Notes under the pieces: generated by a model
Databases searched by the model: none
Told to the model about the DNA's origin: nothing
What the model saw: only the letters and a program-made list of their open reading frames with translations
DNA from: Pseudoalteromonas sp. A25
Lineage (GTDB): Bacteria > Pseudomonadota > Gammaproteobacteria > Enterobacterales > Alteromonadaceae
Reading direction: 5' to 3'
Length of the DNA: 64,000 nt
NCBI RefSeq assembly: GCF_009176705.1
Contig: NZ_AP021846.1
Location: 404,001 to 468,000, forward strand
Shown here: piece by piece, positions 1 through 64,000 of the stretch
Layout of the letters: each line of letters begins with the position of its first letter
Position numbering within the stretch: position 1 is the first letter of the stretch
Position numbers and translations under genes: made by a program

Positions 1-14
1 ACACTTTTCTACAT

Positions 15-42
15 AAATGGGACCATAGGTCCCATTTTTTTT
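15..42 (+). terminator. Rho-independent terminator of an upstream gene
   Basis: A perfect 10-bp stem (15-24 with 28-37), a 3-base loop and an eight-T run on the plus strand (35-42). It would end transcription of a gene left of the window, so the first operon here probably has its own promoter between 43 and 101. No convincing -35 is visible there; TATCAT at 58-63 could be a -10. Confidence 0.85.
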
Positions 43-101
43 GTGTCAGAAATACTGTATCATTCGTCGGTCAAATCGCGCATTCATTTAAGGGTATATT
101 C

Positions 102-2759
102 GTGAAGTTAAGTAAATTAACAGTCTTTTTTGTTCTGTTTTCACTATTTGTGTTCAATGCAGGAAGCGTAAATGCGGCAACACCTAGCCAGAAACAAATA
201 GAGCAGTTTAAAAAGTTACCTAAGGCTCAGCAAGAAATACTTGCGAAACGCTATGGTATTGATCTTAACTCAGCGGCCTCTCAGTCTAAATCAATGGGTA
301 ATGTCAATCAGGAAGAGAAGTCGATTTTACCAAGAGAGGAAGAGTCTGAGTCATTGGATGAGTCAGAAAATAAATATAAGCCGAAACAAGAAGAGCTAGA
401 ACCATTTGGCTATCAAATTTTTGCGGGCGAACCGATGACTTTTATGCCAACCGAGCTTGCGGCGGTGCCGGATAGTTATCAAGTAGGTGTTGGAGACTCC
501 GTAAAGATTAATCTTTATGGTAAAACGAGTGGCGAATACATCGTTGAGATCGACCGTGAAGGTAGATTAGCAATACCCGAGCTGACACCTATTCACGTTG
601 TCGGGTTGACATTCAAAGAATTAAAAGACTTGATTGGCGAAAAAATATCCCAAGAAATGATTGGTGTTAAGGCATTTATTTCTATGGGGCAGCTAAGCCC
701 AATGCGCGTAATGATTGTAGGGGAGTCATATAAACCAGGTAGTTATACAGTTTCTCCTCTAGCTACGGTGACTCACGCCTTGTTCGTTTCTGGCGGGGTC
801 AGAGAAAATGGCTCCCTGAGGAAAATCCAAGTTAAACGAGCAGGTAAACTAATTACGACCTTGGATCTGTATGATTTGTTGTTATTTGGTGATAGCTCGA
901 AAGACATTGTGCTGAAGCCTGGCGATGTTGTCTTTATTCCACCGGCCACGAAAAAAATTAAAATTAAAGGTGCGGTTAATCGCGAAGCTGTTTTTGAATT
1001 AAAAGAAAGTGATAGTAAAGAAAACATTGAAGCGATGTTTGGTGGCTTCCAAGCAAATGCAAATAAAGAGAAGGTCGTTGTCTCACGTTATAACCCTGAT
1101 GGAAGACGTGTCACACTGAATTTTAACTTTGAGCAACCTTCTTCTTACTACCCCTTAAATGGGGATGAAATCTTAGTTAATGCCAAATCAACTCGATACC
1201 AAAATACTGTAACGGTCGTTGGGGCGGTTACGCAACCAGGCCACTATGAGTGGAAAGAAGGCGTAAGAATTGGAGATATTTTTCAATCTCCCCGAGAAGA
1301 TTTTTTGTCGATTGCTGATTACTCATATTCGCTTATTATCAGAGAAGTTGGGTTCAGCGGAGATATCGATGTATTACAATTTTCTTTACAGGATGTACTC
1401 GAAGGTAAGGCTAATGATATTGAGTTACAATCCAACGACGCCGTAGTTGTATTTAGTCGCTACCAGTTTAAAGAAGAAGAAAATCAACTATTAGATAACT
1501 TCGCTTATAGCAAAGAGCAACTGAAACTAAGAGAGAATATTAAACTTTGGGAAGAGTATGAGCGCCAGAACTTCTTGCTCTATATCGGGGTAGAAGAAGA
1601 GGAAAAAGAAGAAGAAAAGAAAAGACCTTCCATCTATAGCGAAATAGAACAAAGCCAAGATGATGTGGACAGCGAAGACTATGCTGTGTTTAGTCGCGAG
1701 AAGCTATTAGCACCGATCCTCGCTAAACTTAAGCAACAAGCAACACCTAAAAGTCCAGTGAAGCTGTTTTCTATTGAAGGGCAAGTGAAATTCCCTGGGA
1801 CCTACCCACTGTCTCAGCACGCTGGGTTATCAGAAGCCATTTTAGCTGGTGGAGGGTTATTAGAGTCTGCACTAGTCTCTAAAGTGGAGGTAACTCGACT
1901 TGTGTATGAGGGGGAGAAACAGGTTGAGCATGTTGCTATTAATGGTGAAAATGAACTACAAGCGCCTAAATTAGCGCTACAAAGTAAAGATACAGTCAAT
2001 ATATTCCCTAAGCCAAACTGGCAAGAAAGAGTACAAGTTAAAATTCTAGGAGAGGTTAAATTTCCCGGTACTTATACCATCAGTCGAGGTGAAACGCTTG
2101 AGAGTGTAATACAGCGTGTTGGTGGATTTAGTGAGTTTGCGCATAAAGAGGGGTCTATCTTTACGAGAGAGTCGGTAAAGCGAAAAGAAGCGACACATTT
2201 GCAAAGGCTAACAGAAGAGTTAAGGCGAAATATTATTACCTCAAGCTTCCAAAAAAACACAACAGCAAACAATAGTTTATCATATGCTGATATGGATAAG
2301 ATTTTAAAGGATTTGTCGAACGTAGAAGCGTTAGGTCGGCTAATTATCGATTTTAATAAAGAATCTACCATGGCCTTACAATTGGAAGACGGCGATGCGT
2401 TGTACATTCCTGCATTGCAAGAGTCAGTGAGTGTTATTGGTGAAGTGAACGTGGCGGCAACACATATTTACGACAGCAGGAAGTCAATTGAAGACTATAT
2501 TCAAGCAAGCGGTGGTTTGAAGAAAAAGGCAGATGACGAGCGTATCTATGTTATCAAAGCAAATGGCTCGGTATATGTTCCTAACTCTGGATCTTGGTTT
2601 GCAGTAAATAGTGGTGTTAATGACCTATCCCCTGGAGATACTATCGTTGTGCCATTAGATGCGCATTACTTGGATAACTTAACATTGTGGAGTACAGCCA
2701 CTCAAATTGTATATCAGTTAGGTTTAGCGGCGGCTTCGATTGCTTCGCTTAGTAAGTAA
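102..2759 (+). CDS. otnA: OtnA-like polysaccharide export protein with multiple SLBB domains
   Basis: Secreted outer-membrane polysaccharide export protein of the Wza superfamily, long multi-SLBB type (885 aa) like OtnA of Vibrio cholerae O139. It has a Sec signal peptide (residues 1-25, cleavage after VNA) and no lipobox. The Poly_export domain starts near residue 124 (YQVGVGDS). SLBB-type repeats begin near residues 204, 368, 555, 646 and 776, several with a VxFPGTY-like motif. A Glu/Lys-rich insert lies near residues 485-515, and the last 24 residues could form the amphipathic helix that crosses the outer membrane in Wza. The start is GTG with AAGGG eight bases upstream. It is followed closely by a Wzz gene, the otnA-otnB arrangement. 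Export role is family knowledge; the exported glycan is unknown. Confidence 0.85.
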   Translation: MKLSKLTVFFVLFSLFVFNAGSVNAATPSQKQIEQFKKLPKAQQEILAKRYGIDLNSAASQSKSMGNVNQEEKSILPREEESESLDESENKYKPKQEELEPFGYQIFAGEPMTFMPTELAAVPDSYQVGVGDSVKINLYGKTSGEYIVEIDREGRLAIPELTPIHVVGLTFKELKDLIGEKISQEMIGVKAFISMGQLSPMRVMIVGESYKPGSYTVSPLATVTHALFVSGGVRENGSLRKIQVKRAGKLITTLDLYDLLLFGDSSKDIVLKPGDVVFIPPATKKIKIKGAVNREAVFELKESDSKENIEAMFGGFQANANKEKVVVSRYNPDGRRVTLNFNFEQPSSYYPLNGDEILVNAKSTRYQNTVTVVGAVTQPGHYEWKEGVRIGDIFQSPREDFLSIADYSYSLIIREVGFSGDIDVLQFSLQDVLEGKANDIELQSNDAVVVFSRYQFKEEENQLLDNFAYSKEQLKLRENIKLWEEYERQNFLLYIGVEEEEKEEEKKRPSIYSEIEQSQDDVDSEDYAVFSREKLLAPILAKLKQQATPKSPVKLFSIEGQVKFPGTYPLSQHAGLSEAILAGGGLLESALVSKVEVTRLVYEGEKQVEHVAINGENELQAPKLALQSKDTVNIFPKPNWQERVQVKILGEVKFPGTYTISRGETLESVIQRVGGFSEFAHKEGSIFTRESVKRKEATHLQRLTEELRRNIITSSFQKNTTANNSLSYADMDKILKDLSNVEALGRLIIDFNKESTMALQLEDGDALYIPALQESVSVIGEVNVAATHIYDSRKSIEDYIQASGGLKKKADDERIYVIKANGSVYVPNSGSWFAVNSGVNDLSPGDTIVVPLDAHYLDNLTLWSTATQIVYQLGLAAASIASLSK

Positions 2760-2773
2760 TAGGCAGTAAGACT

Positions 2774-3709
2774 ATGTTAAGTGAAGTAGATATCGTGAAA
2801 AAAAATGAAGTTGATCTAACCGAAATACTAGCTGCAATATGGCGTGGTAAATGGCTTATTATGCTTATTGGTGGGCTGTTTGCTGTGGCAAGCGTATTTT
2901 ATGCCTTGTCTATACCGAATACTTATCGAGCGAGTGTACTTTTATCACCGGTAGATAGCAGTCAAGGTGGTATGTTGTCTAACTTAAGATCTGAGTTTGG
3001 TGGTTTGGCCGCCGTGGCAGGCGTTAATTTGGGGGCGGGGCAAGCGGACAAGTCAAGCCTCGCATTGCAAGTGCTACAAAGCCGCGCTTTCTTATATCAG
3101 TTTGTTGAAAAACGTGACCTTAAACCTGCGTTATTAGCAACTGAAGGTTGGGATATGGCAAATAATAAGCTCCTGTATAACCCTAATATGTATAACGTAG
3201 CTGAATCAAAATGGTCTCGCAACGTTAAGGCTCCGTTTGACCCGGAGCCTGGGATACAAGAAGTATACGACCATATAATGTCGCAAAACCTTGTGGTATC
3301 AGAAGAAAAGAAAAAAGGGCTTGTCTCTATATCTGTTACTCATTATTCGCCGCACCTAGCCAAGAATATCGTTGAGGAGCTTGTTGACGAAATCAATAAC
3401 TATATGAAAGCTGAAGATATAGAACAAGCGAATGTAAAAGTTGAATATCTAAAACAAGCATTAGCTGATACTACAGTAGCTGATATGCAAAGGATTTTTT
3501 ATCAACTTATTGAGCAGCAGGAGCAGACCAAAATGTTAGCTCAGACTCAATCACAGTATGTATTTAGAACTATTGATCCTGCAATATTGCCAGTACAAAA
3601 GGCGGGACCAAAACGGGCTCTTATTTGTGTTGGCATTACGTTTTTTGGTATTGCGTTAGGGGCTATGTTGGTTCTGTTTAGGCATTTTGTGTTACAGAGA
3701 AAACCTTAG
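2774..3709 (+). CDS. wzz: Wzz/OtnB chain-length determinant protein
   Basis: Inner-membrane polysaccharide co-polymerase that sets the chain length of Wzy-made glycans. At 311 aa it has the usual layout: short cytoplasmic N-terminus, first membrane helix at about residues 28-50, a periplasmic domain beginning with the conserved YRAS region and rich in predicted helix, then a Pro/Gly-containing segment (PVQKAGPKRA) before the second helix at about 282-304. It has no C-terminal kinase domain, unlike the Wzc later in the window. It lies 14 bases after otnA and is probably cotranscribed. The OtnB name rests on context; the Wzz family call is secure. Confidence 0.87.
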   Translation: MLSEVDIVKKNEVDLTEILAAIWRGKWLIMLIGGLFAVASVFYALSIPNTYRASVLLSPVDSSQGGMLSNLRSEFGGLAAVAGVNLGAGQADKSSLALQVLQSRAFLYQFVEKRDLKPALLATEGWDMANNKLLYNPNMYNVAESKWSRNVKAPFDPEPGIQEVYDHIMSQNLVVSEEKKKGLVSISVTHYSPHLAKNIVEELVDEINNYMKAEDIEQANVKVEYLKQALADTTVADMQRIFYQLIEQQEQTKMLAQTQSQYVFRTIDPAILPVQKAGPKRALICVGITFFGIALGAMLVLFRHFVLQRKP

Positions 3710-3800
3710 GGCGACTTGAATATCGCCACCATTAATGTATTCAGTCGTTTGCTAGACATGAATTAGCCCTTTTATTTGTAATGGGAAATATTTCGTTCTT

Positions 3801-4877
3801 ATGGTTATTTTGTTTGCGTTCCTAGCATCTTATTGCTCTATTTTTGCGATTAAACCGCTCGCAGAGTATGTTGGGTTAGTTGATACCCCCTGCAGCCGAA
3901 AAAAACATGTTGGATCTATCCCGCTCATTGGTGGCGTTTCTATTTTTGTTGCCGTGCTCATTTCGAGTATCGTATTCTTGCCATTAGATAAAGCGCTTGT
4001 TTCGTTCTTGTTCTGCTCAGCAGCTATTGTGCTGCTCGGAGTTGTTGATGATTATCGACAATTAAGCGTTAAAGTCCGTTTATTTACTCAGGCATGCATT
4101 GCGTTGCTCATGATGTGGGGAGCTGATGCTTACATACGTAATTTAGGTGATTTGCTTGGCTTTGGCTGCATAGATATGGGCTATATTGGTATTCCGTTTA
4201 CCGTAATTGCGATCATTGCTGCTATCAATGCATTCAATATGATCGATGGGATTGATGGGCTCGCTGGTGCAATGAGCATTACCACTTTCACGTCAATTCT
4301 TGTTTTGATGGGAGTCAAGGGGGGGCAATTAACAATGCTTCCTTTGATTATTATAGCGACGATATTACCTTACTTGGCGTTTAACTTAGGTGTGATTGGC
4401 CACAAAAATAAAAAAATATTTATGGGTGATGCAGGGTCGATGTTTATCGGCTTTAGTGTGATTTGGTTATTAATGATGTCGACTCAGTCACATGCTAGTA
4501 ACGCATTTAGCCCTGTTACTGCTTTATGGATTATTGCTATTCCACTGATGGATATGATGGCGATAATCGTTCGACGAGTCAAAAAGGGGCAATCTCCTTT
4601 TCGAGCGGATAGGGATCACTTGCATCATGTGTTTATGCGAATAGGGTTTAGCTCGAGGAAAGCGCTAGTAACAATATCCTTGCTCGCCGTTAGCTTAGCA
4701 CTTGTTGGAATTATTGGTGAATTAATTGGTGTGCCAGACTGGTTAATGCTCGTCGCCTTTGTGGCCGCTTTTATTGCGTATTCGGCCTGTATCCAACATG
4801 CTTGGAAGGTAGCACGGTTCTTAAGGGCTCGTGTCTTTACGAATAAAAGTAGAAAAAAAGCAATTAAAGTGCAATAG
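3801..4877 (+). CDS. wecA: WecA-type undecaprenyl-phosphate HexNAc-1-P transferase, copy 1
   Basis: Polytopic inner-membrane enzyme that starts glycan repeat synthesis by moving HexNAc-1-phosphate (typically GlcNAc-1-P) from UDP-sugar to undecaprenyl phosphate. The PNPT-family landmarks are all present: GLVDTPCSRKKHVG near the N-terminus, the Asp pair in VVDDYRQ (about residue 81), NAFNMIDGIDGLAG (about 143), GDAGS (about 209) and DRDHLHH (about 270). It has about eleven hydrophobic helices in 358 aa, the normal WecA length. The next gene is a second full copy. Both are candidate initiators for the downstream glycans, because no WbaP/WcaJ-type initiator is seen in the window. Confidence 0.88.
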   Translation: MVILFAFLASYCSIFAIKPLAEYVGLVDTPCSRKKHVGSIPLIGGVSIFVAVLISSIVFLPLDKALVSFLFCSAAIVLLGVVDDYRQLSVKVRLFTQACIALLMMWGADAYIRNLGDLLGFGCIDMGYIGIPFTVIAIIAAINAFNMIDGIDGLAGAMSITTFTSILVLMGVKGGQLTMLPLIIIATILPYLAFNLGVIGHKNKKIFMGDAGSMFIGFSVIWLLMMSTQSHASNAFSPVTALWIIAIPLMDMMAIIVRRVKKGQSPFRADRDHLHHVFMRIGFSSRKALVTISLLAVSLALVGIIGELIGVPDWLMLVAFVAAFIAYSACIQHAWKVARFLRARVFTNKSRKKAIKVQ

Positions 4878-5085
4878 TGATGTTACTTGAGGGTCTAATC
4901 TCTCCAAACTTATGATATTCGAAAAAACAGGCCAATTTAGATGGCTGTTTCGAACGTTATAGTTTTGACAGCAAAAATATAATTATAATCAACAAGCACA
5001 TAATAGGTAAGCTGTTTTATAGGCTAAGTAGTCATTTGAGTGCTGCATGGATATTAAGGTGTGTTAAAAATTGTTACCGATGATT

Positions 5086-5112
5086 TTGTTTGTTGTTCAA
5101 ACGCGCTATAAT
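5086..5112 (+). promoter_or_regulatory. Candidate sigma70 promoter upstream of the second wecA and the T2SS genes
   Basis: A perfect TATAAT (5107-5112) with TTGTTT at 5086-5091 (15-base spacer; TTTTGT at 5084-5089 would give 17). It sits in the 278-base gap between the two wecA genes (4878-5155), which holds no other feature I can support. It could start a transcript covering wecA copy 2 and the overlapping secretion genes. The -35 is weak. Confidence 0.45.
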
Positions 5113-5155
5113 CCCGCGCTGGTATTAGCGAGTCACTGAGGATATGTGGATCTGT

Positions 5156-6232
5156 ATGGTCATATTTTTTGCTTTTTTTGCATCCTATTGCACTATTTTT
5201 ATGGTAAAGCCACTGGCTGAAAGGGTGGGGCTGGTTGATGTACCATGTAGTAGAAAGAAGCATGTTGGGTCTATCCCTTTAATCGGTGGCGTTTCTATTT
5301 TCCTCGCCGTACTAATCTCGATATTAGTGTTTTTACCTCTAGAAAAGCGATTAGTTGTCTATTTAGTCTGCGCAGCCGCAATTGTACTGCTCGGCGTAGT
5401 AGATGATTATAAACAACTAGGCGTTAAGATTCGTTTATGTGTTCAGGCCGTTGTTGCATTGCTTATGATGTGGGGTTCAGACGCTTATATTCATAATCTA
5501 GGTAACCTGTTTGGCTTTGGTGATATAGAACTTGGGTTGTGGGGAATCCCTTTTACTGTCGTAGCAGTGATTGCAGCCATTAATGCCTTTAATATGATTG
5601 ATGGTATCGATGGGCTCGCCGGGGCGATGAGCATTACAACGTTTACGGCTATTTTGTTCTTAATGGCGGTGAATGGCGGCGAATTAAGCGTTTTACCTTT
5701 AATTATTATTGCGACAATAGTTCCTTATTTAGCCTTTAACTTGGGAGTTAAAGGGCATCGAGATAAAAAAATATTTATGGGCGATGCCGGCTCAATGTTT
5801 ATTGGCTTAAGCGTTGTTTGGCTACTAATGATCTCAACCCAATCGCACACTAATAACGCGTTTAGCCCCGTAACAGCACTTTGGATAATTGCAATTCCCT
5901 TGATGGATATGATGGCTATCATCATTAGAAGAGTTAAAAAGGGCCAGTCTCCATTCATGGCAGATAGAGACCATTTACATCATGTATTTATGCGAATAGG
6001 ATTTAGCCCTAGACGGGCTTTAGCAAGCATCACCTTTTTTGCAATGTGCCTGGCGGGCGTTGGTGTTTTCGGCGAGCTAATTGAAGTACCCGAGTGGGGA
6101 ATGTTGTTGGTGTTTTTGATAGTATTTATTTGTTATTCTGCCTGTATCCAACATGCATGGCGCGTAGCAAGGTTTTTAAGAAAGTATGTGTTTACAAAAA
6201 AACAAGCGAAGAACAAAAATGAAATTCAATAG
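5156..6232 (+). CDS. wecA: WecA-type undecaprenyl-phosphate HexNAc-1-P transferase, copy 2
   Basis: A close tandem paralogue of the preceding gene, colinear over the full length, with all catalytic motifs kept (VVDDYKQ, NAFNMIDGIDGLAG, GDAGS, DRDHLHH). I chose ATG 5156 because it gives 358 aa and an N-terminus (MVIFFAFFASYC) that matches copy 1 (MVILFAFLASYC). The alternative ATG 5144 adds four residues, but GAGG lies only two bases before it. Its 3' end overlaps gspG by 14 bases, so this copy is coupled to the secretion operon. Differences from copy 1 are clearest in the C-terminal third. Whether the two copies use different UDP-sugars cannot be read from the sequence. Confidence 0.86.
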   Translation: MVIFFAFFASYCTIFMVKPLAERVGLVDVPCSRKKHVGSIPLIGGVSIFLAVLISILVFLPLEKRLVVYLVCAAAIVLLGVVDDYKQLGVKIRLCVQAVVALLMMWGSDAYIHNLGNLFGFGDIELGLWGIPFTVVAVIAAINAFNMIDGIDGLAGAMSITTFTAILFLMAVNGGELSVLPLIIIATIVPYLAFNLGVKGHRDKKIFMGDAGSMFIGLSVVWLLMISTQSHTNNAFSPVTALWIIAIPLMDMMAIIIRRVKKGQSPFMADRDHLHHVFMRIGFSPRRALASITFFAMCLAGVGVFGELIEVPEWGMLLVFLIVFICYSACIQHAWRVARFLRKYVFTKKQAKNKNEIQ

Positions 6233-6644
6233 TTGTAAAAAGTTTATCAACCCTAAATCACATGGATTTACCATGATGGAACTCCTTATCGTGATTGTTA
6301 TTTTGGGTTTATTAGCATCGTTAGTTGCACCAAAGTTTTTTAATAAGTTAGGTACCGCTGAAAGAGGCGTTGCTGCTACGCAAATGTCTGCTTTTGAAAC
6401 AGCATTGGATACCTATCGCTTGGATATAGGGCAGTACCCTCAATCATTGGAAGAACTAAGAAAAAGCGATCATCCAAGATGGGATGGTCCGTACTTGCCT
6501 AAAGATGTACCACTAGATCCGTGGGGTAATCCATATGTATATAAAATACCAGGTGAGAATGGAGAACCTTACGCGTTGATGTCCTTTGGTGCAGATGGTA
6601 AGCAAGGTGGTGAAGATAACAACCAAGATATAATGCATAAATAA
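6219..6644 (+). CDS. gspG: Type II secretion major pseudopilin GspG
   Basis: Major pseudopilin of the periplasmic T2SS filament. The prepilin leader ends in SHG, followed by FTMMELLIVIVILGLLAS: cleavage after Gly, then Phe1 and the required Glu5 in the hydrophobic helix. The C-terminal part keeps GspG signatures, including the WDGPYLPKDVPLDPWGNPY segment and a GADGKQGGEDNNQDI tail that forms the calcium site in known GspG structures. ATG 6219 gives 141 aa and a normal leader; an in-frame ATG at 6186 would add an atypical extension inside wecA. The gene overlaps wecA copy 2 by 14 bases and its stop overlaps the gspE start by one base. No prepilin peptidase gene is present, so PilD is presumably encoded elsewhere. 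Confidence 0.92.
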   Translation: MKFNSCKKFINPKSHGFTMMELLIVIVILGLLASLVAPKFFNKLGTAERGVAATQMSAFETALDTYRLDIGQYPQSLEELRKSDHPRWDGPYLPKDVPLDPWGNPYVYKIPGENGEPYALMSFGADGKQGGEDNNQDIMHK

Positions 6645-8296
6645 TGAATGCAAAATCTATATTACAATCTCAGTTTGGCGTTTCTGAGCAAGATGTTGAA
6701 AAAGCAGCCAATTACCAAGCTAAACATGGTGGTCGCTTAGAAAATATTCTCGTCAATATGGGCAGCCTCTCTGATGAAGAGGTACCGCTATTTCTTTCCA
6801 AAACGTTAGAGTTGCCATTGTTAGATGAAGAGCTTTGGGAGGAGGTTGAGTTACCAAATTGCTCTCAAGAAAATGTACAATTTTTCAAAGAGCAGGATTG
6901 GGTTCCACTGTCAGTAGATAATAATAAATGGACATTTGCCGCTCTGTATCCACTCAATTTAACGATGAACGAGTGGATCGTACAAAATGGGCTAGAGGTT
7001 TCTGTTTTTATTGCGACGGAGATGCAGCTACAGGCTCTGCTCGCTAGGTATGAAAACGTAGAAGTTGATAGCTTTGATAACCAATACAGTGATGCAGAAG
7101 AAGAAAAGTTAAAAGAGCTAGCATCAGAGGCGCCAGTAGTTAACTTGTTAAACTCTTTGATGGCTAGAGCATTACGTCAAGGTGCATCCGATATGCACTT
7201 AGAACCTTATCAGGGACGCTACCGAGTTCGTTATCGTATTGATGGCGTTTTGCACGAAGTTGAGCGCTTAGCGCCGAAAATGCAAATGCCGCTTGTTACT
7301 CGACTCAAGATCCTATCTGGAATGGATATTGCTGAGAAGAGGCGCCCTCAAGATGGTAAAATTGAAACAAAAATTGCAAATAAAGAAATTGATATTCGTG
7401 TATCTGCTTTGCCTCTAAATGATGGCGAATCAATAGTGATGCGTTTCCTGCGAAAAGATAATGTTCAGTATGATATGTCAATACTAGGTTTGTCACCAGA
7501 TATTGAAAGTATGATTAGGAATGATATCAAGTCCACTGCGGGCGTAGTATTGCTAACAGGACCAACAGGGTCGGGTAAGACAACAACCCTCTATACATTT
7601 TTAAATGCTCTGAACAATGAAGACGTTAAAATAATTACGCTTGAAGATCCTGTGGAATATCAGCTCCCTGGTATAAATCAAGTACAAGTCAATAGCGAAA
7701 TCGGATTTGATTTTGCCGCTGGTTTACGCTCAATTGTCCGACAGGATCCTGATGTCATTATGTTAGGTGAAATACGGGATAAGGAAACAGCACAAATCGC
7801 ATTACAATCGGCTTTAACCGGGCATCTTGTTTTTAGTACTGTACATACGAATGATGCCGCGAGTGCTTATACACGCCTATTAGATTTGGGGGTTGAAGAG
7901 TTTTTATTGAACGCAGCATTAGTGTCTGTTGTTGCCCAACGTCTAGCGCGTAAGATTTGTGCTTCATGCAGCCAAGCTCACCCTGAAGCGCAAAGTTTGA
8001 TTGAAGAATATCATCTTGAACAGTTTGTTCAACGTTATCACTTATCAGAGATAAATTTGCGCATTGGTAAAGGGTGTGATGAATGTTCAAACACAGGTTA
8101 TAAAGGTCGTATGGCAGTAACAGAATATCTGCGCTGTGATAATACAATTAAATCAATGCCAAAAGATGCAGACTTTATAACTCAAGCAAAACAACATAAT
8201 TCTTCTTTAGATAGACGAACGTTGTTTGAGGATGGTTTATATAAAGCGGTTCAAGGTTTGACAACCCTAGATGAAGTATTGCGAGTTGCCGGTTAA
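6644..8296 (+). CDS. gspE: Type II secretion ATPase GspE
   Basis: Cytoplasmic hexameric ATPase that powers pseudopilus assembly. Of 550 aa, an N-terminal GspE/MshE-type domain (about 1-150) precedes the ATPase core. Walker A is GPTGSGKTTT near residue 306, followed by an Asp box (ITLEDPVEYQL) and Walker B VIMLGEIRD near 371, then a His box region (TVHTNDA). A zinc-binding insert is formed by CASC near 437 and CDEC near 478, which marks GspE/PilB-type extension ATPases and is absent from PilT. The start overlaps the gspG stop and the end abuts gspF, so the genes are translationally coupled. It could be mistaken for PilB or MshE, but the gsp neighbours settle it. Confidence 0.93.
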   Translation: MNAKSILQSQFGVSEQDVEKAANYQAKHGGRLENILVNMGSLSDEEVPLFLSKTLELPLLDEELWEEVELPNCSQENVQFFKEQDWVPLSVDNNKWTFAALYPLNLTMNEWIVQNGLEVSVFIATEMQLQALLARYENVEVDSFDNQYSDAEEEKLKELASEAPVVNLLNSLMARALRQGASDMHLEPYQGRYRVRYRIDGVLHEVERLAPKMQMPLVTRLKILSGMDIAEKRRPQDGKIETKIANKEIDIRVSALPLNDGESIVMRFLRKDNVQYDMSILGLSPDIESMIRNDIKSTAGVVLLTGPTGSGKTTTLYTFLNALNNEDVKIITLEDPVEYQLPGINQVQVNSEIGFDFAAGLRSIVRQDPDVIMLGEIRDKETAQIALQSALTGHLVFSTVHTNDAASAYTRLLDLGVEEFLLNAALVSVVAQRLARKICASCSQAHPEAQSLIEEYHLEQFVQRYHLSEINLRIGKGCDECSNTGYKGRMAVTEYLRCDNTIKSMPKDADFITQAKQHNSSLDRRTLFEDGLYKAVQGLTTLDEVLRVAG

Positions 8297-9495
8297 TGGA
8301 GTTATTCGATTACAAAGCTTTTGATAGTTCGGGTGCTAAGTCAGATGGGCAAATTGAAGCTAACGATCAAAAGCATGCTCTTATTTTACTGAAAAACCAA
8401 GGGCTATTAGTTACCGAGATTAAGAGCTTTCAGTCAAATAAGTCTATTTCTCTGTTTAGCAGTAAAGTTTCTCTAGCAGATCTGGAGTTTTTAACCGCTG
8501 AATTAAGTCTTTTGTTGCAATCTGGCGTTCGTATTGACAAGGGCATTGATATAATCCGAAAGACTAAAGCAAAGCCTGCCCTTGCAACTATGTTAGCTGA
8601 GCTAAGTAGTGAGCTCAAAAAAGGCAATTCACTTTCGATGGCATTTCGAGCGCAACCAAAAGTCTTCGACCCTTTATATTGCAACTTAATTGAATTGGGT
8701 GAAGAATCAGGGAATTTAGTCGAAATATTTTCTGACTTAGCTAAAGACTTGAAATTTAAAAGAGAGTTACGTAGTAAGATTATTGGTTCATTAACTTATC
8801 CACTCGTGATATTTGCTGTGTGCCTTTTGAGTATATTCTTTATATTCAATGTGATTATCCCAAAAATGTCGGTGATGTTTACAGATGCTGAAGGGTTGCC
8901 TTGGTATACCCAGTTTATGCTGAGTACCAGTGATTGGATGATAAAAAATCAAACATATCTTTTGATATTTTTATTGGTATCCGTGATTGGGCTTCTATAT
9001 GGTTCAAAACAAAAAGCGTTTGTTGATTGGTGGCAAAAAGCCTCATTGAAACTACCGGTAATTAAAGGTGCAGTAATTACTATTGAGCGCATTCGGTTTA
9101 ATGCGGGTTTGGCAATGATGATTAAATCTGGGTTGCCTATAGATAAAGCTTTGATGCTTTGCTCTGGAAATATAAATAATTACATACTTCGTCGAGAGGT
9201 GGAAATAGCCAGAACCAAAGTTAAGCAAGGTAGCGCACTGGCTTTTTCACTCAAACAGACTTCTTTATACCCTGATTTTTTTGTATCACTATTAGAAGTG
9301 GGTGAAGAGTCAGGGAATTTAGAAAAAGTATTTGAGGAAATAGCAAACCGTTCTAGGCAGGACTTTGAAGCATGGACAACTAGAATGACTACTTTAATAG
9401 AGCCTTTAATGATTCTTTTCATGGGTGGGTTCGTCGGCAGTGTTGTTGTTGTAATGCTGTTAAGTATGGTTTCATTAAACGATATTGGTATATGA
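8296..9495 (+). CDS. gspF: Type II secretion inner-membrane platform protein GspF
   Basis: Polytopic platform protein that couples the GspE motor to the pseudopilus. It has two T2SSF domains, each with the LLLQSGVRIDKG or MIKSGLPIDKA motif followed by an LIELGEESGNL or LLEVGEESGNL motif (about residues 70-190 and 270-395). Membrane helices lie near 167-190, 220-236 and 368-390. Its 399 aa is typical. The start codon overlaps the gspE stop (TAATG). The internal duplication is a family trait. Confidence 0.92.
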   Translation: MELFDYKAFDSSGAKSDGQIEANDQKHALILLKNQGLLVTEIKSFQSNKSISLFSSKVSLADLEFLTAELSLLLQSGVRIDKGIDIIRKTKAKPALATMLAELSSELKKGNSLSMAFRAQPKVFDPLYCNLIELGEESGNLVEIFSDLAKDLKFKRELRSKIIGSLTYPLVIFAVCLLSIFFIFNVIIPKMSVMFTDAEGLPWYTQFMLSTSDWMIKNQTYLLIFLLVSVIGLLYGSKQKAFVDWWQKASLKLPVIKGAVITIERIRFNAGLAMMIKSGLPIDKALMLCSGNINNYILRREVEIARTKVKQGSALAFSLKQTSLYPDFFVSLLEVGEESGNLEKVFEEIANRSRQDFEAWTTRMTTLIEPLMILFMGGFVGSVVVVMLLSMVSLNDIGI

Positions 9496-9498
9496 GTA

Positions 9499-9933
9499 AT
9501 GATAAAGCAGGGTGGCTTTACGTTAATCGAGTTAATGATTGTTATTATGATTGTAGTAATCTTAGGGAGTTTCGTTGGTCCGTTAGCATTTGAGAGTTTG
9601 ACTCGTGTGCAGAGTAAGGCTGAAATAAAAAAAGTTGAGCGGTTGTTTTTAAATGCGAGTCAGCAAGCCTTTTTGAAAAATCAGAAAGTATCCATTGACA
9701 TGGATAATAAGAAGTTTAGCTTTTGGTTAGCCAATAATGTACAAAATAAAACACAGGTTAGTTTTGATTTCATTTCTTTTCCTAAGCAAAGAATAATATT
9801 TAACACTAGAGGTTTAACCACAAAAAAAACGGTTATAGTCAATCAAAACAATCGGGCTATTTATGTTGAACTTCTAGAGCTCATTACAGGCAATAATCAG
9901 TATATTAGTAATGCAAGAGCGACCAATGAATAG
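9499..9933 (+). CDS. gspH: Type II secretion minor pseudopilin GspH-like
   Basis: A minor pseudopilin of 144 aa. The very short leader MIKQGG precedes FTLIELMIVIMIVVILGSFV, with Phe1 and Glu5 in place. The rest is a predicted beta-rich C-terminal domain that I cannot match in detail to GspH. The assignment rests on the pilin N-terminus, size and position between gspF and the I-J-K pseudopilins. The start is three bases after the gspF stop. It may sit near the filament tip, as in known T2SS, but that is by analogy. Confidence 0.75.
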   Translation: MIKQGGFTLIELMIVIMIVVILGSFVGPLAFESLTRVQSKAEIKKVERLFLNASQQAFLKNQKVSIDMDNKKFSFWLANNVQNKTQVSFDFISFPKQRIIFNTRGLTTKKTVIVNQNNRAIYVELLELITGNNQYISNARATNE

Positions 9934-10354
9934 AAAGGGAGCAGGCTTCACGCTTATTGAGATTATGGTCGCTAGTGTGATTTTATTCATGGTTTTAGGC
10001 ACTGTTAGTATAGTTTATCGAGGTGCGTTGCTATCAAGCTCAAAGGCTTCAGAACATTTACTTATCAATGCCCAAGTTGCGCCTCTTTTATCTTTGGCTG
10101 AGTCTCACATTAGGAGCGAAAGTAAAACAGAAAAAGAACAGTTGAAACTCGAAGGTTCAAGTAATGATGTAAGGTATAGTATTACAGCGAGCTTAATTGA
10201 TTTTCGTTCACCACCACAAAGATTCGATGTTGACTCAGGTAGCTATCAGACACCCCCAAAAAAATATAAATTATGGAACGTTGAATTAATGTTAACTCAC
10301 AATGGGATAACCAAGAATTTTGTATTCAAGCAATTAGGTTGGCTGGATGAATAA
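9926..10354 (+). CDS. gspI: Type II secretion minor pseudopilin GspI-like
   Basis: A minor pseudopilin, 142 aa from ATG 9926. The leader MNRKGAG is followed by FTLIEIMVASVILFMVLGTV; Phe1, Glu5 and the MVA(S/A) run are typical of GspI. I preferred ATG 9926 over the in-frame ATG at 9911 because it gives a normal short leader and has GAG seven bases upstream. It overlaps the gspH stop by eight bases and is itself overlapped by gspJ. GspI usually nucleates the I-J-K tip complex, and the gene order here fits that. Confidence 0.78.
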   Translation: MNRKGAGFTLIEIMVASVILFMVLGTVSIVYRGALLSSSKASEHLLINAQVAPLLSLAESHIRSESKTEKEQLKLEGSSNDVRYSITASLIDFRSPPQRFDVDSGSYQTPPKKYKLWNVELMLTHNGITKNFVFKQLGWLDE

Positions 10355-11039
10355 GCGGGTAAAACTGTTATCACTTAGGGGGTTCAGTTTAGTCGAGTTA
10401 TTAATATCCCTAGCCATTCTCTCCATGCTGATTACGACCGCGACGTTCAGTTATCAAATGTTACTGGAACGCTGGAGCAAAGGCCTTAATCATTTTGATT
10501 CAAATTATCAAAGCTTTCATCGAAACTTATTACTTCAAAGTGTAATTAAAGGTATTTTTCCATATGTCGTTGTAAATCGAGATGGTTCACCTTCATTTTT
10601 TTTTATTGGTGATCAAGATAGTTTGCTCGCTGTTACCGAGAATGGCGTTTTTGATGACTCGTTTCCTGAGGTTTTTAGGTTAATACTTCAAAAGAATGGG
10701 GATGAAACGTTTCGCTTAATTTACCAAGGCCGTTCGATGAGAGACTTTTTATTATTAAGAGCAGATCAAGAAATCGAATTTGATAATACACTAGTGCTTT
10801 TTGATGATATTAATGCCTTTGATATTTCATATATTGGTTGGCAGAATCTGCGAGAACGTACAACTTTGCCTGTGCCAAAAGCAAGTAGGTATAGTATTTA
10901 CTCTGGAATTAATAATCAGTTAATGCCGATGGCAGTAGAAGTGAGATTGAAAAGTGCAATCGGTGAGATATTTTTTAGCAGTCAGTATAACACTGAGTCG
11001 TTCAAGGAGTTATCACCGTATTTCTCTGAGGGTATGTAA
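10347..11039 (+). CDS. gspJ: Type II secretion minor pseudopilin GspJ-like
   Basis: A minor pseudopilin of 230 aa, the longer size expected for GspJ. The leader MNKRVKLLSLRG is followed by FSLVELLISLAILSMLITTA, with Phe1 and Glu5 present. The C-terminal domain is beta-rich and of low recognisable similarity. The start overlaps gspI by eight bases, and the stop (TAATG) overlaps the gspK start. Position and size support the J assignment more than internal sequence does. Confidence 0.78.
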   Translation: MNKRVKLLSLRGFSLVELLISLAILSMLITTATFSYQMLLERWSKGLNHFDSNYQSFHRNLLLQSVIKGIFPYVVVNRDGSPSFFFIGDQDSLLAVTENGVFDDSFPEVFRLILQKNGDETFRLIYQGRSMRDFLLLRADQEIEFDNTLVLFDDINAFDISYIGWQNLRERTTLPVPKASRYSIYSGINNQLMPMAVEVRLKSAIGEIFFSSQYNTESFKELSPYFSEGM

Positions 11040-11902
11040 TGAAAAGTAATGGTATTGCACTTGTGCAGATATTACTGTTTAGCGCAATTCTAACAATAGT
11101 AGCTTTGTATTTTTCAGGTAGTGCTAAAGAACAGATTGCTGCGAGCCAGTTAGCTACAGATAGAGTAGAAGCTTTAGTGCAGCTTCACAGCTCTCGGCAA
11201 GCTTTATTTTTTAACCTTCTAACAAAACAGAAGTCAATTGTGTCAAGCAGTCAGGAGCCTTATCAGTGGAATTTTTTCGGTGAGCCTTTTGAACTTGCAC
11301 CTGGAGTCCAAGCTCAGCTGTATGATTTGTCATCGAAAATTAATATTAGATACCCACAAAGGGAGAGATTGATTTCGTTGTTAGTCTATGCGGGAATGGC
11401 TGAGCAGGAAGCTTCAGTTTGGGTCGAAAACTTGTTAGAATATCAGGATATTGATACTATAGATACCTATGGTCGACAAGAAGTTAGCTTATCTGGGAGC
11501 GGAAATCGAAACGGTCCTATTAGTAATAAAAATGAAATCCGAGGTCTTGGCTTAGAACCTGATATATTAGATGTTCTGATGCCTAATATTACGTTATTCA
11601 AAATTAGTTCTTTTAATCCAATGAATGCTTCAAGCGAACTTTTGCAAGCACTATACGGCCATGATGTAGCCTCTAAGGTAACCCAGTTACGAAGTGTTGA
11701 AAGTACTACCAAAGATAGTTTTAAAGAGCTAACAGGTATAGTGGAAGGTGATGGGATATTTATATATCCATCTAATGATACACAGGTTGTAATTTCAAGT
11801 TCTTATGGCCAAGTAAACCTTAAACATGACTGGATAGTGTCTTTTAATCCATATGCATCAGGTCAGTCACTACCATATATACCTCTTTATATTAAGGAGT
11901 AG
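11039..11902 (+). CDS. gspK: Type II secretion tip pseudopilin GspK-like
   Basis: A large minor pseudopilin that caps the filament. The leader MKSNG precedes IALVQILLFSAILTIVALYF; position 5 is Val rather than Glu, which is the hallmark of GspK. A T2SSK domain follows, with the DIDTIDTYG segment and a helix-rich part that includes EIRGLGLEPDILDVLMPNI and FNPMNASSELLQAL. At 287 aa it is slightly shorter than many GspK proteins. It is directly coupled to gspJ and followed five bases later by gspL. Confidence 0.82.
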   Translation: MKSNGIALVQILLFSAILTIVALYFSGSAKEQIAASQLATDRVEALVQLHSSRQALFFNLLTKQKSIVSSSQEPYQWNFFGEPFELAPGVQAQLYDLSSKINIRYPQRERLISLLVYAGMAEQEASVWVENLLEYQDIDTIDTYGRQEVSLSGSGNRNGPISNKNEIRGLGLEPDILDVLMPNITLFKISSFNPMNASSELLQALYGHDVASKVTQLRSVESTTKDSFKELTGIVEGDGIFIYPSNDTQVVISSSYGQVNLKHDWIVSFNPYASGQSLPYIPLYIKE

Positions 11903-11907
11903 CTAAA

Positions 11908-13005
11908 TTGCTAACCGTTGTTTCAAATAAATTAAGTGATTTGGCGCTTCAATATATAGGATACTATAATGGAAGCCTGCTTTGCTTTAGAAAGCGTTCA
12001 AATACAATTGTTCTAGAGCCCGCTGATGAGAGTTTTAACCCAACAGTGGTGATTCTTAGTAGAGAATATTACCAAGAAAGTCTGAGAACAATCCCCCTTG
12101 AAGATGTTAAGCAAGTAAGAAAGCTATTAAAGTTAGAGCAAGAGAGCGAGCAACTTGTGTCCACCCTTAGGTTTTCTAAAAGTGAGGGAAAAACAAGTTA
12201 CATGCACTGGAAGTCCAAGAAGGATTTTCCTAATGCAACTTTTGTACTGCCAGAGTCTTTAATTCTAACTGAGAATGTTTCTTTTAATCAAACGCTTATT
12301 GTTCAAGAGGATAGGCCGCTTTTTTTAGTGAAAACAGTATCTGGAATTCAATCGTGCCGTGCTAATAACTTAATTTTAGATGAATCGAGGTTTTTGCTAT
12401 CTACAGGCATTCAAACAAGCGATAGTGCTCATATTATTAGCGAACAAAATTTTCCTAGCGCTTTAATATTTGGAATCAAGAAGCTGCCAATTAAAACGTG
12501 GTTAGCTTTTTTCAAAGGCGTTGATGGCAGCATTAAAAGTAACTCAGCCAAAGTGACGCTAATGCCGATTATGTTGGTTGGGTTTAGTTACCTTATAATT
12601 AGTAGTCTTTTTCTCTTTTGGGAAAATCATTCATTAGAAAAAAGATTACAGACACGTTCCCTTGGCGTTTCTGAAGCATTGAACGTACAGTATCGCGTTG
12701 AACAGTTGACCAAGCGTTATGAAGCATTGCAGCTGCTAGGGAAAGGTGAGGGACAACATAATGACTTTTTTAAGGTCTTATCTAATCTTCTATCAGATGT
12801 GTCTTTGACCAATATACGATTAAACAAGTCTAATCGTTATGTTTTAAGGGGGAGTACATATAAAGCGACAGATGTATTGTCGAAACTTTTGGGACATCCT
12901 CTTGTCCATGATGCGCAATTTGATTATCCAACTAGAAAAAGTAGAGAGCGAGAGGTATTTGTTATCAGCTTTTCCCTTAAACCTATAGTGGGAGATGAGG
13001 TGTGA
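11908..13005 (+). CDS. gspL: Type II secretion assembly protein GspL-like
   Basis: A bitopic inner-membrane protein, 365 aa. A cytoplasmic N-terminal region (1-210, expected to adopt the actin-like GspL fold and bind GspE) precedes one membrane helix near 213-233, a short coiled-coil-prone stretch (SLEKRLQTRSLGVSEALNV region) and a periplasmic ferredoxin-like domain. Overall similarity to classical GspL is low; topology, size and the position between gspK and gspM carry the call. The start is TTG, with a strong AAGGAG at 11894-11899 eight bases upstream. Its stop overlaps the GTG of gspM. Confidence 0.7.
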   Translation: MLTVVSNKLSDLALQYIGYYNGSLLCFRKRSNTIVLEPADESFNPTVVILSREYYQESLRTIPLEDVKQVRKLLKLEQESEQLVSTLRFSKSEGKTSYMHWKSKKDFPNATFVLPESLILTENVSFNQTLIVQEDRPLFLVKTVSGIQSCRANNLILDESRFLLSTGIQTSDSAHIISEQNFPSALIFGIKKLPIKTWLAFFKGVDGSIKSNSAKVTLMPIMLVGFSYLIISSLFLFWENHSLEKRLQTRSLGVSEALNVQYRVEQLTKRYEALQLLGKGEGQHNDFFKVLSNLLSDVSLTNIRLNKSNRYVLRGSTYKATDVLSKLLGHPLVHDAQFDYPTRKSREREVFVISFSLKPIVGDEV

Positions 13006-13568
13006 GTGAGAAGTTAATATTGCAATTTAAGAAAAAGCCTATTTTGTTAGGTTTCTTGATCCTGCTACTGACAGTAAGGTTTGTCATCGTGCCTGTCTAC
13101 GAGTGGCAAAAGAAGCTCATAAATGAAAATAATAGTTTAGCAAACAGAGTTGAGAAAACTGAGCGTGTGCTATCGGCTAAGCGATATAATGATATTCGCT
13201 ATGAACAGCTAACTGCAAGGTTTGAGTCGAAGGATGAGTTCTTATTTGAATTTGAAGATGACGTTAAGTTTAAGTTGGAAAGGCAGCAGGAGCTAGATAG
13301 CCTGTTGCCAAAATACGGGGTAAACCTACTTTCAATTGGTTGGCAGCCTATTATTGAAGATAGTAGTGCCCATACATTAAACTTTGTGGCTAGTACGAGA
13401 ATAGAAGGAAGAACAATCGAGGTAATTAGTCTTATTAATTTTATAGATAATAGAACTAAGATTTATATAGATTCTTTTAACTTCGACATAGACTCTCACG
13501 GTGAGACTCTCGGTAATATGCGAGGAACCTTAAATTTGAGCTATTATGTGGACAGTATCGATGAATAA
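13002..13568 (+). CDS. gspM: Type II secretion protein GspM-like
   Basis: A small bitopic inner-membrane protein, 188 aa: a cytoplasmic KFKKKP-like basic start, one membrane helix at about residues 13-31, a predicted coiled coil (about 38-95) and a ferredoxin-like periplasmic domain. This is the GspM/PilO layout, and GspM pairs with GspL to link the motor to the periplasm. The start is GTG, overlapping the gspL stop in GTGA. Sequence conservation is weak, so the call rests on topology and neighbourhood. Confidence 0.68.
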   Translation: MSEKLILQFKKKPILLGFLILLLTVRFVIVPVYEWQKKLINENNSLANRVEKTERVLSAKRYNDIRYEQLTARFESKDEFLFEFEDDVKFKLERQQELDSLLPKYGVNLLSIGWQPIIEDSSAHTLNFVASTRIEGRTIEVISLINFIDNRTKIYIDSFNFDIDSHGETLGNMRGTLNLSYYVDSIDE

Positions 13569-14067
13569 GTTAGGCATCATAGTCAGTGTCGTCTCTATAT
13601 ATCTTTGCTTTAATGACTTTATGTCAAGAGGTTTTATAGGTAATAGCTCTAGCAGTATTGAACAAAAAAGCAATACAAGTGAACCTGTTGCTCCTTGGGG
13701 AATGGTAAAAGAAGACCAGCTTGACGAGCTTACCGACCTATTTAACGCGTATAAAGAGCAGCATGAAAATGAAGCAGGTCCCAAGACTATACAGCTCAGC
13801 GAGGAAGTATCAGGAAGTTATACTAAAGTCATCAGTGACAACTATCAATTAGAGCTAAAGGCTGTCATTAGTGATAAGTTATCTTATGCACTAATCAATC
13901 AGGTCGAGTTAGAAACAGGAAAAAGTCGTTTGGTTAAAGTTAAAGCCAAGGAGATTATTACTGGTTTAAAAATGGAAATAATATCTCAAACTAAAGTCAA
14001 GTTAACTAATGATAAAAGAGCAATCACCTTAATGATGTACCAGCCCAATAAAAAAGAGAGTGTTTAA
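13561..14067 (+). CDS. Small inner-membrane protein in the GspN/GspC position
   Basis: Function unknown. It is 168 aa from ATG 13561, which overlaps the gspM stop by eight bases; an in-frame ATG at 13546 adds five residues. One N-terminal hydrophobic helix (about 3-18) is followed by a Ser/Glu-rich linker (about 25-75). A compact C-terminal domain follows (about 85-160), ending in IISQTKVKLTNDKRAITLMMY. A short beta-rich domain after a single helix and linker resembles the homology-region layout of GspC or PilP, which contact the secretin. No separate gspC is present and the next gene is the secretin, so a GspC-like role is a reasonable inference, not a recognised homology. Confidence 0.55.
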   Translation: MNKLGIIVSVVSIYLCFNDFMSRGFIGNSSSSIEQKSNTSEPVAPWGMVKEDQLDELTDLFNAYKEQHENEAGPKTIQLSEEVSGSYTKVISDNYQLELKAVISDKLSYALINQVELETGKSRLVKVKAKEIITGLKMEIISQTKVKLTNDKRAITLMMYQPNKKESV

Positions 14068-14068
14068 T

Positions 14069-16099
14069 ATGCAGTTTAAACCATTGTGCTCAAAAACAAT
14101 TATAATTTCATTACTGTTGTCGGGCTGCCAAACTACCAAGAACGAACTTTTTTTATTAGAATCTTCATATCTTGAAGAAAAAGGTGCGGAATATACAGCA
14201 CCGAGTGTGGACGATAAAAGAAAAGTAGATGAAGAGAAGCTGCAAACATCTTCATTTGAATATTTTCCAAATCAACTATCAGAGCTAAATAATAGCAAAC
14301 AACGCTCAAACCTTAACAAATTTAGCGATGATGAAACATTGCAAATAAGTGCTGACAGCCTCGCTGTGAAGGATTTTCTTCACCATGTATTCGGTGAATT
14401 ACTAGGCGTGAGTTATATTTTAGGTGATTCTGCGACCTCAGATACGCAAGAAATGACCTTGAATATCCAAAAGCCTATTTCGCAACGCAAGCTTTTTAGT
14501 CTAAGTGAAGAATTGTTAAATCAGAAAGGTTATATCGTAAGATATAATGATGACATTTACTACATACACAAGACTGAGCAAGGAGGCAAGGCAAACGTTG
14601 CATACGGATATGGAAATAGTGTGAGTTCTGTACCTGAAACTGCGTCTGATATAATCCAATATGTACCTTTCAAATACGGTACGCAATACACTTTAGTTCC
14701 CACTCTTAATCAGTTGTTTAATGTACAAGTGGGTATTGCAAGTGCCAACAATGCTTTGTCTATTAAAGGGAAGCGAGCTGAAGTATTAAAAGCGTTAGAT
14801 TTTATTCAGATGCTGGACATTCCCAGTTTGGCAAATAAGCAAATCGCGTCTTATCAACCAGTGTACCACAGTGTAAAGGAGCTAACAGAGGATTTACAGC
14901 AGCTTCTTGAGGAAGAGGGGATTTCAGCGACATCAACGGGGGAGTCAGGTAAAGCCGTTTCATTTGTCATGCTTGAAAGGGCTGGAAAGCTAGTTACGTT
15001 TGCAAATGAAATAGAAGCGCTCAAGCGCGTTGAAAAGTGGGTGAATGTATTAGACAAACCTAGTGCTGGAAACGATAGAGCCTATCATATTTATCAACCC
15101 CAGTTTGCACGAGCGACAGATGTTGGGCAGAGTTTACAATTATTGATTAGTGGCTCCCCAGCAGTTTCAAACCGAACAAGTGCTGAATCTGAAAATAATA
15201 ACACCAATTCTCAACGGCAAGGCGCACTATCGGCTTCTAATAAAGACCTAAAAATGGTTGTTGATGAACGCTCTAATAGCCTCATTATTGAAAGTTCGGG
15301 TGAAAAGTACCGTCAAATACTCCCTTTAATAAAGCGGCTTGATGTAATGCCAAAACAAGTGATGCTTGAGGTTGTGATAGCTGAAGTGCAATTAAATGGT
15401 AAATTTTCCCAAGGAGTCAACTTTACACTCAGAAATGATCAATCAGCAAATATCGTTGGAGCAGGCAAATTCAATGTTGGAGGAGCCGGACTCAACTATA
15501 TCCTTAAGGGGGCTAATGGTGAAATTGCACTGAATATGCTGCAAACGGATACTAATCTGGAAATTTTGTCACGCCCATCTATTGTTGTACGAGATGGGGT
15601 TACTGCCAGTATTGTCGCTGGTGATGATATTCCGACCGTAGGAAAAATTGTTACGGACCCTGTAAACGGCTCACAAACATCTATAGAGTACAGAAAAACA
15701 GGTGTTCAATTGAGCGTAACGCCAACGATCAACGCTCAGGGTGTTGTTATAATGGAAATTTCACAGCGGATAAGTAGTACAAGCCCTACCAGTAGTGAGC
15801 TAGAAGGGGCCCCTATTGTTGCAGAGCGGACTATTGAGACAGAAGTTGTAGCAGAGAGCGGCCAAACAGTTGTTTTGGGCGGATTAATGAGAGAAAATAA
15901 TTCCATAAATGATCGGCGAGTTCCTGGGTTTTCTTCAATCCCTATTCTTGGCAAGCTATTTGACTCTACAGAAACAGGTAATGATAAAGTGGAATTGATC
16001 GTGATGGTTACGCCAAAAATAATTGAAAGTGCTGAGACTTGGAAAGCTGTCAAAAAAGAGTTTATGGGAAGATTTCAATATCTTAAAGTAAATGATTAG
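14069..16099 (+). CDS. gspD: Type II secretion secretin GspD (outer-membrane channel)
   Basis: Outer-membrane secretin lipoprotein, 676 aa. The signal peptide ends in the lipobox LLSGC with Cys20, so it may be lipidated and partly pilotin-independent. Periplasmic N-domains (about 90-400) include a Ser/Asn-rich loop near 365-390. The secretin core starts at about 427 (PKQVMLEVVIAEV) and includes GVQLSVTPTIN, VVLGGLMRE and, near 624, IPILGKLFDS followed by LIVMVTPKII. ATG 14069 is chosen because GAGAG lies eight bases upstream; a GTG at 14060 would overlap the previous gene and lacks a site. It is the last gene of the T2SS operon, and the slr4 promoters begin two bases after its stop. Confidence 0.92.
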   Translation: MQFKPLCSKTIIISLLLSGCQTTKNELFLLESSYLEEKGAEYTAPSVDDKRKVDEEKLQTSSFEYFPNQLSELNNSKQRSNLNKFSDDETLQISADSLAVKDFLHHVFGELLGVSYILGDSATSDTQEMTLNIQKPISQRKLFSLSEELLNQKGYIVRYNDDIYYIHKTEQGGKANVAYGYGNSVSSVPETASDIIQYVPFKYGTQYTLVPTLNQLFNVQVGIASANNALSIKGKRAEVLKALDFIQMLDIPSLANKQIASYQPVYHSVKELTEDLQQLLEEEGISATSTGESGKAVSFVMLERAGKLVTFANEIEALKRVEKWVNVLDKPSAGNDRAYHIYQPQFARATDVGQSLQLLISGSPAVSNRTSAESENNNTNSQRQGALSASNKDLKMVVDERSNSLIIESSGEKYRQILPLIKRLDVMPKQVMLEVVIAEVQLNGKFSQGVNFTLRNDQSANIVGAGKFNVGGAGLNYILKGANGEIALNMLQTDTNLEILSRPSIVVRDGVTASIVAGDDIPTVGKIVTDPVNGSQTSIEYRKTGVQLSVTPTINAQGVVIMEISQRISSTSPTSSELEGAPIVAERTIETEVVAESGQTVVLGGLMRENNSINDRRVPGFSSIPILGKLFDSTETGNDKVELIVMVTPKIIESAETWKAVKKEFMGRFQYLKVND

Positions 16100-16100
16100 C

Positions 16101-16128
16101 TTGACATTGGTTGAACAGGAAATATAAT
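16101..16128 (+). promoter_or_regulatory. slr4 promoter P1 (full sigma70 consensus hexamers)
   Basis: TTGACA at 16101-16106 and TATAAT at 16123-16128, separated by 16 bases. Both hexamers match consensus exactly. It begins two bases after the gspD stop. Transcription should start near 16135, giving a leader of about 345 bases before slr4. Confidence 0.75.
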
Positions 16129-16133
16129 TTTGT

Positions 16134-16161
16134 TTGACTGAGAGGTATGGTTGGGTATAAT
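16134..16161 (+). promoter_or_regulatory. slr4 promoter P2 (near-consensus sigma70)
   Basis: TTGACT at 16134-16139 and TATAAT at 16156-16161, again with a 16-base spacer. It lies exactly 33 bases downstream of P1, about three helical turns. Two such strong promoters in tandem fit an extremely abundant protein. The expected start is near 16168. Confidence 0.75.
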
Positions 16162-16167
16162 CCAGCA

Positions 16168-16479
16168 AGTTTTTGGTTTTCGTTGCAGTTTTGTCTTAAA
16201 TTTGTAACGGCGTAATGATAGAGTAACAAGTAGCTTTCTTAGCAAGAAATTAATAAAAAAATTAGAATTAAATTCTGCTGTATAAAGGAAAGTTGGCTTG
16301 TGAAGTATCTAGCAATTGCAATATATAGTTGTTTTGCTATTTTAAAGCTTCGAGCTTACAATTTTTAACTTATTGAGCATGATAAATGTATTAAAGTGTT
16401 TAATAAGTGAGAAATATCCTGAATGTAAAGGCATTAGCCTTTCACTTTTAGGTTTCATGAAACTAGGAGAATGGAAAAA
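16168..16479 (+). promoter_or_regulatory. Long 5' leader of the slr4 mRNA
   Basis: About 310 bases without a plausible gene. Visible structure includes a small hairpin AAGCT-tcg-AGCTT at 16345-16357, a 6-bp stem with a 4-base loop at 16427-16442 (AAAGGC/GCCTTT), and a palindrome GTTTCATGAAAC at 16452-16463, directly before the Shine-Dalgarno AGGAG (16465-16469). Long structured leaders often stabilise S-layer mRNAs; that role is inferred here. No known riboswitch is recognised. Confidence 0.5.
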
Positions 16480-17925
16480 ATGTTCAAAAAATCTCTACTA
16501 GCGCTTGCGCTAACTGGTGCTGCAGTATCTGCTAACGCAGCTACAGTTGTTACTAACACTCTTACTCAGACAGCTAATACTTCAATCACTACTCCTGAAG
16601 TAACAGCTGCGACTAAGGTATCTAAAGAAGGTCTTGAAGGCGCTGCAAATGCTCGTATTTTGTTTGATGCGATTGCAACAGCTAACGATCAAACAGCTGC
16701 AGCTGTTCAACCTGCAGCAACAGAACTAGGTTTATATGTTACAACTGATATCGTTATCAAAGAAAACGATACAATCATCGTAACTCTTCCAGGTGCTGTT
16801 TTTGATACTACTTTAACACCTACTATTAAAACGGTTACTTTCCAAGACGCTGCTGGCGATGCTGACGTAGACGTTACTGCTTCAACCGCTTCATTCGTTA
16901 AATACGATGGCGATAAAATGATCTTTGCTGTAACTGGTGGTACTTTCCCTATCGCTACTTACAACATTGGTGGTTTCGGTCTTAAATCAACAAGCGCAGC
17001 GTCAATCACTCCTAGCTTTAAAGCTGTGAGCACTGTAACAGCTATTGGTGATTACGCGACTGGTACAGCTAAAGCAGCTGCATACTCAGTAGTGTCTGAG
17101 CTAGGTGGCGTTAAAGTTACTAAAGCATTGAACGGTGTTATTGACGTAGCTGCAGATCGTAAATTGTTCACAGCTGGCAACGACACAACAACTACAGACG
17201 TACTGACTGTAAACACAACAACTACTACAGTTGATAAACTAGCGATCACTGGTCCAGCTGATTTTGATATTACTTTAACTGGTGATTTCTCAGCACTTGA
17301 CACTGACGGTGACAAGAAGATTGAAACTGGTGAAGGTTCAGTAACGCTTGGTGCTACAACACCAGTATGGGCAGCTGATTTGTCTTCTGTTACATTCAAA
17401 GATGTTGCTGTTAACACTGCTCACAATGTTTCTGTAAACATCAGTGCTACTGCTGCAAATCGTCTTACTTTAGCTACTCAAAGCTTCACAACTTCTGTAA
17501 CTTCTGATTACACAGCTACGACTGCTAAGACAGACGTTAAAGTATTAACAAATACAGCAGCTGGTTCTTGGACGCTTAACGGTTCTGAAATTGAAGTTCC
17601 TTACTTACCATTTGGTGACAATACAGCTCCAATCCTACGTCTAACTAACGCATCTACTAAGTCTGGTGACTTAACTGTTCGTTACATGATCGAAGGAACA
17701 GAGGCTTCTTGGAAGACTTTAGGTGTTCTTACAACTATCAAGCCTGGTATCACAAACATTGCTGACTTAGTTATCAATGCTGTTAAAGCTGATGCAGGTG
17801 TTACTAAAGGTAAAGTAGCACTTGAGCTAGTAACTAATGTTCCTGATGCTGACGTTGATGTAACAGCTGGCTTTAAAGTTGTTTCTGAGCAAGACCGTGG
17901 TATCGTTACTACAGTTAAGAAGTAA
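16480..17925 (+). CDS. slr4: Slr4-family S-layer protein
   Basis: Predicted subunit of the paracrystalline surface layer. The 481-aa protein has a Sec signal peptide of about 20 residues (cleavage ANA before ATVV), no cysteine, few aromatic residues, and very high Thr/Ala/Val/Asp content in beta-prone repeats. This matches the Slr4 S-layer family described from Pseudoalteromonas tunicata, as I recall its N-terminus and composition. A textbook 12-residue EF-hand loop, DTDGDKKIETGE, occupies residues 274-285, suggesting calcium binding. I chose ATG 16480: AGGAG ends 10 bases before it, whereas the ATG at 16471 abuts that site. Codon use looks restricted (many GCT, GTT, ACT), as for a highly expressed gene. 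It is monocistronic between strong promoters and a terminator. Confidence 0.82.
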   Translation: MFKKSLLALALTGAAVSANAATVVTNTLTQTANTSITTPEVTAATKVSKEGLEGAANARILFDAIATANDQTAAAVQPAATELGLYVTTDIVIKENDTIIVTLPGAVFDTTLTPTIKTVTFQDAAGDADVDVTASTASFVKYDGDKMIFAVTGGTFPIATYNIGGFGLKSTSAASITPSFKAVSTVTAIGDYATGTAKAAAYSVVSELGGVKVTKALNGVIDVAADRKLFTAGNDTTTTDVLTVNTTTTTVDKLAITGPADFDITLTGDFSALDTDGDKKIETGEGSVTLGATTPVWAADLSSVTFKDVAVNTAHNVSVNISATAANRLTLATQSFTTSVTSDYTATTAKTDVKVLTNTAAGSWTLNGSEIEVPYLPFGDNTAPILRLTNASTKSGDLTVRYMIEGTEASWKTLGVLTTIKPGITNIADLVINAVKADAGVTKGKVALELVTNVPDADVDVTAGFKVVSEQDRGIVTTVKK

Positions 17926-17940
17926 TTTTATTTACTTATA

Positions 17941-17969
17941 AAAAGCAAGCTTCGGCTTGCTTTTTTTTT
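17941..17969 (+). terminator. Rho-independent terminator of slr4
   Basis: A perfect 10-bp stem (17941-17950 with 17955-17964) closed by a TTCG tetraloop, with a run of nine T from 17961 to 17969. It isolates slr4 as a single-gene transcript. Confidence 0.95.
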
Positions 17970-17996
17970 GTCTGATGTTTGACTGGTGTAAAGGCT

Positions 17997-18716
17997 ATGA
18001 TTTCAACCAAAGATAATTGTTTATTCGTGCACATTCCCAAAGTTGCGGGGCAAAGCATTGAGTTGTTTTTTGTTGAACGCATGGGACTTAGTTGGCAACA
18101 AAGGGAGAGCCTGCTCCTGAGAGCAAATAATGATCCTGAACTTGGTCCGCCGCGTTTAGCTCATTTGTACGCCGACGAGTATGTAAAGTATGACTACGTT
18201 AGTCAAAGAGAATTCGACAGCCTATTTAAATTTAGTTTTGTACGTAACCCATGGTCGCGTCTAGTATCTGAATTTACCTATCGTAAGGCTCTTGGCCATA
18301 AGCAATATCAACAGGGCTTTAAACACTTTGTACTAGAAAGCTTTCCTACACCAAATAGAGATGTGCATAAAACCGGAGTGGATCACTATCGGCATGTTGT
18401 ACCGCAAAGTCGCTTTTTGTACGACGCTGAGGGTAATTGTTTAGTTGATTTCATAGGGCGTTTTGAGGCCCTTCATGAAGATTTTGAAGCGATTTGCAAC
18501 AGGCTAAACATCGAGAATGCTATATTGCCCCATAAAAATGCAACAACAGATTTAAGCAGGGCCAGAACATGGCTAAGTAAGGTTCTTGGCAAGCAGTCTT
18601 CAAAGCGCATCTCGCCTCATTACAGCACATATTATTGTAGTGAAACGATTGACTTTGTTCGTAGTTACTATCATGAGGATATCGAGCGGTTTGGTTATCA
18701 ATTCGAGCAGATGTAA
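17997..18716 (+). CDS. Sulfotransferase family 2 protein
   Basis: Predicted PAPS-dependent carbohydrate sulfotransferase, 239 aa. The 5'-phosphosulfate-binding motif FVHIPKVAGQSIELFF is at residues 10-25 and the 3'-phosphate motif FVRNPWSRLVSEF lies near 77. A conserved downstream block (HYRHVVPQSRFL) is typical of the Sulfotransfer_2 family. ATG 17997 gives a natural N-terminus; an in-frame TTG at 17979 is possible, and neither has an ideal Shine-Dalgarno. It starts shortly after the slr4 terminator and ends in a TAATG overlap with a flippase gene. It probably sulfates a surface glycan; the acceptor is unknown. Confidence 0.8.
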   Translation: MISTKDNCLFVHIPKVAGQSIELFFVERMGLSWQQRESLLLRANNDPELGPPRLAHLYADEYVKYDYVSQREFDSLFKFSFVRNPWSRLVSEFTYRKALGHKQYQQGFKHFVLESFPTPNRDVHKTGVDHYRHVVPQSRFLYDAEGNCLVDFIGRFEALHEDFEAICNRLNIENAILPHKNATTDLSRARTWLSKVLGKQSSKRISPHYSTYYCSETIDFVRSYYHEDIERFGYQFEQM

Positions 18717-19960
18717 TGAATGCTAAGCAGCTTTTATCCAGAGCCTTTGGTGTTTTTTTTGTCAAGGTGATCTTTGTTGGGCTGGGTTTTTTAAGCACAT
18801 TAATACTTGCAAGACTATACACTACTAAAGAGTTAGGTTTTTACTTTTGGCTATTATCATGTATTACCTTTCTTTGTGTAGCGATGCGTTTTGGCCAAGA
18901 AAATACACTTATTAAGCAGGCCGCTAATAGTAGTACTTGCAAACAAAAAAGTGCTGTGACTAGTCAAGCGTTGTTTATAGTGTGTAGGGTTACCCTAGCA
19001 GTAGCAGTAGGGATGCTTCTAGTTACATTTTTCTTTCAAGAAACGCTATCAGTAAACCTGGTTATGTTGGTTAATGCATTTATGTTCAGTATCATTTCTA
19101 TAATTGGTTATTGCATGCAAGCCGCTGGTCAGAGCGTCATGCAGCAGCTTTTGCTGAATACGCCTAGACTACTATGTGCCGGTCTGGCAATTGCGTTTTT
19201 TTTGGTTTTTAAATATCTGGCACCGTTACAGACCATGTTAACTGCGGCCTTTTTCATATCATTTATCTTTACTTTAGCCCTATTTTATTTTAAAGGCTTT
19301 GTTATCAAGTATGCTCCATTTAAGTTGTTAACTAACCCAAGCGAAACAAAACACTACTTGCTCATAAGTTGCTCTGCAGTTTTGATGGCAGAAGGTGCCA
19401 TGGTGATTTTAGGTATGCTTGGCTCTAAGTTTGATACGGCGCATTTTGGAGTAGCAACAAGATTGGTCTCGTTGGTTGCTTTTGTTTTGTTGGCATTTAA
19501 CTCAATTGTGACTCCTCAGTTTGCGCAGCTTTATAAGCAAAACAAACACAAAGAGCTGGTTAAGCGTTATCAAAGTGCGCGTCAGCAAAGCATATTCATA
19601 TCAATGAGCATTGCATTGGTTTTTTGGTGGTCAGCAGACTTTTTATTGGGCTTGTTCGGCACCGAATATGTACAAGCAAGTGGTGTAATGTTGGTATTGC
19701 TTTTAACTCAATTGACTAAAGTTTTCGTGGGCTCTGCAGGGCAGTTACTGATGATGAGTGATTTAGTGCACTTGCAAAAACGCTGCATTGTAGCTGGCGT
19801 GTTAGTGATGATATTAGGATGCTGTATTTTTATTCCTCAATACGGTGCGTTAGGCGCCGCCATATCTACCTTTATAGGTGTTGCGATTAATAATTTTTTG
19901 GCTCTATTTTATGCAAACCGTTACCTATCAATACCGCTTGGCTTGGCGAGCCCACAATAA
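18716..19960 (+). CDS. wzx: Wzx-like lipid-linked oligosaccharide flippase (first of three)
   Basis: Polytopic inner-membrane protein of the MOP/PST exporter superfamily, 414 aa with about twelve hydrophobic helices. The N-terminus (FFVKVIFVGLGFLSTLILARLYTTKELGFYF) has the pattern of polysaccharide flippases. It would move undecaprenyl-PP-linked repeats across the membrane. Translation is coupled to the upstream sulfotransferase (TAATG). Substrate is not predictable. Two other flippase genes occur at 25971 (minus strand) and 58602. Confidence 0.8.
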   Translation: MNAKQLLSRAFGVFFVKVIFVGLGFLSTLILARLYTTKELGFYFWLLSCITFLCVAMRFGQENTLIKQAANSSTCKQKSAVTSQALFIVCRVTLAVAVGMLLVTFFFQETLSVNLVMLVNAFMFSIISIIGYCMQAAGQSVMQQLLLNTPRLLCAGLAIAFFLVFKYLAPLQTMLTAAFFISFIFTLALFYFKGFVIKYAPFKLLTNPSETKHYLLISCSAVLMAEGAMVILGMLGSKFDTAHFGVATRLVSLVAFVLLAFNSIVTPQFAQLYKQNKHKELVKRYQSARQQSIFISMSIALVFWWSADFLLGLFGTEYVQASGVMLVLLLTQLTKVFVGSAGQLLMMSDLVHLQKRCIVAGVLVMILGCCIFIPQYGALGAAISTFIGVAINNFLALFYANRYLSIPLGLASPQ

Positions 19961-20006
19961 TTTTGTACCATGAGCGACTATTTTGAATTTTCCTTGTTGT
20001 GCCAGC

Positions 20007-21245
20007 GTGAAGATAGCTATTTTTGTAGATGTATTTCCCATTGCTTCACAAACCTTTGTGTTGAACCAAATAACAACACTAATTGATTTGGGAGTTGATG
20101 TTGAAATTTTGGCACTATATCCTGGCGATCAAATTGTTCTGTCTCAGCCCTCGCTAGCCCCTTATCAATTGCAGCGAAACGTTACTTATTTACTGGCTCC
20201 AAAACGCACAGTGTGGCAACAGCTTGGGCACAGGTTAAGTAAAGTTGGTAAAGGGCTAATATTGGGGAAAAACCGCCGTACTATTCTGGCTGGTTTAAAA
20301 CCAGAATTTAGTGCTCAAGCTCGAAATTTAATGCTCAGTACCATTGCCGCAACACATTCGGCTCCTTTAAAATTTGATTGGGTAATTGCACATTTTGGAT
20401 CGTCTGGCGTTGTTGCAAACAACTTAAGGCAAATCGGAGTGCTTGAAGCAAATATCGCTACAGTTTTTCACGGGCAGGATATCACCGCAGAATTAAAGTT
20501 TAAGCACACACAGCAAAACTATCAGCGTCTGTTTAAAGAGACGGAGTTGTTATTGCCAGTTAGTGAGCTTTGGAAAACACAATTGTTGTCTATGGGTGCT
20601 GATGAAAGTAAGACTTATGTACAGCGAATGGGAGTCGATCTCTCATTATTTATGGCAAGGCGTACAGACAAGTCAACAAAGGTATTACACATTTTAACTG
20701 TTGCCCGTTTTTCGCAAAAAAAAGGCTTGAAATACGCTTTGCAAGCATTGGCCAAGTTACCAAGTACCATGCAGTTTTCATATCGTCTTGTTGGCTATGG
20801 TGAACTTGAAGAAGAGCTAAAAGCCCAAAGTAGTGCGCTTGGTCTTAATGATAAAGTGCATTTTTTAGGTGCGATGAATACGCAGCAAGTGGCAGAACAG
20901 ATGCGTTGGGCAGATGTATTTTTACAACCTAGCATCACTGCTGATAATGGTGATAAGGAAGGGGTTCCTGTAAGCATTATGGAAGCTATGGCCAGTGGCG
21001 CAGTCATAGTGAGTACTCTACACAGCGGTATACCAGAACTTGTAGCACACAATGTTAATGGTCTTTTAGCGCCGGAGAAAGATGCAGATGCGCTAGCACA
21101 GCATTTAAACTCGCTCTATCTCAAGCCTGATTTACGGTTGGAGTTGGCGGATAATGCCCGTGAGCGCGTGAGCGCATTGGCTGATGTGGTAAAGCTTAAT
21201 CAACAGTTACTTGATTTAATGTCAAATTATAAAAGGTATCATTAA
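20007..21245 (+). CDS. Glycosyltransferase family 4 (GT-B)
   Basis: Cytoplasmic retaining glycosyltransferase, 412 aa. The N-terminal Rossmann domain begins KIAIFVDVFPIASQTFV, as in WcaL/AmsK-type enzymes. The C-terminal domain carries LTVARFSQKKGLKYAL and the nucleotide-sugar segment around DKEGVPVSIMEAMASGAVIVST, the E-x7-E region of GT4. I place the start at GTG 20007 because family members begin at the KIAIFVD strand; an in-frame TTG at 19983 would add eight residues. No strong Shine-Dalgarno is seen for either. It lies between a flippase and sulfotransferases, so it probably builds the same repeat unit. Donor and acceptor are unknown. Confidence 0.8.
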   Translation: MKIAIFVDVFPIASQTFVLNQITTLIDLGVDVEILALYPGDQIVLSQPSLAPYQLQRNVTYLLAPKRTVWQQLGHRLSKVGKGLILGKNRRTILAGLKPEFSAQARNLMLSTIAATHSAPLKFDWVIAHFGSSGVVANNLRQIGVLEANIATVFHGQDITAELKFKHTQQNYQRLFKETELLLPVSELWKTQLLSMGADESKTYVQRMGVDLSLFMARRTDKSTKVLHILTVARFSQKKGLKYALQALAKLPSTMQFSYRLVGYGELEEELKAQSSALGLNDKVHFLGAMNTQQVAEQMRWADVFLQPSITADNGDKEGVPVSIMEAMASGAVIVSTLHSGIPELVAHNVNGLLAPEKDADALAQHLNSLYLKPDLRLELADNARERVSALADVVKLNQQLLDLMSNYKRYH

Positions 21246-22214
21246 ATGCAGCAGGATGTTTGGGCACCTAAAAAGGCAATAACAATTGCTGATTTTTTCA
21301 TTGTTGGTGCTATGAAGAGTGGTACAACAACATTACATAATATGTTGCATGCTCATCCTGATATTTTTATGGCTAAAGATGAGCTTTTTTATTTTGATAT
21401 GGACGATATTGCCCAGCACCCAGACTTTATTTTTCAAAATAAAAGTGGTTTACAAACAACGGATGTAAAGCATGATGAAGAGGGTTATTGGCACTGGTAC
21501 CAGAGTCAATTTTCGAAGGCCAGAGAAGGGCAGTTAAAAGGTGAAGACTCTACAACGTATTTGTGTTCCGAGCTTGCCATTGCGCGTATAGCAAAATTAA
21601 AGCCCGACGCAAAAATAGTGGTTATGCTCCGCCAGCCAAGCTTACGGGCTTATTCACATTATTGGCATATGGTTAGAGCGGGGCGTGCAGGTTATAGCTT
21701 TGAAGACACTTTACGCTTTCAGCCTCAGTTGCTGTTGCAACGCAGTGACTACAGTACGCAGTTAAACATGTTGTATCGCTACTTTCCTCGACAGCAGGTG
21801 AAGGTAATATTATTTGAACACTTTATTGTGGAACCCGAACAGATATTAACAGAGATCTGTCAGTTTTTAGACGTTGATGAGCAAAAGCTGCCTGCTGACT
21901 CTTTGCACATTCATGCCAACAAAGGCCAAACGCCTAAGTTTCTAAAACTCCATTTGCTAAAATGTAGGCTATTTAGAGGGGCTGTGAGCAATATGTATAA
22001 TAGCCACTTTACAGAGGCACCTAAAAATAGACCTTTAAATATATTTGAGCGCATTTATCGTCTTTGTAATCCGATGGTGAATACCCCCTCAAAAAAAATA
22101 ACGCAAAGCCACAAGCAGTTATTAGATGACTACTTTTCAAAAGTGATGCCAGATATTAATGAGCTAACGGGACTAGATGCATATCAAATTTGGTTTGGGG
22201 AGCGAGAAAAGTGA
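21246..22214 (+). CDS. Sulfotransferase family 1 (heparan-sulfate type) protein
   Basis: Predicted PAPS-dependent sulfotransferase of 322 aa. The 5' motif IVGAMKSGTTTLHNML is near residue 19 and the 3' motif VVMLRQPSLRAYSHYWH near 128, both in the form seen in heparan-sulfate N/O-sulfotransferase relatives. The start follows the upstream stop directly (TAA then ATG). It differs from the 17997 gene in subfamily, so the two probably sulfate different positions. Sulfated glycans are common on marine Pseudoalteromonas; the acceptor here is inferred only from context. Confidence 0.82.
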   Translation: MQQDVWAPKKAITIADFFIVGAMKSGTTTLHNMLHAHPDIFMAKDELFYFDMDDIAQHPDFIFQNKSGLQTTDVKHDEEGYWHWYQSQFSKAREGQLKGEDSTTYLCSELAIARIAKLKPDAKIVVMLRQPSLRAYSHYWHMVRAGRAGYSFEDTLRFQPQLLLQRSDYSTQLNMLYRYFPRQQVKVILFEHFIVEPEQILTEICQFLDVDEQKLPADSLHIHANKGQTPKFLKLHLLKCRLFRGAVSNMYNSHFTEAPKNRPLNIFERIYRLCNPMVNTPSKKITQSHKQLLDDYFSKVMPDINELTGLDAYQIWFGEREK

Positions 22215-23005
22215 TCCAGCGATTAAGGTCTATGTATGCCCTTTATAAGCAATACACCCATCCTGATACTGTTTTTATCTACCAGATGGGTAAGGTTGGC
22301 TCAACTGCATTAGAGAACTCGATAGAAGGGGCTGTGCATATTCACAACTTTTACAGTGCTAATCATCCATGTCGAGTGCGCTTAGCAGGGCTAGCTGGAT
22401 TTGGCTGGCGGTACTATTTGAAACGTTTGGCTCAAGAATGCGAGATGTTGGTAAAAAGGATTGCTTTCAAACGTCGTAAACACAGTAAAATTGTTACTTT
22501 AGTGCGAGCGCCTCTAGAGCGAAATATCTCAATGTTCTTCCATGATCTTGATTGTTACTTATTTGCACTGTATAGCAACTGTGACCGCACGCCTTACCCG
22601 CCTGCAGCTACGCGAACACAAGATCCCACAGTGCTTTATGAGGCATTCAATAAACACTTTCAGCATGAGTACCCACTATCTTGGTTTGACCGCGAGCTAA
22701 AGAGAATGACTGGCGTTGATATTTACTCTCACCCTTTTGATAAACACTCAGGTTTCATAAAAATCAATGAACAAGGCTGTGAGGTACTGTGTTTAGATAT
22801 TAGAGTACTTAAGCGTTCAAAGGCTGCAATTTGTGAGTTCTTGGAGCAAGACATTGAAATAAGCTTTGCTAACCAAGCTGAACATAAGTGGTATGGTGAT
22901 TTGTATGCTCACTTTAAACACACTTACAAACCTACCCAAGAGCTTGTGTCAAAACTCGAAGGTAGTAAATTCTATCAGCATTTCTATGCTCAAGGCCCTC
23001 AATGA
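22211..23005 (+). CDS. NKWYS-type putative capsular polysaccharide sulfotransferase
   Basis: A 264-aa protein of the putative capsular-polysaccharide (NKWYS) family, which has sulfotransferase-like landmarks. A P-loop-like IYQMGKVGSTALENS lies near residue 23, TLVRAPLERNISMFF near 97, and the signature EHKWYGDLY lies in the C-terminal quarter. The GTG start at 22211 overlaps the previous stop in GTGA and has GGGGAG eight bases upstream; a TTG at 22190 is less likely. Its stop overlaps the next ATG (ATGA). The family is poorly characterised, so the activity is a homology-level inference. Confidence 0.7.
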   Translation: MIQRLRSMYALYKQYTHPDTVFIYQMGKVGSTALENSIEGAVHIHNFYSANHPCRVRLAGLAGFGWRYYLKRLAQECEMLVKRIAFKRRKHSKIVTLVRAPLERNISMFFHDLDCYLFALYSNCDRTPYPPAATRTQDPTVLYEAFNKHFQHEYPLSWFDRELKRMTGVDIYSHPFDKHSGFIKINEQGCEVLCLDIRVLKRSKAAICEFLEQDIEISFANQAEHKWYGDLYAHFKHTYKPTQELVSKLEGSKFYQHFYAQGPQ

Positions 23006-24210
23006 AGGATCACATTATTCTTATAAGCAATGCTTACTTCCCTAATAGAGGAGGCATTGAAAACTCGCTCTACCATTTGGCCAAATCATATCAAGCATTG
23101 GGCTATCAAATTGATATTTTAGTAGGAGATGTAAATCAGGCTACAGAGAGTCATTTACCTGAATATGAAGTCTTGGATGGAATTGCTGTACATCGTTTTG
23201 GTGCGTACTCTAAATGGAGAAGGTTCAAACTTTTTAGACCTTTTCTTCGTTTTAAGAACATGGCGGCAAAACTTAATAGTCTGAGCAGACCAAGTACCTT
23301 AGGCATAATTAGTCGTTATCACAACACGACTATGATCGCAAAAATGGTAACGAAGTTGCCTGTTTTGTATTTGGTGCCTGGTGTGGTTCGAGTGCAAGAT
23401 AAGCCAAAAAACACAACTGAGCATAGCAGTGTAAAAACAAATGCTTTGCAGTATATTCGCTTGTTAAAACATGATTTGGTTCAACAAATAGCGTTTAGGG
23501 TTGCAGACGTATTACTTGTATTTAGTGACAACATGAAGCAACAAGTAGAGTCATGTTTTATTTTCAAAAAGCCACACATTGGCATTACCAAGCCAGGTGT
23601 GGATTGTGACCGCTTTTTACCTGTTAGCCAGACCGCTAAGCAAACGCTTAGGGAGGAGTTAGAGTTACCAACATCTAATGAAATTTTACTCGGTGTTGGG
23701 CGGTTGGTTCGAGCTAAGGGGTTTCATTTTTTGATAGAATCTTTGGCACATACATCTAATACAATGGTTGTTATTTTAGGCGACGGCCCTGAAAAGCTCG
23801 CTCTAGAAAAGCTAGCAGATGAACTTGGGGTACGGCAAAGGGTGATTTTTAAAGGGGTAGTTCAAGAGCCCAATTACTATTATCAAGCTGCAGATATGTT
23901 TGTGATGACTTCAACATATGAGCCGTTGGGGCAAATTGTATTGGAGGCGATTGCATCAGGTTTACCCGTTGTTGCATTTTCAAAGCAAGCAATGCCGCAA
24001 ACAGCAACAGAAGAGCTATTAAGCAATCAAAGCTGTGTGTTTGTTAATGAAGCAAATGCAAAGGCACTGGCAAACGGGATAAACCAGCTCATAAAAAATC
24101 AGGAGTTGAGACTAACGTTAGCGGCAACTGGTCGCCAGTTAGCACAAGACAGCTTTGATTGGACACATCTGGCCAATGTTTTAATTGCCCTGATAAAATC
24201 TAAAAGGTGA
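23002..24210 (+). CDS. Glycosyltransferase family 4 (GT-B)
   Basis: Retaining glycosyltransferase, 402 aa. The N-terminus ILISNAYFPNRGGIENS carries the Gly-rich acceptor-side loop, and the C-terminal domain has LGVGRLVRAKGFHFLIESL and STYEPLGQIVLEAIASGLPV, the conserved GT4 donor-binding region. It is the last plus-strand gene of this stretch and is convergent with the minus-strand lipoprotein gene. ATGA overlap with the upstream gene indicates coupling. Sugar specificity cannot be deduced. Confidence 0.82.
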   Translation: MKDHIILISNAYFPNRGGIENSLYHLAKSYQALGYQIDILVGDVNQATESHLPEYEVLDGIAVHRFGAYSKWRRFKLFRPFLRFKNMAAKLNSLSRPSTLGIISRYHNTTMIAKMVTKLPVLYLVPGVVRVQDKPKNTTEHSSVKTNALQYIRLLKHDLVQQIAFRVADVLLVFSDNMKQQVESCFIFKKPHIGITKPGVDCDRFLPVSQTAKQTLREELELPTSNEILLGVGRLVRAKGFHFLIESLAHTSNTMVVILGDGPEKLALEKLADELGVRQRVIFKGVVQEPNYYYQAADMFVMTSTYEPLGQIVLEAIASGLPVVAFSKQAMPQTATEELLSNQSCVFVNEANAKALANGINQLIKNQELRLTLAATGRQLAQDSFDWTHLANVLIALIKSKR

Positions 24211-24267
24211 TGACCCTTTTTTAACCACGTGAGAATTGGTGTTAGGTCGTTGTGCTCGAGTGGACAC

Positions 24268-24303
24268 TATCAACACCACAAGCTTTGTGCCGTGGTGTTG
24301 ATA
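24268..24303. terminator. Hairpin between convergent genes, possible bidirectional terminator
   Basis: A perfect 12-bp inverted repeat (24268-24279 with 24292-24303) with a 12-base loop, in the 133-base gap between convergent genes. There is no T run on either side, so classic intrinsic termination is doubtful; it may instead protect mRNA 3' ends. Confidence 0.45.
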
Positions 24304-24343
24304 CTTTAAATGATTAAACCCAAAGAACCTTTCTGCAATCCTA

Positions 24344-25930
24344 TTAGTCTACCGTACTATTGAAAAGATAAACTTGGTTGTTTGATTGAGTTGTAAATGC
24401 CCCGCCTAGTTGATAATACTTTCCTTCAAGTTGCTCAACGCTGTAATCACGTAAGTAATAGTTTTGCTCTCCCTGTACTTCAGAGGCATAGGGGTTTACT
24501 GTAAGCGCCTGCCACTGTTGAGTGTCTATCTGATATTGCATTACAGCTTTGGGGCTGTGTACTTGTAGCGAACCGCCATCGGAAGCCAGTGTATGATAAA
24601 GGTCTGCAAGGTCGGCAGGTATATGCTCGTTGATGGTTATTTGCAGTGTGTTTATGTCAAACTGGGTCAAGTTTACATTTGTATGCGAATCACTTGTTGT
24701 GGTCATAAATAGTTTTTCACCAACAAACGCGCAGTTATGAATATCTGTTACTGGCAATTCAAGCGCTTCACTCTTCCATGTGTTATCGGATACATCTAGT
24801 AGATATAAGTAAAGAGAGTCACTGTTACTCGTAAATGCAGCAACATGTTGGCTATTTGCGCAACTGGCAAGTACAGTATTTTCATAAGGTGAAAAAACGG
24901 GGGCGCTAACAGAGGACCATGCTAATGACTCACTGTCGAATATCTCCATTGTCGTTTTTGCGCTTGAGGTACTTGGGCATGCTTGGGTGCCACCAAATAA
25001 ATACAATTTCGAGCCTGTGCTCACTGCATGGTAGTAGTATCGAGATTCTTCAGGCCTGGGTAAAACTAGCCATGATAGATGGTTTGTATCTAGTTGCATG
25101 AATGTGGGCGCACTCTGTGGTGCAGTGCTACAGCTCATTGCTGATGAGAGAGATGTAAGGTGGCTAAGTGTTACCAGTTTATTGTTTAATACTGTTGTTT
25201 TTAGGTGACTACCCTGGTTATTCGGTAGTTGTGTAATAGGCTGCCAAGCACTTTTAACAACTTCGATATCGAATGCTGTAAGTTCAGTCGTAAAATCGCC
25301 ATCAGTGAGCGATATTTTAATTTGTTTATATACACCGAGATCATCATCCACTTTAGGTGCTCCTGAAAGTGTTCCATTACTCGTGTCAAATTGAGCCCAC
25401 TGAGGCTTATTGATAATATTGAAAATATGCCCACTAGTATCTGTGTCGACATCGTCGACGATGGGAGAAAATGAAAAATCGTCATTTAACTTAATGACGT
25501 TTTGCGCAGGGGAGCCTGACAGTTCTGGCTTATCATTGACTGCTGTGATGGTAATCTTGACCGTTACCTCTTCACTAGTATGCTCCCCTTTTTTGAGTTG
25601 GTATACGAAGCGGTCATTGCCATGCATATTCGGTTTTGGCGAATAAGTTAAGTTTGGGTACTGGCCCGTTAACGTTCCTAATTGAGTTGGCTCAATAATG
25701 CTCAGTTGCAGTGCCTCGGTGCCAGTTGGGACCTGCTGAGCGCTAATATCTATTTGTACGCTTGCATCTTCATTTAATGTGCTTTGCAGCAGCGCGCTTG
25801 TCTGAAACTGCGCTTGTGCACCTGTTGATGTGTCGGGAGTGGTTGTTTTAACGCTTGGCTGTGAGTCACTTCCAGAGCATGCCGACAGCAAACTTAACAT
25901 GGCAATTGTTAATGTGGTTTTATAGTACAT
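24344..25930 (-). CDS. Lipoprotein with Ig-like domains and a Kelch-type propeller
   Basis: Function unknown. A 528-aa lipoprotein: the signal peptide ends in LLSAC with Cys18, followed by SGSDS, so no Asp+2 inner-membrane retention signal. Residues about 50-130 form a cadherin/tandem-Ig-like domain (NEDASV start, VTVKITITAVNDKPEL end). Residues about 140-230 form an Ig-like (He_PIG type) domain with TSNGTLSGAPKVDDDLG. The rest (about 235-528) shows repeated blades such as GSKLYLFGGTQ and GKYYQLGGAF, consistent with a Kelch/galactose-oxidase-like propeller. It is the third gene of the minus-strand cassette. It may be a surface binding or scaffold protein; no catalytic residues are recognised. 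Confidence 0.65.
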   Translation of the reverse strand: MYYKTTLTIAMLSLLSACSGSDSQPSVKTTTPDTSTGAQAQFQTSALLQSTLNEDASVQIDISAQQVPTGTEALQLSIIEPTQLGTLTGQYPNLTYSPKPNMHGNDRFVYQLKKGEHTSEEVTVKITITAVNDKPELSGSPAQNVIKLNDDFSFSPIVDDVDTDTSGHIFNIINKPQWAQFDTSNGTLSGAPKVDDDLGVYKQIKISLTDGDFTTELTAFDIEVVKSAWQPITQLPNNQGSHLKTTVLNNKLVTLSHLTSLSSAMSCSTAPQSAPTFMQLDTNHLSWLVLPRPEESRYYYHAVSTGSKLYLFGGTQACPSTSSAKTTMEIFDSESLAWSSVSAPVFSPYENTVLASCANSQHVAAFTSNSDSLYLYLLDVSDNTWKSEALELPVTDIHNCAFVGEKLFMTTTSDSHTNVNLTQFDINTLQITINEHIPADLADLYHTLASDGGSLQVHSPKAVMQYQIDTQQWQALTVNPYASEVQGEQNYYLRDYSVEQLEGKYYQLGGAFTTQSNNQVYLFNSTVD

Positions 25931-25970
25931 AGTCCCTCTTGATTATTTAGTTGCGTGTGTAAACTTTGGA

Positions 25971-27353
25971 TTAGGGAGTGAGCTTGACCTTACTACTTTT
26001 AAATAAAACCGCTAAAACAACACATAGTGTGATGGCAAGTAAAGCGCAAAACCATTCTATCCAGGCAGCATCGATGAAAAATAGAACAAATATGCTTAGG
26101 CACACAATCAGGTGATAATGTGACAAAGTTACTTTTTTCCAGACTTGGTTAGCTAGTATGGTACGGCAGTAAAAATAAATTATAAAGGTGGCGCCTGTTG
26201 CAATGGCGGCACCTTTGGCACCGTGTAAAGGTATTAACCAAAAATTTATCGATATGTTAGCTAGAGCAGCGATTAAAGTGATGTAAATCATATGGCTCGT
26301 TTTTCTACTTAAGTTAATTCCTACGCCAGATATTTCCGAAAGTGTATAAAAAATAGGGTATAACATTAAAAATGGGAAAATCTCAACGGCCAGAGCAAAA
26401 TCAGCACCTAACAGTAAGCTCACAACCTCTCTAAGTGCAATACTTAAAAGAAACACAACTATTAAAACGGCTGCAGCTGCTTTACCTGCTAAGTTAAATT
26501 GGCTGATTGAAACATTTTCTTTATGCCATTGCAGGCTAAGCGGTACCCAGTATGTAGAAACAATCACCTGTAAAATAGTAAGAGCGGCACATAACTTATA
26601 GGCGGCGGCATAAACGCCAAGCTCTTCGTAAGCAGACAGCCAACGAAGCATATATTGATCAGCTGAGTAGAGTACCCACATTAATAAGGTTGAAAACAGT
26701 AGAGGGTAGGCATAGCGAAATAGTTGGGTGAATAATTCATAATCAAAAGCTGGTCGATGTAATATTGCTATTTTATTTTTCGTTTTAATCCAACAACCGA
26801 AAGAAACTAAAAAAACCGATGAACAATTTGCAAATAGCACGCCTATCAAGCCTTCTAATTTAAATATTTCTACAAAAATTATAATGAATAAGAGGTTTAA
26901 TAATGCTTGAGAAAATAAGGCTATGGAGTAACTCATGGCTTGGTTTTCAAGACGCATTACCAGTTGTTGGTAGCGTAATAAAACAGTAAATAAAAGTGTT
27001 GCCGCTATTAAGCTTAATGCATCTGGACGGTATGCATTGAATAAAAAAGCGGATATGTCGTGGCGAAAAAGTAAAAGTATCGCAGCGGCACCACAAAATA
27101 ATACGGTGGTGCTTAGGTAGGCATGGCTGAAAAGTTTTTGTTTATCATCTTGTTCGTAATATTCCCGCATAAAAGCCTGATCAAAGCCGCTTAAGGCAAA
27201 GAACAGCAGTAATTGGATTGTTGTTTGCGCAAGCGCAATCTGAGCGTAGGTGTCAGGGAGAATCAACCGAGTGAGTACAGGGAGTGTGATCAAACCAAGT
27301 AAAGAAGCACCAATGGGGCCAACAGCATAGGATACAAAAGTTTTTAAAGACAT
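25971..27353 (-). CDS. wzx: Wzx-like flippase (second of three)
   Basis: Polytopic inner-membrane MOP-superfamily flippase, 460 aa with about twelve to fourteen helices. The N-terminus FVSYAVGPIGASLLGLITLPVLTRLI is typical of polysaccharide biosynthesis proteins. It would translocate a lipid-linked oligosaccharide. It lies six bases downstream of the minus-strand GT4 gene, so they are almost certainly cotranscribed. It is not a close duplicate of the flippases at 18716 and 58602, which suggests a different substrate. Confidence 0.8.
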   Translation of the reverse strand: MSLKTFVSYAVGPIGASLLGLITLPVLTRLILPDTYAQIALAQTTIQLLLFFALSGFDQAFMREYYEQDDKQKLFSHAYLSTTVLFCGAAAILLLFRHDISAFLFNAYRPDALSLIAATLLFTVLLRYQQLVMRLENQAMSYSIALFSQALLNLLFIIIFVEIFKLEGLIGVLFANCSSVFLVSFGCWIKTKNKIAILHRPAFDYELFTQLFRYAYPLLFSTLLMWVLYSADQYMLRWLSAYEELGVYAAAYKLCAALTILQVIVSTYWVPLSLQWHKENVSISQFNLAGKAAAAVLIVVFLLSIALREVVSLLLGADFALAVEIFPFLMLYPIFYTLSEISGVGINLSRKTSHMIYITLIAALANISINFWLIPLHGAKGAAIATGATFIIYFYCRTILANQVWKKVTLSHYHLIVCLSIFVLFFIDAAWIEWFCALLAITLCVVLAVLFKSSKVKLTP

Positions 27354-27359
27354 GTTGAG

Positions 27360-28520
27360 TTATGCCTTTTTTATTACATTATTGAATTGTTGGCGCATAA
27401 GGTTGGTGTATGCTTGCTTACTATAATTTTGCTGGCAGTAGTTATGAATAGCCTCAGGATCATATTGATTGTAATTTTGGTATAGCGTGGTTAACTGGAT
27501 AGATAAGCTGTCAACACTGTTTTTATCGGCTAGTAATCCAACTTTATCTGTTACGATGGTTTCAGGGCCGCCGCAGCGTGTTGCGATCACCGGTTTGCCC
27601 AGAGCAAGAGCTTCTATAAGTACGACACCAAATGTTTCGTATAGACTGGCTGACACTAAAGCGTTAGCACTTTTTATTTCCTCAAGTGCACGTTGGCGAG
27701 AGATGCTTCCGATAAATTTAATTTGCTTAGTTAACTGTAACTGCGAGCTCAGTGCTTCTAGATTCATGCGCTCTACGCCATCCCCAGCGATAGTTAGTGT
27801 AACCTGTTCATTTCCTTTGAAAGCGCGATGAAATGCTCTAATAAGCGTGTCGATGGCTTTATTTTTGTTTAAGGAACCTATAGAAATAAAAGAAAATGAC
27901 GTATTAGGCTGGGTATTTTCAAAGTCATCAAGAAAGCGTTGTTCGACCATATTTGGGATGATCCCCCAAGTTTGATGAGGTGCGTCGAATGCTTTTTTTA
28001 AATCTTCTGCAAAGGGTTTTGACACAGCAATTAATTTGTGTGCGTGCTCAAAAACGGTATTAGCTCGCGCCTTATCACTTGTAGAAACAAGCCCTCGGGC
28101 ATAAATTGAGCAGTGCTCAGTTACAATATAGGGAATACCATATTTAGCTGATAGCTGCTGCGCCACAACGCCACCGAATAATGCACATTGCGCATGGATG
28201 ACATCGGGCAGGCCATATTTTTTAATATACCGTTTAAATAAAAAGTGCAGGCCTGCTGTTACTATCACTGCATCAAATTTATCAGAGCGAGGCAACCACC
28301 TCATTAGGTGTAGCCTGTGCGTTGGGAGCTGTGAGTCGACAGACTCGGCTATTCCTTGTTTAAATATCGCTTTGTAATTTCGTAAACCATGCAAGCATAC
28401 TGCTAGTACTGAAATATTCATTCCTGACTCTTTCAATGCAATGGCTTGTTCTCGAAAAAAACTACCTGCGGCATCATGTGAGTCCGACGGATACCATGAG
28501 GGTAGTACTACGATATGCAT
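27360..28520 (-). CDS. Glycosyltransferase family 4 (GT-B), first gene of the minus-strand cassette
   Basis: Retaining glycosyltransferase, 386 aa. It begins HIVVLPSWYPSDSHDAAGSFFREQA, a common GT4 N-terminus. The C-terminal domain carries FISIGSLNKNKAIDTLIRAF and ASLYETFGVVLIEALALGKPVIAT with the conserved E-x7-E. On the minus strand AAGGAA lies eight bases before the ATG. A weak promoter (TAATAT as -10) may lie in 28540-28580. It heads the only minus-strand operon in the window. Sugar specificity unknown. Confidence 0.83.
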   Translation of the reverse strand: MHIVVLPSWYPSDSHDAAGSFFREQAIALKESGMNISVLAVCLHGLRNYKAIFKQGIAESVDSQLPTHRLHLMRWLPRSDKFDAVIVTAGLHFLFKRYIKKYGLPDVIHAQCALFGGVVAQQLSAKYGIPYIVTEHCSIYARGLVSTSDKARANTVFEHAHKLIAVSKPFAEDLKKAFDAPHQTWGIIPNMVEQRFLDDFENTQPNTSFSFISIGSLNKNKAIDTLIRAFHRAFKGNEQVTLTIAGDGVERMNLEALSSQLQLTKQIKFIGSISRQRALEEIKSANALVSASLYETFGVVLIEALALGKPVIATRCGGPETIVTDKVGLLADKNSVDSLSIQLTTLYQNYNQYDPEAIHNYCQQNYSKQAYTNLMRQQFNNVIKKA

Positions 28521-28624
28521 AAAAAAATTCCTTGATTATTTGCGCGTATATTAGCACATGGACGAGTTTGATAAACAGTAGGAATTGATGGGAAATTACC
28601 TCGCTTTCACGGAATATCTAGTAA

Positions 28625-28863
28625 AATACAATCAAATTTGATTTGCCAGAAAATGGTGAAATTAGAGCTTGTAGCTCACTTATTGATGATGAGTAGCTTG
28701 AAAAAGATAAGTTGGTAATTACTTGTTATGTACGTAATGAAAATATTGAAAAAGTACGCGAAGAAATAAACAGAATGTTGGAATAATAGCGAAAAAGCTC
28801 AATGACTATGGCAAGATGGTTTATGACCATGTAGAATTACGCGGCTATTATGTTCGCATATGA
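28625..28863 (+). pseudogene. Decayed small gene of unknown function
   Basis: This lies in the 391-base stretch between divergent genes (28521-28911). One frame (28625-28783) reads as protein-like sequence including IKFDLPENGEI, one TAG at 28691-28693, then LVITCYVRNENIEKVREEIN, before TAA TAG at 28784-28789. The next frame continues protein-like from 28789 to TGA 28861-28863 (KMVYDHVELRGYYVRI). The mix of a stop and a frameshift in otherwise coding-like sequence suggests a relic. I do not recognise the family. Nothing else is visible in the stretch. Confidence 0.4.
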
Positions 28864-28911
28864 AAATGTGGAATAAATCGAGCTGTTTAGGGGGTTATGA
28901 GGTGTTTGCAA

Positions 28912-29628
28912 GTGAATAAGCTATTGCTAAAGTTGAAAAGTGCGCCAGAGATCAATCAAAGGTTTGATGCATGCATTCAAGAAGATAGCAAAACAACTGA
29001 GGTCATCACTTTTATCAACCCTTATTCATATCTGCAGCTTCGAGATAAAGAACAGATCATTGATGGCGTTGATGCGATTTATACTGATGCGATATCTTCG
29101 GCGAAATACCTTAGTCGTTTACTTAAGCGACCAATTCCTAGAGTCAGTTTTGATCAAAGTTCTTTTGCGAAAGATTTTTTGCAGCGCGCAAATGAAGAGC
29201 AATTCGCTGTGTATTTTCTCGGCGCAAAAGAGCATGAGCTCGATAAAGCCATTGGTAACTTTAAAACGCATTATAAAAATATCAATATTGTTGGCTACCA
29301 CGACGGGTACTTCTCTGATGATGAGCAAATGATTGCACAGATCTTAGCTGCCCAACCAGACTTTGTAGTGTGCGGAATGGGCACACCCAGACAAGACGAG
29401 TTTGCTGTTAAGTTAAAGCAACGGGCTAAAGGTGGGATTAAACAGATTTATACGTGTGGTGGCTTTTTGCACCAAAGTGCTGAGTCATTAATTTATTATC
29501 CAGGCTGGATTGACAAGCTTCATTTGCGTTGGCTGTATAGAGTGTTTGAAAACTCTTATGTTATTAAAAGGCTGCTCACAAGCTACCCTCGGTTTTTCTA
29601 TTTAGTTCGAAAAGATTTCAAGTCATAA
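28912..29628 (+). CDS. WecG/TagA/CpsF-family glycosyltransferase
   Basis: Inverting glycosyltransferase of family GT26, 238 aa. Members add ManNAcA (WecG), ManNAc (TagA) or similar residues to lipid-PP-GlcNAc. Visible blocks are FINPYSYLQL, the DGVDAIYTDAI region, VYFLGAKEHELDKA, FVVCGMGTPRQDEF (the GxPxQ/E signature) and TCGGFLHQSAE. I chose GTG 28912 because GAGG lies nine bases upstream; the ATG at 28897 adds five residues and its G-rich site is only two bases away. It starts the plus-strand run after the inverted cassette. It could act on WecA product made by either copy at the start of the window. Confidence 0.8.
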   Translation: MNKLLLKLKSAPEINQRFDACIQEDSKTTEVITFINPYSYLQLRDKEQIIDGVDAIYTDAISSAKYLSRLLKRPIPRVSFDQSSFAKDFLQRANEEQFAVYFLGAKEHELDKAIGNFKTHYKNINIVGYHDGYFSDDEQMIAQILAAQPDFVVCGMGTPRQDEFAVKLKQRAKGGIKQIYTCGGFLHQSAESLIYYPGWIDKLHLRWLYRVFENSYVIKRLLTSYPRFFYLVRKDFKS

Positions 29629-29711
29629 ATAGCGTTTAGGTCAAATATTTTAAAGCTTAAACAGTAAGCGCATTCGTTGTATGTTTTTAATTGTTAGATG
29701 AAGAGAGTAAT

Positions 29712-30782
29712 TTGAAAGTTGCATATTTGCTGGTATTGAAAAATACCCAGTACCATAGCGTATACGATAAGGTCATTGCCCAGCTTGAGACTTGGCGAGC
29801 GCTAGGGGTTGACGCTAAATTATTTCTGGTTACACCTGAGGCAAATGAGCACCCCCATGTTGAGGTGATAGCGCCAGACTCAACAATTAAATTAATACGC
29901 AAATTAAAGCATGCGGTGGATTGTTTCAACCCGGATATTGTCTATCATCGTATGTGGGTTTTATCACCTTTGCTCGTGCCGCTGCTGTTGAGCGACTACA
30001 AAATGCTTGCTGAAATTAACACCGACACCGATATGGAAATCAGTCTTGAAAAGAGCCGTTCAATAAAAGGGTTTGCAACTTATATATACAATGCGCTGAC
30101 CAAGGCTTTTTACCAGCGCAGACTAGCTGGTGCCGTATCCGTCACAAAAGAGTTATCAGGCAGCGTATCGACTCAGCAGGTTGCCGTGATCCCAAATTCT
30201 ATTGCTGTCGAGGGGTTTAACTATCGTAAATCTGTTGACAAGTTGGACTCTAAATTATCGGTATTATTTGTGGGAACTCCAGGCTTGATGTGGCATGGTA
30301 TCGATATTCTGAATCAATTAGCACGTGAAACGAAAGGTAGGTTGGAGTTTCATGTCGTGGGTATGGAGCAGTCGGTATTATCAGAGCCTTCTGAAAATAT
30401 ACACTTTTATGGTTACTTACCAGTAGAGCAATATGCCGCTATTGCGCAATCTTGCTCTGTCGGCCTAGGTACTTTAGCGTTACACCGAAAAGGAATGAAA
30501 GAAGCGTGCCCCTTGAAGGTAAGAGAGTATTTGGCTGCAGGGTTGCCAGTAATACTACCCTATGAGGAAACTGCATTCTTAGAGCACAAGCCAGATTGGG
30601 TTTTAGAAATTGATTCGTCAAAAGATAGGCTTGATAAAGAAACGGTTGAGAAAGTTGTTGAGTTTACCAACTTGATGCACAACGTGATCATTGACCGCCA
30701 AGAGGCAGCACAGTATATCGGCAATGTTCAATTGGAAAGTAAAAGGGTGGAGTTTATGCAGGCTCTCGCAGGTGTGAAATAG
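29712..30782 (+). CDS. Glycosyltransferase (GT4-like, GT-B)
   Basis: Predicted cytoplasmic glycosyltransferase, 356 aa. It begins KVAYLLVLKNTQYHSVYDKV, with a C-terminal domain containing VLFVGTPGLMWHGIDILNQL and CPLKVREYLAAGLPVILPY, as in GT4 enzymes. I place the start at TTG 29712 because GAAGAG lies six bases upstream and the protein then opens with the first beta strand; a TTG at 29691 would add seven residues. It is followed two bases later by a GT2 gene. Specificity unknown. Confidence 0.75.
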   Translation: MKVAYLLVLKNTQYHSVYDKVIAQLETWRALGVDAKLFLVTPEANEHPHVEVIAPDSTIKLIRKLKHAVDCFNPDIVYHRMWVLSPLLVPLLLSDYKMLAEINTDTDMEISLEKSRSIKGFATYIYNALTKAFYQRRLAGAVSVTKELSGSVSTQQVAVIPNSIAVEGFNYRKSVDKLDSKLSVLFVGTPGLMWHGIDILNQLARETKGRLEFHVVGMEQSVLSEPSENIHFYGYLPVEQYAAIAQSCSVGLGTLALHRKGMKEACPLKVREYLAAGLPVILPYEETAFLEHKPDWVLEIDSSKDRLDKETVEKVVEFTNLMHNVIIDRQEAAQYIGNVQLESKRVEFMQALAGVK

Positions 30783-30783
30783 T

Positions 30784-31800
30784 ATGGAAGATACAAGTAT
30801 TGAGCCGTTAGTCTCTGTTTTGATACCTGCATATAACTGCACCAAAACAATCGAAGAGGCAATTAACTCAGTCATTTCACAAAGCTATAAAAATATTGAA
30901 ATTGTGGTCATAGATGATGCGAGTAAAGATAATACATATTCGGTCTTAAATAAGTTAACAAGTCAGTATCCTAATATCCGTTTGTATCAAAATGAAAAAA
31001 ATCTCGGATATTTAAGAACTTTTAATAAGTTACTGTCACTAGCCAAAGGCGAGTTTATCACCTTTTTAGACTCAGACGACTGGATTGCAGAGGATAAAAT
31101 AAGTAAACAGCTTACGCTGTTGCTTAAGCATGATGAATATGGCTTTTGTGGGACTGGCTTTAGTCGTACCAATAGCAAAGGTCAGGTTTACCAAGAAATT
31201 ATATTGCCGAGCGAGCACTCAGAGATAACAGCACACCTAGATAATGAAATAGAAGTGTGTTTTTGTGGCTCGTCAATAATGGTAAGAAAAAGTGTTGTGG
31301 ACGATGTTGGCGGTTACAACGAATTCTTTCTTGGCTGCCCTGCTGAAGATTATGACTGGATCAGGCGAATGGCGAACAAATACAAATGTACCAACATTCC
31401 AGAGTGCCTATATTTCTATCGTTTTTCCTTGGATTCGCTTACTAGAAATGTCAGCTACAATATCAAAGCTCAGTCAGCAGCGGAGCTGGCTTTTTTCTTT
31501 GATAAACAGCGCCAACAATACAACGGTCATGACGCTTTGAGTCATAGTCAGTATCAGCCAGAATTAGACGATTTTTTAGCGAAAAAACAAGCTGAATTTA
31601 ACCGCCATCCAGAGTGGTTAGAGCAAAAAGTCGTGATAAACGAAGCGATTCACGGCAATGTGAAAAATGTTATGAAAGCTTTGGGTCGCTTATTTAAGAT
31701 CAGCCCTGTTTGGGGAATCAGATCATCAATTATAGCAGTTGCAGTATTAATAATACCCAATACGCTTCTATTAGTAGTTAAATCACGATTTAAAAAGTGA
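30784..31800 (+). CDS. Glycosyltransferase family 2 (GT-A)
   Basis: Inverting glycosyltransferase, 338 aa. The GT-A core has VSVLIPAYNCTKTIEEAI at the N-terminus, VVIDDASKDNT, and the metal-binding DSDD motif near residue 98 (ITFLDSDDWIAEDK). A later EDYDWIRRM block provides the usual catalytic-base region. A C-terminal hydrophobic segment (about 312-333) may tether it to the membrane. It sits between another glycosyltransferase and a UDP-sugar dehydrogenase gene. Specificity unknown. Confidence 0.82.
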   Translation: MEDTSIEPLVSVLIPAYNCTKTIEEAINSVISQSYKNIEIVVIDDASKDNTYSVLNKLTSQYPNIRLYQNEKNLGYLRTFNKLLSLAKGEFITFLDSDDWIAEDKISKQLTLLLKHDEYGFCGTGFSRTNSKGQVYQEIILPSEHSEITAHLDNEIEVCFCGSSIMVRKSVVDDVGGYNEFFLGCPAEDYDWIRRMANKYKCTNIPECLYFYRFSLDSLTRNVSYNIKAQSAAELAFFFDKQRQQYNGHDALSHSQYQPELDDFLAKKQAEFNRHPEWLEQKVVINEAIHGNVKNVMKALGRLFKISPVWGIRSSIIAVAVLIIPNTLLLVVKSRFKK

Positions 31801-31848
31801 GTGCATAGAATTAACCGTCGCAAGACGAATAGAATTTCGAGGAATTGT

Positions 31849-34092
<2,244 letters not shown>

Positions 34093-34093
<1 letters not shown>

Positions 34094-34674
34094 TGACTTA
34101 CCAAAAACATGAGAGCGCGATTGTTGATGATGGCGCTTTAATCGGAGATGGTTCTCGAGTTTGGCATTTTGCCCATGTGTGTGCAGGCGCACAAATTGGT
34201 GAAGGGTGCTCGTTAGGGCAAAACGTGTTTGTGGGTAATAAAGTTACTATTGGCAATAATGTTAAAATTCAGAACAATGTGTCGGTATATGACAATGTGC
34301 ACTTAGAAAGCGATGTGTTCTGTGGTCCCAGTATGGTTTTTACTAATGTTTATAACCCGCGCTCATTTATTGAGCGCAAGAGTGAATATAAAAATACCCT
34401 TGTAAAAAAAGGGGCAACATTGGGTGCCAACTGTACTATCGTTTGCGGTGTTACGATTGGCGAGTACGCTTTAATTGGTGCCGGAGCTGTGATTAACAAA
34501 GATGTTAAGGCCTTTGCTTTGATGGTAGGGGTGCCTGCTAAACAAATTGGCTGGATCAGCAAGTATGGTGAGCAGTTAGACTTGCCATTGACGGGAACTG
34601 GCACCGCAATTTGCCCGCATACAAATGATAGATATCAATTAGAAGACGAACAATTGACCTTGCTTAGTGCATAG
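34093..34674 (+). CDS. wbpD: UDP-GlcNAc3NA N-acetyltransferase WbpD
   Basis: Left-handed beta-helix acetyltransferase, 193 aa, that N-acetylates the 3-amino group made by WbpE. Many hexapeptide repeats are visible (for example [20 protein letters not shown]), followed by [15 protein letters not shown] and [20 protein letters not shown]. Length and the [15 protein letters not shown] end match WbpD. It overlaps wbpB by one base, and the wbpE start lies 10 bases after its stop. Expected cofactor is acetyl-CoA. Confidence 0.88.
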
Positions 34675-34684
34675 TGGTGATATA

Positions 34685-35749
34685 ATGCAATTTATTGATT
34701 TAGCTGCTCAATACCAGCATCTTAAAACACGAATCGACAACAGAATACAAGAGGTTTTAGACCATGGCCAATACATTATGGGGCCTGAAGTGCAAGAGCT
34801 AGAGTCGCAGCTTGCCGACTATGTAGGAGTGAAGCATGCGATAACCTGTGCGAATGGTACAGATGCATTGACCTTGTCGCTTATGGTGTTAGATGTAAAA
34901 GAAGGCGATGCAGTTTTTTGTCCCACTTTCACATTTTTTGCAACCGCTGAAACAATCGCCTATGAAGGGGCAACGCCTGTTTTTGTTGATTCTAATCCAG
35001 ATACTTTTAACATCTGTCCGATTGATTTAGAAAAACGTATTCAAGCAGTGATAGCGCAAGGAAAATTAACACCTAAAGCAATTATCGCCGTTGACTTATT
35101 TGGTTTGCCGGCAGATTACCCCGCTTTGGAGGCGTTAGCCAAAAAGTATGATCTAAAATTAATAGAAGATGCAGCACAAGGCTTTGGTGGAGAAATTTCA
35201 GGGCAACGGGCTGGGTCGTTTGGGGATATTGCAACCACAAGCTTCTTTCCTGCCAAACCACTTGGGTGCTACGGTGATGGTGGTGCTATCTTTACCAACA
35301 ATGATGAGTATGCTGATCTAATTAGGTCTTATCGGGTGCATGGCAAAGGTAAAGATAAATACGATAATGTCAGAATTGGTATGAATAGTCGTTTAGATAC
35401 GATTCAAGCTGCTATTTTGCTCGAAAAGCTCGCAGAATTTCCGATTGAGTTGAAAAGTAGAAATGAAGCCGCATTACGGTATCACCAGCAACTTGCAGAT
35501 AAATTTAAAGTGCCTTCTGTGCCCCCAGGTTATGTGAGCTCTTGGGCTCAATATACATTGCAAAGTGAGCAACGAGACGCCGCAATGCAGCAGTATAAAT
35601 CGCAAGGCATACCAACCGTTATTTATTATGGCACCTGTATGCATGAGCAAACGGCGTTCGCACATTTAAACTATCAGGTTGGTGACTTTCCTATCGCTGA
35701 AAAACTGGCGCGTTCTGTATTTAGCTTACCCATGCATGGATACTTATGA
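34685..35749 (+). CDS. wbpE: PLP-dependent aminotransferase WbpE
   Basis: DegT/DnrJ/EryC1-family aminotransferase, 354 aa, that converts the 3-keto sugar nucleotide from WbpB to the 3-amino form. It begins MQFIDLAAQYQHLKTRIDNRI and carries LIEDAAQGFGGE and the PLP lysine Lys191 in FPAKPLGCYGDGG. I used ATG 34685, which has GGTGA four bases upstream; ATG 34667 overlaps wbpD. The protein stops at SLPMHGYL, somewhat earlier than usual, and the next 14 codons in another frame read INAAVEQMNGSRL, as if a frameshift removed the natural tail. The active site is intact. Confidence 0.85.
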   Translation: MQFIDLAAQYQHLKTRIDNRIQEVLDHGQYIMGPEVQELESQLADYVGVKHAITCANGTDALTLSLMVLDVKEGDAVFCPTFTFFATAETIAYEGATPVFVDSNPDTFNICPIDLEKRIQAVIAQGKLTPKAIIAVDLFGLPADYPALEALAKKYDLKLIEDAAQGFGGEISGQRAGSFGDIATTSFFPAKPLGCYGDGGAIFTNNDEYADLIRSYRVHGKGKDKYDNVRIGMNSRLDTIQAAILLEKLAEFPIELKSRNEAALRYHQQLADKFKVPSVPPGYVSSWAQYTLQSEQRDAAMQQYKSQGIPTVIYYGTCMHEQTAFAHLNYQVGDFPIAEKLARSVFSLPMHGYL

Positions 35750-35795
35750 TTAACGCTGCTGTTGAGCAAATGAATGGAAGTCGTTTGTAGTCACT

Positions 35796-36728
35796 ATGAA
35801 TATTTCAGTTGTTATTCCGCTATTTAATAAAGCAGAACACGTTGTCAGAGCTGTGGAGTCAGTGCTTCAACAAACTGTGCCTGTAAAAGAGGTGATTGTT
35901 GTTGATGATGGCTCTGAAGATGGCGGAGCAACAAAGGTTGAATCTCTTAAATATCAAAATGTTTTAATTCATAGGCAGGCTAATCACGGCGTATCTCATG
36001 CTCGTAATGTCGGAATTTCTTTGGCCTCTGGAGATTTTGTGGCATTTTTAGATGCCGATGATTATTGGCTACCTAATTTTATCGCGTTAATTACTGAGTT
36101 AAGGCAACTCTATCCCGCTGGTAAATTGTTGTGCACAGGATATGAGTTTAAAACTAAATTGGGCACGAAAAGAGCTATAAACTCTAAACTGTTAGCACCT
36201 CATGGTCTGATTGATGACTATTTTAGGGCGTGTTGTAATGAAGACTTACCTATTACAGCTTCTTCGGTCTGTATCGAGAAAAATATTTTAGAAGAGGTTG
36301 GTGGGTTTCCTGAAGACCTAAAGCTAGGTGAAGATCAAGTTGTTTGGGCAATGATTGCCTGTAAGTGGCCAATAGCCTATGTGCAACAAAGTGCCGTGGT
36401 TTATGATTTAATGGCGTCGAGCTCTGATCAGCAGCGTATAGATTATGTTGACCCCTCTCCACATTTAGCGGCTTTTAAGCAATTAGAAGAGCAGAGCCTA
36501 GTGCCAGATAGAATGCTCAATAGCCTCCATTACTTACAGCACTTAACCGTAATGAGTAGTATAAGAAGTAATCTTATTCATGGGCGAAAGCGTCAAGCTA
36601 TTAGGTTGTTACTCACTCACACAATGTTAAAGTGGGATTTTTATCGGTTATCCGCATTTTTACTCCTACTGGCTCCCACTTCGCTAAACATTTGGCTGTT
36701 AAATAAAGCCAAATCGTTGCGCGTATAG
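35796..36728 (+). CDS. Glycosyltransferase family 2 (GT-A)
   Basis: Inverting glycosyltransferase, 310 aa. It has VSVVIPLFNKAEHVVRAVESVL-like N-terminal strand, VVDDGSEDGG, and the DADD metal motif near residue 87 (FVAFLDADDYWLPNF). GEDQVVWAMIA occupies the catalytic-base region. A C-terminal hydrophobic stretch (about 278-300) may be membrane-associated. It lies between wbpE and a polymerase gene and probably acts on the same repeat. No clear Shine-Dalgarno. Specificity unknown. Confidence 0.8.
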   Translation: MNISVVIPLFNKAEHVVRAVESVLQQTVPVKEVIVVDDGSEDGGATKVESLKYQNVLIHRQANHGVSHARNVGISLASGDFVAFLDADDYWLPNFIALITELRQLYPAGKLLCTGYEFKTKLGTKRAINSKLLAPHGLIDDYFRACCNEDLPITASSVCIEKNILEEVGGFPEDLKLGEDQVVWAMIACKWPIAYVQQSAVVYDLMASSSDQQRIDYVDPSPHLAAFKQLEEQSLVPDRMLNSLHYLQHLTVMSSIRSNLIHGRKRQAIRLLLTHTMLKWDFYRLSAFLLLLAPTSLNIWLLNKAKSLRV

Positions 36729-36737
36729 GGGGGAGAC

Positions 36738-37880
36738 ATGGTCCGACAGCAGTATTTTACTTTCTTTGTAATAGTGGCCGTGGTTGGGTGCCTCTCGTAT
36801 GGGTCGTATAACCTATTGCCTGCCAACGCTATTTTTGAGTTATTAGTTGTTGGCTCACTACTGTTTGTTGCTAAGCGAATGCCAGTAAAAAGCTGGTATA
36901 TATTTGCATTTTGTACTGGTTACTTTGTTGTATGTATGGCGCTGGCATTATCTCGAGGAGCCCATCCGGTTGACTTTTTACTTGCATATAAAACCTACTT
37001 TTATTTGGCAATTTTGTGTTTTTTTTCTGCAAAAGTATTATTCACATCAGACATGATAAAGCTACTATGGCGCTCTATGTTATTGTTGTTTTTTGTAAAA
37101 TATGCGCTTTCGATTGTATTGAATGTGGGTGAGCGACCAGGGATATTTACGGAAAATAATTTTGAGATCATGTTTTTACTATTGTTGGGGTGTGCGGTAT
37201 GGAGTTTAAAAAGTAAGCTTTCGGCACTGGATTGGGCTATGCTGGGAGTTGTTATATTCCTCTCAGGCTCTCGCTCTGGTGTTATCTGCTTTTTAGCCAT
37301 GATGGTACTTTTGTATATAAAAGAGATGAATTGGAAAACCATCTTACAACTAGGCTTAGTCGGTATTGCAGGATTGGGAGTTGTTGCAATTTTTGTGTCT
37401 CGATTGTCGGGTGGCAGTGTTGAAGATATTGATAGAGTCGTTTTCTTTCAGCTTTTTTTAACGGCGATTGCTGATTGGCAATGGCACGAGTTTCTGTTTG
37501 GCTCTCCTGCATTAACTCCTTTACCCGCTCAAGCATGCGAGCGGTTAGCTTTTTATAAAACCTTGTTTAGTGCAAAAGACCCCACCATTTGTTACTCAGT
37601 TATTCTTCATTCTTATGTAACTCGAGCCATTTTTGACCATGGCTTTATTGGCCTGCTATCTACATTTTGGGTAATTAATACGTTGTTGAAAATGAGTGAT
37701 GTACAAAGAAGGGTAAGGTTGTCTGTATTGGCCATTTTGTTTTTAAATGGGGTGTCTGTAAGCTCTGTTAACAGTGTATATGCTGTACTTGGGCTTATTA
37801 TTGTGATGACTGGGTTATATCCGCACCGATTCGAGTTAGAAAAGCGCAAGCTTCATCTTTTGGACACAAAAAGTAATTAA
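36738..37880 (+). CDS. wzy: Wzy-like polysaccharide polymerase (first of two)
   Basis: Polytopic inner-membrane protein, 380 aa with roughly ten helices and no recognised enzymatic domain. The IFLSGSRSGVICF segment (about 175-187) and a long periplasmic loop (about 225-295) match the O-antigen ligase/polymerase layout. Wzy joins lipid-linked repeats on the periplasmic side. A six-G run ending in GGAG precedes the ATG. WaaL ligase is an alternative because the families share topology, but position inside a repeat-unit cluster favours Wzy. Confidence 0.68.
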   Translation: MVRQQYFTFFVIVAVVGCLSYGSYNLLPANAIFELLVVGSLLFVAKRMPVKSWYIFAFCTGYFVVCMALALSRGAHPVDFLLAYKTYFYLAILCFFSAKVLFTSDMIKLLWRSMLLLFFVKYALSIVLNVGERPGIFTENNFEIMFLLLLGCAVWSLKSKLSALDWAMLGVVIFLSGSRSGVICFLAMMVLLYIKEMNWKTILQLGLVGIAGLGVVAIFVSRLSGGSVEDIDRVVFFQLFLTAIADWQWHEFLFGSPALTPLPAQACERLAFYKTLFSAKDPTICYSVILHSYVTRAIFDHGFIGLLSTFWVINTLLKMSDVQRRVRLSVLAILFLNGVSVSSVNSVYAVLGLIIVMTGLYPHRFELEKRKLHLLDTKSN

Positions 37881-37990
37881 CGTAATAGTGTTTTAGCGAA
37901 GCAATACGGGTATCGACAATGTTGTACAAAAGTATAGTAGCTAATAAAAACTGCTAGTATTGAAATTACAGTGACAAGAGCGAACATGAT

Positions 37991-39157
37991 ATGAAAATTG
38001 TGGTGGTTGGTACTGGATACGTAGGCCTCTCAAACGCTGTGCTATTGGCACAACATAATGAGGTTGTTGCGCTCGATATTGTTCAAGATAGAGTCAATCA
38101 AATTAATAATAGAGTATCGCCAATTGAAGATACTGAAATCACAGATTTTTTAAGCAACAAAACACTGAACTTGATTGCTACGACGGATAAATCCTCAGCA
38201 TACGTTGGTGCGCAGTTTGTGGTTATCGCAACACCCACTGATTATGACCCTGATACAGGTTATTTTAATACCCAATCTGTTGAAGCGGTCATTAATGATG
38301 TGCTGCAGTTTAGCCCTAAAACAACCATTGTTATCAAGTCAACTGTACCGGTTGGTTTTACAAAACAACTATCTGAAAACCTCAAGGTAAGCAATCTTCT
38401 TTTTTCTCCCGAGTTTTTAAGAGAGGGCAAAGCACTTTTTGATAACTTGCATCCTTCTCGCATCATTGTAGGAGAGCGCTCTGAGCGAGCGAAAACTTTT
38501 GCTGAATTATTACAACAAGGCGCAATCAAAAAAGACATTGATGTACTTTTTACAGACTCTACTGAAGCTGAAGCTATAAAGTTGTTTTCTAATACCTATT
38601 TGGCTATGCGCGTTGCTTATTTTAATGAGTTAGATAGTTACGCTGAATCTCATGGCCTAAACTCTAAGCAAATTATTGAAGGTGTGTGTTTAGACCCCCG
38701 TATTGGTAATCATTATAATAACCCTTCTTTTGGTTATGGTGGCTATTGTTTACCGAAGGATACAAGGCAGCTGCTAGCAAACTATCAAGATGTACCTAAC
38801 AACATAATTCAAGCCATTGTTGATGCTAATACAACGAGGAAAGACTTTATTGCGGAGTCTATCGTAAACAAGCAGCCTAAGGTTGTAGGTATATATCGCC
38901 TTATAATGAAGGCAGGATCTGACAATTTTAGAGCGTCTTCTATTCAAGGTGTAATGAAACGTATCAAAGCCAAAGGGATAGAAGTGGTTGTGTATGAGCC
39001 TGTTTTAACAGATGAGTTATTTTTTAATTCACGGGTGATATCTGACCTAGACGTGTTTAAAAAAATGAGTGATGTGATTGTTTCAAACCGCATGGTTACC
39101 CAGTTGAGTGACGTTAAAGAGAAGGTTTATACACGAGACTTGTTTGGTTGCGACTAA
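37991..39157 (+). CDS. ugd: UDP-glucose 6-dehydrogenase Ugd
   Basis: NAD-dependent oxidation of UDP-glucose to UDP-glucuronate, 388 aa, the normal length for bacterial Ugd. The Rossmann motif [11 protein letters not shown] is at residues 7-17; [11 protein letters not shown] and [12 protein letters not shown] follow, and the catalytic Cys253 sits in [10 protein letters not shown]. It lies 110 bases after wzy; the gap shows nothing distinct. UDP-GlcA could feed either glycan in the window. Annotation is secure; the pathway is context only. Confidence 0.93.
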
Positions 39158-39242
39158 AAAAACGTTGCAGTTTTAGCAGTAATGATGAGTGTAATGAGTT
39201 CGTGTGCATATAAGGAACTTGCGACACTAATACTATTGATGC

Positions 39243-39270
39243 TGGACTCTAAGCTACAGAAGCGTATAAT
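39243..39270 (+). promoter_or_regulatory. Candidate rfaH promoter
   Basis: TATAAT at 39265-39270 with TGGACT at 39243-39248 (16-base spacer; four of six -35 positions match). It lies 39 bases before the chosen rfaH start. Confidence 0.4.
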
Positions 39271-39309
39271 TTTAATTGCTGTAGGTTAAATGAGAAAATG
39301 GATTGTCTA

Positions 39310-39789
39310 ATGAAGCAATGGTATTTGGTGTATTGTAAGCCTAAACAAGAGGCTAGAGCTTGCGAAAACCTGCTGCAACAAGGCATAGATGTTTTTTACC
39401 CAGTTTACACGCGGCGTAAAACCTCTGGCGCCAAACAACTCATACAACCGTTATTCCCCAGATATCTATTTGTTTATATTGACCTATATTCCGCTCATTT
39501 TTGTGCAATAAAATACACTCGAGGTATTAGCGACTTTGTTCGCTTTGGCGAGCACATTCAACAAGTACCTGAAGAAGTCGTTAATCAACTTCGTACTCAA
39601 CAACCTTCTGCAGAGCATTATGACTTTAAAGCGGGTGATAAGGTTGTACTGTCTAACAATTGCTATCAAAACATAGAAGCGATATTCCAACAAGCTGACG
39701 GTGAAACGAGAAGCGTGTTATTAATAGAGCTTTTGAATACCAGTGTTGAAATTATTGCAAAAAATACTGAATTTGAAATGCAAAGTTAA
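39310..39789 (+). CDS. rfaH: Transcription antitermination factor RfaH
   Basis: NusG paralogue that binds the ops element in paused RNA polymerase and suppresses termination in long surface-glycan operons; its C-terminal domain can also recruit ribosomes. The 159-aa protein starts MKQWYLVYCKPKQEARA like known RfaH and continues with PLFPRYLFVYIDL and TRGISDFVRFGEHIQQVP in the NGN domain. A KOW-type C-terminal region (about 108-159) has GDKVVLSNNCYQNIEAIF. I prefer ATG 39310 over ATG 39298 because it gives the canonical N-terminus. An ops element lies 129 bases after its stop, so the wza operon is the probable target. Confidence 0.88.
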   Translation: MKQWYLVYCKPKQEARACENLLQQGIDVFYPVYTRRKTSGAKQLIQPLFPRYLFVYIDLYSAHFCAIKYTRGISDFVRFGEHIQQVPEEVVNQLRTQQPSAEHYDFKAGDKVVLSNNCYQNIEAIFQQADGETRSVLLIELLNTSVEIIAKNTEFEMQS

Positions 39790-39856
39790 CCCTTTATCCT
39801 TATTTAAATGTAACAAAAAGGCTGTAACCTTAGGTTTGGCTACATGTTCAAATTGA

Positions 39857-39887
39857 TTTACATGGAGCCACTAGAGCAAATTAGTAT
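39857..39887 (+). promoter_or_regulatory. Weak candidate promoter of the wza operon
   Basis: TTTACA at 39857-39862 (five of six -35 positions) and TAGTAT at 39882-39887 with a 19-base spacer. A start near 39894 would place the JUMPStart at the beginning of the transcript, as expected. The spacer is long, so this is tentative. Confidence 0.33.
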
Positions 39888-39893
39888 TTAAAC

Positions 39894-39930
39894 CAGCATT
39901 TAGGGGCTGCAACCTAAGGGCGGAAGCGTG
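39894..39930 (+). promoter_or_regulatory. JUMPStart element containing an ops site
   Basis: A 37-base block starting CAG, with GGGGCTG and CCTAAGG parts, and ending in GGGCGGAAGCGTG. The last part (39919-39930) is the ops core GGCGGTAGCGTG with one change, T to A at position 6. It lies in the leader of wza and just after rfaH. Such elements recruit RfaH to RNA polymerase in capsule and O-antigen operons. Confidence 0.8.
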
Positions 39931-39959
39931 TCTAAAATGGTCTGAAATTGTATAAAAAG

Positions 39960-40017
39960 AGACGTACGATAGTAGGCTCACTAGTTTGTTGATTACCCTA
40001 CACGGTTCGTATCGTCT
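39960..40017 (+). promoter_or_regulatory. Large hairpin in the wza leader
   Basis: AGACGTACGA (39960-39969) pairs with TCGTA-t-CGTCT (40007-40017, one bulged T), enclosing a second short stem GTAGG/CCTAC. It lies 30 bases after ops in the 510-base gene-free stretch 39790-40299. No T run follows, so it is not a clear terminator; a pause or attenuation role is inferred. The rest of the leader (40018-40299) shows only short inverted repeats. Confidence 0.4.
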
Positions 40018-40299
40018 TTAAGCTTGTGCTCGTGTTTTGAACCAAAGCCTGCTTTTGGAGCTTTTACTGCGTAATCTCTAATGCTATAAACGATTCTAAG
40101 ATGCAGTTCAGCACAGACGAGTAACGACAACTTAATAATAAAATGGTTTAAGGTTAAGTCTGCTTCACTAAGACTTGCTTTGAACCTAGCGCTACTTGCG
40201 ATTAGTATGCGTGCATGCTTTAATTGACCAGTAAAAATTGGTTGCTATTTAATAAAAAGCAATAAAAAGAAAAGATTATTTTATTTTTGGGAAGACACA

Positions 40300-41415
40300 A
40301 TGGCGTTAAGCTGTAAAACTATCATTGCTAGTAGCCTTGTTTTGGCAATGAGTGGCTGCACACTGGTACCCGGTGGTCACTTTGAAGGGATTAACTCTGG
40401 TCAACAAACCGCAAACCTTGAGCGCGATTTAGAAAAAGTAAACATTCACATCATTGACTCTCAATTGGTTCAAGAACATAAAATTAAGAGTGCCAAAGAG
40501 CTAGAACGCTCGGCGTTGGTTGGCATTGATGTATCTGACTATGAGTATCGATTGGGGGTGGGTGACGTGATCACCATAGGTGTATGGGATCACCCTGAAT
40601 TAACGATTCCGGCAGCTGTTCAACGAACGGCTGAGTTTGATGGGTTTCGGGTGCAGGCTGATGGCACCATTACTTATGCATACGCACCAAAAGTACCAGC
40701 AGCCGGTAAAACGGTCACTGAGTTGCGTGATGAACTCGCAAAAAGGCTTAGCCGGGTAATTGAAGACCCACAAGTTGATGTAAAAGTGGTGGGCTTTAAA
40801 AGCCAAAAAGCATACGTAACTGGTGAAGTAACAAAACCAGGGGTTTATCCCATAACTGAAACCCCTGTGACGCTAATTGATGCGATCAACCAAGCGGGTG
40901 GCCTAAGCGAAAGTGCAGATTGGGAGACGGTTTCTTTTACTCGCCATGGCAAAACTGACATTATCCAGTTAGACGACTTTTACGCGCAAGGGGATATTTC
41001 TCAAAACCGCTTGTTACAGCATGGCGATATTATCCACGTAAACCGTAATGATAAGAAAAATGTTTACGTGCTTGGTGATGTGATAAAAGCAGGTAAAGTC
41101 GATGTAAACCGTTACGGCTTAAGCCTTGCCGAAGCGTTAACTGACGCGGGTGGTTTTAACGAGCGGACGGCCGATGCAAACGGTGTTTTTGTACTTCGTA
41201 AGCGTGATTTACAAAAAGATGGTGTATTGGCAGATGTATACCAGCTACATGCTAAAAATGTTGCGTCGTTGGTGCTTGCTGAGCAGTTTGAGTTACAGCC
41301 ACAAGATATTGTTTATGTCACGAGCGCACCACTAGCTCGTTGGAACAAAGTTATCAGCTTGTTGTTGCCATCGCTATCCACAGTAGATGCCATTCAAGAT
41401 ATCGAAAACCAATAG
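40300..41415 (+). CDS. wza: Outer-membrane polysaccharide export lipoprotein Wza
   Basis: Octameric outer-membrane channel for group 1-type capsule or exopolysaccharide, 371 aa. The lipobox LAMSGC places Cys20 as the lipidated residue. The Poly_export domain begins near YRLGVGDVITIGVWDHPEL (about 83); SLBB domains follow (AYVTGEVTKPGVYPITE and VYVLGDVIKAGKVDVN). The C-terminal stretch PLARWNKVISLLLPSLSTVDA fits the amphipathic alpha-barrel helix. The start has GGGAAGA upstream. First gene of the RfaH/ops operon, with wzb and wzc next. It is distinct from the larger OtnA-type protein at 102. Confidence 0.93.
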   Translation: MALSCKTIIASSLVLAMSGCTLVPGGHFEGINSGQQTANLERDLEKVNIHIIDSQLVQEHKIKSAKELERSALVGIDVSDYEYRLGVGDVITIGVWDHPELTIPAAVQRTAEFDGFRVQADGTITYAYAPKVPAAGKTVTELRDELAKRLSRVIEDPQVDVKVVGFKSQKAYVTGEVTKPGVYPITETPVTLIDAINQAGGLSESADWETVSFTRHGKTDIIQLDDFYAQGDISQNRLLQHGDIIHVNRNDKKNVYVLGDVIKAGKVDVNRYGLSLAEALTDAGGFNERTADANGVFVLRKRDLQKDGVLADVYQLHAKNVASLVLAEQFELQPQDIVYVTSAPLARWNKVISLLLPSLSTVDAIQDIENQ

Positions 41416-41426
41416 TGTGAGTTTTT

Positions 41427-41861
41427 ATGTTTGATAGTGTTTTAGTGGTATGTGCGGGTAATATTTGCCGAAGCCCAACCGCAGAATATGTATTAAAAAG
41501 CAAATTAACAGGAAAGGATATTAAAATATCCTCTGCTGGCTTAACGGCACTTGAAGGTAAATCTGCTGATGCTATGGCGCAAGAGCTAACAAAGGTGTGT
41601 GGAATAGACATGAGTGGTCATCAAGGCCGACAACTCAACGGCACTTTGGTGGCACAAAATAGTTTAATCTTAGTAATGGAACATAGGCACTTAGATGATT
41701 TATGCAGCCGTTACCCCCAAGCCCGTGGTAAAACCTTTTTACTCGGTAAATGGATAGGGGATAAAGAGATCCCCGACCCGTATCGCCAATCTAAAGAAGC
41801 GTTTGAGCATGTGTATGAACTTATCGATAGTGCCTGCGGCGCTTGGCAAAAGTATTTATAA
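41427..41861 (+). CDS. wzb: Low-molecular-weight protein tyrosine phosphatase Wzb
   Basis: Cytoplasmic phosphatase, 144 aa, that dephosphorylates the tyrosine tail of Wzc; cycling of phosphorylation is needed for high-molecular-weight capsule. The P-loop VCAGNICRSPTA (residues 8-19) has the catalytic Cys and Arg, and the general-acid Asp lies in IPDPYRQ near residue 115. It lies 11 bases after wza and 14 bases before the chosen wzc start. The Shine-Dalgarno is weak. Confidence 0.92.
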   Translation: MFDSVLVVCAGNICRSPTAEYVLKSKLTGKDIKISSAGLTALEGKSADAMAQELTKVCGIDMSGHQGRQLNGTLVAQNSLILVMEHRHLDDLCSRYPQARGKTFLLGKWIGDKEIPDPYRQSKEAFEHVYELIDSACGAWQKYL

Positions 41862-41875
41862 GGAATCGTGAGTAT

Positions 41876-44110
41876 ATGAATGCTCAGCCAAATTTGATCA
41901 CTCCACAAAAGTCACAAAAATTAGACGCTCAAGAAATTGACTTAATGGCACTATTTGGTGCTTTATTTGACGCTAAATGGTTTATTGTTGGTGTTACAGC
42001 GCTATTTATGCTGTTGGGCATAGCCTATGCCATATTCAGCACGCCCATTTATCAAGCAACGGCGATGGTGCAAGTTGAAGAAAAAGGCGGCTCAGTGCCT
42101 GGGTTTGATGACATGTCTGGCATGTTCGAAACTACCTCAGCAGCAGTTACTGAAATTGAACTGCTAAAATCAAGAAGCGTAATTGGCGAAGCTGTAGATA
42201 CACTAAACTTAGATACAGTTGTAGAGCCTAAATTATTTCCTTTGTTTGGTGGGCGAAGCTATCGCAAATTTGTTGCCCAAAATAAAGGTGATGTGGCAGA
42301 ACCAAGCTTTGGTGCAAGCTCTTATGCCTGGGGCGGTGAGCAAGTTGAAATTTACCGCTTTAGAGTTCCCAAAAGTGCTGAAGGAATAGGGTTTACTCTA
42401 CAAGCTCAAGCTGACAGTGGCTTTACCTTATTAAATGGTAATGATGAAGTAGTTTTAACGGGAAAAGTGGGTGAAGAAGTAAAGTCTGGCCAATTTGAAT
42501 TAATAATCAAAACCCTTGTTGCGCGCCCTGGAACTGAATTCTCAATAGTCAAACGCAACCGTTTACAAACTATTTTAGATTTGCAAGCCGCTATTTCAGC
42601 TTCTGAAAAAGGTAAAGATTCAGGCATTATCAACTTAGCCTTACAAGATAAAAGCCCTAATTATGCTGAAAAAGTACTTGATAAGGTGGCGGGTATTTAT
42701 GTTCGCAGAAACGTTGAGCGTAACAGTGCCGAAGCGCAGCAATCATTGGAATTTTTAGAAGTTCAACTACCTGAGGTAAAGCGTAGTTTAGAGAGAGCTG
42801 AAAAAGCATTCAACGACTACCAAATACGTCAAGAGTCTATCGACATCAGCCTAGAAACACAAGGTGTATTAGAGCAAATTGTAAGCCTAGAGACAAAGCT
42901 GCAAGAGTTAGAGCTCAAACGATTGGAACTTGCACGAAAGTTTAAGCGCGAGCACCCTTCCTACCGAGGGGTTGTGGAGCAAATTGATACTGTTAAACGC
43001 CAGCGCAACGATCTTGCTGGCGAAGTGCAGGGCTTACCAGAAACACAAAGAGAGCTACTGAGACTGCGCCGTGATGTAGAAGTAAATAACGAAATTTACA
43101 CGCTACTCCTAGCCAAAACACAAGAGCTTGACATTGTGCGCGCAGGTACGGTCGGTAATGTGCGTATTGTTGATTATGCAGAGGTTAACACTACGCAACC
43201 GGTAAAGCCTAAAAAAGCATTAATTGTAGTAATGGCCACCATGCTTGGTGGTATGTTAGCTGTAGCAATTGTACTTATCCAAAAAGCGATGCATAAAGGC
43301 ATTGAAGACCCAAGCGAGATTGAAGCCTTAGGCATGCCTGTTTATGCCAGCGTCCCCTTCTCTGAATATCAAGTTAAGCTAACTGGTTTTGCCAAAGCGC
43401 GCAAAGGCAAAACAGCAAAAGCCAAATCAATACTTGCCATTGATAACCCCGCAGACCTTTCTGTTGAAGCTTTAAGAAGCCTACGTACTAGCCTGCACTT
43501 TGCCATGCTTGAGGCAAAAAATAATGTGATTGCTATCTCAGGCCCAAGCCCCGGTGTGGGTAAATCATTTATTACCGTAAACTTAGCTACAGTGCTTGCC
43601 CAAAGCGGAAAACAAGTGTTGGTTATAGACGGCGATATGCGTAAAGGCTATTTGCAAACTCAGTTCGGGATGAAGTGGGATAACGGCCTTAGTGACTATT
43701 TATCTGGTCGTTTAGATTTAAATCAAACGATAAAGCACACGCAAGTAGAGGGTTTGGATGTAATGACGCGTGGTCAAATACCGCCAAACCCTTCTGAGCT
43801 ACTAATGCACGAAAACTTTAGTAAGTTAATCAAGGAGGTAAGTAGCAAATACGATTTAGTGATTGTAGATACACCACCGATATTAGCAGTAACAGACCCA
43901 GCTATTGTTAGTGCTCATGCTGGTACAACACTACTTGTAACGCGCTTTGGTCAAAATCATGCCAAAGAGCTGGAAATTACACGAAACCGTTTTGAGCAAA
44001 ACGGTATAGATGTAAAAGGCGTGGTGTTTAATGGGGTGGTTCGTAAATCAAGCAATGCCTATGGTTACTACGGTTACTACAACTACGAGTACAAATCAGA
44101 TAAAGGATAG
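41876..44110 (+). CDS. wzc: Tyrosine autokinase and polysaccharide co-polymerase Wzc
   Basis: Inner-membrane protein of 744 aa joining a Wzz-type periplasmic domain to a cytoplasmic BY-kinase. Membrane helices lie near residues 34-54 and 445-465. The kinase has Walker A GPSPGVGKSF at 556, Walker A' LVIDGDMRKG near 583 and Walker B VIVDTPPIL. The C-terminus ends in a Tyr cluster (NAYGYYGYYNYEY), the autophosphorylation site and Wzb substrate. ATG 41876 has AAGGAA upstream; an in-frame TTG at 41843 lies within wzb. Together with wza and wzb it forms a complete export trio. Confidence 0.93.
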   Translation: MNAQPNLITPQKSQKLDAQEIDLMALFGALFDAKWFIVGVTALFMLLGIAYAIFSTPIYQATAMVQVEEKGGSVPGFDDMSGMFETTSAAVTEIELLKSRSVIGEAVDTLNLDTVVEPKLFPLFGGRSYRKFVAQNKGDVAEPSFGASSYAWGGEQVEIYRFRVPKSAEGIGFTLQAQADSGFTLLNGNDEVVLTGKVGEEVKSGQFELIIKTLVARPGTEFSIVKRNRLQTILDLQAAISASEKGKDSGIINLALQDKSPNYAEKVLDKVAGIYVRRNVERNSAEAQQSLEFLEVQLPEVKRSLERAEKAFNDYQIRQESIDISLETQGVLEQIVSLETKLQELELKRLELARKFKREHPSYRGVVEQIDTVKRQRNDLAGEVQGLPETQRELLRLRRDVEVNNEIYTLLLAKTQELDIVRAGTVGNVRIVDYAEVNTTQPVKPKKALIVVMATMLGGMLAVAIVLIQKAMHKGIEDPSEIEALGMPVYASVPFSEYQVKLTGFAKARKGKTAKAKSILAIDNPADLSVEALRSLRTSLHFAMLEAKNNVIAISGPSPGVGKSFITVNLATVLAQSGKQVLVIDGDMRKGYLQTQFGMKWDNGLSDYLSGRLDLNQTIKHTQVEGLDVMTRGQIPPNPSELLMHENFSKLIKEVSSKYDLVIVDTPPILAVTDPAIVSAHAGTTLLVTRFGQNHAKELEITRNRFEQNGIDVKGVVFNGVVRKSSNAYGYYGYYNYEYKSDKG

Positions 44111-44444
44111 AGGTTGTGTCGCTGAGACTCGTAGCACGGTTTTACGTTACGATTTGTAGCAGTGACTTTATGTCGTGACTTATAAGATGAGGTGTTATTG
44201 TGAGACACAGTACAAGCAGGATTTGTTGAGATATAACAATTCTATATGTTTAAACTCGCATTGTATTGTGATTGGGAGAAGATCAATTAAGGTTACTCAT
44301 ATGAGAATTTTATTCGCAAAATAACGGCTTTGTATGTAGGCGTGGGACTAAATGAAAAAGAAAGCTAAACAAGACAAGTAAAAGCTAACTAAAACCCAAT
44401 CGGCATTTTTAAACAAAGCAGTATTAAAATAAAAGGGACGCGCT
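44111..44444. other. Gene-free stretch between wzc and wecB
   Basis: 334 bases with no credible gene, terminator or ops-like site. It is AT-rich and ends in AAAAGGGA, the wecB ribosome-binding site. I see no strong promoter, so wecB may depend on read-through from the RfaH-controlled transcript. Confidence 0.5.
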
Positions 44445-45560
44445 GTGAAAGTACTTACAGTATTCGGCACAAGACCAGAAGCCATCAAAATGGCACCTTT
44501 AGTACATGCACTAGAGCAAGATAAACGCTTTGACGCAAAGGTTTGTGTTACAGCTCAGCATAGAGAGATGCTGGATCAGGTGCTTGAATTATTTAAAATC
44601 ACCCCAGACTATGATTTAAACTTGATGAAAGCTGGGCAAACGTTACCCGAAGTCACAAGCCGAGTTTTGTTAGAGCTTACTCCTATACTAAAAGAGTTTA
44701 AGCCCGATGTTTTGTTAGTTCATGGTGATACCGCAACAACATTTGCAGCAAGTCTAGCGGCTTATTATGAGCAAATCGCGGTCGGCCACGTTGAAGCGGG
44801 TTTGCGTACGGGTGATATTTACTCTCCATGGCCAGAAGAAGCAAACCGAAAGCTGACGGGAGCACTCACCAAATATCATTTTGCACCTACAGCAACCTCT
44901 AAACAGAACTTACTTGCTGAAAATTACCAAGATGACACCATATTTGTTACGGGTAATACTGTGATAGACGCTTTGCTGATAGTGAAAAAACAAATTGAGA
45001 CGGATTCTGATCTCAACAATACACTGGCTGCACAATTTCCTATGCTTGATGAAAAGAAAAAGCTTATCTTGGTTACCGGCCATCGCAGAGAGAGCTTTGG
45101 TGGCGGGTTTGAGCGCATTTGTGAAGCGCTCGCTAAAACCGCAAAAGCGCACCCAAACTGCCAGATCATTTACCCAGTTCACTTAAACCCAAATGTTCAA
45201 GAACCAGTTAAACGTATACTACGCGATATAAACAATGTTTACTTAATAGAACCCCAGCAATATTTGCCCTTTGTTTATTTAATGAATAAAGCCTATGTTA
45301 TTTTAACAGACTCTGGCGGCATTCAGGAAGAAGCGCCAAGCTTAGGCAAGCCAGTTTTGGTTATGCGCGATACTACTGAGCGCCCTGAAGCAGTTGCAGC
45401 TGGGACAGTAAAGTTAGTTGGGACTAACGTTGAAGCAATCACTTCTTCACTTGATGAACTTTTAATAAATAAAAGAAGCTATGAGCAAATGAGCAGAGCG
45501 CATAACCCTTATGGCGACGGCAAAGCATGCACGAGAATTTGTGATATTTTGGCTCAATAA
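44445..45560 (+). CDS. wecB: UDP-GlcNAc 2-epimerase (non-hydrolysing) WecB
   Basis: Converts UDP-GlcNAc to UDP-ManNAc in the cytoplasm, 371 aa. Family blocks are [14 protein letters not shown] at the N-terminus, [37 protein letters not shown], and later [12 protein letters not shown] and [29 protein letters not shown] in two conserved parts. The start is GTG with GGGA six bases upstream. With wecC it makes UDP-ManNAcA. The hydrolysing NeuC/LegG type is a related family, but the WecB-like signature here fits the non-hydrolysing enzyme. Confidence 0.93.
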
Positions 45561-45601
45561 AAACAAACAGTTTTAACCTCCTATATTTTAAAAGGGATAG
45601 T

Positions 45602-46864
45602 ATGTCTTTCAATACAATTTCGGTCATTGGGCTGGGTTATATTGGCTTGCCAACCGCAGCCATGTTCGCCTCTCGTAAAAAGAAAGTAATTGGTGTTGAT
45701 GTTAATCAACATGCAGTAGACACAATCAACCGAGGTGAAATACACATTGTTGAGCCTGAGCTAGATATGATTGTTCATGCAGCAGTAAAAGAAGGCTACC
45801 TCAAAGCAACGCTCACCCCTGAACAAGCCGATGTATTTTTAATCGCAGTGCCTACACCTTTTAAAAACAACGATTCCACAATTCCAGAACCAGACCTTAG
45901 TTATATCCAAAAGGCCAGTGAAGCCATTGCGCCGTTACTAAAAAAAGGGGATTTAGTGATTCTGGAATCGACCTCTCCAGTGGGGGCGACGGAACAAATG
46001 GCAGACTGGCTAGCTGCAGCTCGCCCTGATTTAAGCTTCCCACAAAACGCTGGGGAAAATGCCGATGTTAATATTGCCTACTGCCCTGAACGCGTATTAC
46101 CTGGGCATGTGGTACGTGAGTTAGTCGAAAATGACCGTGTAATTGGGGGCATAACAGCAAAATGCTCGGTTAGAGCGGTAGAGTTATATAAAGCGTTTGT
46201 AAAAGGCGAGTGTGTAATTACCAACGCACGAACAGCTGAAATGGCAAAGTTAACAGAAAACTCTTGCCGTGATGTACAAATTGCATTTGCCAATGAGCTA
46301 TCTATTATTTGTGACAAACTTGACATCGATGTGTGGGAACTCATTTCACTCGCCAATCGCCACCCACGCATCAACATTTTGCAGCCAGGTCCAGGTGTTG
46401 GCGGGCACTGTATTGCAGTAGACCCTTGGTTTATTGTGAGTACTGCACCAGAAGAAGCAAAACTTATACATACAGCGCGCAAAATAAATGATGCGAAGCC
46501 AGAATGGGTAATTGATAAAGTAAAAATTGTTATTGCAGAGTTTCTTCAAGCAAATCCTGATAAGACAGCGAAAGATATAACTATCGCTTGTTACGGATTA
46601 GCGTTCAAACCTGACATTGATGATTTGCGCGAAAGTCCAGCTCTTAATATTACTAGGCGTTTAGCTGAGTTCCATACTGGTGCCATTCTTGCGGTGGAGC
46701 CTAATATCAATAGCATAGAAGGTATTTCTGCGAATATTGAGTTAGCTTCATTTGAGGCTGCCAAAGCGCATGCAAATATTCACTTGGTGCTAGTAGAACA
46801 TAAAGAATTTAAAGCGTCTAAGTTTCATGCTCAATATATAATTGATACAAAAGGGATTTGGTAA
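45602..46864 (+). CDS. wecC: UDP-ManNAc dehydrogenase WecC
   Basis: NAD-dependent oxidation of UDP-ManNAc to UDP-ManNAcA, 420 aa. The Rossmann motif is GLGYIGLPTAAMFA (about 10-23), followed by ESTSPVGATEQM, ARTAEMAKLTENSCRDVQIAFANE in part, and the catalytic Cys270 in GGHCIAVDPWF. The C-terminal domain carries YGLAFKPDIDDLRESPAL. An AAAAGGGA site precedes the ATG. Its product is a precursor for a glycan containing ManNAcA; the WecG-like enzyme at 28912 is a candidate transferase. Confidence 0.93.
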   Translation: MSFNTISVIGLGYIGLPTAAMFASRKKKVIGVDVNQHAVDTINRGEIHIVEPELDMIVHAAVKEGYLKATLTPEQADVFLIAVPTPFKNNDSTIPEPDLSYIQKASEAIAPLLKKGDLVILESTSPVGATEQMADWLAAARPDLSFPQNAGENADVNIAYCPERVLPGHVVRELVENDRVIGGITAKCSVRAVELYKAFVKGECVITNARTAEMAKLTENSCRDVQIAFANELSIICDKLDIDVWELISLANRHPRINILQPGPGVGGHCIAVDPWFIVSTAPEEAKLIHTARKINDAKPEWVIDKVKIVIAEFLQANPDKTAKDITIACYGLAFKPDIDDLRESPALNITRRLAEFHTGAILAVEPNINSIEGISANIELASFEAAKAHANIHLVLVEHKEFKASKFHAQYIIDTKGIW

Positions 46865-48055
46865 GTGAATAATATTTTATCTCTCATTGGTCGTGAAAAA
46901 GAACTTTTTACACAAGACATTACAAAACATAGAGTAGAATTACAGCGCATTGTATCAAAATCTCGTTTCTTGGTATTAGGCGGTGCAGGCTCTATAGGTC
47001 AAGCTGTAACAAAAGAGATCTTTAAACGTAACCCAGCCAAATTGCATGTTATAGACATCAGTGAAAATAACATGGTTGAATTAGTTCGCGATATCCGTAG
47101 TTCCTTTGGTTACATTGATGGTGAATTTAAAACATTTGCGCTCGATATAGGCTCGACAGAGTACGATGCTTTTATTAAAGCTGATGGCCAATATGATTAT
47201 GTATTGAACCTATCTGCCTTAAAGCATGTACGAAGCGAAAAAGATCCGTTTACCCTCATGCGAATGATCAACGTTAATGTATTTAACACGGATAAAACAA
47301 TCCAGCAGTCCATTGATGCTGGCGTTAAAAAGTACTTCTGTGTTTCGACAGACAAAGCCGCTAACCCCGTCAATATGATGGGCGCGTCAAAGCGCATTAT
47401 GGAGATGTTCCTGATGCGCCGCAGCAAAGAAATTGATATTTCTACTGCAAGGTTTGCAAATGTGGCGTTTTCAGATGGCTCACTTTTACATGGCTTTAAC
47501 CAACGCATCGAGAAGCAGCAGCCGATTGTCGCACCTAGCGATATCAAAAGATACTTTGTTGTACCGCAGGAGTCAGGCGAATTATGCATAATGTCATGCA
47601 TCTTTGGGGATAATCGCGATATTTTCTTTCCAAAATTAAGTGAATCTTTACACCTAATTACTTTTGCAGATATCGCCGTTAAGTACCTTGAGCAAAGAGG
47701 ATATGAACCACACTTGTGTGATAATGAACAAGAGGCAAGAGAGCTTGCGAAAACGCTACCAGCACAAGGCAAATGGCCTTGTCTTTTCACCGAAAGTGAT
47801 ACCACGGGTGAAAAGGATTTCGAAGAGTTCTTTACTGATAAAGAAGAACTGGATATGACTCGCTTTGAGAATCTGGGCATTATTAAAAATGAACCTGAAT
47901 ATGACCAAGAGTTATTGAGTCTTTTCGAAGCACAAATTGCGAATATGAAAACCGAACAGGCGTGGAGCAAAGAACAAATTGTCGAGCTGTTCTTTACCAT
48001 GATCCCTGACTTTGGCCATAAAGAGACTGGCAAGTACCTTGATAGCAAAATGTAA
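46865..48055 (+). CDS. legB: Nucleotide-GlcNAc 4,6-dehydratase LegB
   Basis: SDR-family sugar-nucleotide 4,6-dehydratase, 396 aa, first committed step toward legionaminic-type nonulosonic acids. The Rossmann motif FLVLGGAGSIGQAV is near residue 35, and KYFCVSTDKAANPVNMMGASKRIME gives the family catalytic region in two blocks. The SDG of VAFSDGSLLHGF and the long C-terminal extension match LegB rather than PseB, which is shorter. The GTG start has AAGGGA eight bases upstream. Given a ptmE gene downstream, the substrate may be GDP-GlcNAc as in Campylobacter; UDP-GlcNAc is the alternative. Confidence 0.83.
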   Translation: MNNILSLIGREKELFTQDITKHRVELQRIVSKSRFLVLGGAGSIGQAVTKEIFKRNPAKLHVIDISENNMVELVRDIRSSFGYIDGEFKTFALDIGSTEYDAFIKADGQYDYVLNLSALKHVRSEKDPFTLMRMINVNVFNTDKTIQQSIDAGVKKYFCVSTDKAANPVNMMGASKRIMEMFLMRRSKEIDISTARFANVAFSDGSLLHGFNQRIEKQQPIVAPSDIKRYFVVPQESGELCIMSCIFGDNRDIFFPKLSESLHLITFADIAVKYLEQRGYEPHLCDNEQEARELAKTLPAQGKWPCLFTESDTTGEKDFEEFFTDKEELDMTRFENLGIIKNEPEYDQELLSLFEAQIANMKTEQAWSKEQIVELFFTMIPDFGHKETGKYLDSKM

Positions 48056-48064
48056 GGGCTGAGA

Positions 48065-49210
48065 ATGAATGCACAATTACTGGTAGAGTTTGTACGCGAT
48101 CAATACAAAACACAGAATTTTATCCCGTTACACGCTCCTACTTTTGCTGGTAATGAGAAAGCTTATGTGTCGGAGACTATCGATAGTACGTTTGTTTCTA
48201 GTGTGGGTAAGTTTGTTGGCGACTTTGAGCGTAAAATAGAGGCTTTTACTGGCAGCCCTAGCGCGATTGCAACAACGAATGGCACTGCGGCATTGCATAC
48301 AGCCCTGTATATGGCTGATGTGCAACGTGGTGATTTAGTTATTACACAAGCGCTTACGTTTGTTGCGACGTGTAATGCATTATTCCATATGGGTGCGGAA
48401 CCTGTTTTTGTAGATGTCTCGCCAATTAGTTTGGGCTTATGTCCAAAAGCTGTAGACAACTACTTATCAGAGCATGCGCAATTGAATGAACACGGTTGTG
48501 TGCATAAGCAAACAGGACAAAGAATCAAAGCAGTTGTCCCAATGCATACCTTTGGCCACCCCGTAGAGTTAGATGAACTGGTGGAAGTTTGCTGTAAATG
48601 GCAATTAACCTTAGTTGAAGATGCCGCAGAAAGTTTAGGTTCTTTTTATAAGGGGAAACATACCGGAACGTTTGGTGATTTTAGTGCGGTTAGCTTTAAT
48701 GGAAACAAAATTATCACTACCGGCGGCGGTGGTATGGTTTTATGCAAAACCTCGGAGTTGGGCAAGCGTACCAAACACATAACAACCACAGCAAAAGTGC
48801 CACACCCCTACGAGTTCTTTCATGATGAGCCTGGTTTTAACTATCGTTTGCCAAATTTAAATGCGGCATTAGGCTGTGCACAAATGGAAAGTTTGAATGC
48901 TTATTTAAGTGACAAGCGAGCGCTGGCCGAGCGTTATAGTGCGCTGTTTGAAGGTACAGAATATAACTTTGTAAAAGAGCCTAAATATGCCAAATCGAAC
49001 TATTGGCTGAATGCGGTGATTTGTGAAGATAAGGCAGCGAGAGATTTGTTGCTTAAGGAAACCAATGAAGCAGGGATTATGACTCGACCAGTCTGGCAAT
49101 TAATGCATCGTCTTCCTGCTTTTAGTGAGTGTTTGAAAGGTGACTTGTCTCACTCGCTTTGGTTTGAAGAAAGGTTAGTGAATATACCTAGCAGCCCTGT
49201 GAACATATAA
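48065..49210 (+). CDS. legC: PLP-dependent aminotransferase LegC
   Basis: DegT-family aminotransferase, 381 aa, that adds the 4-amino group to the 4-keto sugar from LegB. It opens with FIPLHAPTFAGNEKAYVSETIDS-like sequence, then TNGTAALHTALYMADVQ, LVEDAAESLGSFYKG, and PLP Lys215 in SFNGNKIITTGGGGM. The N-terminus and glycine-rich tail of the lysine motif are typical of LegC. It is nine bases downstream of legB. The next gene is the expected N-acyltransferase. Confidence 0.87.
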   Translation: MNAQLLVEFVRDQYKTQNFIPLHAPTFAGNEKAYVSETIDSTFVSSVGKFVGDFERKIEAFTGSPSAIATTNGTAALHTALYMADVQRGDLVITQALTFVATCNALFHMGAEPVFVDVSPISLGLCPKAVDNYLSEHAQLNEHGCVHKQTGQRIKAVVPMHTFGHPVELDELVEVCCKWQLTLVEDAAESLGSFYKGKHTGTFGDFSAVSFNGNKIITTGGGGMVLCKTSELGKRTKHITTTAKVPHPYEFFHDEPGFNYRLPNLNAALGCAQMESLNAYLSDKRALAERYSALFEGTEYNFVKEPKYAKSNYWLNAVICEDKAARDLLLKETNEAGIMTRPVWQLMHRLPAFSECLKGDLSHSLWFEERLVNIPSSPVNI

Positions 49211-49233
49211 TAAAAAAAACAATAGATTAGCAT

Positions 49234-49884
49234 ATGAATGAAGTATATATAGTTGGAGCAGGTGGGTTAGCTGCCGAGCTTACAGAGTATGTGAAAGATA
49301 ACAATCTAAAAATGGAAGAACAAGTTTCTATTAAAGGTTATTTTGACGTCTCTAGTAAAGCATATTTAGAGAATAAATTTTCATCCCCTTACTTGGGGGA
49401 TGAGAGAGATTACTCCTTTAGTAAAGGTAGCGCTGTACTTATAGCTATTGGGGATGTTAAAGCTAGAAATAGGTGTATTGAGTATTTTTCAAATCTTGAC
49501 GTTTTACTACCAAACTTTATCCATCACTCAGCATTTATTGCTAGCTCAGTAAATATGAAAGGTGGCAATATTATTTGCCCAAATGTAATAATAGGGCCAA
49601 ATGTTATTTTGGGACAAGGAAACTTAATAAACTACTCGAGTGCAATCCCTCATGATTGCCATATAGGGGATGTCAATGTATTTTCACCAAATGTTCAAAT
49701 TACAGGTCAAACAGGAATTGGAAGCAGTAATTTTTTTGGGACATCTGTAACTTGCTTACCAAGAATTAAAATTGGTGATTCAAATAAAATTCAGGCTGGT
49801 ATCGTTGTAAAAAAAGACATAGGAAATGGTCGTATTATTTATTGTGGTAGTAAGAACAATGATATCAAATCGCATAATTTGTGA
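49234..49884 (+). CDS. NeuD/PglD-family sugar N-acyltransferase (LegH-like)
   Basis: Left-handed beta-helix acyltransferase, 216 aa. An N-terminal Rossmann-like domain (VYIVGAGGLAAELTEYV, residues 4-20) precedes hexapeptide repeats from about residue 100 (ICPNVIIGPNVILGQGN, INYSSAIPHDCHIGDVNVF in part). It would N-acetylate the 4-amino sugar made by LegC, the LegH step, using acetyl-CoA. An O-acetyltransferase role like NeuD is the main alternative. The carrier-protein module directly follows, so this enzyme might use an acyl-carrier donor instead. Confidence 0.75.
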   Translation: MNEVYIVGAGGLAAELTEYVKDNNLKMEEQVSIKGYFDVSSKAYLENKFSSPYLGDERDYSFSKGSAVLIAIGDVKARNRCIEYFSNLDVLLPNFIHHSAFIASSVNMKGGNIICPNVIIGPNVILGQGNLINYSSAIPHDCHIGDVNVFSPNVQITGQTGIGSSNFFGTSVTCLPRIKIGDSNKIQAGIVVKKDIGNGRIIYCGSKNNDIKSHNL

Positions 49885-49924
49885 GAGTCTTTACTTTATC
49901 TTTTTATGATTATTAGGAAAAAAA

Positions 49925-50182
49925 ATGTCTATTAGAAATACAATTATTGAAACTTTCCATCAGGTTTTGAACCAAACTGATAGTGAGCTACTAGTTCCTG
50001 AATTACATGATGATGTACAGTTATTGCAGAGTGGTTTAGATTCGCTGGGCTTTGCTATTTTAGTTGCATCCCTAGATGAGAAATTAGGATTTGACCCATT
50101 CACGATGATGGAAGAGCCATTATACCCTTCAACTTTTAGTGAGTTTGTTGGTATTTACGAGAGAATGAGTCCGAATAAATAA
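49925..50182 (+). CDS. Acyl carrier protein
   Basis: An 85-aa acidic carrier protein with the phosphopantetheine site Ser40 in GLDSLGFAILVA. The four-helix ACP layout is visible, with an N-terminal helix (RNTIIETFHQVLN) and acidic loop (PELHDDVQLLQSG). It is preceded by AGGAAAA seven or so bases before ATG and followed two bases after its stop by an adenylating ligase. No ketosynthase, acyltransferase or fatty-acid gene is adjacent, so it is a dedicated carrier for a small acyl group rather than the housekeeping AcpP. A 4'-phosphopantetheinyl transferase must come from elsewhere. Confidence 0.87.
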   Translation: MSIRNTIIETFHQVLNQTDSELLVPELHDDVQLLQSGLDSLGFAILVASLDEKLGFDPFTMMEEPLYPSTFSEFVGIYERMSPNK

Positions 50183-50184
50183 TT

Positions 50185-51516
50185 ATGGATAGTATACAAA
50201 ACGCTAGCCTGAGCGTGCCATCAGGCCGTGTTGCGTTCATCGGTGAAAATACCAGAGTCTTTTATGACGATTTGAATCAAATGGTAAAGCACAATGCTGA
50301 AGCTCTTGACCGTTTACGTGGCGCTACGGCTGTCATTAATGGTAGAGCACGCTTAGAGTTAGCTTTGTTACTATTCCTATTGGATGGTGTTGCAAAGCGC
50401 ATACTATTTCTTCCTCAAGATATAGAGCAAGCTCAACGCAAAGAGTTTTTTAGACTGGCAAACGTCAACTTTGATGTACTTATTAATGACGGGTGCATTG
50501 AGGTAAAAGAAATTACTCCATATCAAGCGGGAGATGTTTCCGCGGTTGTACAAACAGAGTGGGTGATACCAACTTCGGGCACTACAAGTACGCCCAAATT
50601 AGTATCCCATACGTTTGCAAGTTTAACCCGCACTGCAAAAAAAGATATTGAATTGGGCTGTAACTTCGTTTGGGGGCTGGTATTTGATGTATATCGTTTT
50701 TCCGGCTTACAGGTATTGCTTCAATCTTTATTAAGCGGCTCCACGTTGATCGTGCCAGAGGCTGAATCAAGTATGGAAGAAGTCGTAAACCTACTTTGCC
50801 AACATAATTGTAATACACTCTCGGCGACGCCATCATTTTGGCGGAAAATGCTGATGACCAAAGAATCCAAGAGCATAAAGTTCAAAAACATCACATTAGG
50901 TGGTGAAATAGCCGATAGCAATATCCTCAATGCGCTCAAGAGCCGATATCCGGAGGCTGGTATACGGCACATTTATGCTTCGACGGAAGCGGGAGTCGGG
51001 TTCTCAGTCAATGATGGCATAGCAGGCTTTCCGTGCACATATCTAGATGAAGATATCAATGGTATCAAACTAAAAGTAGATGATAGAGGTATTCTTTGGC
51101 TTAAGCCGAATACAAGAGAGCAAAAGTATGTTAATGGCGCCCCTATGTTTGACGAAGACGGCTTTATCAATACAGGTGACCTTGTTGAGTTGAAGGAAGA
51201 GCGTGTTTACTTCTTAGGTAGGGAGTCTGGTGCTATCAATGTTGGTGGTAACAAAGTTCAGCCAGAAGAAGTAGAAAGAACGATTCTTGATAGTGGGTTG
51301 GTAAGTGCAGCTTATGTTTACGCAATAAGCAATCCCATGATGGGCTCATTGGTCTGTGCGAATATTGTTGCTGTTGAAAAGGGCGTTAAAGCTACCGAAC
51401 TGAAGAAGCAGGTTACTATATTTTGTCGAGAGAGGCTGGAGAATTTTAAAGTTCCCGCGTTGTTGAAAATGGTTGAAGAGTTAGAAATAACCAACAGTGG
51501 TAAGTTGAAGAGGTAA
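50185..51516 (+). CDS. AMP-forming acyl ligase (ACP-loading adenylation enzyme)
   Basis: ANL-superfamily adenylating enzyme, 443 aa, shorter than typical acyl-CoA synthetases. Adenylation motifs are PTSGTTSTPKLVSHT from residue 129, IYASTEAGVGFS (A5-like), NTGDLVEL (A7), GRESGAINVGGNKVQPEEVE (A8) and a terminal NSGKLKR (A10 Lys). The N-terminal region before residue 129 is reduced. It starts two bases after the carrier gene, so the obvious partner is that ACP: activation of a carboxylic acid as acyl-AMP, then transfer to the phosphopantetheine. The acid cannot be read from the sequence; small hydroxy, keto or amino acids are possible. Confidence 0.82.
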   Translation: MDSIQNASLSVPSGRVAFIGENTRVFYDDLNQMVKHNAEALDRLRGATAVINGRARLELALLLFLLDGVAKRILFLPQDIEQAQRKEFFRLANVNFDVLINDGCIEVKEITPYQAGDVSAVVQTEWVIPTSGTTSTPKLVSHTFASLTRTAKKDIELGCNFVWGLVFDVYRFSGLQVLLQSLLSGSTLIVPEAESSMEEVVNLLCQHNCNTLSATPSFWRKMLMTKESKSIKFKNITLGGEIADSNILNALKSRYPEAGIRHIYASTEAGVGFSVNDGIAGFPCTYLDEDINGIKLKVDDRGILWLKPNTREQKYVNGAPMFDEDGFINTGDLVELKEERVYFLGRESGAINVGGNKVQPEEVERTILDSGLVSAAYVYAISNPMMGSLVCANIVAVEKGVKATELKKQVTIFCRERLENFKVPALLKMVEELEITNSGKLKR

Positions 51517-51519
51517 ATA

Positions 51520-52242
51520 ATGAATTTAGTAATAGTTACAGGCGCGTCAAAAGGACTAGGTTTAGCTATTAGCTCTAAACTTATCGAAGTAGGCTATAAA
51601 GTTGTTGGGATTAGTAGGACTTTGTCTGAAGAGTTCAAGAGTTTGCGGGAACAAAACTCGGATAGTTTGTTCTTTGAGTCATACGATTTTAATAATGTAA
51701 ATGATATTCAAGAATTAGTACGCCGTATTACCAAAACTTATGGTCCAATTTATGGTTTGGTTAACAATGCTGCTTTGGGACATGATGGTGTCCTTGGAAC
51801 CATGCATGAAAGTCAAATTGAAGAATTGATCAAAGTGAATGTTCAATCCCCAATTTTACTTACAAAATATGCCTGTCGTTCAATGTTAATGAAGCAACAA
51901 GGGCGAATTATTAATGTTAGCTCAATAATCGCATCAACAGGATTTAATGGCTTGTCAGTATACGGCGCCACTAAAGCGTCATTAAACGGTTTTACCAAAT
52001 CATTATCTAGAGAAGTTGGAAAAGCTAATATTACGGTGAATGCTATTGCACCTGGCTTTATGGAAACAGCGATGACCTCGGGTTTACAGGGTGAAAAACT
52101 GGAGAGTATTAGAAGGCGTAGCCCTATGAAAGAAATGGCACGTGTAGAAGATGTAGCGGAAGCCGTAATTTATCTATTGTCTGATGGTGCAAAAAGAGTA
52201 ACTGGCACCACAATAACTGTAGATGCGGGTAGCACAGCATGA
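51520..52242 (+). CDS. FabG-like short-chain dehydrogenase/reductase
   Basis: NAD(P)-dependent SDR, 240 aa, close in style to 3-oxoacyl-ACP reductases. It has TGASKGLGLAI (residues 7-17), NNAALGHDG in place of the usual NNAG, and the catalytic triad in NVSSIIAST and YGATKASLNGF (Tyr-x3-Lys). The C-terminal VTGTTITVDAG is the FabG-type end. In this context it could reduce a 3-ketoacyl group on the carrier protein, for example to 3-hydroxybutyryl; a sugar-nucleotide reductase role (as for PtmA of Campylobacter) is the alternative. It is coupled to the ligase upstream and the GNAT downstream. Confidence 0.82.
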   Translation: MNLVIVTGASKGLGLAISSKLIEVGYKVVGISRTLSEEFKSLREQNSDSLFFESYDFNNVNDIQELVRRITKTYGPIYGLVNNAALGHDGVLGTMHESQIEELIKVNVQSPILLTKYACRSMLMKQQGRIINVSSIIASTGFNGLSVYGATKASLNGFTKSLSREVGKANITVNAIAPGFMETAMTSGLQGEKLESIRRRSPMKEMARVEDVAEAVIYLLSDGAKRVTGTTITVDAGSTA

Positions 52243-53054
52243 GTTCATCTGAAATACAGTATGAAACGGTACTTGATGCACAGCGAAAACAGCAAATTAA
52301 AAATGAGTTTCAGGATTTTTTTACCATTATTTATGGCAGAGCGTTGAATGATAGCAGTTGGCAGCATCAGTTTATTCATTCACCATATAATGACTCACCC
52401 CTGTTTTTGGCATTAGATCGAGGTCGGATTGTAGGATCAGCTTTGATGATAGGACAAAAGGTGCGTCACAAAGGTGAGATTCTAGATTATTACTTGTTCA
52501 CAACATCAGGAGTTTTGAAAGAATACAGAAATAAAGGTGTATATGCCGAGCTTTTAAAGTTACAAAAAGAACATGCTTCGACAAATGGTAAAAAATTTAT
52601 ATTCGCATTTCCGAATGATTTAGCTTATCCGGTTTTAAGGCTCTTCGGTGGGTTTAATGATTTGGTGCAAACTAAGTTGGTTACAACTACTTTAAATAAT
52701 ATAGATTTTTCTGATAAAGGCAACTCTTTACTGTTGGACCAAGACTTTTCGAACTGGCGGTTTGAACACAAAGATTACTGTTTTAGCATAGTAGAAGACA
52801 TGCTGGTTATAACGAAGGAATTTAACAGACAGTTAGATATACTGGCTATTTATGATGCTGAAGCAGCAGAGTTAATAGAAACGCCTTTGACGCCTTTGAA
52901 TGAAGAGCTGAAGGTGAATACTTTAATTGATTGGACTATAGATCACGCACCGTGTGAAGTTATAAGTAACGTTAATGCGGTATACTTTCCTTTAGATAGG
53001 TCCATTGCTATTACCGAAATAAAATTAAATTTGCTAATGTCGGATTTATATTAA
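52239..53054 (+). CDS. GNAT-family N-acyltransferase
   Basis: A 271-aa protein with a GNAT domain in the first 150 residues: LALDRGRIVGSALMIG, then TTSGVLKEYRNKGVYAELLKL, which provides the pyrophosphate-binding R/Q-x-x-G-x-G/A-like turn (RNKGVY). The C-terminal half is a less conserved domain with no motif I recognise. The start overlaps the SDR stop (ATGA) and the end overlaps the PIG-L start (TAATG). I infer that it transfers the carrier-bound acyl group to a sugar amine; acetyl-CoA use is possible. FemAB-like or lipid roles seem less likely. Confidence 0.72.
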   Translation: MSSSEIQYETVLDAQRKQQIKNEFQDFFTIIYGRALNDSSWQHQFIHSPYNDSPLFLALDRGRIVGSALMIGQKVRHKGEILDYYLFTTSGVLKEYRNKGVYAELLKLQKEHASTNGKKFIFAFPNDLAYPVLRLFGGFNDLVQTKLVTTTLNNIDFSDKGNSLLLDQDFSNWRFEHKDYCFSIVEDMLVITKEFNRQLDILAIYDAEAAELIETPLTPLNEELKVNTLIDWTIDHAPCEVISNVNAVYFPLDRSIAITEIKLNLLMSDLY

Positions 53055-53725
53055 TGAAAGAAAAGGTTTTAGTAGTTGCTGTGCACCCTGACGACGAAAC
53101 GCTTGGGGCTGGAGGTGCTTTGTTGAAGCACAAGAGCTTTGGTGATGAGATTCACTGGATGATTGTGACTGATGTAAAGGTAGAAGAGGGTTTTAAAAAA
53201 GAGGCTGTAGAAAAGCGTGAAAGCGAAATGGAAGAGGTTAGTACTATGTATGGTTTTGATTCAGTACATAGGCTAGGGCTGTCAACAATGAGAGTTGATG
53301 AGTATGCAATGAGCGAGTTGATTGGCAAAGTCAGTCAAGTCGTTAATGCCGTTAAACCTTCTGTTATTTATATGCCATTTAAAAGTGACGTCCACAGTGA
53401 CCATCGTGTCATATTTGATGCTGTTTATAGCTGTACTAAATCTTTCCGTTATCCATTTATCAAGAGAGTATTGATGATGGAAACATTAAGTGAGACTGAA
53501 TTTGCTCCTAGCGTAAAGGAAGACAGCTTCATTCCAAACGTGTTTATAGATATCACTGAATTTATGGCGCGAAAGCAAAGCATCATGAAGGTGTTCAAAA
53601 GCGAAATGGGTCCTCACCCATTCCCTCGCAGTGAGAGAAATATTGAAGCGTTAGCAACATATCGTGGTGCAACTGCGGGATGTGAATATGCTGAAAGCTT
53701 TATGCTCTTAAAGGAGATCAAGTAA
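53054..53725 (+). CDS. PIG-L (LmbE) family N-deacetylase
   Basis: Zinc-dependent deacetylase of the PIG-L/LmbE family, 223 aa. Metal and catalytic residues are visible in VAVHPDDETLGAGGAL (His11, Asp13, Asp14) and VHSDHR (His114, Asp116, His117). Family members remove acetyl from GlcNAc-type amides. Next to the acyl-transfer genes, it plausibly frees an amine on the sugar or sugar nucleotide before re-acylation. It ends with a strong AAGGAG at 53711-53716 that serves the following gene. Confidence 0.83.
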   Translation: MKEKVLVVAVHPDDETLGAGGALLKHKSFGDEIHWMIVTDVKVEEGFKKEAVEKRESEMEEVSTMYGFDSVHRLGLSTMRVDEYAMSELIGKVSQVVNAVKPSVIYMPFKSDVHSDHRVIFDAVYSCTKSFRYPFIKRVLMMETLSETEFAPSVKEDSFIPNVFIDITEFMARKQSIMKVFKSEMGPHPFPRSERNIEALATYRGATAGCEYAESFMLLKEIK

Positions 53726-54649
53726 ATTAACGAGAAAATAGTATATGCAACGGTGGTTTACAGCTGTTCGAATTTTGAGTTTTTCATTAATGATTACCTT
53801 GAATCTGTTTTTTCACAAACAGTTCAGAGCTTTGATCTGCTGATTGTGATAGATAACGCTGATGAAGAAAAAGTTCTGAGTGCTTTATCTCGTTACGAAA
53901 AGGCGAGCATAAATGTGCATGTAGTTAATACAGAGGGAAAGTTTTCACCTATTCAGCTTAGAAAAGAGGTCATTTTAAAAGCTTATGGCTTGCAAGCCAA
54001 TACCTTGATATTTTCTGACTTTGACGAGACAGTGGCAGAAAATCGAGTGGAGGAAATCATTAATAATATAACTGACTTTGATTTTGTGTTTAATGACTTT
54101 TACCTAACAGATTCAATGCTTAATAGGTTGAGTCAAGAAAGCTTTTTTTCGAAACGCCCAGTACCAGATATAGTGGATAATTTTGACAGCGTTAAGCTCT
54201 GCAACTTTGTCGGTCTTGGTAGCGTTGCCTTGAATTTAAGTCGTTATAGATTTGACGAATTAGAGTTTCCAGAGACCATTGTGGCTTTAGACTGGTTTAT
54301 TGTAACAAAAGTATTGTTAGATGGTGGAATTGGAAAGAAATTGACTACAACTTATGCCAATTATCGTCAACATGTTGACTCTTTGGTTGGTTTTGATTTT
54401 CGATTAGATAAAAATAAATTGAAGCAAGGAATTAGGGTTAAGAAGTCTCATTATATGGCATTTAGGGATGAGTGTGAGATCTATAATGAACTTTACAATG
54501 AATTACACTCTTTAGAGCAATATATTGCCGAAAAAGGTGAAGAGCAATATATCGATAATATAAACAAACAATTTGATGCTAGCCTATTTTGCTGGTGGGA
54601 AAATATCAAATTATTACCGGAGATTAAACGTGATTTTAAAAGAACTTGA
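53726..54649 (+). CDS. Glycosyltransferase family 2, probable ATT start
   Basis: GT-A glycosyltransferase, 307 aa with the start proposed here. The first strand reads KIVYATVVYSCSNFEFFINDYL, SQTVQSFDLLIVIDN follows, and the DxD-like motif is FSDFDE near residue 97. The first GTG (53753) would cut into the first beta strand and has no Shine-Dalgarno. ATT 53726, the codon after the previous stop, has AAGGAG nine bases upstream and restores the strand; AUU initiation is known for infC and pcnB. The N-terminus remains uncertain (ATA 53738 is another option). Specificity unknown; it overlaps legI by 20 bases. Confidence 0.68.
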   Translation: MNEKIVYATVVYSCSNFEFFINDYLESVFSQTVQSFDLLIVIDNADEEKVLSALSRYEKASINVHVVNTEGKFSPIQLRKEVILKAYGLQANTLIFSDFDETVAENRVEEIINNITDFDFVFNDFYLTDSMLNRLSQESFFSKRPVPDIVDNFDSVKLCNFVGLGSVALNLSRYRFDELEFPETIVALDWFIVTKVLLDGGIGKKLTTTYANYRQHVDSLVGFDFRLDKNKLKQGIRVKKSHYMAFRDECEIYNELYNELHSLEQYIAEKGEEQYIDNINKQFDASLFCWWENIKLLPEIKRDFKRT

Positions 54650-55688
54650 AAAGCCCTACATTATCGCTGAAATTGGATGTAATCATAATGGAGATACAGA
54701 ATTAGGCCTAAAAATGATCAAGGCTGCTAAAGATTGTGGGGCGGACGCAGTTAAATTCCAGTATTTTACAAAAGATAACTTAGTAACAGATAAATATCTT
54801 GATGACTTAGATTCGGGCAATGTTAAGCTTGAAAACGTGGCAGTTTGGAAATCAGAGTCTTTGGGACTTAACACGGTAAGAGAGCAAGTTGCTGCATTTA
54901 CAAACGATGAGAAACAGTTAATTGAGTTTAGAAACTATTGCCGTCAGATAGGTGTTGATTTTGGTTGTACACCAGTCGATGACAAAGGTGTTGAGTTTCT
55001 TAAGCAAATTGAAAGTGACTTTATAAAACTCGCATCTATGGATGCTGACAACCTAGAGATGATTGAAAACTGTATCAAAGCTGATCTTCCTATTATTCTC
55101 TCAACAGGAATGGCTAGTTTACCTGAAATCGATGCTATTTATAATATGTTTAAGAAAAAGGGCTTTTGCAACTTTTCAATGTTACACTGTGTATCAATTT
55201 ATCCGCCTCGAGATGAAATAATCAATCTAAACTTTATTGATACATTGAAATCTTTGTACGATTGTGAAATCGGATATTCGGATCATTCTCTTGGGTTTTC
55301 TATTCCTCTTGCTGCGATTGCCAAGGGTGTCAAAATTATCGAGAAGCACTTTACTCTAGATAAAAATATGGTTGGTTGGGATCATAAAGTTTCTGCTGAT
55401 GAGGCCGACTTAAAAATCATTTGTGAAGAAGGAAATAAAGTATTCCGTTCATTAGGCAGTACATACAAAGTGCTTGCGCCAGAAGAAATTGAAAAAAGGG
55501 AAAAATTCCGCCGAAGTGCAACTGCTGTACAAGATCTACCAAAAGGTCACATATTAACTCGCGAAGATTTCATCTATAAGAGGCCTGGAACGGGGATTTC
55601 ACCAAAAGAAATTGATTACATTTTAGGCCGAAAGTTGAAAGAAGATATCGCTGCGGATACGACTTTAACACTGAGCGTCTTTGAATGA
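54630..55688 (+). CDS. legI: Nonulosonic acid synthase LegI (NeuB family)
   Basis: Condenses a 6-deoxy diamino-mannose type sugar with phosphoenolpyruvate to form a nonulosonic acid, 352 aa. NeuB landmarks are PYIIAEIGCNHNGD near the N-terminus, AVKFQYF, STGMAS, LHCVSIYPP, GYSDHSLGFSIPLAA, EKHFTLD and a C-terminal antifreeze-like SAF domain (FRRSATAVQDLPKGHIL onward). GTG 54630 has GGAG seven bases upstream; earlier in-frame codons lie within the previous gene. Legionaminic, sialic and pseudaminic synthases are hard to separate by eye; the LegB/LegC neighbours favour LegI. Confidence 0.85.
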   Translation: MILKELEKPYIIAEIGCNHNGDTELGLKMIKAAKDCGADAVKFQYFTKDNLVTDKYLDDLDSGNVKLENVAVWKSESLGLNTVREQVAAFTNDEKQLIEFRNYCRQIGVDFGCTPVDDKGVEFLKQIESDFIKLASMDADNLEMIENCIKADLPIILSTGMASLPEIDAIYNMFKKKGFCNFSMLHCVSIYPPRDEIINLNFIDTLKSLYDCEIGYSDHSLGFSIPLAAIAKGVKIIEKHFTLDKNMVGWDHKVSADEADLKIICEEGNKVFRSLGSTYKVLAPEEIEKREKFRRSATAVQDLPKGHILTREDFIYKRPGTGISPKEIDYILGRKLKEDIAADTTLTLSVFE

Positions 55689-56368
55689 TTGCTATCATTC
55701 CTGCAAGGGGGGGCTCGAAAGGTCTCCCCAAAAAAAATATTAAAGATCTGCTAGGTAAGCCGATGATCGCTTATACCATTGAAGCCGCGAAAGCATCGAA
55801 ACATATAACAGATATTATTATTTCAACTGATTGCGAAGAGATTTATCGGATTGCTATTGAGCATGGTGCTAGGGAAACGTTCTTGAGGCCTGCTGAATTA
55901 GCAACGGATGAAGCCCAAGCAATTGACAATTATATCTATACGATAGACAGATTAGAAAAAGACTTTTCCATGAGCATCGAGTCATTTGTGGTGTTGCAAC
56001 CGACATCTCCATTGAGAACGACGGAAGATATTGATAAGTCTATTGAGATGTATAAAAACTCGAATGCGCGATCTGTTATCAGCTACACAGTGGAACATCA
56101 CCCTCTTACGTGGCATAAATACATAAAAGAAGACGGCAGCCTCGAAAATATCTTTGAAGATAAGTTAGATAATAGGCAGAAATTTAGAATGTCGCATTAC
56201 CCAACTGGTGCAGTATACGTATTTAATACTCAGTTGATTAGAAGCCGAAACTACTTCGATGAATCTACTAAGGCTTACATCATGCCAAGAGAACGCTCTG
56301 TCGACATCGATACGGAAGAAGACTTTAGATATGCTGAGTTCTTGCTTGGGAGAAATCGAGATGAGTAG
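55685..56368 (+). CDS. legF: CMP-nonulosonic acid cytidylyltransferase LegF
   Basis: Activates the nonulosonic acid with CTP, 227 aa. The N-terminal nucleotide loop is IIPARGGSKGLPKKNIKDL (residues 4-22), followed by DIIISTDCEEI, FVVLQPTSPLRTTEDI and the metal-binding DIDTEEDF near the C-terminus. Length is normal for NeuA/LegF/PseF enzymes. It overlaps legI by four bases (ATGA) and ptmE by eight. Its product is the donor for nonulosonic acid transfer. Confidence 0.88.
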   Translation: MIAIIPARGGSKGLPKKNIKDLLGKPMIAYTIEAAKASKHITDIIISTDCEEIYRIAIEHGARETFLRPAELATDEAQAIDNYIYTIDRLEKDFSMSIESFVVLQPTSPLRTTEDIDKSIEMYKNSNARSVISYTVEHHPLTWHKYIKEDGSLENIFEDKLDNRQKFRMSHYPTGAVYVFNTQLIRSRNYFDESTKAYIMPRERSVDIDTEEDFRYAEFLLGRNRDE

Positions 56369-57386
56369 TGTTTTAAAGTTAAGTGACAACCCTAGCTTTG
56401 AGTTGGCAATTGAACTACTAGATTCGAATGGAAATGGCATACTGCCAGTAATAGATAAAGATGGTAAGTTTGCTGGAATCATTACTGACGGTGATATTCG
56501 CAAAGCGATTCTTTATAAAAATTTAGATCTTGAAAGCATAATCAATAAAGAGCCTTATACGCTTGACCCGAGCTCAAGTGAGCATCAAAAAGTACAATTT
56601 TTAAAAAGCATTAAGCGTCGTCAATTGCCTTTGGTTGATCACGAAAGAAATTATGTTGGTATGTTTACCTTGGACGAGTTCGATTTCTCGACACGAGATA
56701 ACTGGGTCGTAATTATGGCAGGTGGGCTAGGATCTCGTTTAGGTGAGTTAACGAAAGAACTGCCAAAACCAATGCTACAAGTGCGCGGCAAACCGATTAT
56801 TGAGCGTATTATTGAAAATTTTGTCAAGCAGGGGTTTACTAAGTTTTATTTGGCTGTGAACTATAAAAAAGAGATTATTAAAGACTACTTTCAAGACGGT
56901 AAGAAGTTTGGCATTCAAGTGAGCTATTTGGAAGAAAGTAAGCGCTTAGGTACTGCTGGTGCACTCGCGTTAATTGAAGAGCAGCATAGTGAACCGATGC
57001 TTATTAGCAATGGGGATGTGCTTGCTGACATTAACTATGCTGAATTGGTTGACTTTCATGAACGTTCTTCCAGCATGGCTACTATGTGCGTAAAAGAGTA
57101 TGAACACATAGTCCCCTATGGCGTCATTGAAACGGAAGGTGACAAGATCACTGGCCTAAAGGAAAAGCCTCGCATTCTTTTCAATATTAATAGTGGGGTT
57201 TACTGTATTGATCCAAAAGTTATCAATAGAATACCTCAAGATACTTTTTATGATATGCCAACTTTATTCTCTGAGTTGATGAATGAAGATTTGCCTGTAA
57301 CCGCTTACAGCTATAACCAATACTGGATCGATATTGGGCGCCCAGATGACTTCAAGAAAGCGAACGATTTTAATGAAATTCAATAA
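56361..57386 (+). CDS. ptmE: CBS-domain sugar-1-phosphate nucleotidyltransferase, PtmE-like
   Basis: A 341-aa fusion: two CBS motifs in residues 1-120 (GILPVIDKDGKFAGIITDGD and LPLVDHERNYVGMFTLDEF) joined to a nucleotidyltransferase (VVIMAGGLGSRLGELTKELP from about 124, then ISNGDVLADI). This is the architecture of PtmE, the glucosamine-1-P guanylyltransferase of the Campylobacter legionaminic acid pathway. ATG 56361 has GGGAGA seven bases upstream. Its presence suggests a GDP-sugar route. General mannose or hexose nucleotidyltransferase activity is the alternative. Confidence 0.8.
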   Translation: MSSVLKLSDNPSFELAIELLDSNGNGILPVIDKDGKFAGIITDGDIRKAILYKNLDLESIINKEPYTLDPSSSEHQKVQFLKSIKRRQLPLVDHERNYVGMFTLDEFDFSTRDNWVVIMAGGLGSRLGELTKELPKPMLQVRGKPIIERIIENFVKQGFTKFYLAVNYKKEIIKDYFQDGKKFGIQVSYLEESKRLGTAGALALIEEQHSEPMLISNGDVLADINYAELVDFHERSSSMATMCVKEYEHIVPYGVIETEGDKITGLKEKPRILFNINSGVYCIDPKVINRIPQDTFYDMPTLFSELMNEDLPVTAYSYNQYWIDIGRPDDFKKANDFNEIQ

Positions 57387-58596
57387 TTTGAACCAAAGTG
57401 AAGCACTGGTTTGTATCGGAAGATGTAATAACTTTAATGATATAACATTAAGGTTTTCGAAGGAATTTTTAGGGTTAGAAAAATATACAACAATTTCAGA
57501 ATACCCTGGTGCAGATCACTTTGTCGATTTGCAAAAGCAGAATATATCCGATCTACATTCAGATGGGTGGTTAGCTGTAAAGAATACCATTAGCATTGAA
57601 GAAGTGATTCTTAAAGATCGCCTATTGAGAAATATTAGCTACTTTGAAGCTAAAGAATTAGTCGTTAAAGTGGCTAAGTACTTTTACGAACTTTATTCTA
57701 AAAATAGTTTCAAAGTACTCGTTGTCCATCCTGTAGATAATTATGTCATGGATGTGATGGTGCAAATGGCAGAGAAGTTCAATATTGCTGTTTATGGCGT
57801 TTGTGCATTTTTTGTTGGTGGATATAAAAGAGTATCCGTTTTTGGCGAACACAATGCTATAAGAGAAGTCAGCCCTGAAGAAGTACAGATGTTTAAGAAG
57901 AAAATAACCGATAAATATAAATCACCAATGGTTTCTTCTTTTAGCAAAGCACTTAAAGGTAGCATCAGTTATTACTTTAAGTACAAGTTGAAATATTTAT
58001 ATTTTTATTTATTAAAGCATAAACTTTTAGGTAGGCTAGAATATGACTATATTTCTACACCTCATGCTGCAACGGTAAATAAGCTAACGGATTTATTTCC
58101 ATTTAAGTACTTTAGTACAACTCTACCAGAGAAAGTCTCAGATTATGATATATACATTCCTATGCATTATCATCCTGAAGCGACCATCGAGTATTGGGTG
58201 AATGATACTACCTTTGTAGACTACCTGACCAGCTTAATTGAAGTTGTTAGAAAGTTATCTGATGAAGGTTTTAATGTGTACTTAAAAGAGCATCCTGCAA
58301 TGTGTTTTAGGCAGGATAAATCTTTATATAAAAAGCTGCTTTATATTAAAAATGTAAAGATAATAAGCCCTTACGTTGAAACAGGCCAAGTTTTGGACAT
58401 GTTCAACAACGTCGCTGTTTGGACTGGTAGTACAGGAATAGAAGCTTTGCTTAATGATAAGAAAGTATACTTTATCAGCTCGAATTACTATTTCTCCAAG
58501 CAAAGCGGTTCTTTATATGAAATCAAGCAATTTAAAACGGAAGAAGAAAAAGACGATTTTGTAGAGCATATCTTGAGTAATACAATCGTCTGGTAA
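57373..58596 (+). CDS. Predicted GT-B glycosyltransferase, capsule-synthesis type
   Basis: A 407-aa protein I do not recognise precisely. The C-terminal half has IYIPMHYHPEATIEYWV, VYLKEHPAMCF and WTGSTGIEALLNDKKVYF, the pattern of GT-B enzymes of the capsule-synthesis/KpsC-like group. ATG 57373 overlaps the ptmE stop by 14 bases; an in-frame TTG at 57334 is less likely. Shine-Dalgarno weak. Position right after the CMP-sugar genes makes it a candidate nonulosonic acid transferase, which is inference. Confidence 0.6.
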   Translation: MKFNNLNQSEALVCIGRCNNFNDITLRFSKEFLGLEKYTTISEYPGADHFVDLQKQNISDLHSDGWLAVKNTISIEEVILKDRLLRNISYFEAKELVVKVAKYFYELYSKNSFKVLVVHPVDNYVMDVMVQMAEKFNIAVYGVCAFFVGGYKRVSVFGEHNAIREVSPEEVQMFKKKITDKYKSPMVSSFSKALKGSISYYFKYKLKYLYFYLLKHKLLGRLEYDYISTPHAATVNKLTDLFPFKYFSTTLPEKVSDYDIYIPMHYHPEATIEYWVNDTTFVDYLTSLIEVVRKLSDEGFNVYLKEHPAMCFRQDKSLYKKLLYIKNVKIISPYVETGQVLDMFNNVAVWTGSTGIEALLNDKKVYFISSNYYFSKQSGSLYEIKQFKTEEEKDDFVEHILSNTIVW

Positions 58597-58601
58597 GTTG
58601 T

Positions 58602-59744
58602 ATGTATATAATTATTTTTAGATATGCAATGTATTCTTTGATTGCCTTGGAGGTGATGGTTGTACCTAAGATTTTGCCAGGTAGCGATTACTCTGAGCTT
58701 GAATATTATAAATTCATAATTTTTATGTTTCCTTTTTTGCTAGTTGGTGCTCACTCTGGCTACATGTATTTCCGTTTTACTGAAAAAGAGGATCGGTTTA
58801 ATACCTTAGTGATCTTTGGTGCTTTGCAGCTTGGACTGTTCGCACTTGCTTTTGGCTTAATGACGCAAAATATCTTTTACGCCATTGCTGGTTTATTTAT
58901 GGGTATGATGGTTGTAATTGAACAGCGGGTACAAGTAGAAAAGCTGTTTACCCTCGCGCTCGCAGGTAAGCCGCTTATTTCTGTGTTTTTGGTCTTGGTG
59001 GCGTATTTATCATGGGGTGGGTTTTCACCCCAATTGGACCCTAGCCAGATCCTTTCGTTTTCAGTAATTCTTGGTTTTCTCGCTTGGACGGCGATTGTTG
59101 TGTATTTCATAAAGCATACTACGAGTTTTCAAGAAGGTTTTGAATTTAGTAAGTATATTGACCTGATAAAAAAAGGGTTCTCAATTAATGTTGCTACAAT
59201 TTTATTGATGATGACATTCTTCCTCGATAGATACATAACCAAGCAATATTATCCAGAGTCACTCGCTTCTTACTCTTTTTCATATAATATCATCCAGTTT
59301 GTCATTCTGGCTTTGACTACAATAGGTTATGTAAATACAGTGAAAGTTGGAGAGAAGTTTGATGAGCTTTCGTTTTCTGTTTTGATAAACAAGTTAGTTT
59401 ATACATACAAAGTTTTTGTAGTCATACTGGCGTTGTTTTTTGTCTTTTTATACGTCATTAAGTTCTTTTACACCTTTGAAGGCTTCTTAACTTTATCTGT
59501 CATCATGTCCATATTTTTTGGTAATTTTTTCTGCGTCAATAGCGTTGCATCTATTGCGCTGTATAAAGGTTTCCAAAATAAAGCTGCGTTTTTTTTAGCC
59601 TGTATTTTTGCTGTAAATGTACTGCTTTCTTACTTATTGGCAGAGAGCAACGTTGCTCATTATTGGTTGGTTCTAAAAACTGGGCTGTTACTAAATATTT
59701 ACTCTGTTACCTTTTTGATTATGGCTAAAAATAGGCTGAAATAG
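58602..59744 (+). CDS. wzx: Wzx-like flippase (third of three)
   Basis: Polytopic inner-membrane protein, 380 aa, with about ten to twelve hydrophobic helices. Similarity to the flippase family is visible but weaker than for the other two copies (FLDRYITKQYYPESLASYSFSYNIIQF is a family-like segment). It is a few residues short at the N-terminus relative to typical Wzx, since the usual first helix appears reduced. It lies five bases after the GT-B gene and five before the polymerase, so it probably serves the legionaminic-type repeat. Confidence 0.68.
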   Translation: MYIIIFRYAMYSLIALEVMVVPKILPGSDYSELEYYKFIIFMFPFLLVGAHSGYMYFRFTEKEDRFNTLVIFGALQLGLFALAFGLMTQNIFYAIAGLFMGMMVVIEQRVQVEKLFTLALAGKPLISVFLVLVAYLSWGGFSPQLDPSQILSFSVILGFLAWTAIVVYFIKHTTSFQEGFEFSKYIDLIKKGFSINVATILLMMTFFLDRYITKQYYPESLASYSFSYNIIQFVILALTTIGYVNTVKVGEKFDELSFSVLINKLVYTYKVFVVILALFFVFLYVIKFFYTFEGFLTLSVIMSIFFGNFFCVNSVASIALYKGFQNKAAFFLACIFAVNVLLSYLLAESNVAHYWLVLKTGLLLNIYSVTFLIMAKNRLK

Positions 59745-59749
59745 ACTAT

Positions 59750-60973
59750 ATGATACTACTTAAATTTTGTTTGCTCTACTTTGGTATTCTCCAGCCTTTT
59801 TTGTCTTTACTATGGTCAAATAGCTTTAATATCCCATTATTGGTTAGGGTCGTTTCTGTTTTTAATATATTGACCTTCCTGATAGCACTTGCTTTAATCC
59901 TAAAGTACACTTTTGAAAGAAAAAGTATTAAAAGTAAGCCTTTTTTATTTTTCCTGTTATTTATTGTAGTAGTTGATGTTTTTGGCTTAGTTGTTGGGTC
60001 ACTAAATGGTTACACCGATAAGCTATTTAACCACTTCTATTTAACTCTAAATGGCGTCTTTATTGCTTACGCTGTATTTCTATCCGACATCCCAAGCTAT
60101 AAAATAGAGGAGTTTCTTCGTCGCTTTTCATATTGCTTTACGGCTTCGTTCTCTTTTGCTGTTTTAATTATGGTAGCTCAGACAATTTTAAATATCCCAC
60201 ATTACCCAGCCGTAGCGTCAAATTTAGCGCTTATTCCGATATTCTATTTCTTAAGTAAGAAGCGATATGCCATGGTTGCTTTCCTGATTCTGATGGTGTT
60301 TTTATCTGGCAAGCGCAGCGTGTTTATCATCTTCACATTCTTGATGCCATTTTTCATATTATTTAATCGTGGCGTAAAGTTTGGTACTGTAGCGTCGATA
60401 GGAGGGGGGGTAAGTGCATTGATGTTATTGATTTTGCTACCTCTTGCGACTTACCTTGAAGACAACGCTGATAAGTTCAGTGCGGGTAGATCTGTGATTA
60501 ACAAATTTGCGCTATTAAATCCTATGTCCGACAACTTTGACCTAAAGTATGCAGCAGGTGAGCGATTTGAAGAGGTTTACAATTCTATCGAAGCGCACCA
60601 TCAAAACCCTTACTCTTTCTTAATTGGATCCGGAAATGGTTTTTCTTACAAGTTAGAAGTAAGTCGAAAAGATATGGTTGAGGAAAATAGGAACGGAGTG
60701 CACTTCGCCCCTGTCGACTTTTATACCAAGTACGGGTTCTTATTTGTACTGTCCATGACTATTTTTATAATTTTGTACTTGATGAAGGTCTTTCCGTATT
60801 TGAAGTGTGGTGTATGGTATTTTAATGTGCTTGTTTACTATCAGGTGTTTGTTTTGTTCTACTCACTCCTTGGATCCAACTTTGGACTCGATTCAATATT
60901 TTGGATGAGTATCGGATTTTCCCTGTTACTAATTGACGAGATAAAAGAAGCACAGAAAAATGAACTGGTTTAA
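59750..60973 (+). CDS. wzy: Wzy-like polysaccharide polymerase (second of two)
   Basis: Polytopic inner-membrane protein, 407 aa with about ten to twelve helices. The FLSGKRSVFIIFTF segment (near 184-197) and the following large soluble loop (about 235-310) match Wzy/O-antigen-ligase topology. It follows a flippase gene at the end of the nonulosonic acid locus. There is little sequence identity to the polymerase at 36738, so it probably acts on a different repeat. Immediately downstream lies a broken transposase. Confidence 0.68.
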   Translation: MILLKFCLLYFGILQPFLSLLWSNSFNIPLLVRVVSVFNILTFLIALALILKYTFERKSIKSKPFLFFLLFIVVVDVFGLVVGSLNGYTDKLFNHFYLTLNGVFIAYAVFLSDIPSYKIEEFLRRFSYCFTASFSFAVLIMVAQTILNIPHYPAVASNLALIPIFYFLSKKRYAMVAFLILMVFLSGKRSVFIIFTFLMPFFILFNRGVKFGTVASIGGGVSALMLLILLPLATYLEDNADKFSAGRSVINKFALLNPMSDNFDLKYAAGERFEEVYNSIEAHHQNPYSFLIGSGNGFSYKLEVSRKDMVEENRNGVHFAPVDFYTKYGFLFVLSMTIFIILYLMKVFPYLKCGVWYFNVLVYYQVFVLFYSLLGSNFGLDSIFWMSIGFSLLLIDEIKEAQKNELV

Positions 60974-60992
60974 TTGAGCAGGACATTTAGTA

Positions 60993-61320
60993 GTGAAAGC
61001 CATGATTAAGGCTTATAACCTGAGAAAACCAGCCAAAGGTTTGGTGTTTCATTCTGACAGAGGGTCTCAGTATATGAGTAAGCATGGGTGATGTGGGGGC
61101 TTGTTGGGATAACGCTGTTGTTGAAAGATTCTTTGGCAGCTTGAAACATGACTGGTTGTTAAAAGTGGCTCAGCCAACTCGAGAACACATGAAAAGTGAT
61201 GTTACTGAATATATGAAGTATTAAAATCTGGAAAGGCTACACTCAGCTAATAACAATCAGTCACCAGTAGAGTATGAAAATTCTTTAAGAAAAGTGTCCG
61301 GCTGGAGTTCACCAGAATAA
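60993..61320 (+). mobile_element. Degenerate IS3-family transposase fragment
   Basis: The C-terminal third of an IS3-family OrfB integrase. Frame 1 (60993-61091) contains [13 protein letters not shown] with the second catalytic Asp. It ends at TGA 61089-61091, while the sequence continues in another frame from about 61081 (GACWDNAVVERFFGSLKHDW, with the catalytic Glu). That frame has an in-frame TAA at 61222-61224 in place of Tyr, then NLERLHSANNNQSPVEYE to TAA 61318-61320. The 5' part is missing and no terminal repeats are evident. It cannot be active. Confidence 0.85.
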
Positions 61321-61344
61321 TTTTTATAGTATTTAATTTTATAG

Positions 61345-61644
61345 ACACAATTCGTTTTCCAAAATGGCTTTGGTTGTTTAAAAAATTATGCATATATTAA
61401 TCGTACATTATATTTAATTCATTTCCGATTTTTTCTTTATACCAGGGTCGATGAGGTTTACCTAGGATTAAGCCTATTAGGAAAGATAGCGTTTTTACTT
61501 CTACTTTTTATAACAATGGTTGGTTCATTAGCTTTTTTGGCAAAATTAGAAAGTGTGAATTATTTTAAACAGATAGTTTTTAACAAATACAAGTACAAGT
61601 CTGTTAAGGTAATACAGGTCTCCCAGAGCACAGCGGAGCATTAA
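61345..61644 (+). pseudogene. Open frame after the transposase remnant, possibly the tail of a membrane protein
   Basis: A 99-codon open frame runs from just after an in-frame TAG (61342-61344) to TAA (61642-61644). It contains a strong membrane helix (GKIAFLLLLFITMVGSLAFL, near 61483-61542) and a basic end (FNKYKYKSVKV). No start with a ribosome site is visible at its beginning, so it may be the 3' end of a gene whose front was lost with the insertion. It could also be chance. The rest of the 342 bases between the remnant and asnB is AT-rich without other features. Confidence 0.35.
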
Positions 61645-61662
61645 GAATTTTTAGAGGAAAAA

Positions 61663-63507
61663 ATGTGTGGAATAGTAGGATTTAATTTTAAAAGCGAAAG
61701 TAATGATTTCTTGAGTCTTGCTCCTCATAGAGGACCTGATAGCTCTGACTATACGTATATCGGTGGTTATACGTTAGGGCACAACAGGCTGGCTGTTGTT
61801 GATCACAATGAAGAGTCGAATCAACCTTTTTACTCCGAGTGTGGAAAATATGTCATCGTTTTTAATGGCGAGGTTTATAACCATGCTGATTTACGAAAAG
61901 AGCTGGTGGAAAAGTACTCATTCAAAACAAAATCCGATACTGAGGCGATGTTATACGCCTATATCGAATATGGTGATGAGTTCGTGCACAAATTGAGAGG
62001 GATGTTTTCTTTTGTAATTTACAATTCAGTTGACGATGAACTGTTTTGTGCAAGAGATAGAATTGGCATAAAACCACTCAATTATTACTTCAAAGATGGC
62101 AAGTTCATTTTTGCGAGTGAAATAAATGTAATTGCAAAGCTACTTGAAGAGAAGCCAAGTATCAACCAAGAGGCGATCAGGCAGTACATGAAGTACTTAT
62201 ACGTGCCTTGTCCCGATACGATTTTTACGGATATTAAAAAGTTACCTCCTGGCCATATTATGAAATTAAAAGATGGTGAGTTAACGAGTAAACAGTATTG
62301 GGAAGCATCGCAATTTGTCGGTAAAAACTTAGGTTTAAGCGAAGGTGAAATACTTGAAGAGTTAGATTACCTTTTCGATGATTCTGTTAAGACTCGAATG
62401 ATCGCCGATGTTGAATTGGGATCGTTTTTAAGTGGTGGTATTGATAGTAGCCTTATTCTTTACTACATGCAGAAGAATTCGGAAAAGAAAATCAACACCT
62501 ATACATTGGGTTTTGAAAATGCCGATAGCTATGACGAGTCTAGCGATGCGATGTTAATGGCGAAGCATTTTAATACCAATCACCAAGAGATATTAATCAA
62601 ACCTGATGTCGTCAGTCTATTACCTAAAATGGTGAAGCATTTTGGGGAGCCCTTCGCTAGCCCTACCTCTTTGCTTATTCATGAGTTAACTAAAGAGACT
62701 AAGAAGTTCGCGACGGTAGCGCTTGCAGGTGATGGTGGCGACGAAGTTTTTGGTGGCTATCCAAAATATCAGGGGGTTCAATTAGCTGAAAAGTTAAATT
62801 CGGTTCCCAAATTTGTACTCAATGGGATTGCGAAGGTTACAGACTTAATCCCAGAGAATACATCAGGCAACCATTTGCCTCGGAGAATAAAAGCGTTTGC
62901 ATCTTCACTTAGTAAAGATGCTGCGCAAAGGTATGATGACTGGTCTGCTTACATTAGCGATGATGATTTGAGCAAGCTCTTTAAAGAAGAGATCAGTTTT
63001 AGCAGTATCGTTTATGATAGCTGGAACTTGTTGGATACTGGTGATGGCATAATCACAAGCTCCTTAGTTGATTTAAGGACATATTTACCTAACGATATGT
63101 TGTACTATGGAGATATTATGAGTATGGCAAATGCGTTTGAAGTAAGGTTCCCATTGATTGATCATAATATTATTGAGTTTATGACAGCTATAGATTCGCA
63201 ATGGAGAATCAAAAATGGTCAAACTAAGTACTTAATGAAAAGGTTACTGCAAGGAAAGGTACCTGATCAAATCATCACGAAGAAAAAACTTGGCCTTAAT
63301 CCACCAATGGGCATATGGCTTAAGCGTGATTTAGCGCCATTGTTGGAAGAGTACTTGTCAAAAAGTGTAATCGAAAAGAGAGGGATCTTCGATTATAAGT
63401 ATGTCCAACAGATAATTGATGAATTTACCACTAACAGAAAAGATCGTTCGCTTAACTTGTGGGCTATGGTCGTATTAGAAGAATGGTTTAGGCAATATTT
63501 AGATTAA
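61663..63507 (+). CDS. asnB: Asparagine synthase-like glutamine amidotransferase
   Basis: Glutamine-hydrolysing amidotransferase, 614 aa. Cys2 is the N-terminal nucleophile (MCGIVGF); HRGPDSS, FNGEVYN and DTEAMLYAY mark the class II glutaminase domain. The synthetase domain has the PP-loop LSGGIDSSLILYYM near residue 258 and ALAGDGGDEVFGGYPKY. A GAGGAAA site precedes ATG. AsnB paralogues in O-antigen loci (for example WbpS) amidate sugar acids or feed ammonia to sugar amidotransferases, and the next gene is such an enzyme, so a glycan role is more likely than asparagine synthesis. Housekeeping AsnB is the alternative. Confidence 0.82.
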   Translation: MCGIVGFNFKSESNDFLSLAPHRGPDSSDYTYIGGYTLGHNRLAVVDHNEESNQPFYSECGKYVIVFNGEVYNHADLRKELVEKYSFKTKSDTEAMLYAYIEYGDEFVHKLRGMFSFVIYNSVDDELFCARDRIGIKPLNYYFKDGKFIFASEINVIAKLLEEKPSINQEAIRQYMKYLYVPCPDTIFTDIKKLPPGHIMKLKDGELTSKQYWEASQFVGKNLGLSEGEILEELDYLFDDSVKTRMIADVELGSFLSGGIDSSLILYYMQKNSEKKINTYTLGFENADSYDESSDAMLMAKHFNTNHQEILIKPDVVSLLPKMVKHFGEPFASPTSLLIHELTKETKKFATVALAGDGGDEVFGGYPKYQGVQLAEKLNSVPKFVLNGIAKVTDLIPENTSGNHLPRRIKAFASSLSKDAAQRYDDWSAYISDDDLSKLFKEEISFSSIVYDSWNLLDTGDGIITSSLVDLRTYLPNDMLYYGDIMSMANAFEVRFPLIDHNIIEFMTAIDSQWRIKNGQTKYLMKRLLQGKVPDQIITKKKLGLNPPMGIWLKRDLAPLLEEYLSKSVIEKRGIFDYKYVQQIIDEFTTNRKDRSLNLWAMVVLEEWFRQYLD

Positions 63508-63532
63508 TTTTAAACAAATCGAGAAACTTAAA

Positions 63533-64000
63533 GTGACTACTAATAATTATCAAGTCTGTACTAACTGCGTAATGGACACAACGGATTCGAAAATCACTTT
63601 TGATGAGAATGGAATATGCGATCATTGTTCTACATTTTACAATGATATTAAGCCTAATTGGCACACGGATGAAAAAGGTTGGGCAGAGATAACAAAAATT
63701 GCAGCCGATATTAAAAAGGAAGGTGAAGGGAAAGAGTTTGATTGCATTATTGGTATGAGTGGTGGTATTGACAGCTCATACCTTGTTTATTTAGCAAAAG
63801 AGAGGCTAGGTTTAAGGCCATTGGTCTTCCATGTTGATGCTGGTTGGAACTCTCAGCAAGCTGTTCATAATATTGAGCAGATAGTAGATCGACTTGGCTT
63901 AGACCTGTATACAGAAGTAATCGATTGGGAAGAGATGAAAGACTTGCAGCTTTCTTTCTTCAAGGCAGGTGTTTCTCATACAGATACACCGCAAGACCAT
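63533..64000 (+). CDS. N-acetyl sugar amidotransferase, WbpG/PseA family (truncated by window end)
   Basis: The first 156 codons of an open frame that runs off the window. The N-terminus has a zinc-binding pair VCTNCVMD and GICDHCS (CxxC then CxxC), then a PP-loop IIGMSGGIDSSYLVYLA and VFHVDAGWNSQQA, the signature of WbpG/PseA enzymes that convert N-acetyl to acetamidino groups with ammonia. The start is GTG 63533, with only a weak purine-rich site upstream. HisH/HisF-like ammonia partners often follow and would lie beyond the window. Together with the upstream amidotransferase it suggests an acetamidino-substituted sugar. Confidence 0.82.
   Translation, partial: MTTNNYQVCTNCVMDTTDSKITFDENGICDHCSTFYNDIKPNWHTDEKGWAEITKIAADIKKEGEGKEFDCIIGMSGGIDSSYLVYLAKERLGLRPLVFHVDAGWNSQQAVHNIEQIVDRLGLDLYTEVIDWEEMKDLQLSFFKAGVSHTDTPQDH

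Follow-up and report, generated by a model that had tools for sequence, protein, structure and literature searches.

What does a tightly packed set of genes for carrier-protein chemistry do inside a capsule locus? In the 64,000-nucleotide stretch of Pseudoalteromonas sp. A25 DNA analysed here (the window), five plus-strand genes encode an ACP (49925-50182; PF00550 22.7 bits, cut-off 20.8, with a GLDSLGFA motif), an AMP-forming ligase of 443 aa that is a candidate acid-ACP ligase (50185-51516; PF00501 67.7 bits, PF13193 39.2 bits), a FabG-like SDR that is a candidate 3-oxoacyl-ACP reductase (51520-52242; PF13561 183.4 bits), an Eis-like GNAT N-acyltransferase (52239-53054; PF13527 32.6 bits) and a PIG-L family de-N-acetylase (53054-53725; PF02585 76.7 bits, cut-off 28.2). 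All five lie exactly where the original prediction had put them and are intact and tightly coupled, with intergenic distances, from the ACP through PIG-L, of 2, 3, -4 and -1 bp. The ACP, ligase and SDR genes (hereafter the trio) are contiguous and in the same orientation. The set had been predicted to sit between legC and acyltransferase genes on one side and legI on the other; it does lie downstream of legC and a NeuD-like gene, but a GT2-like gene separates PIG-L from legI.

The surrounding genes are all on the plus strand. They encode a LegB-like NDP-HexNAc 4,6-dehydratase of 396 aa (46865..48055; weak FnlA/PseB matches of 85.2 and 76.0 bits, below cut-offs; 97% identical in two sister-species loci, L069 and L070), a LegC aminotransferase (48065..49210; TIGR04181 533.8 bits, cut-off 420) and a NeuD/PglD-like left-handed beta-helix sugar N-acyltransferase (49234..49884; PF17836 28.4 bits, cut-off 23.4; TIGR03570 132.8 bits, below its cut-off of 160.8). 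Beyond the five genes follow the GT2-like GT-A fold protein (53753..54649; PF00535 28.9 bits, cut-off 23.3), a LegI/NeuB-family nonulosonate synthase (54573..55688; PF03102 230.9 bits; TIGR03569 297.9 bits, below its cut-off of 399.65) whose real start is probably downstream of the listed TTG, a LegF/PseF-like CMP transferase (55685..56368; TIGR03584 160.4 bits, below its cut-off of 205.7) and a PtmE-like sugar-1-phosphate nucleotidyltransferase (56259..57386). The last of these has nucleotidyltransferase matches over about residues 150-370 and no match over cut-off among the best 25 of 31 models; its N-terminal part probably holds a CBS domain. The locus had been called legionaminic, and LegC does satisfy the LegC-family criterion of that pathway (TIGR04181). 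The label is nevertheless not secure, since LegI reaches PF03102 but misses the NeuB and PseI cut-offs, LegF falls below the PseF cut-off and no NeuC/LegG exceeds its own.

We consider it somewhat better than an even chance that the five genes form a module in which the ligase loads a short acid onto the ACP, the SDR reduces it to a hydroxyacyl group and an N-acyltransferase moves this group to a diamino-sugar precursor before LegI acts. The ligase would use ATP to activate a short organic acid and transfer it to the dedicated ACP; the FabG-like SDR would reduce the ACP-bound acyl group, with 3-hydroxybutyryl as the first candidate product; and a dedicated N-acyltransferase would place the acyl group on one amine of the 2,4-diamino-2,4,6-trideoxyhexose precursor, which LegI would then condense with PEP. 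In the version that we prefer, NeuD would acylate the C4 amine made by LegC (the future N7), while PIG-L would strip the other acetyl group and the Eis-like GNAT would add the ACP-borne group there (the future N5). We infer the acid, its loading on the ACP, the direction of the SDR reaction, the position of the acyl group and the order of the steps.

The trio is found in the same order in flagellin, amino-sugar and capsule loci of other genomes, and it therefore represents more than a chance assembly. Among the loci examined, all five genes occur together in the window alone. An acyltransferase-family gene directly adjoins the trio in 14 of 14 clade-A loci examined (the window and 13 others), and these acyltransferases are of at least three fold types. 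In the window NeuD stands before the trio and the GNAT after it; elsewhere the neighbours are GNATs of PseH-like type where the locus is a flagellin one (L021, L022, L023, L107, L108 and L110), a beta-helix acyltransferase together with genes that by eye are RmlA/RmlB-like (L019 and L020), hexapeptide acyltransferases (L028 and L029) and a NeuD-like protein whose gene follows the SDR (L027). A further point in favour of the module is that L106 has its PseH-like GNAT fused to a MaoC-like domain. Because the trio is conserved across loci with adjoining acyltransferase genes, the SDR probably works on the ACP-bound acyl group and not on a sugar. Action on a sugar is in any case disfavoured by the 50-67% identity that the SDR keeps with those of eight aligned clade-A loci beside varying sugar genes. 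Counting against the module reading, a second ligase group (L024, L030, L111, L112 and L113) has ACPs that are diverged where checked. Flagellin-glycan loci had been expected usually to employ a ketosynthase that a ligase replaces here; this is not supported, as a number of the loci examined that have the ligase are flagellin loci, and within the second group ligase and ketosynthase III occur together in L030 (by annotation) and L111 (by Pfam).

The GLDSLGFA motif is retained in 9/9 aligned ACPs, including that of the window. The SDR has its active-site Ser, Tyr and Lys, its best NCBIfam match is a 3-oxoacyl-ACP reductase (TIGR01830, 206.8 bits, below the cut-off of 297.75), and among solved structures MupS is its top match, with 3-oxoacyl-ACP reductases making up most of the next ones. 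For the ligase, MenE and a D-alanine carrier ligase are the closest solved relatives, but those families have a different gene context, and the ligase fails the NCBIfam tests for both MenE (TIGR01923, 133.3 bits against 330.15) and DltA (NF003417, 58.9 bits against 476); it is under cut-off in the best 25 of the 88 NCBIfam models that it matched. DltA itself loads a carrier protein. A motif WGL-YD--RF(A/S)G is present with its Arg in 9 of 11 aligned ligases, the window's among them, and this Arg motif is absent from both aligned members of the second group (L024 and L030); an Arg of the window's ligase aligns with the His of the MenE motif, in a region where an amino-acid ligase would be expected to have Asp. 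The Arg, together with the resemblance of the SDR to MupS and (below cut-off) to 3-oxoacyl-ACP reductases, speaks against an alternative that we hold unlikely, in which an amino acid or some other non-keto acid is loaded by the ligase and the SDR catalyses a different reaction, such as reduction of a 2-oxo acid or action on the sugar. That idea draws on the kinship to the D-alanine carrier ligase, and on N-acetylalanyl groups on Pseudoalteromonas polysaccharides, as given in the available text of PMC3210612. Nothing points to a supply of a 3-oxo acid or fixes the acid of the ligase, so a different compound may be the substrate of the SDR.

The ligase does not appear to have been inherited within the genus, as 7 of 147 relatives match it, namely the window's own genome and six others, all outside the genus. 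Its best protein matches, with which it clusters at 100/99 in a tree of 33 rows that carries a long-branch warning elsewhere, include Campylobacterales (P0004, 59%) and Arcobacter (P0038, 55%) records. A search of genome contigs with the ligase found three distant loci, and 14 plasmid records match it (context examined in three). No GNAT homologue was found in plasmids, and viral contigs searched with the GNAT and ligase alignments yielded no relatives.

Either of the two acyltransferases in the locus may be the one that uses the ACP. The GNAT fold matches Eis across nearly the entire protein, and the structures that it matches best, Eis2 and AAC(2') among them, belong to enzymes that use acetyl-CoA and not acyl-ACP; a GNAT near the PseH type was rejected, the best structural matches being Eis-like among the matches listed. 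It is possible, if less than probable, that NeuD instead uses the ACP-borne acyl group on the C4 amine (the future N7), with GNAT and PIG-L working apart from it to replace the second acetyl group by an acyl group derived from CoA. The NeuD gene is directly upstream of the ACP, the NeuD-like gene of L027 follows the SDR, NeuD is the sole acyltransferase-family gene from legC to legI in L069 and stands beside a dehydrogenase there, and PIG-L/formyltransferase pairs elsewhere come without an ACP. What speaks for the GNAT is the 4 bp overlap of its gene with the SDR gene and the sharing of equal-sized contigs by its homologues and the ligase family: for 12 of 68 GNAT homologues the longest contig has the same length as that of a homologue among the best 119 for the ligase (mean 0.64 at shifted lengths). 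The same size comparison gave 2/52 against 0.25 for GT2 and ligase and 3/52 against 0.38 for GT2 and GNAT, where one of the three contigs is a whole genome; for the Arcobacteraceae and Deferribacter homologues, linkage is read from equal contig size alone. We continue to prefer transfer by the GNAT. Among 29 other LegC loci, three (L072, L089 and L092) have a PIG-L relative, 47-51% identical, that adjoins a sugar formyltransferase gene, so a scheme of deacetylation followed by re-acylation fits.

The best evidence is a swap found in nature, in which the module and LegI are exchanged jointly. The legC-to-legF interval of the same capsule locus spans 6.5 kb in the window and 3.5 kb in the two sister species, and by blastn the segment 49205..55683 has no counterpart in L070 at the DNA level, the match stopping at 49204 and resuming at 55684; the flanks are 83.8% (44446-49204) and 91.1% (55684-60958) identical. 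L069 and L070 lack the ACP set and the legI that goes with it, and have in their place a 3-hydroxybutyryl-CoA-dehydrogenase-family gene with a different NeuD, GT2-like gene and legI; between the alleles LegI is 41% and LegF 98% identical. The L069 dehydrogenase, which is 99% identical to that of L070 and adjoins NeuD in both, has PF02737 and PF00725 domains and is under its NCBIfam cut-offs (NF004474, 351.4 bits against 408). Judged by enzyme family, the SDR allele would be expected to give (R) and the dehydrogenase allele (S) stereochemistry; the calculated residue mass of the nonulosonate is 316.127 in the di-N-acetyl form and would be 360.153 with 3-hydroxybutanoyl in place of one acetyl. 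This exchange is an observation, as are the gene content, coupling, trio recurrence and acyltransferase adjacency. The dehydrogenase allele, the conservation of the trio, the adjoining acyltransferase genes and the pairing of PIG-L with formyltransferase support the original prediction of an acylation module that depends on an ACP, and make deacetylation followed by re-acylation a coherent scheme. A lipid-like acyl group, or 'liposugar', was proposed for flagellin islands by the authors of PMC7874193 and PMC4875605, in the available text of both. Here it seems very improbable, as the FabG-like SDR is the sole fatty-acid enzyme identified in the legC-legI interval, with neither ketosynthase nor dehydratase seen there, and the dehydrogenase of the other allele belongs to a short-chain-acyl family.

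Genome-wide, no NeuC/LegG hydrolysing 2-epimerase exceeds the TIGR03568 cut-off of 235.9, and a NeuC gene elsewhere in the genome was rejected accordingly; the NeuC of a relative scores 479.3 bits. The top scores of 98.8 and 90.4 bits come from the window's WecB (TIGR00236 537.2 bits) and from a protein 75% identical to it that adjoins a WecC relative. The GT2-like gene stands at the position that NeuC has in other loci and is present in legI loci without NeuC; its product is fused to NeuD in one relative. A doubtful joint reading would have a nonulosonic-acid pathway without NeuC/LegG, the GT2-like protein doing the release step, and the block from the acyl-group genes to LegI moving as a unit whose exchange decides the acyl group; the hydroxyacyl would come from ACP, ligase and SDR in the window's allele and from a CoA dehydrogenase in that of the sister species. 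On this reading the product would not be ordinary legionaminic acid.

Ordinary fatty-acid synthesis makes (R)-3-hydroxybutyryl-ACP. Because of that supply, and because the Acinetobacter modules are without ACP-module genes in the available text of PMC9676051, the dedicated ligase may mean another acid. Those modules, lgaABCHIFG and psaABCGHF of Acinetobacter baumannii, are for Leg5Ac7R and Pse5Ac7R and resemble the window in that a swapped acyltransferase and a neighbouring pathway enzyme accompany the change from acetyl to (R)-3-hydroxybutanoyl; in contrast to the window, the genes named for them in the available text (PMC9676051, PMC3628348) do not include a dedicated ACP, ligase, reductase or deacetylase. 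The suggestion that the window holds an undescribed system is at most partly right and is not supported as it stands, for the trio content is already published for flagellin islands. According to the available text of PMC7874193, group II flagella glycosylation islands, present in 98 Aeromonas strains, resemble the window trio, by gene content, in their orf1-orf3 (ACP, 3-oxoacyl-ACP reductase and AMP-dependent synthetase), which lie downstream of pseH, within a locus for pseudaminic acid. Unlike the window, these are flagellin islands with luxE and luxC, and no PIG-L or Eis-like GNAT is named there with orf1-orf3; deacetylases are named in group I islands. Enterobacterial flagellin islands, as far as the available text of PMC4875605 goes, hold Acp, CaiC and FabG (CaiC and FabG in 71 strains), and thus share with the window, again by gene content, an ACP, a CoA-ligase-type enzyme and FabG, listed there as fatty-acid genes.

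Our findings suggest that what such 'fatty acid synthesis' genes of flagellin islands provide is a small N-acyl group and not lipid, and that the trio would be a genomic marker of carrier-protein-fed sugar acylation. The antigenicity of a capsule and its recognition by phages change with the acyl groups on its nonulosonic acids. The paired alleles of the sister species make the function of the module testable by comparing two capsules.

The five genes expected from the original prediction, encoding an ACP (49925-50182), an AMP-forming ligase (50185-51516), a FabG-like SDR (51520-52242), a GNAT (52239-53054) and a PIG-L protein (53054-53725), are all present with the domains assigned to them, and lie on the forward strand with gaps of 2, 3, -4 and -1 bp. 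They sit within a capsule locus that reads WecB, WecC, LegB-like, LegC, NeuD-like, the five genes, GT2-like, LegI-like, LegF-like, PtmE-like and Capsule_synth. Two further genes past Capsule_synth look by eye like Wzx and Wzy, and neither of the two has an NCBIfam match. The LegF and PtmE ORFs (55685-57386) overlap by 110 bp and the PtmE ORF overlaps the Capsule_synth ORF (57334-58596) by 53 bp; true starts may lie further inside. The genome (two contigs, 4.74 Mb), probably that of a Pseudoalteromonas-like bacterium, contains 64 PP-binding matches, many within very long frames, and a second WecB-WecC pair (G000:C1 near 3124516; 75% and 64% identity to the pair at 44445-46864). Elsewhere in the window, two very similar adjacent membrane proteins (3801-4877 and 5144-6232) resemble, by eye, WecA-type sugar-phosphate transferases.

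Comparison with two sister species shows that the five genes belong to an exchanged segment. LegC matched over the cut-off in 30 genomes (own included) among 147 relatives, and all 30 loci were scored. At sister-species loci L069 and L070 (genomes G004 and G043) LegB (97%), LegC (97-98%), LegF (98%) and PtmE (97%) are nearly identical to those of the window, but the DNA match ends at 49204 and restarts at 55684. NeuD, ACP, ligase, SDR, GNAT, PIG-L, GT2 and LegI are replaced there by a 3-hydroxybutyryl-CoA-dehydrogenase-family protein together with a different NeuD, GT2-like protein and LegI (27%, 26% and 41% identical to their counterparts in the window). In L069 the match stops again at 58761, and its Wzx therefore differs from that of the window. 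A third locus of the same genus, L072, matches the window as far as 49117, beyond which NeuC, a formyltransferase and PIG-L follow. Both alleles thus encode a candidate 3-oxoacyl-thioester reductase together with an acyltransferase, the pairs being drawn from unrelated families. This shared pairing is our strongest reason for reading the acyl group as a hydroxyacyl.

The same comparison bears on the hydrolysing 2-epimerase NeuC/LegG. A LegI-like gene is found in 26 of the 30 LegC loci; on the 14-22 kb stretches around LegC that were counted, 22 of these 26 have NeuC without the GT2-like gene and four have the GT2-like gene without NeuC (window 53753-54649; L069:6060-6929; L070; L081:8471-9931). 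Since L069 and L070 are near-identical, these amount to about three independent cases. In L081 a NeuD is fused with the GT2-like domain, whose PF00535 score falls just under the cut-off. Whole-genome searches found no NeuC over the cut-off in G000, G043 or G141, and G004 has one elsewhere in its genome. A fifth genome, G091, has a weak GT2-like match (E 2e-7) distant from its LegC locus, and has NeuC. It is possible that the GT2-like protein substitutes for the LegG step; its predicted GT-A fold and conserved DxD motif make a plain glycosyltransferase role possible as well.

With the ligase as query (E <= 1e-40; overlapping genome sets, own genome counted in each), matches were found in 7 of 147 relatives, 2 of 369 genomes sampled from the class and 15 of 394 from the order. 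We examined 19 loci: all 15 order-sample places, one further class-sample place (L027) and three of 14 plasmid records. The ligase tree splits clade A from a second group with support of 100/99, subject to a long-branch warning; L109 and L112 lie outside the tree and were assigned from neighbours and ACPs. Clade A comprises 14 loci (window, L019-L023, L027-L029, L106-L110), which are partly dependent, one genus being common to L022, L023 and L110 and another to L108 and L109. ACP, ligase and SDR are contiguous in this clade, L109 being at a contig end. The second group (L024, L030, L111-L113) has diverged ACPs where checked, the Arg-containing motif WGL-YD--RF(A/S)G is absent from both of its aligned ligases (L024, L030), and a ketosynthase III is also present in L030 (annotation) and L111 (Pfam). 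Labels of Rml, Fdt, PseG, Maf and some flagellin/FliD genes were given by eye.

An acyltransferase-family gene directly adjoins the trio in 14/14 clade-A loci: a beta-helix or hexapeptide protein (L019, L020, L027, L028, L029), a PseH-like GNAT (L021, L022, L023, L107-L110), an Antibiotic_NAT protein (L106), or NeuD and GNAT (window). These calls rest on Pfam in L019, L021, L022 (its GNAT matching under the cut-off), L027-L029, L106-L108 and the window, on similarity in L020, L109 and L110, and on by-eye likeness to L110 in L023. Upstream of the trio in L106, a MaoC-like domain is fused to a PseH-like GNAT (L106:6685-7599), and this fusion points the same way as the hydroxyacyl reading.

The window GNAT is Eis-like according to its modelled structure. 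At E <= 1e-10 it was found, among the 147 relatives, in the window's own genome only; its 68 homologues include Aliarcobacter, Arcobacter and Deferribacter records, and 12 sit on contigs equal in size to those of ligase homologues. Relatives of PIG-L (47-51% identity) adjoin a sugar formyltransferase in three of 29 other LegC loci (L072, L089, L092), which fits a general deacetylate/re-acylate pair whose partner would determine the added acyl group. These three loci contain NeuC.

Nonulosonates and bacillosamine bearing 3-hydroxybutyryl are known (PMC3210612, PMC9676051). In Aeromonas group II islands (98 strains), an ACP, a reductase and an AMP-dependent synthetase lie 3' of pseH and a liposugar is proposed (PMC7874193); enterobacterial islands carry Acp, CaiC and FabG (PMC4875605). 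For Aeromonas, a Pse derivative with a mass of 376.14 Da is reported (PMC7874193); this lies about 60.0 over the di-N-acetyl form, whereas 44 is expected with 3-hydroxybutyryl, and no connection between this mass and the trio was found. Our search of open-licence papers found no capsule locus that combines the trio with an Eis-like GNAT and PIG-L, and no paired alleles of such a locus. The trio gene content is already known from flagellin islands, and within the literature searched the apparently new part is the capsule set with Eis-like GNAT and PIG-L, together with its paired alleles.
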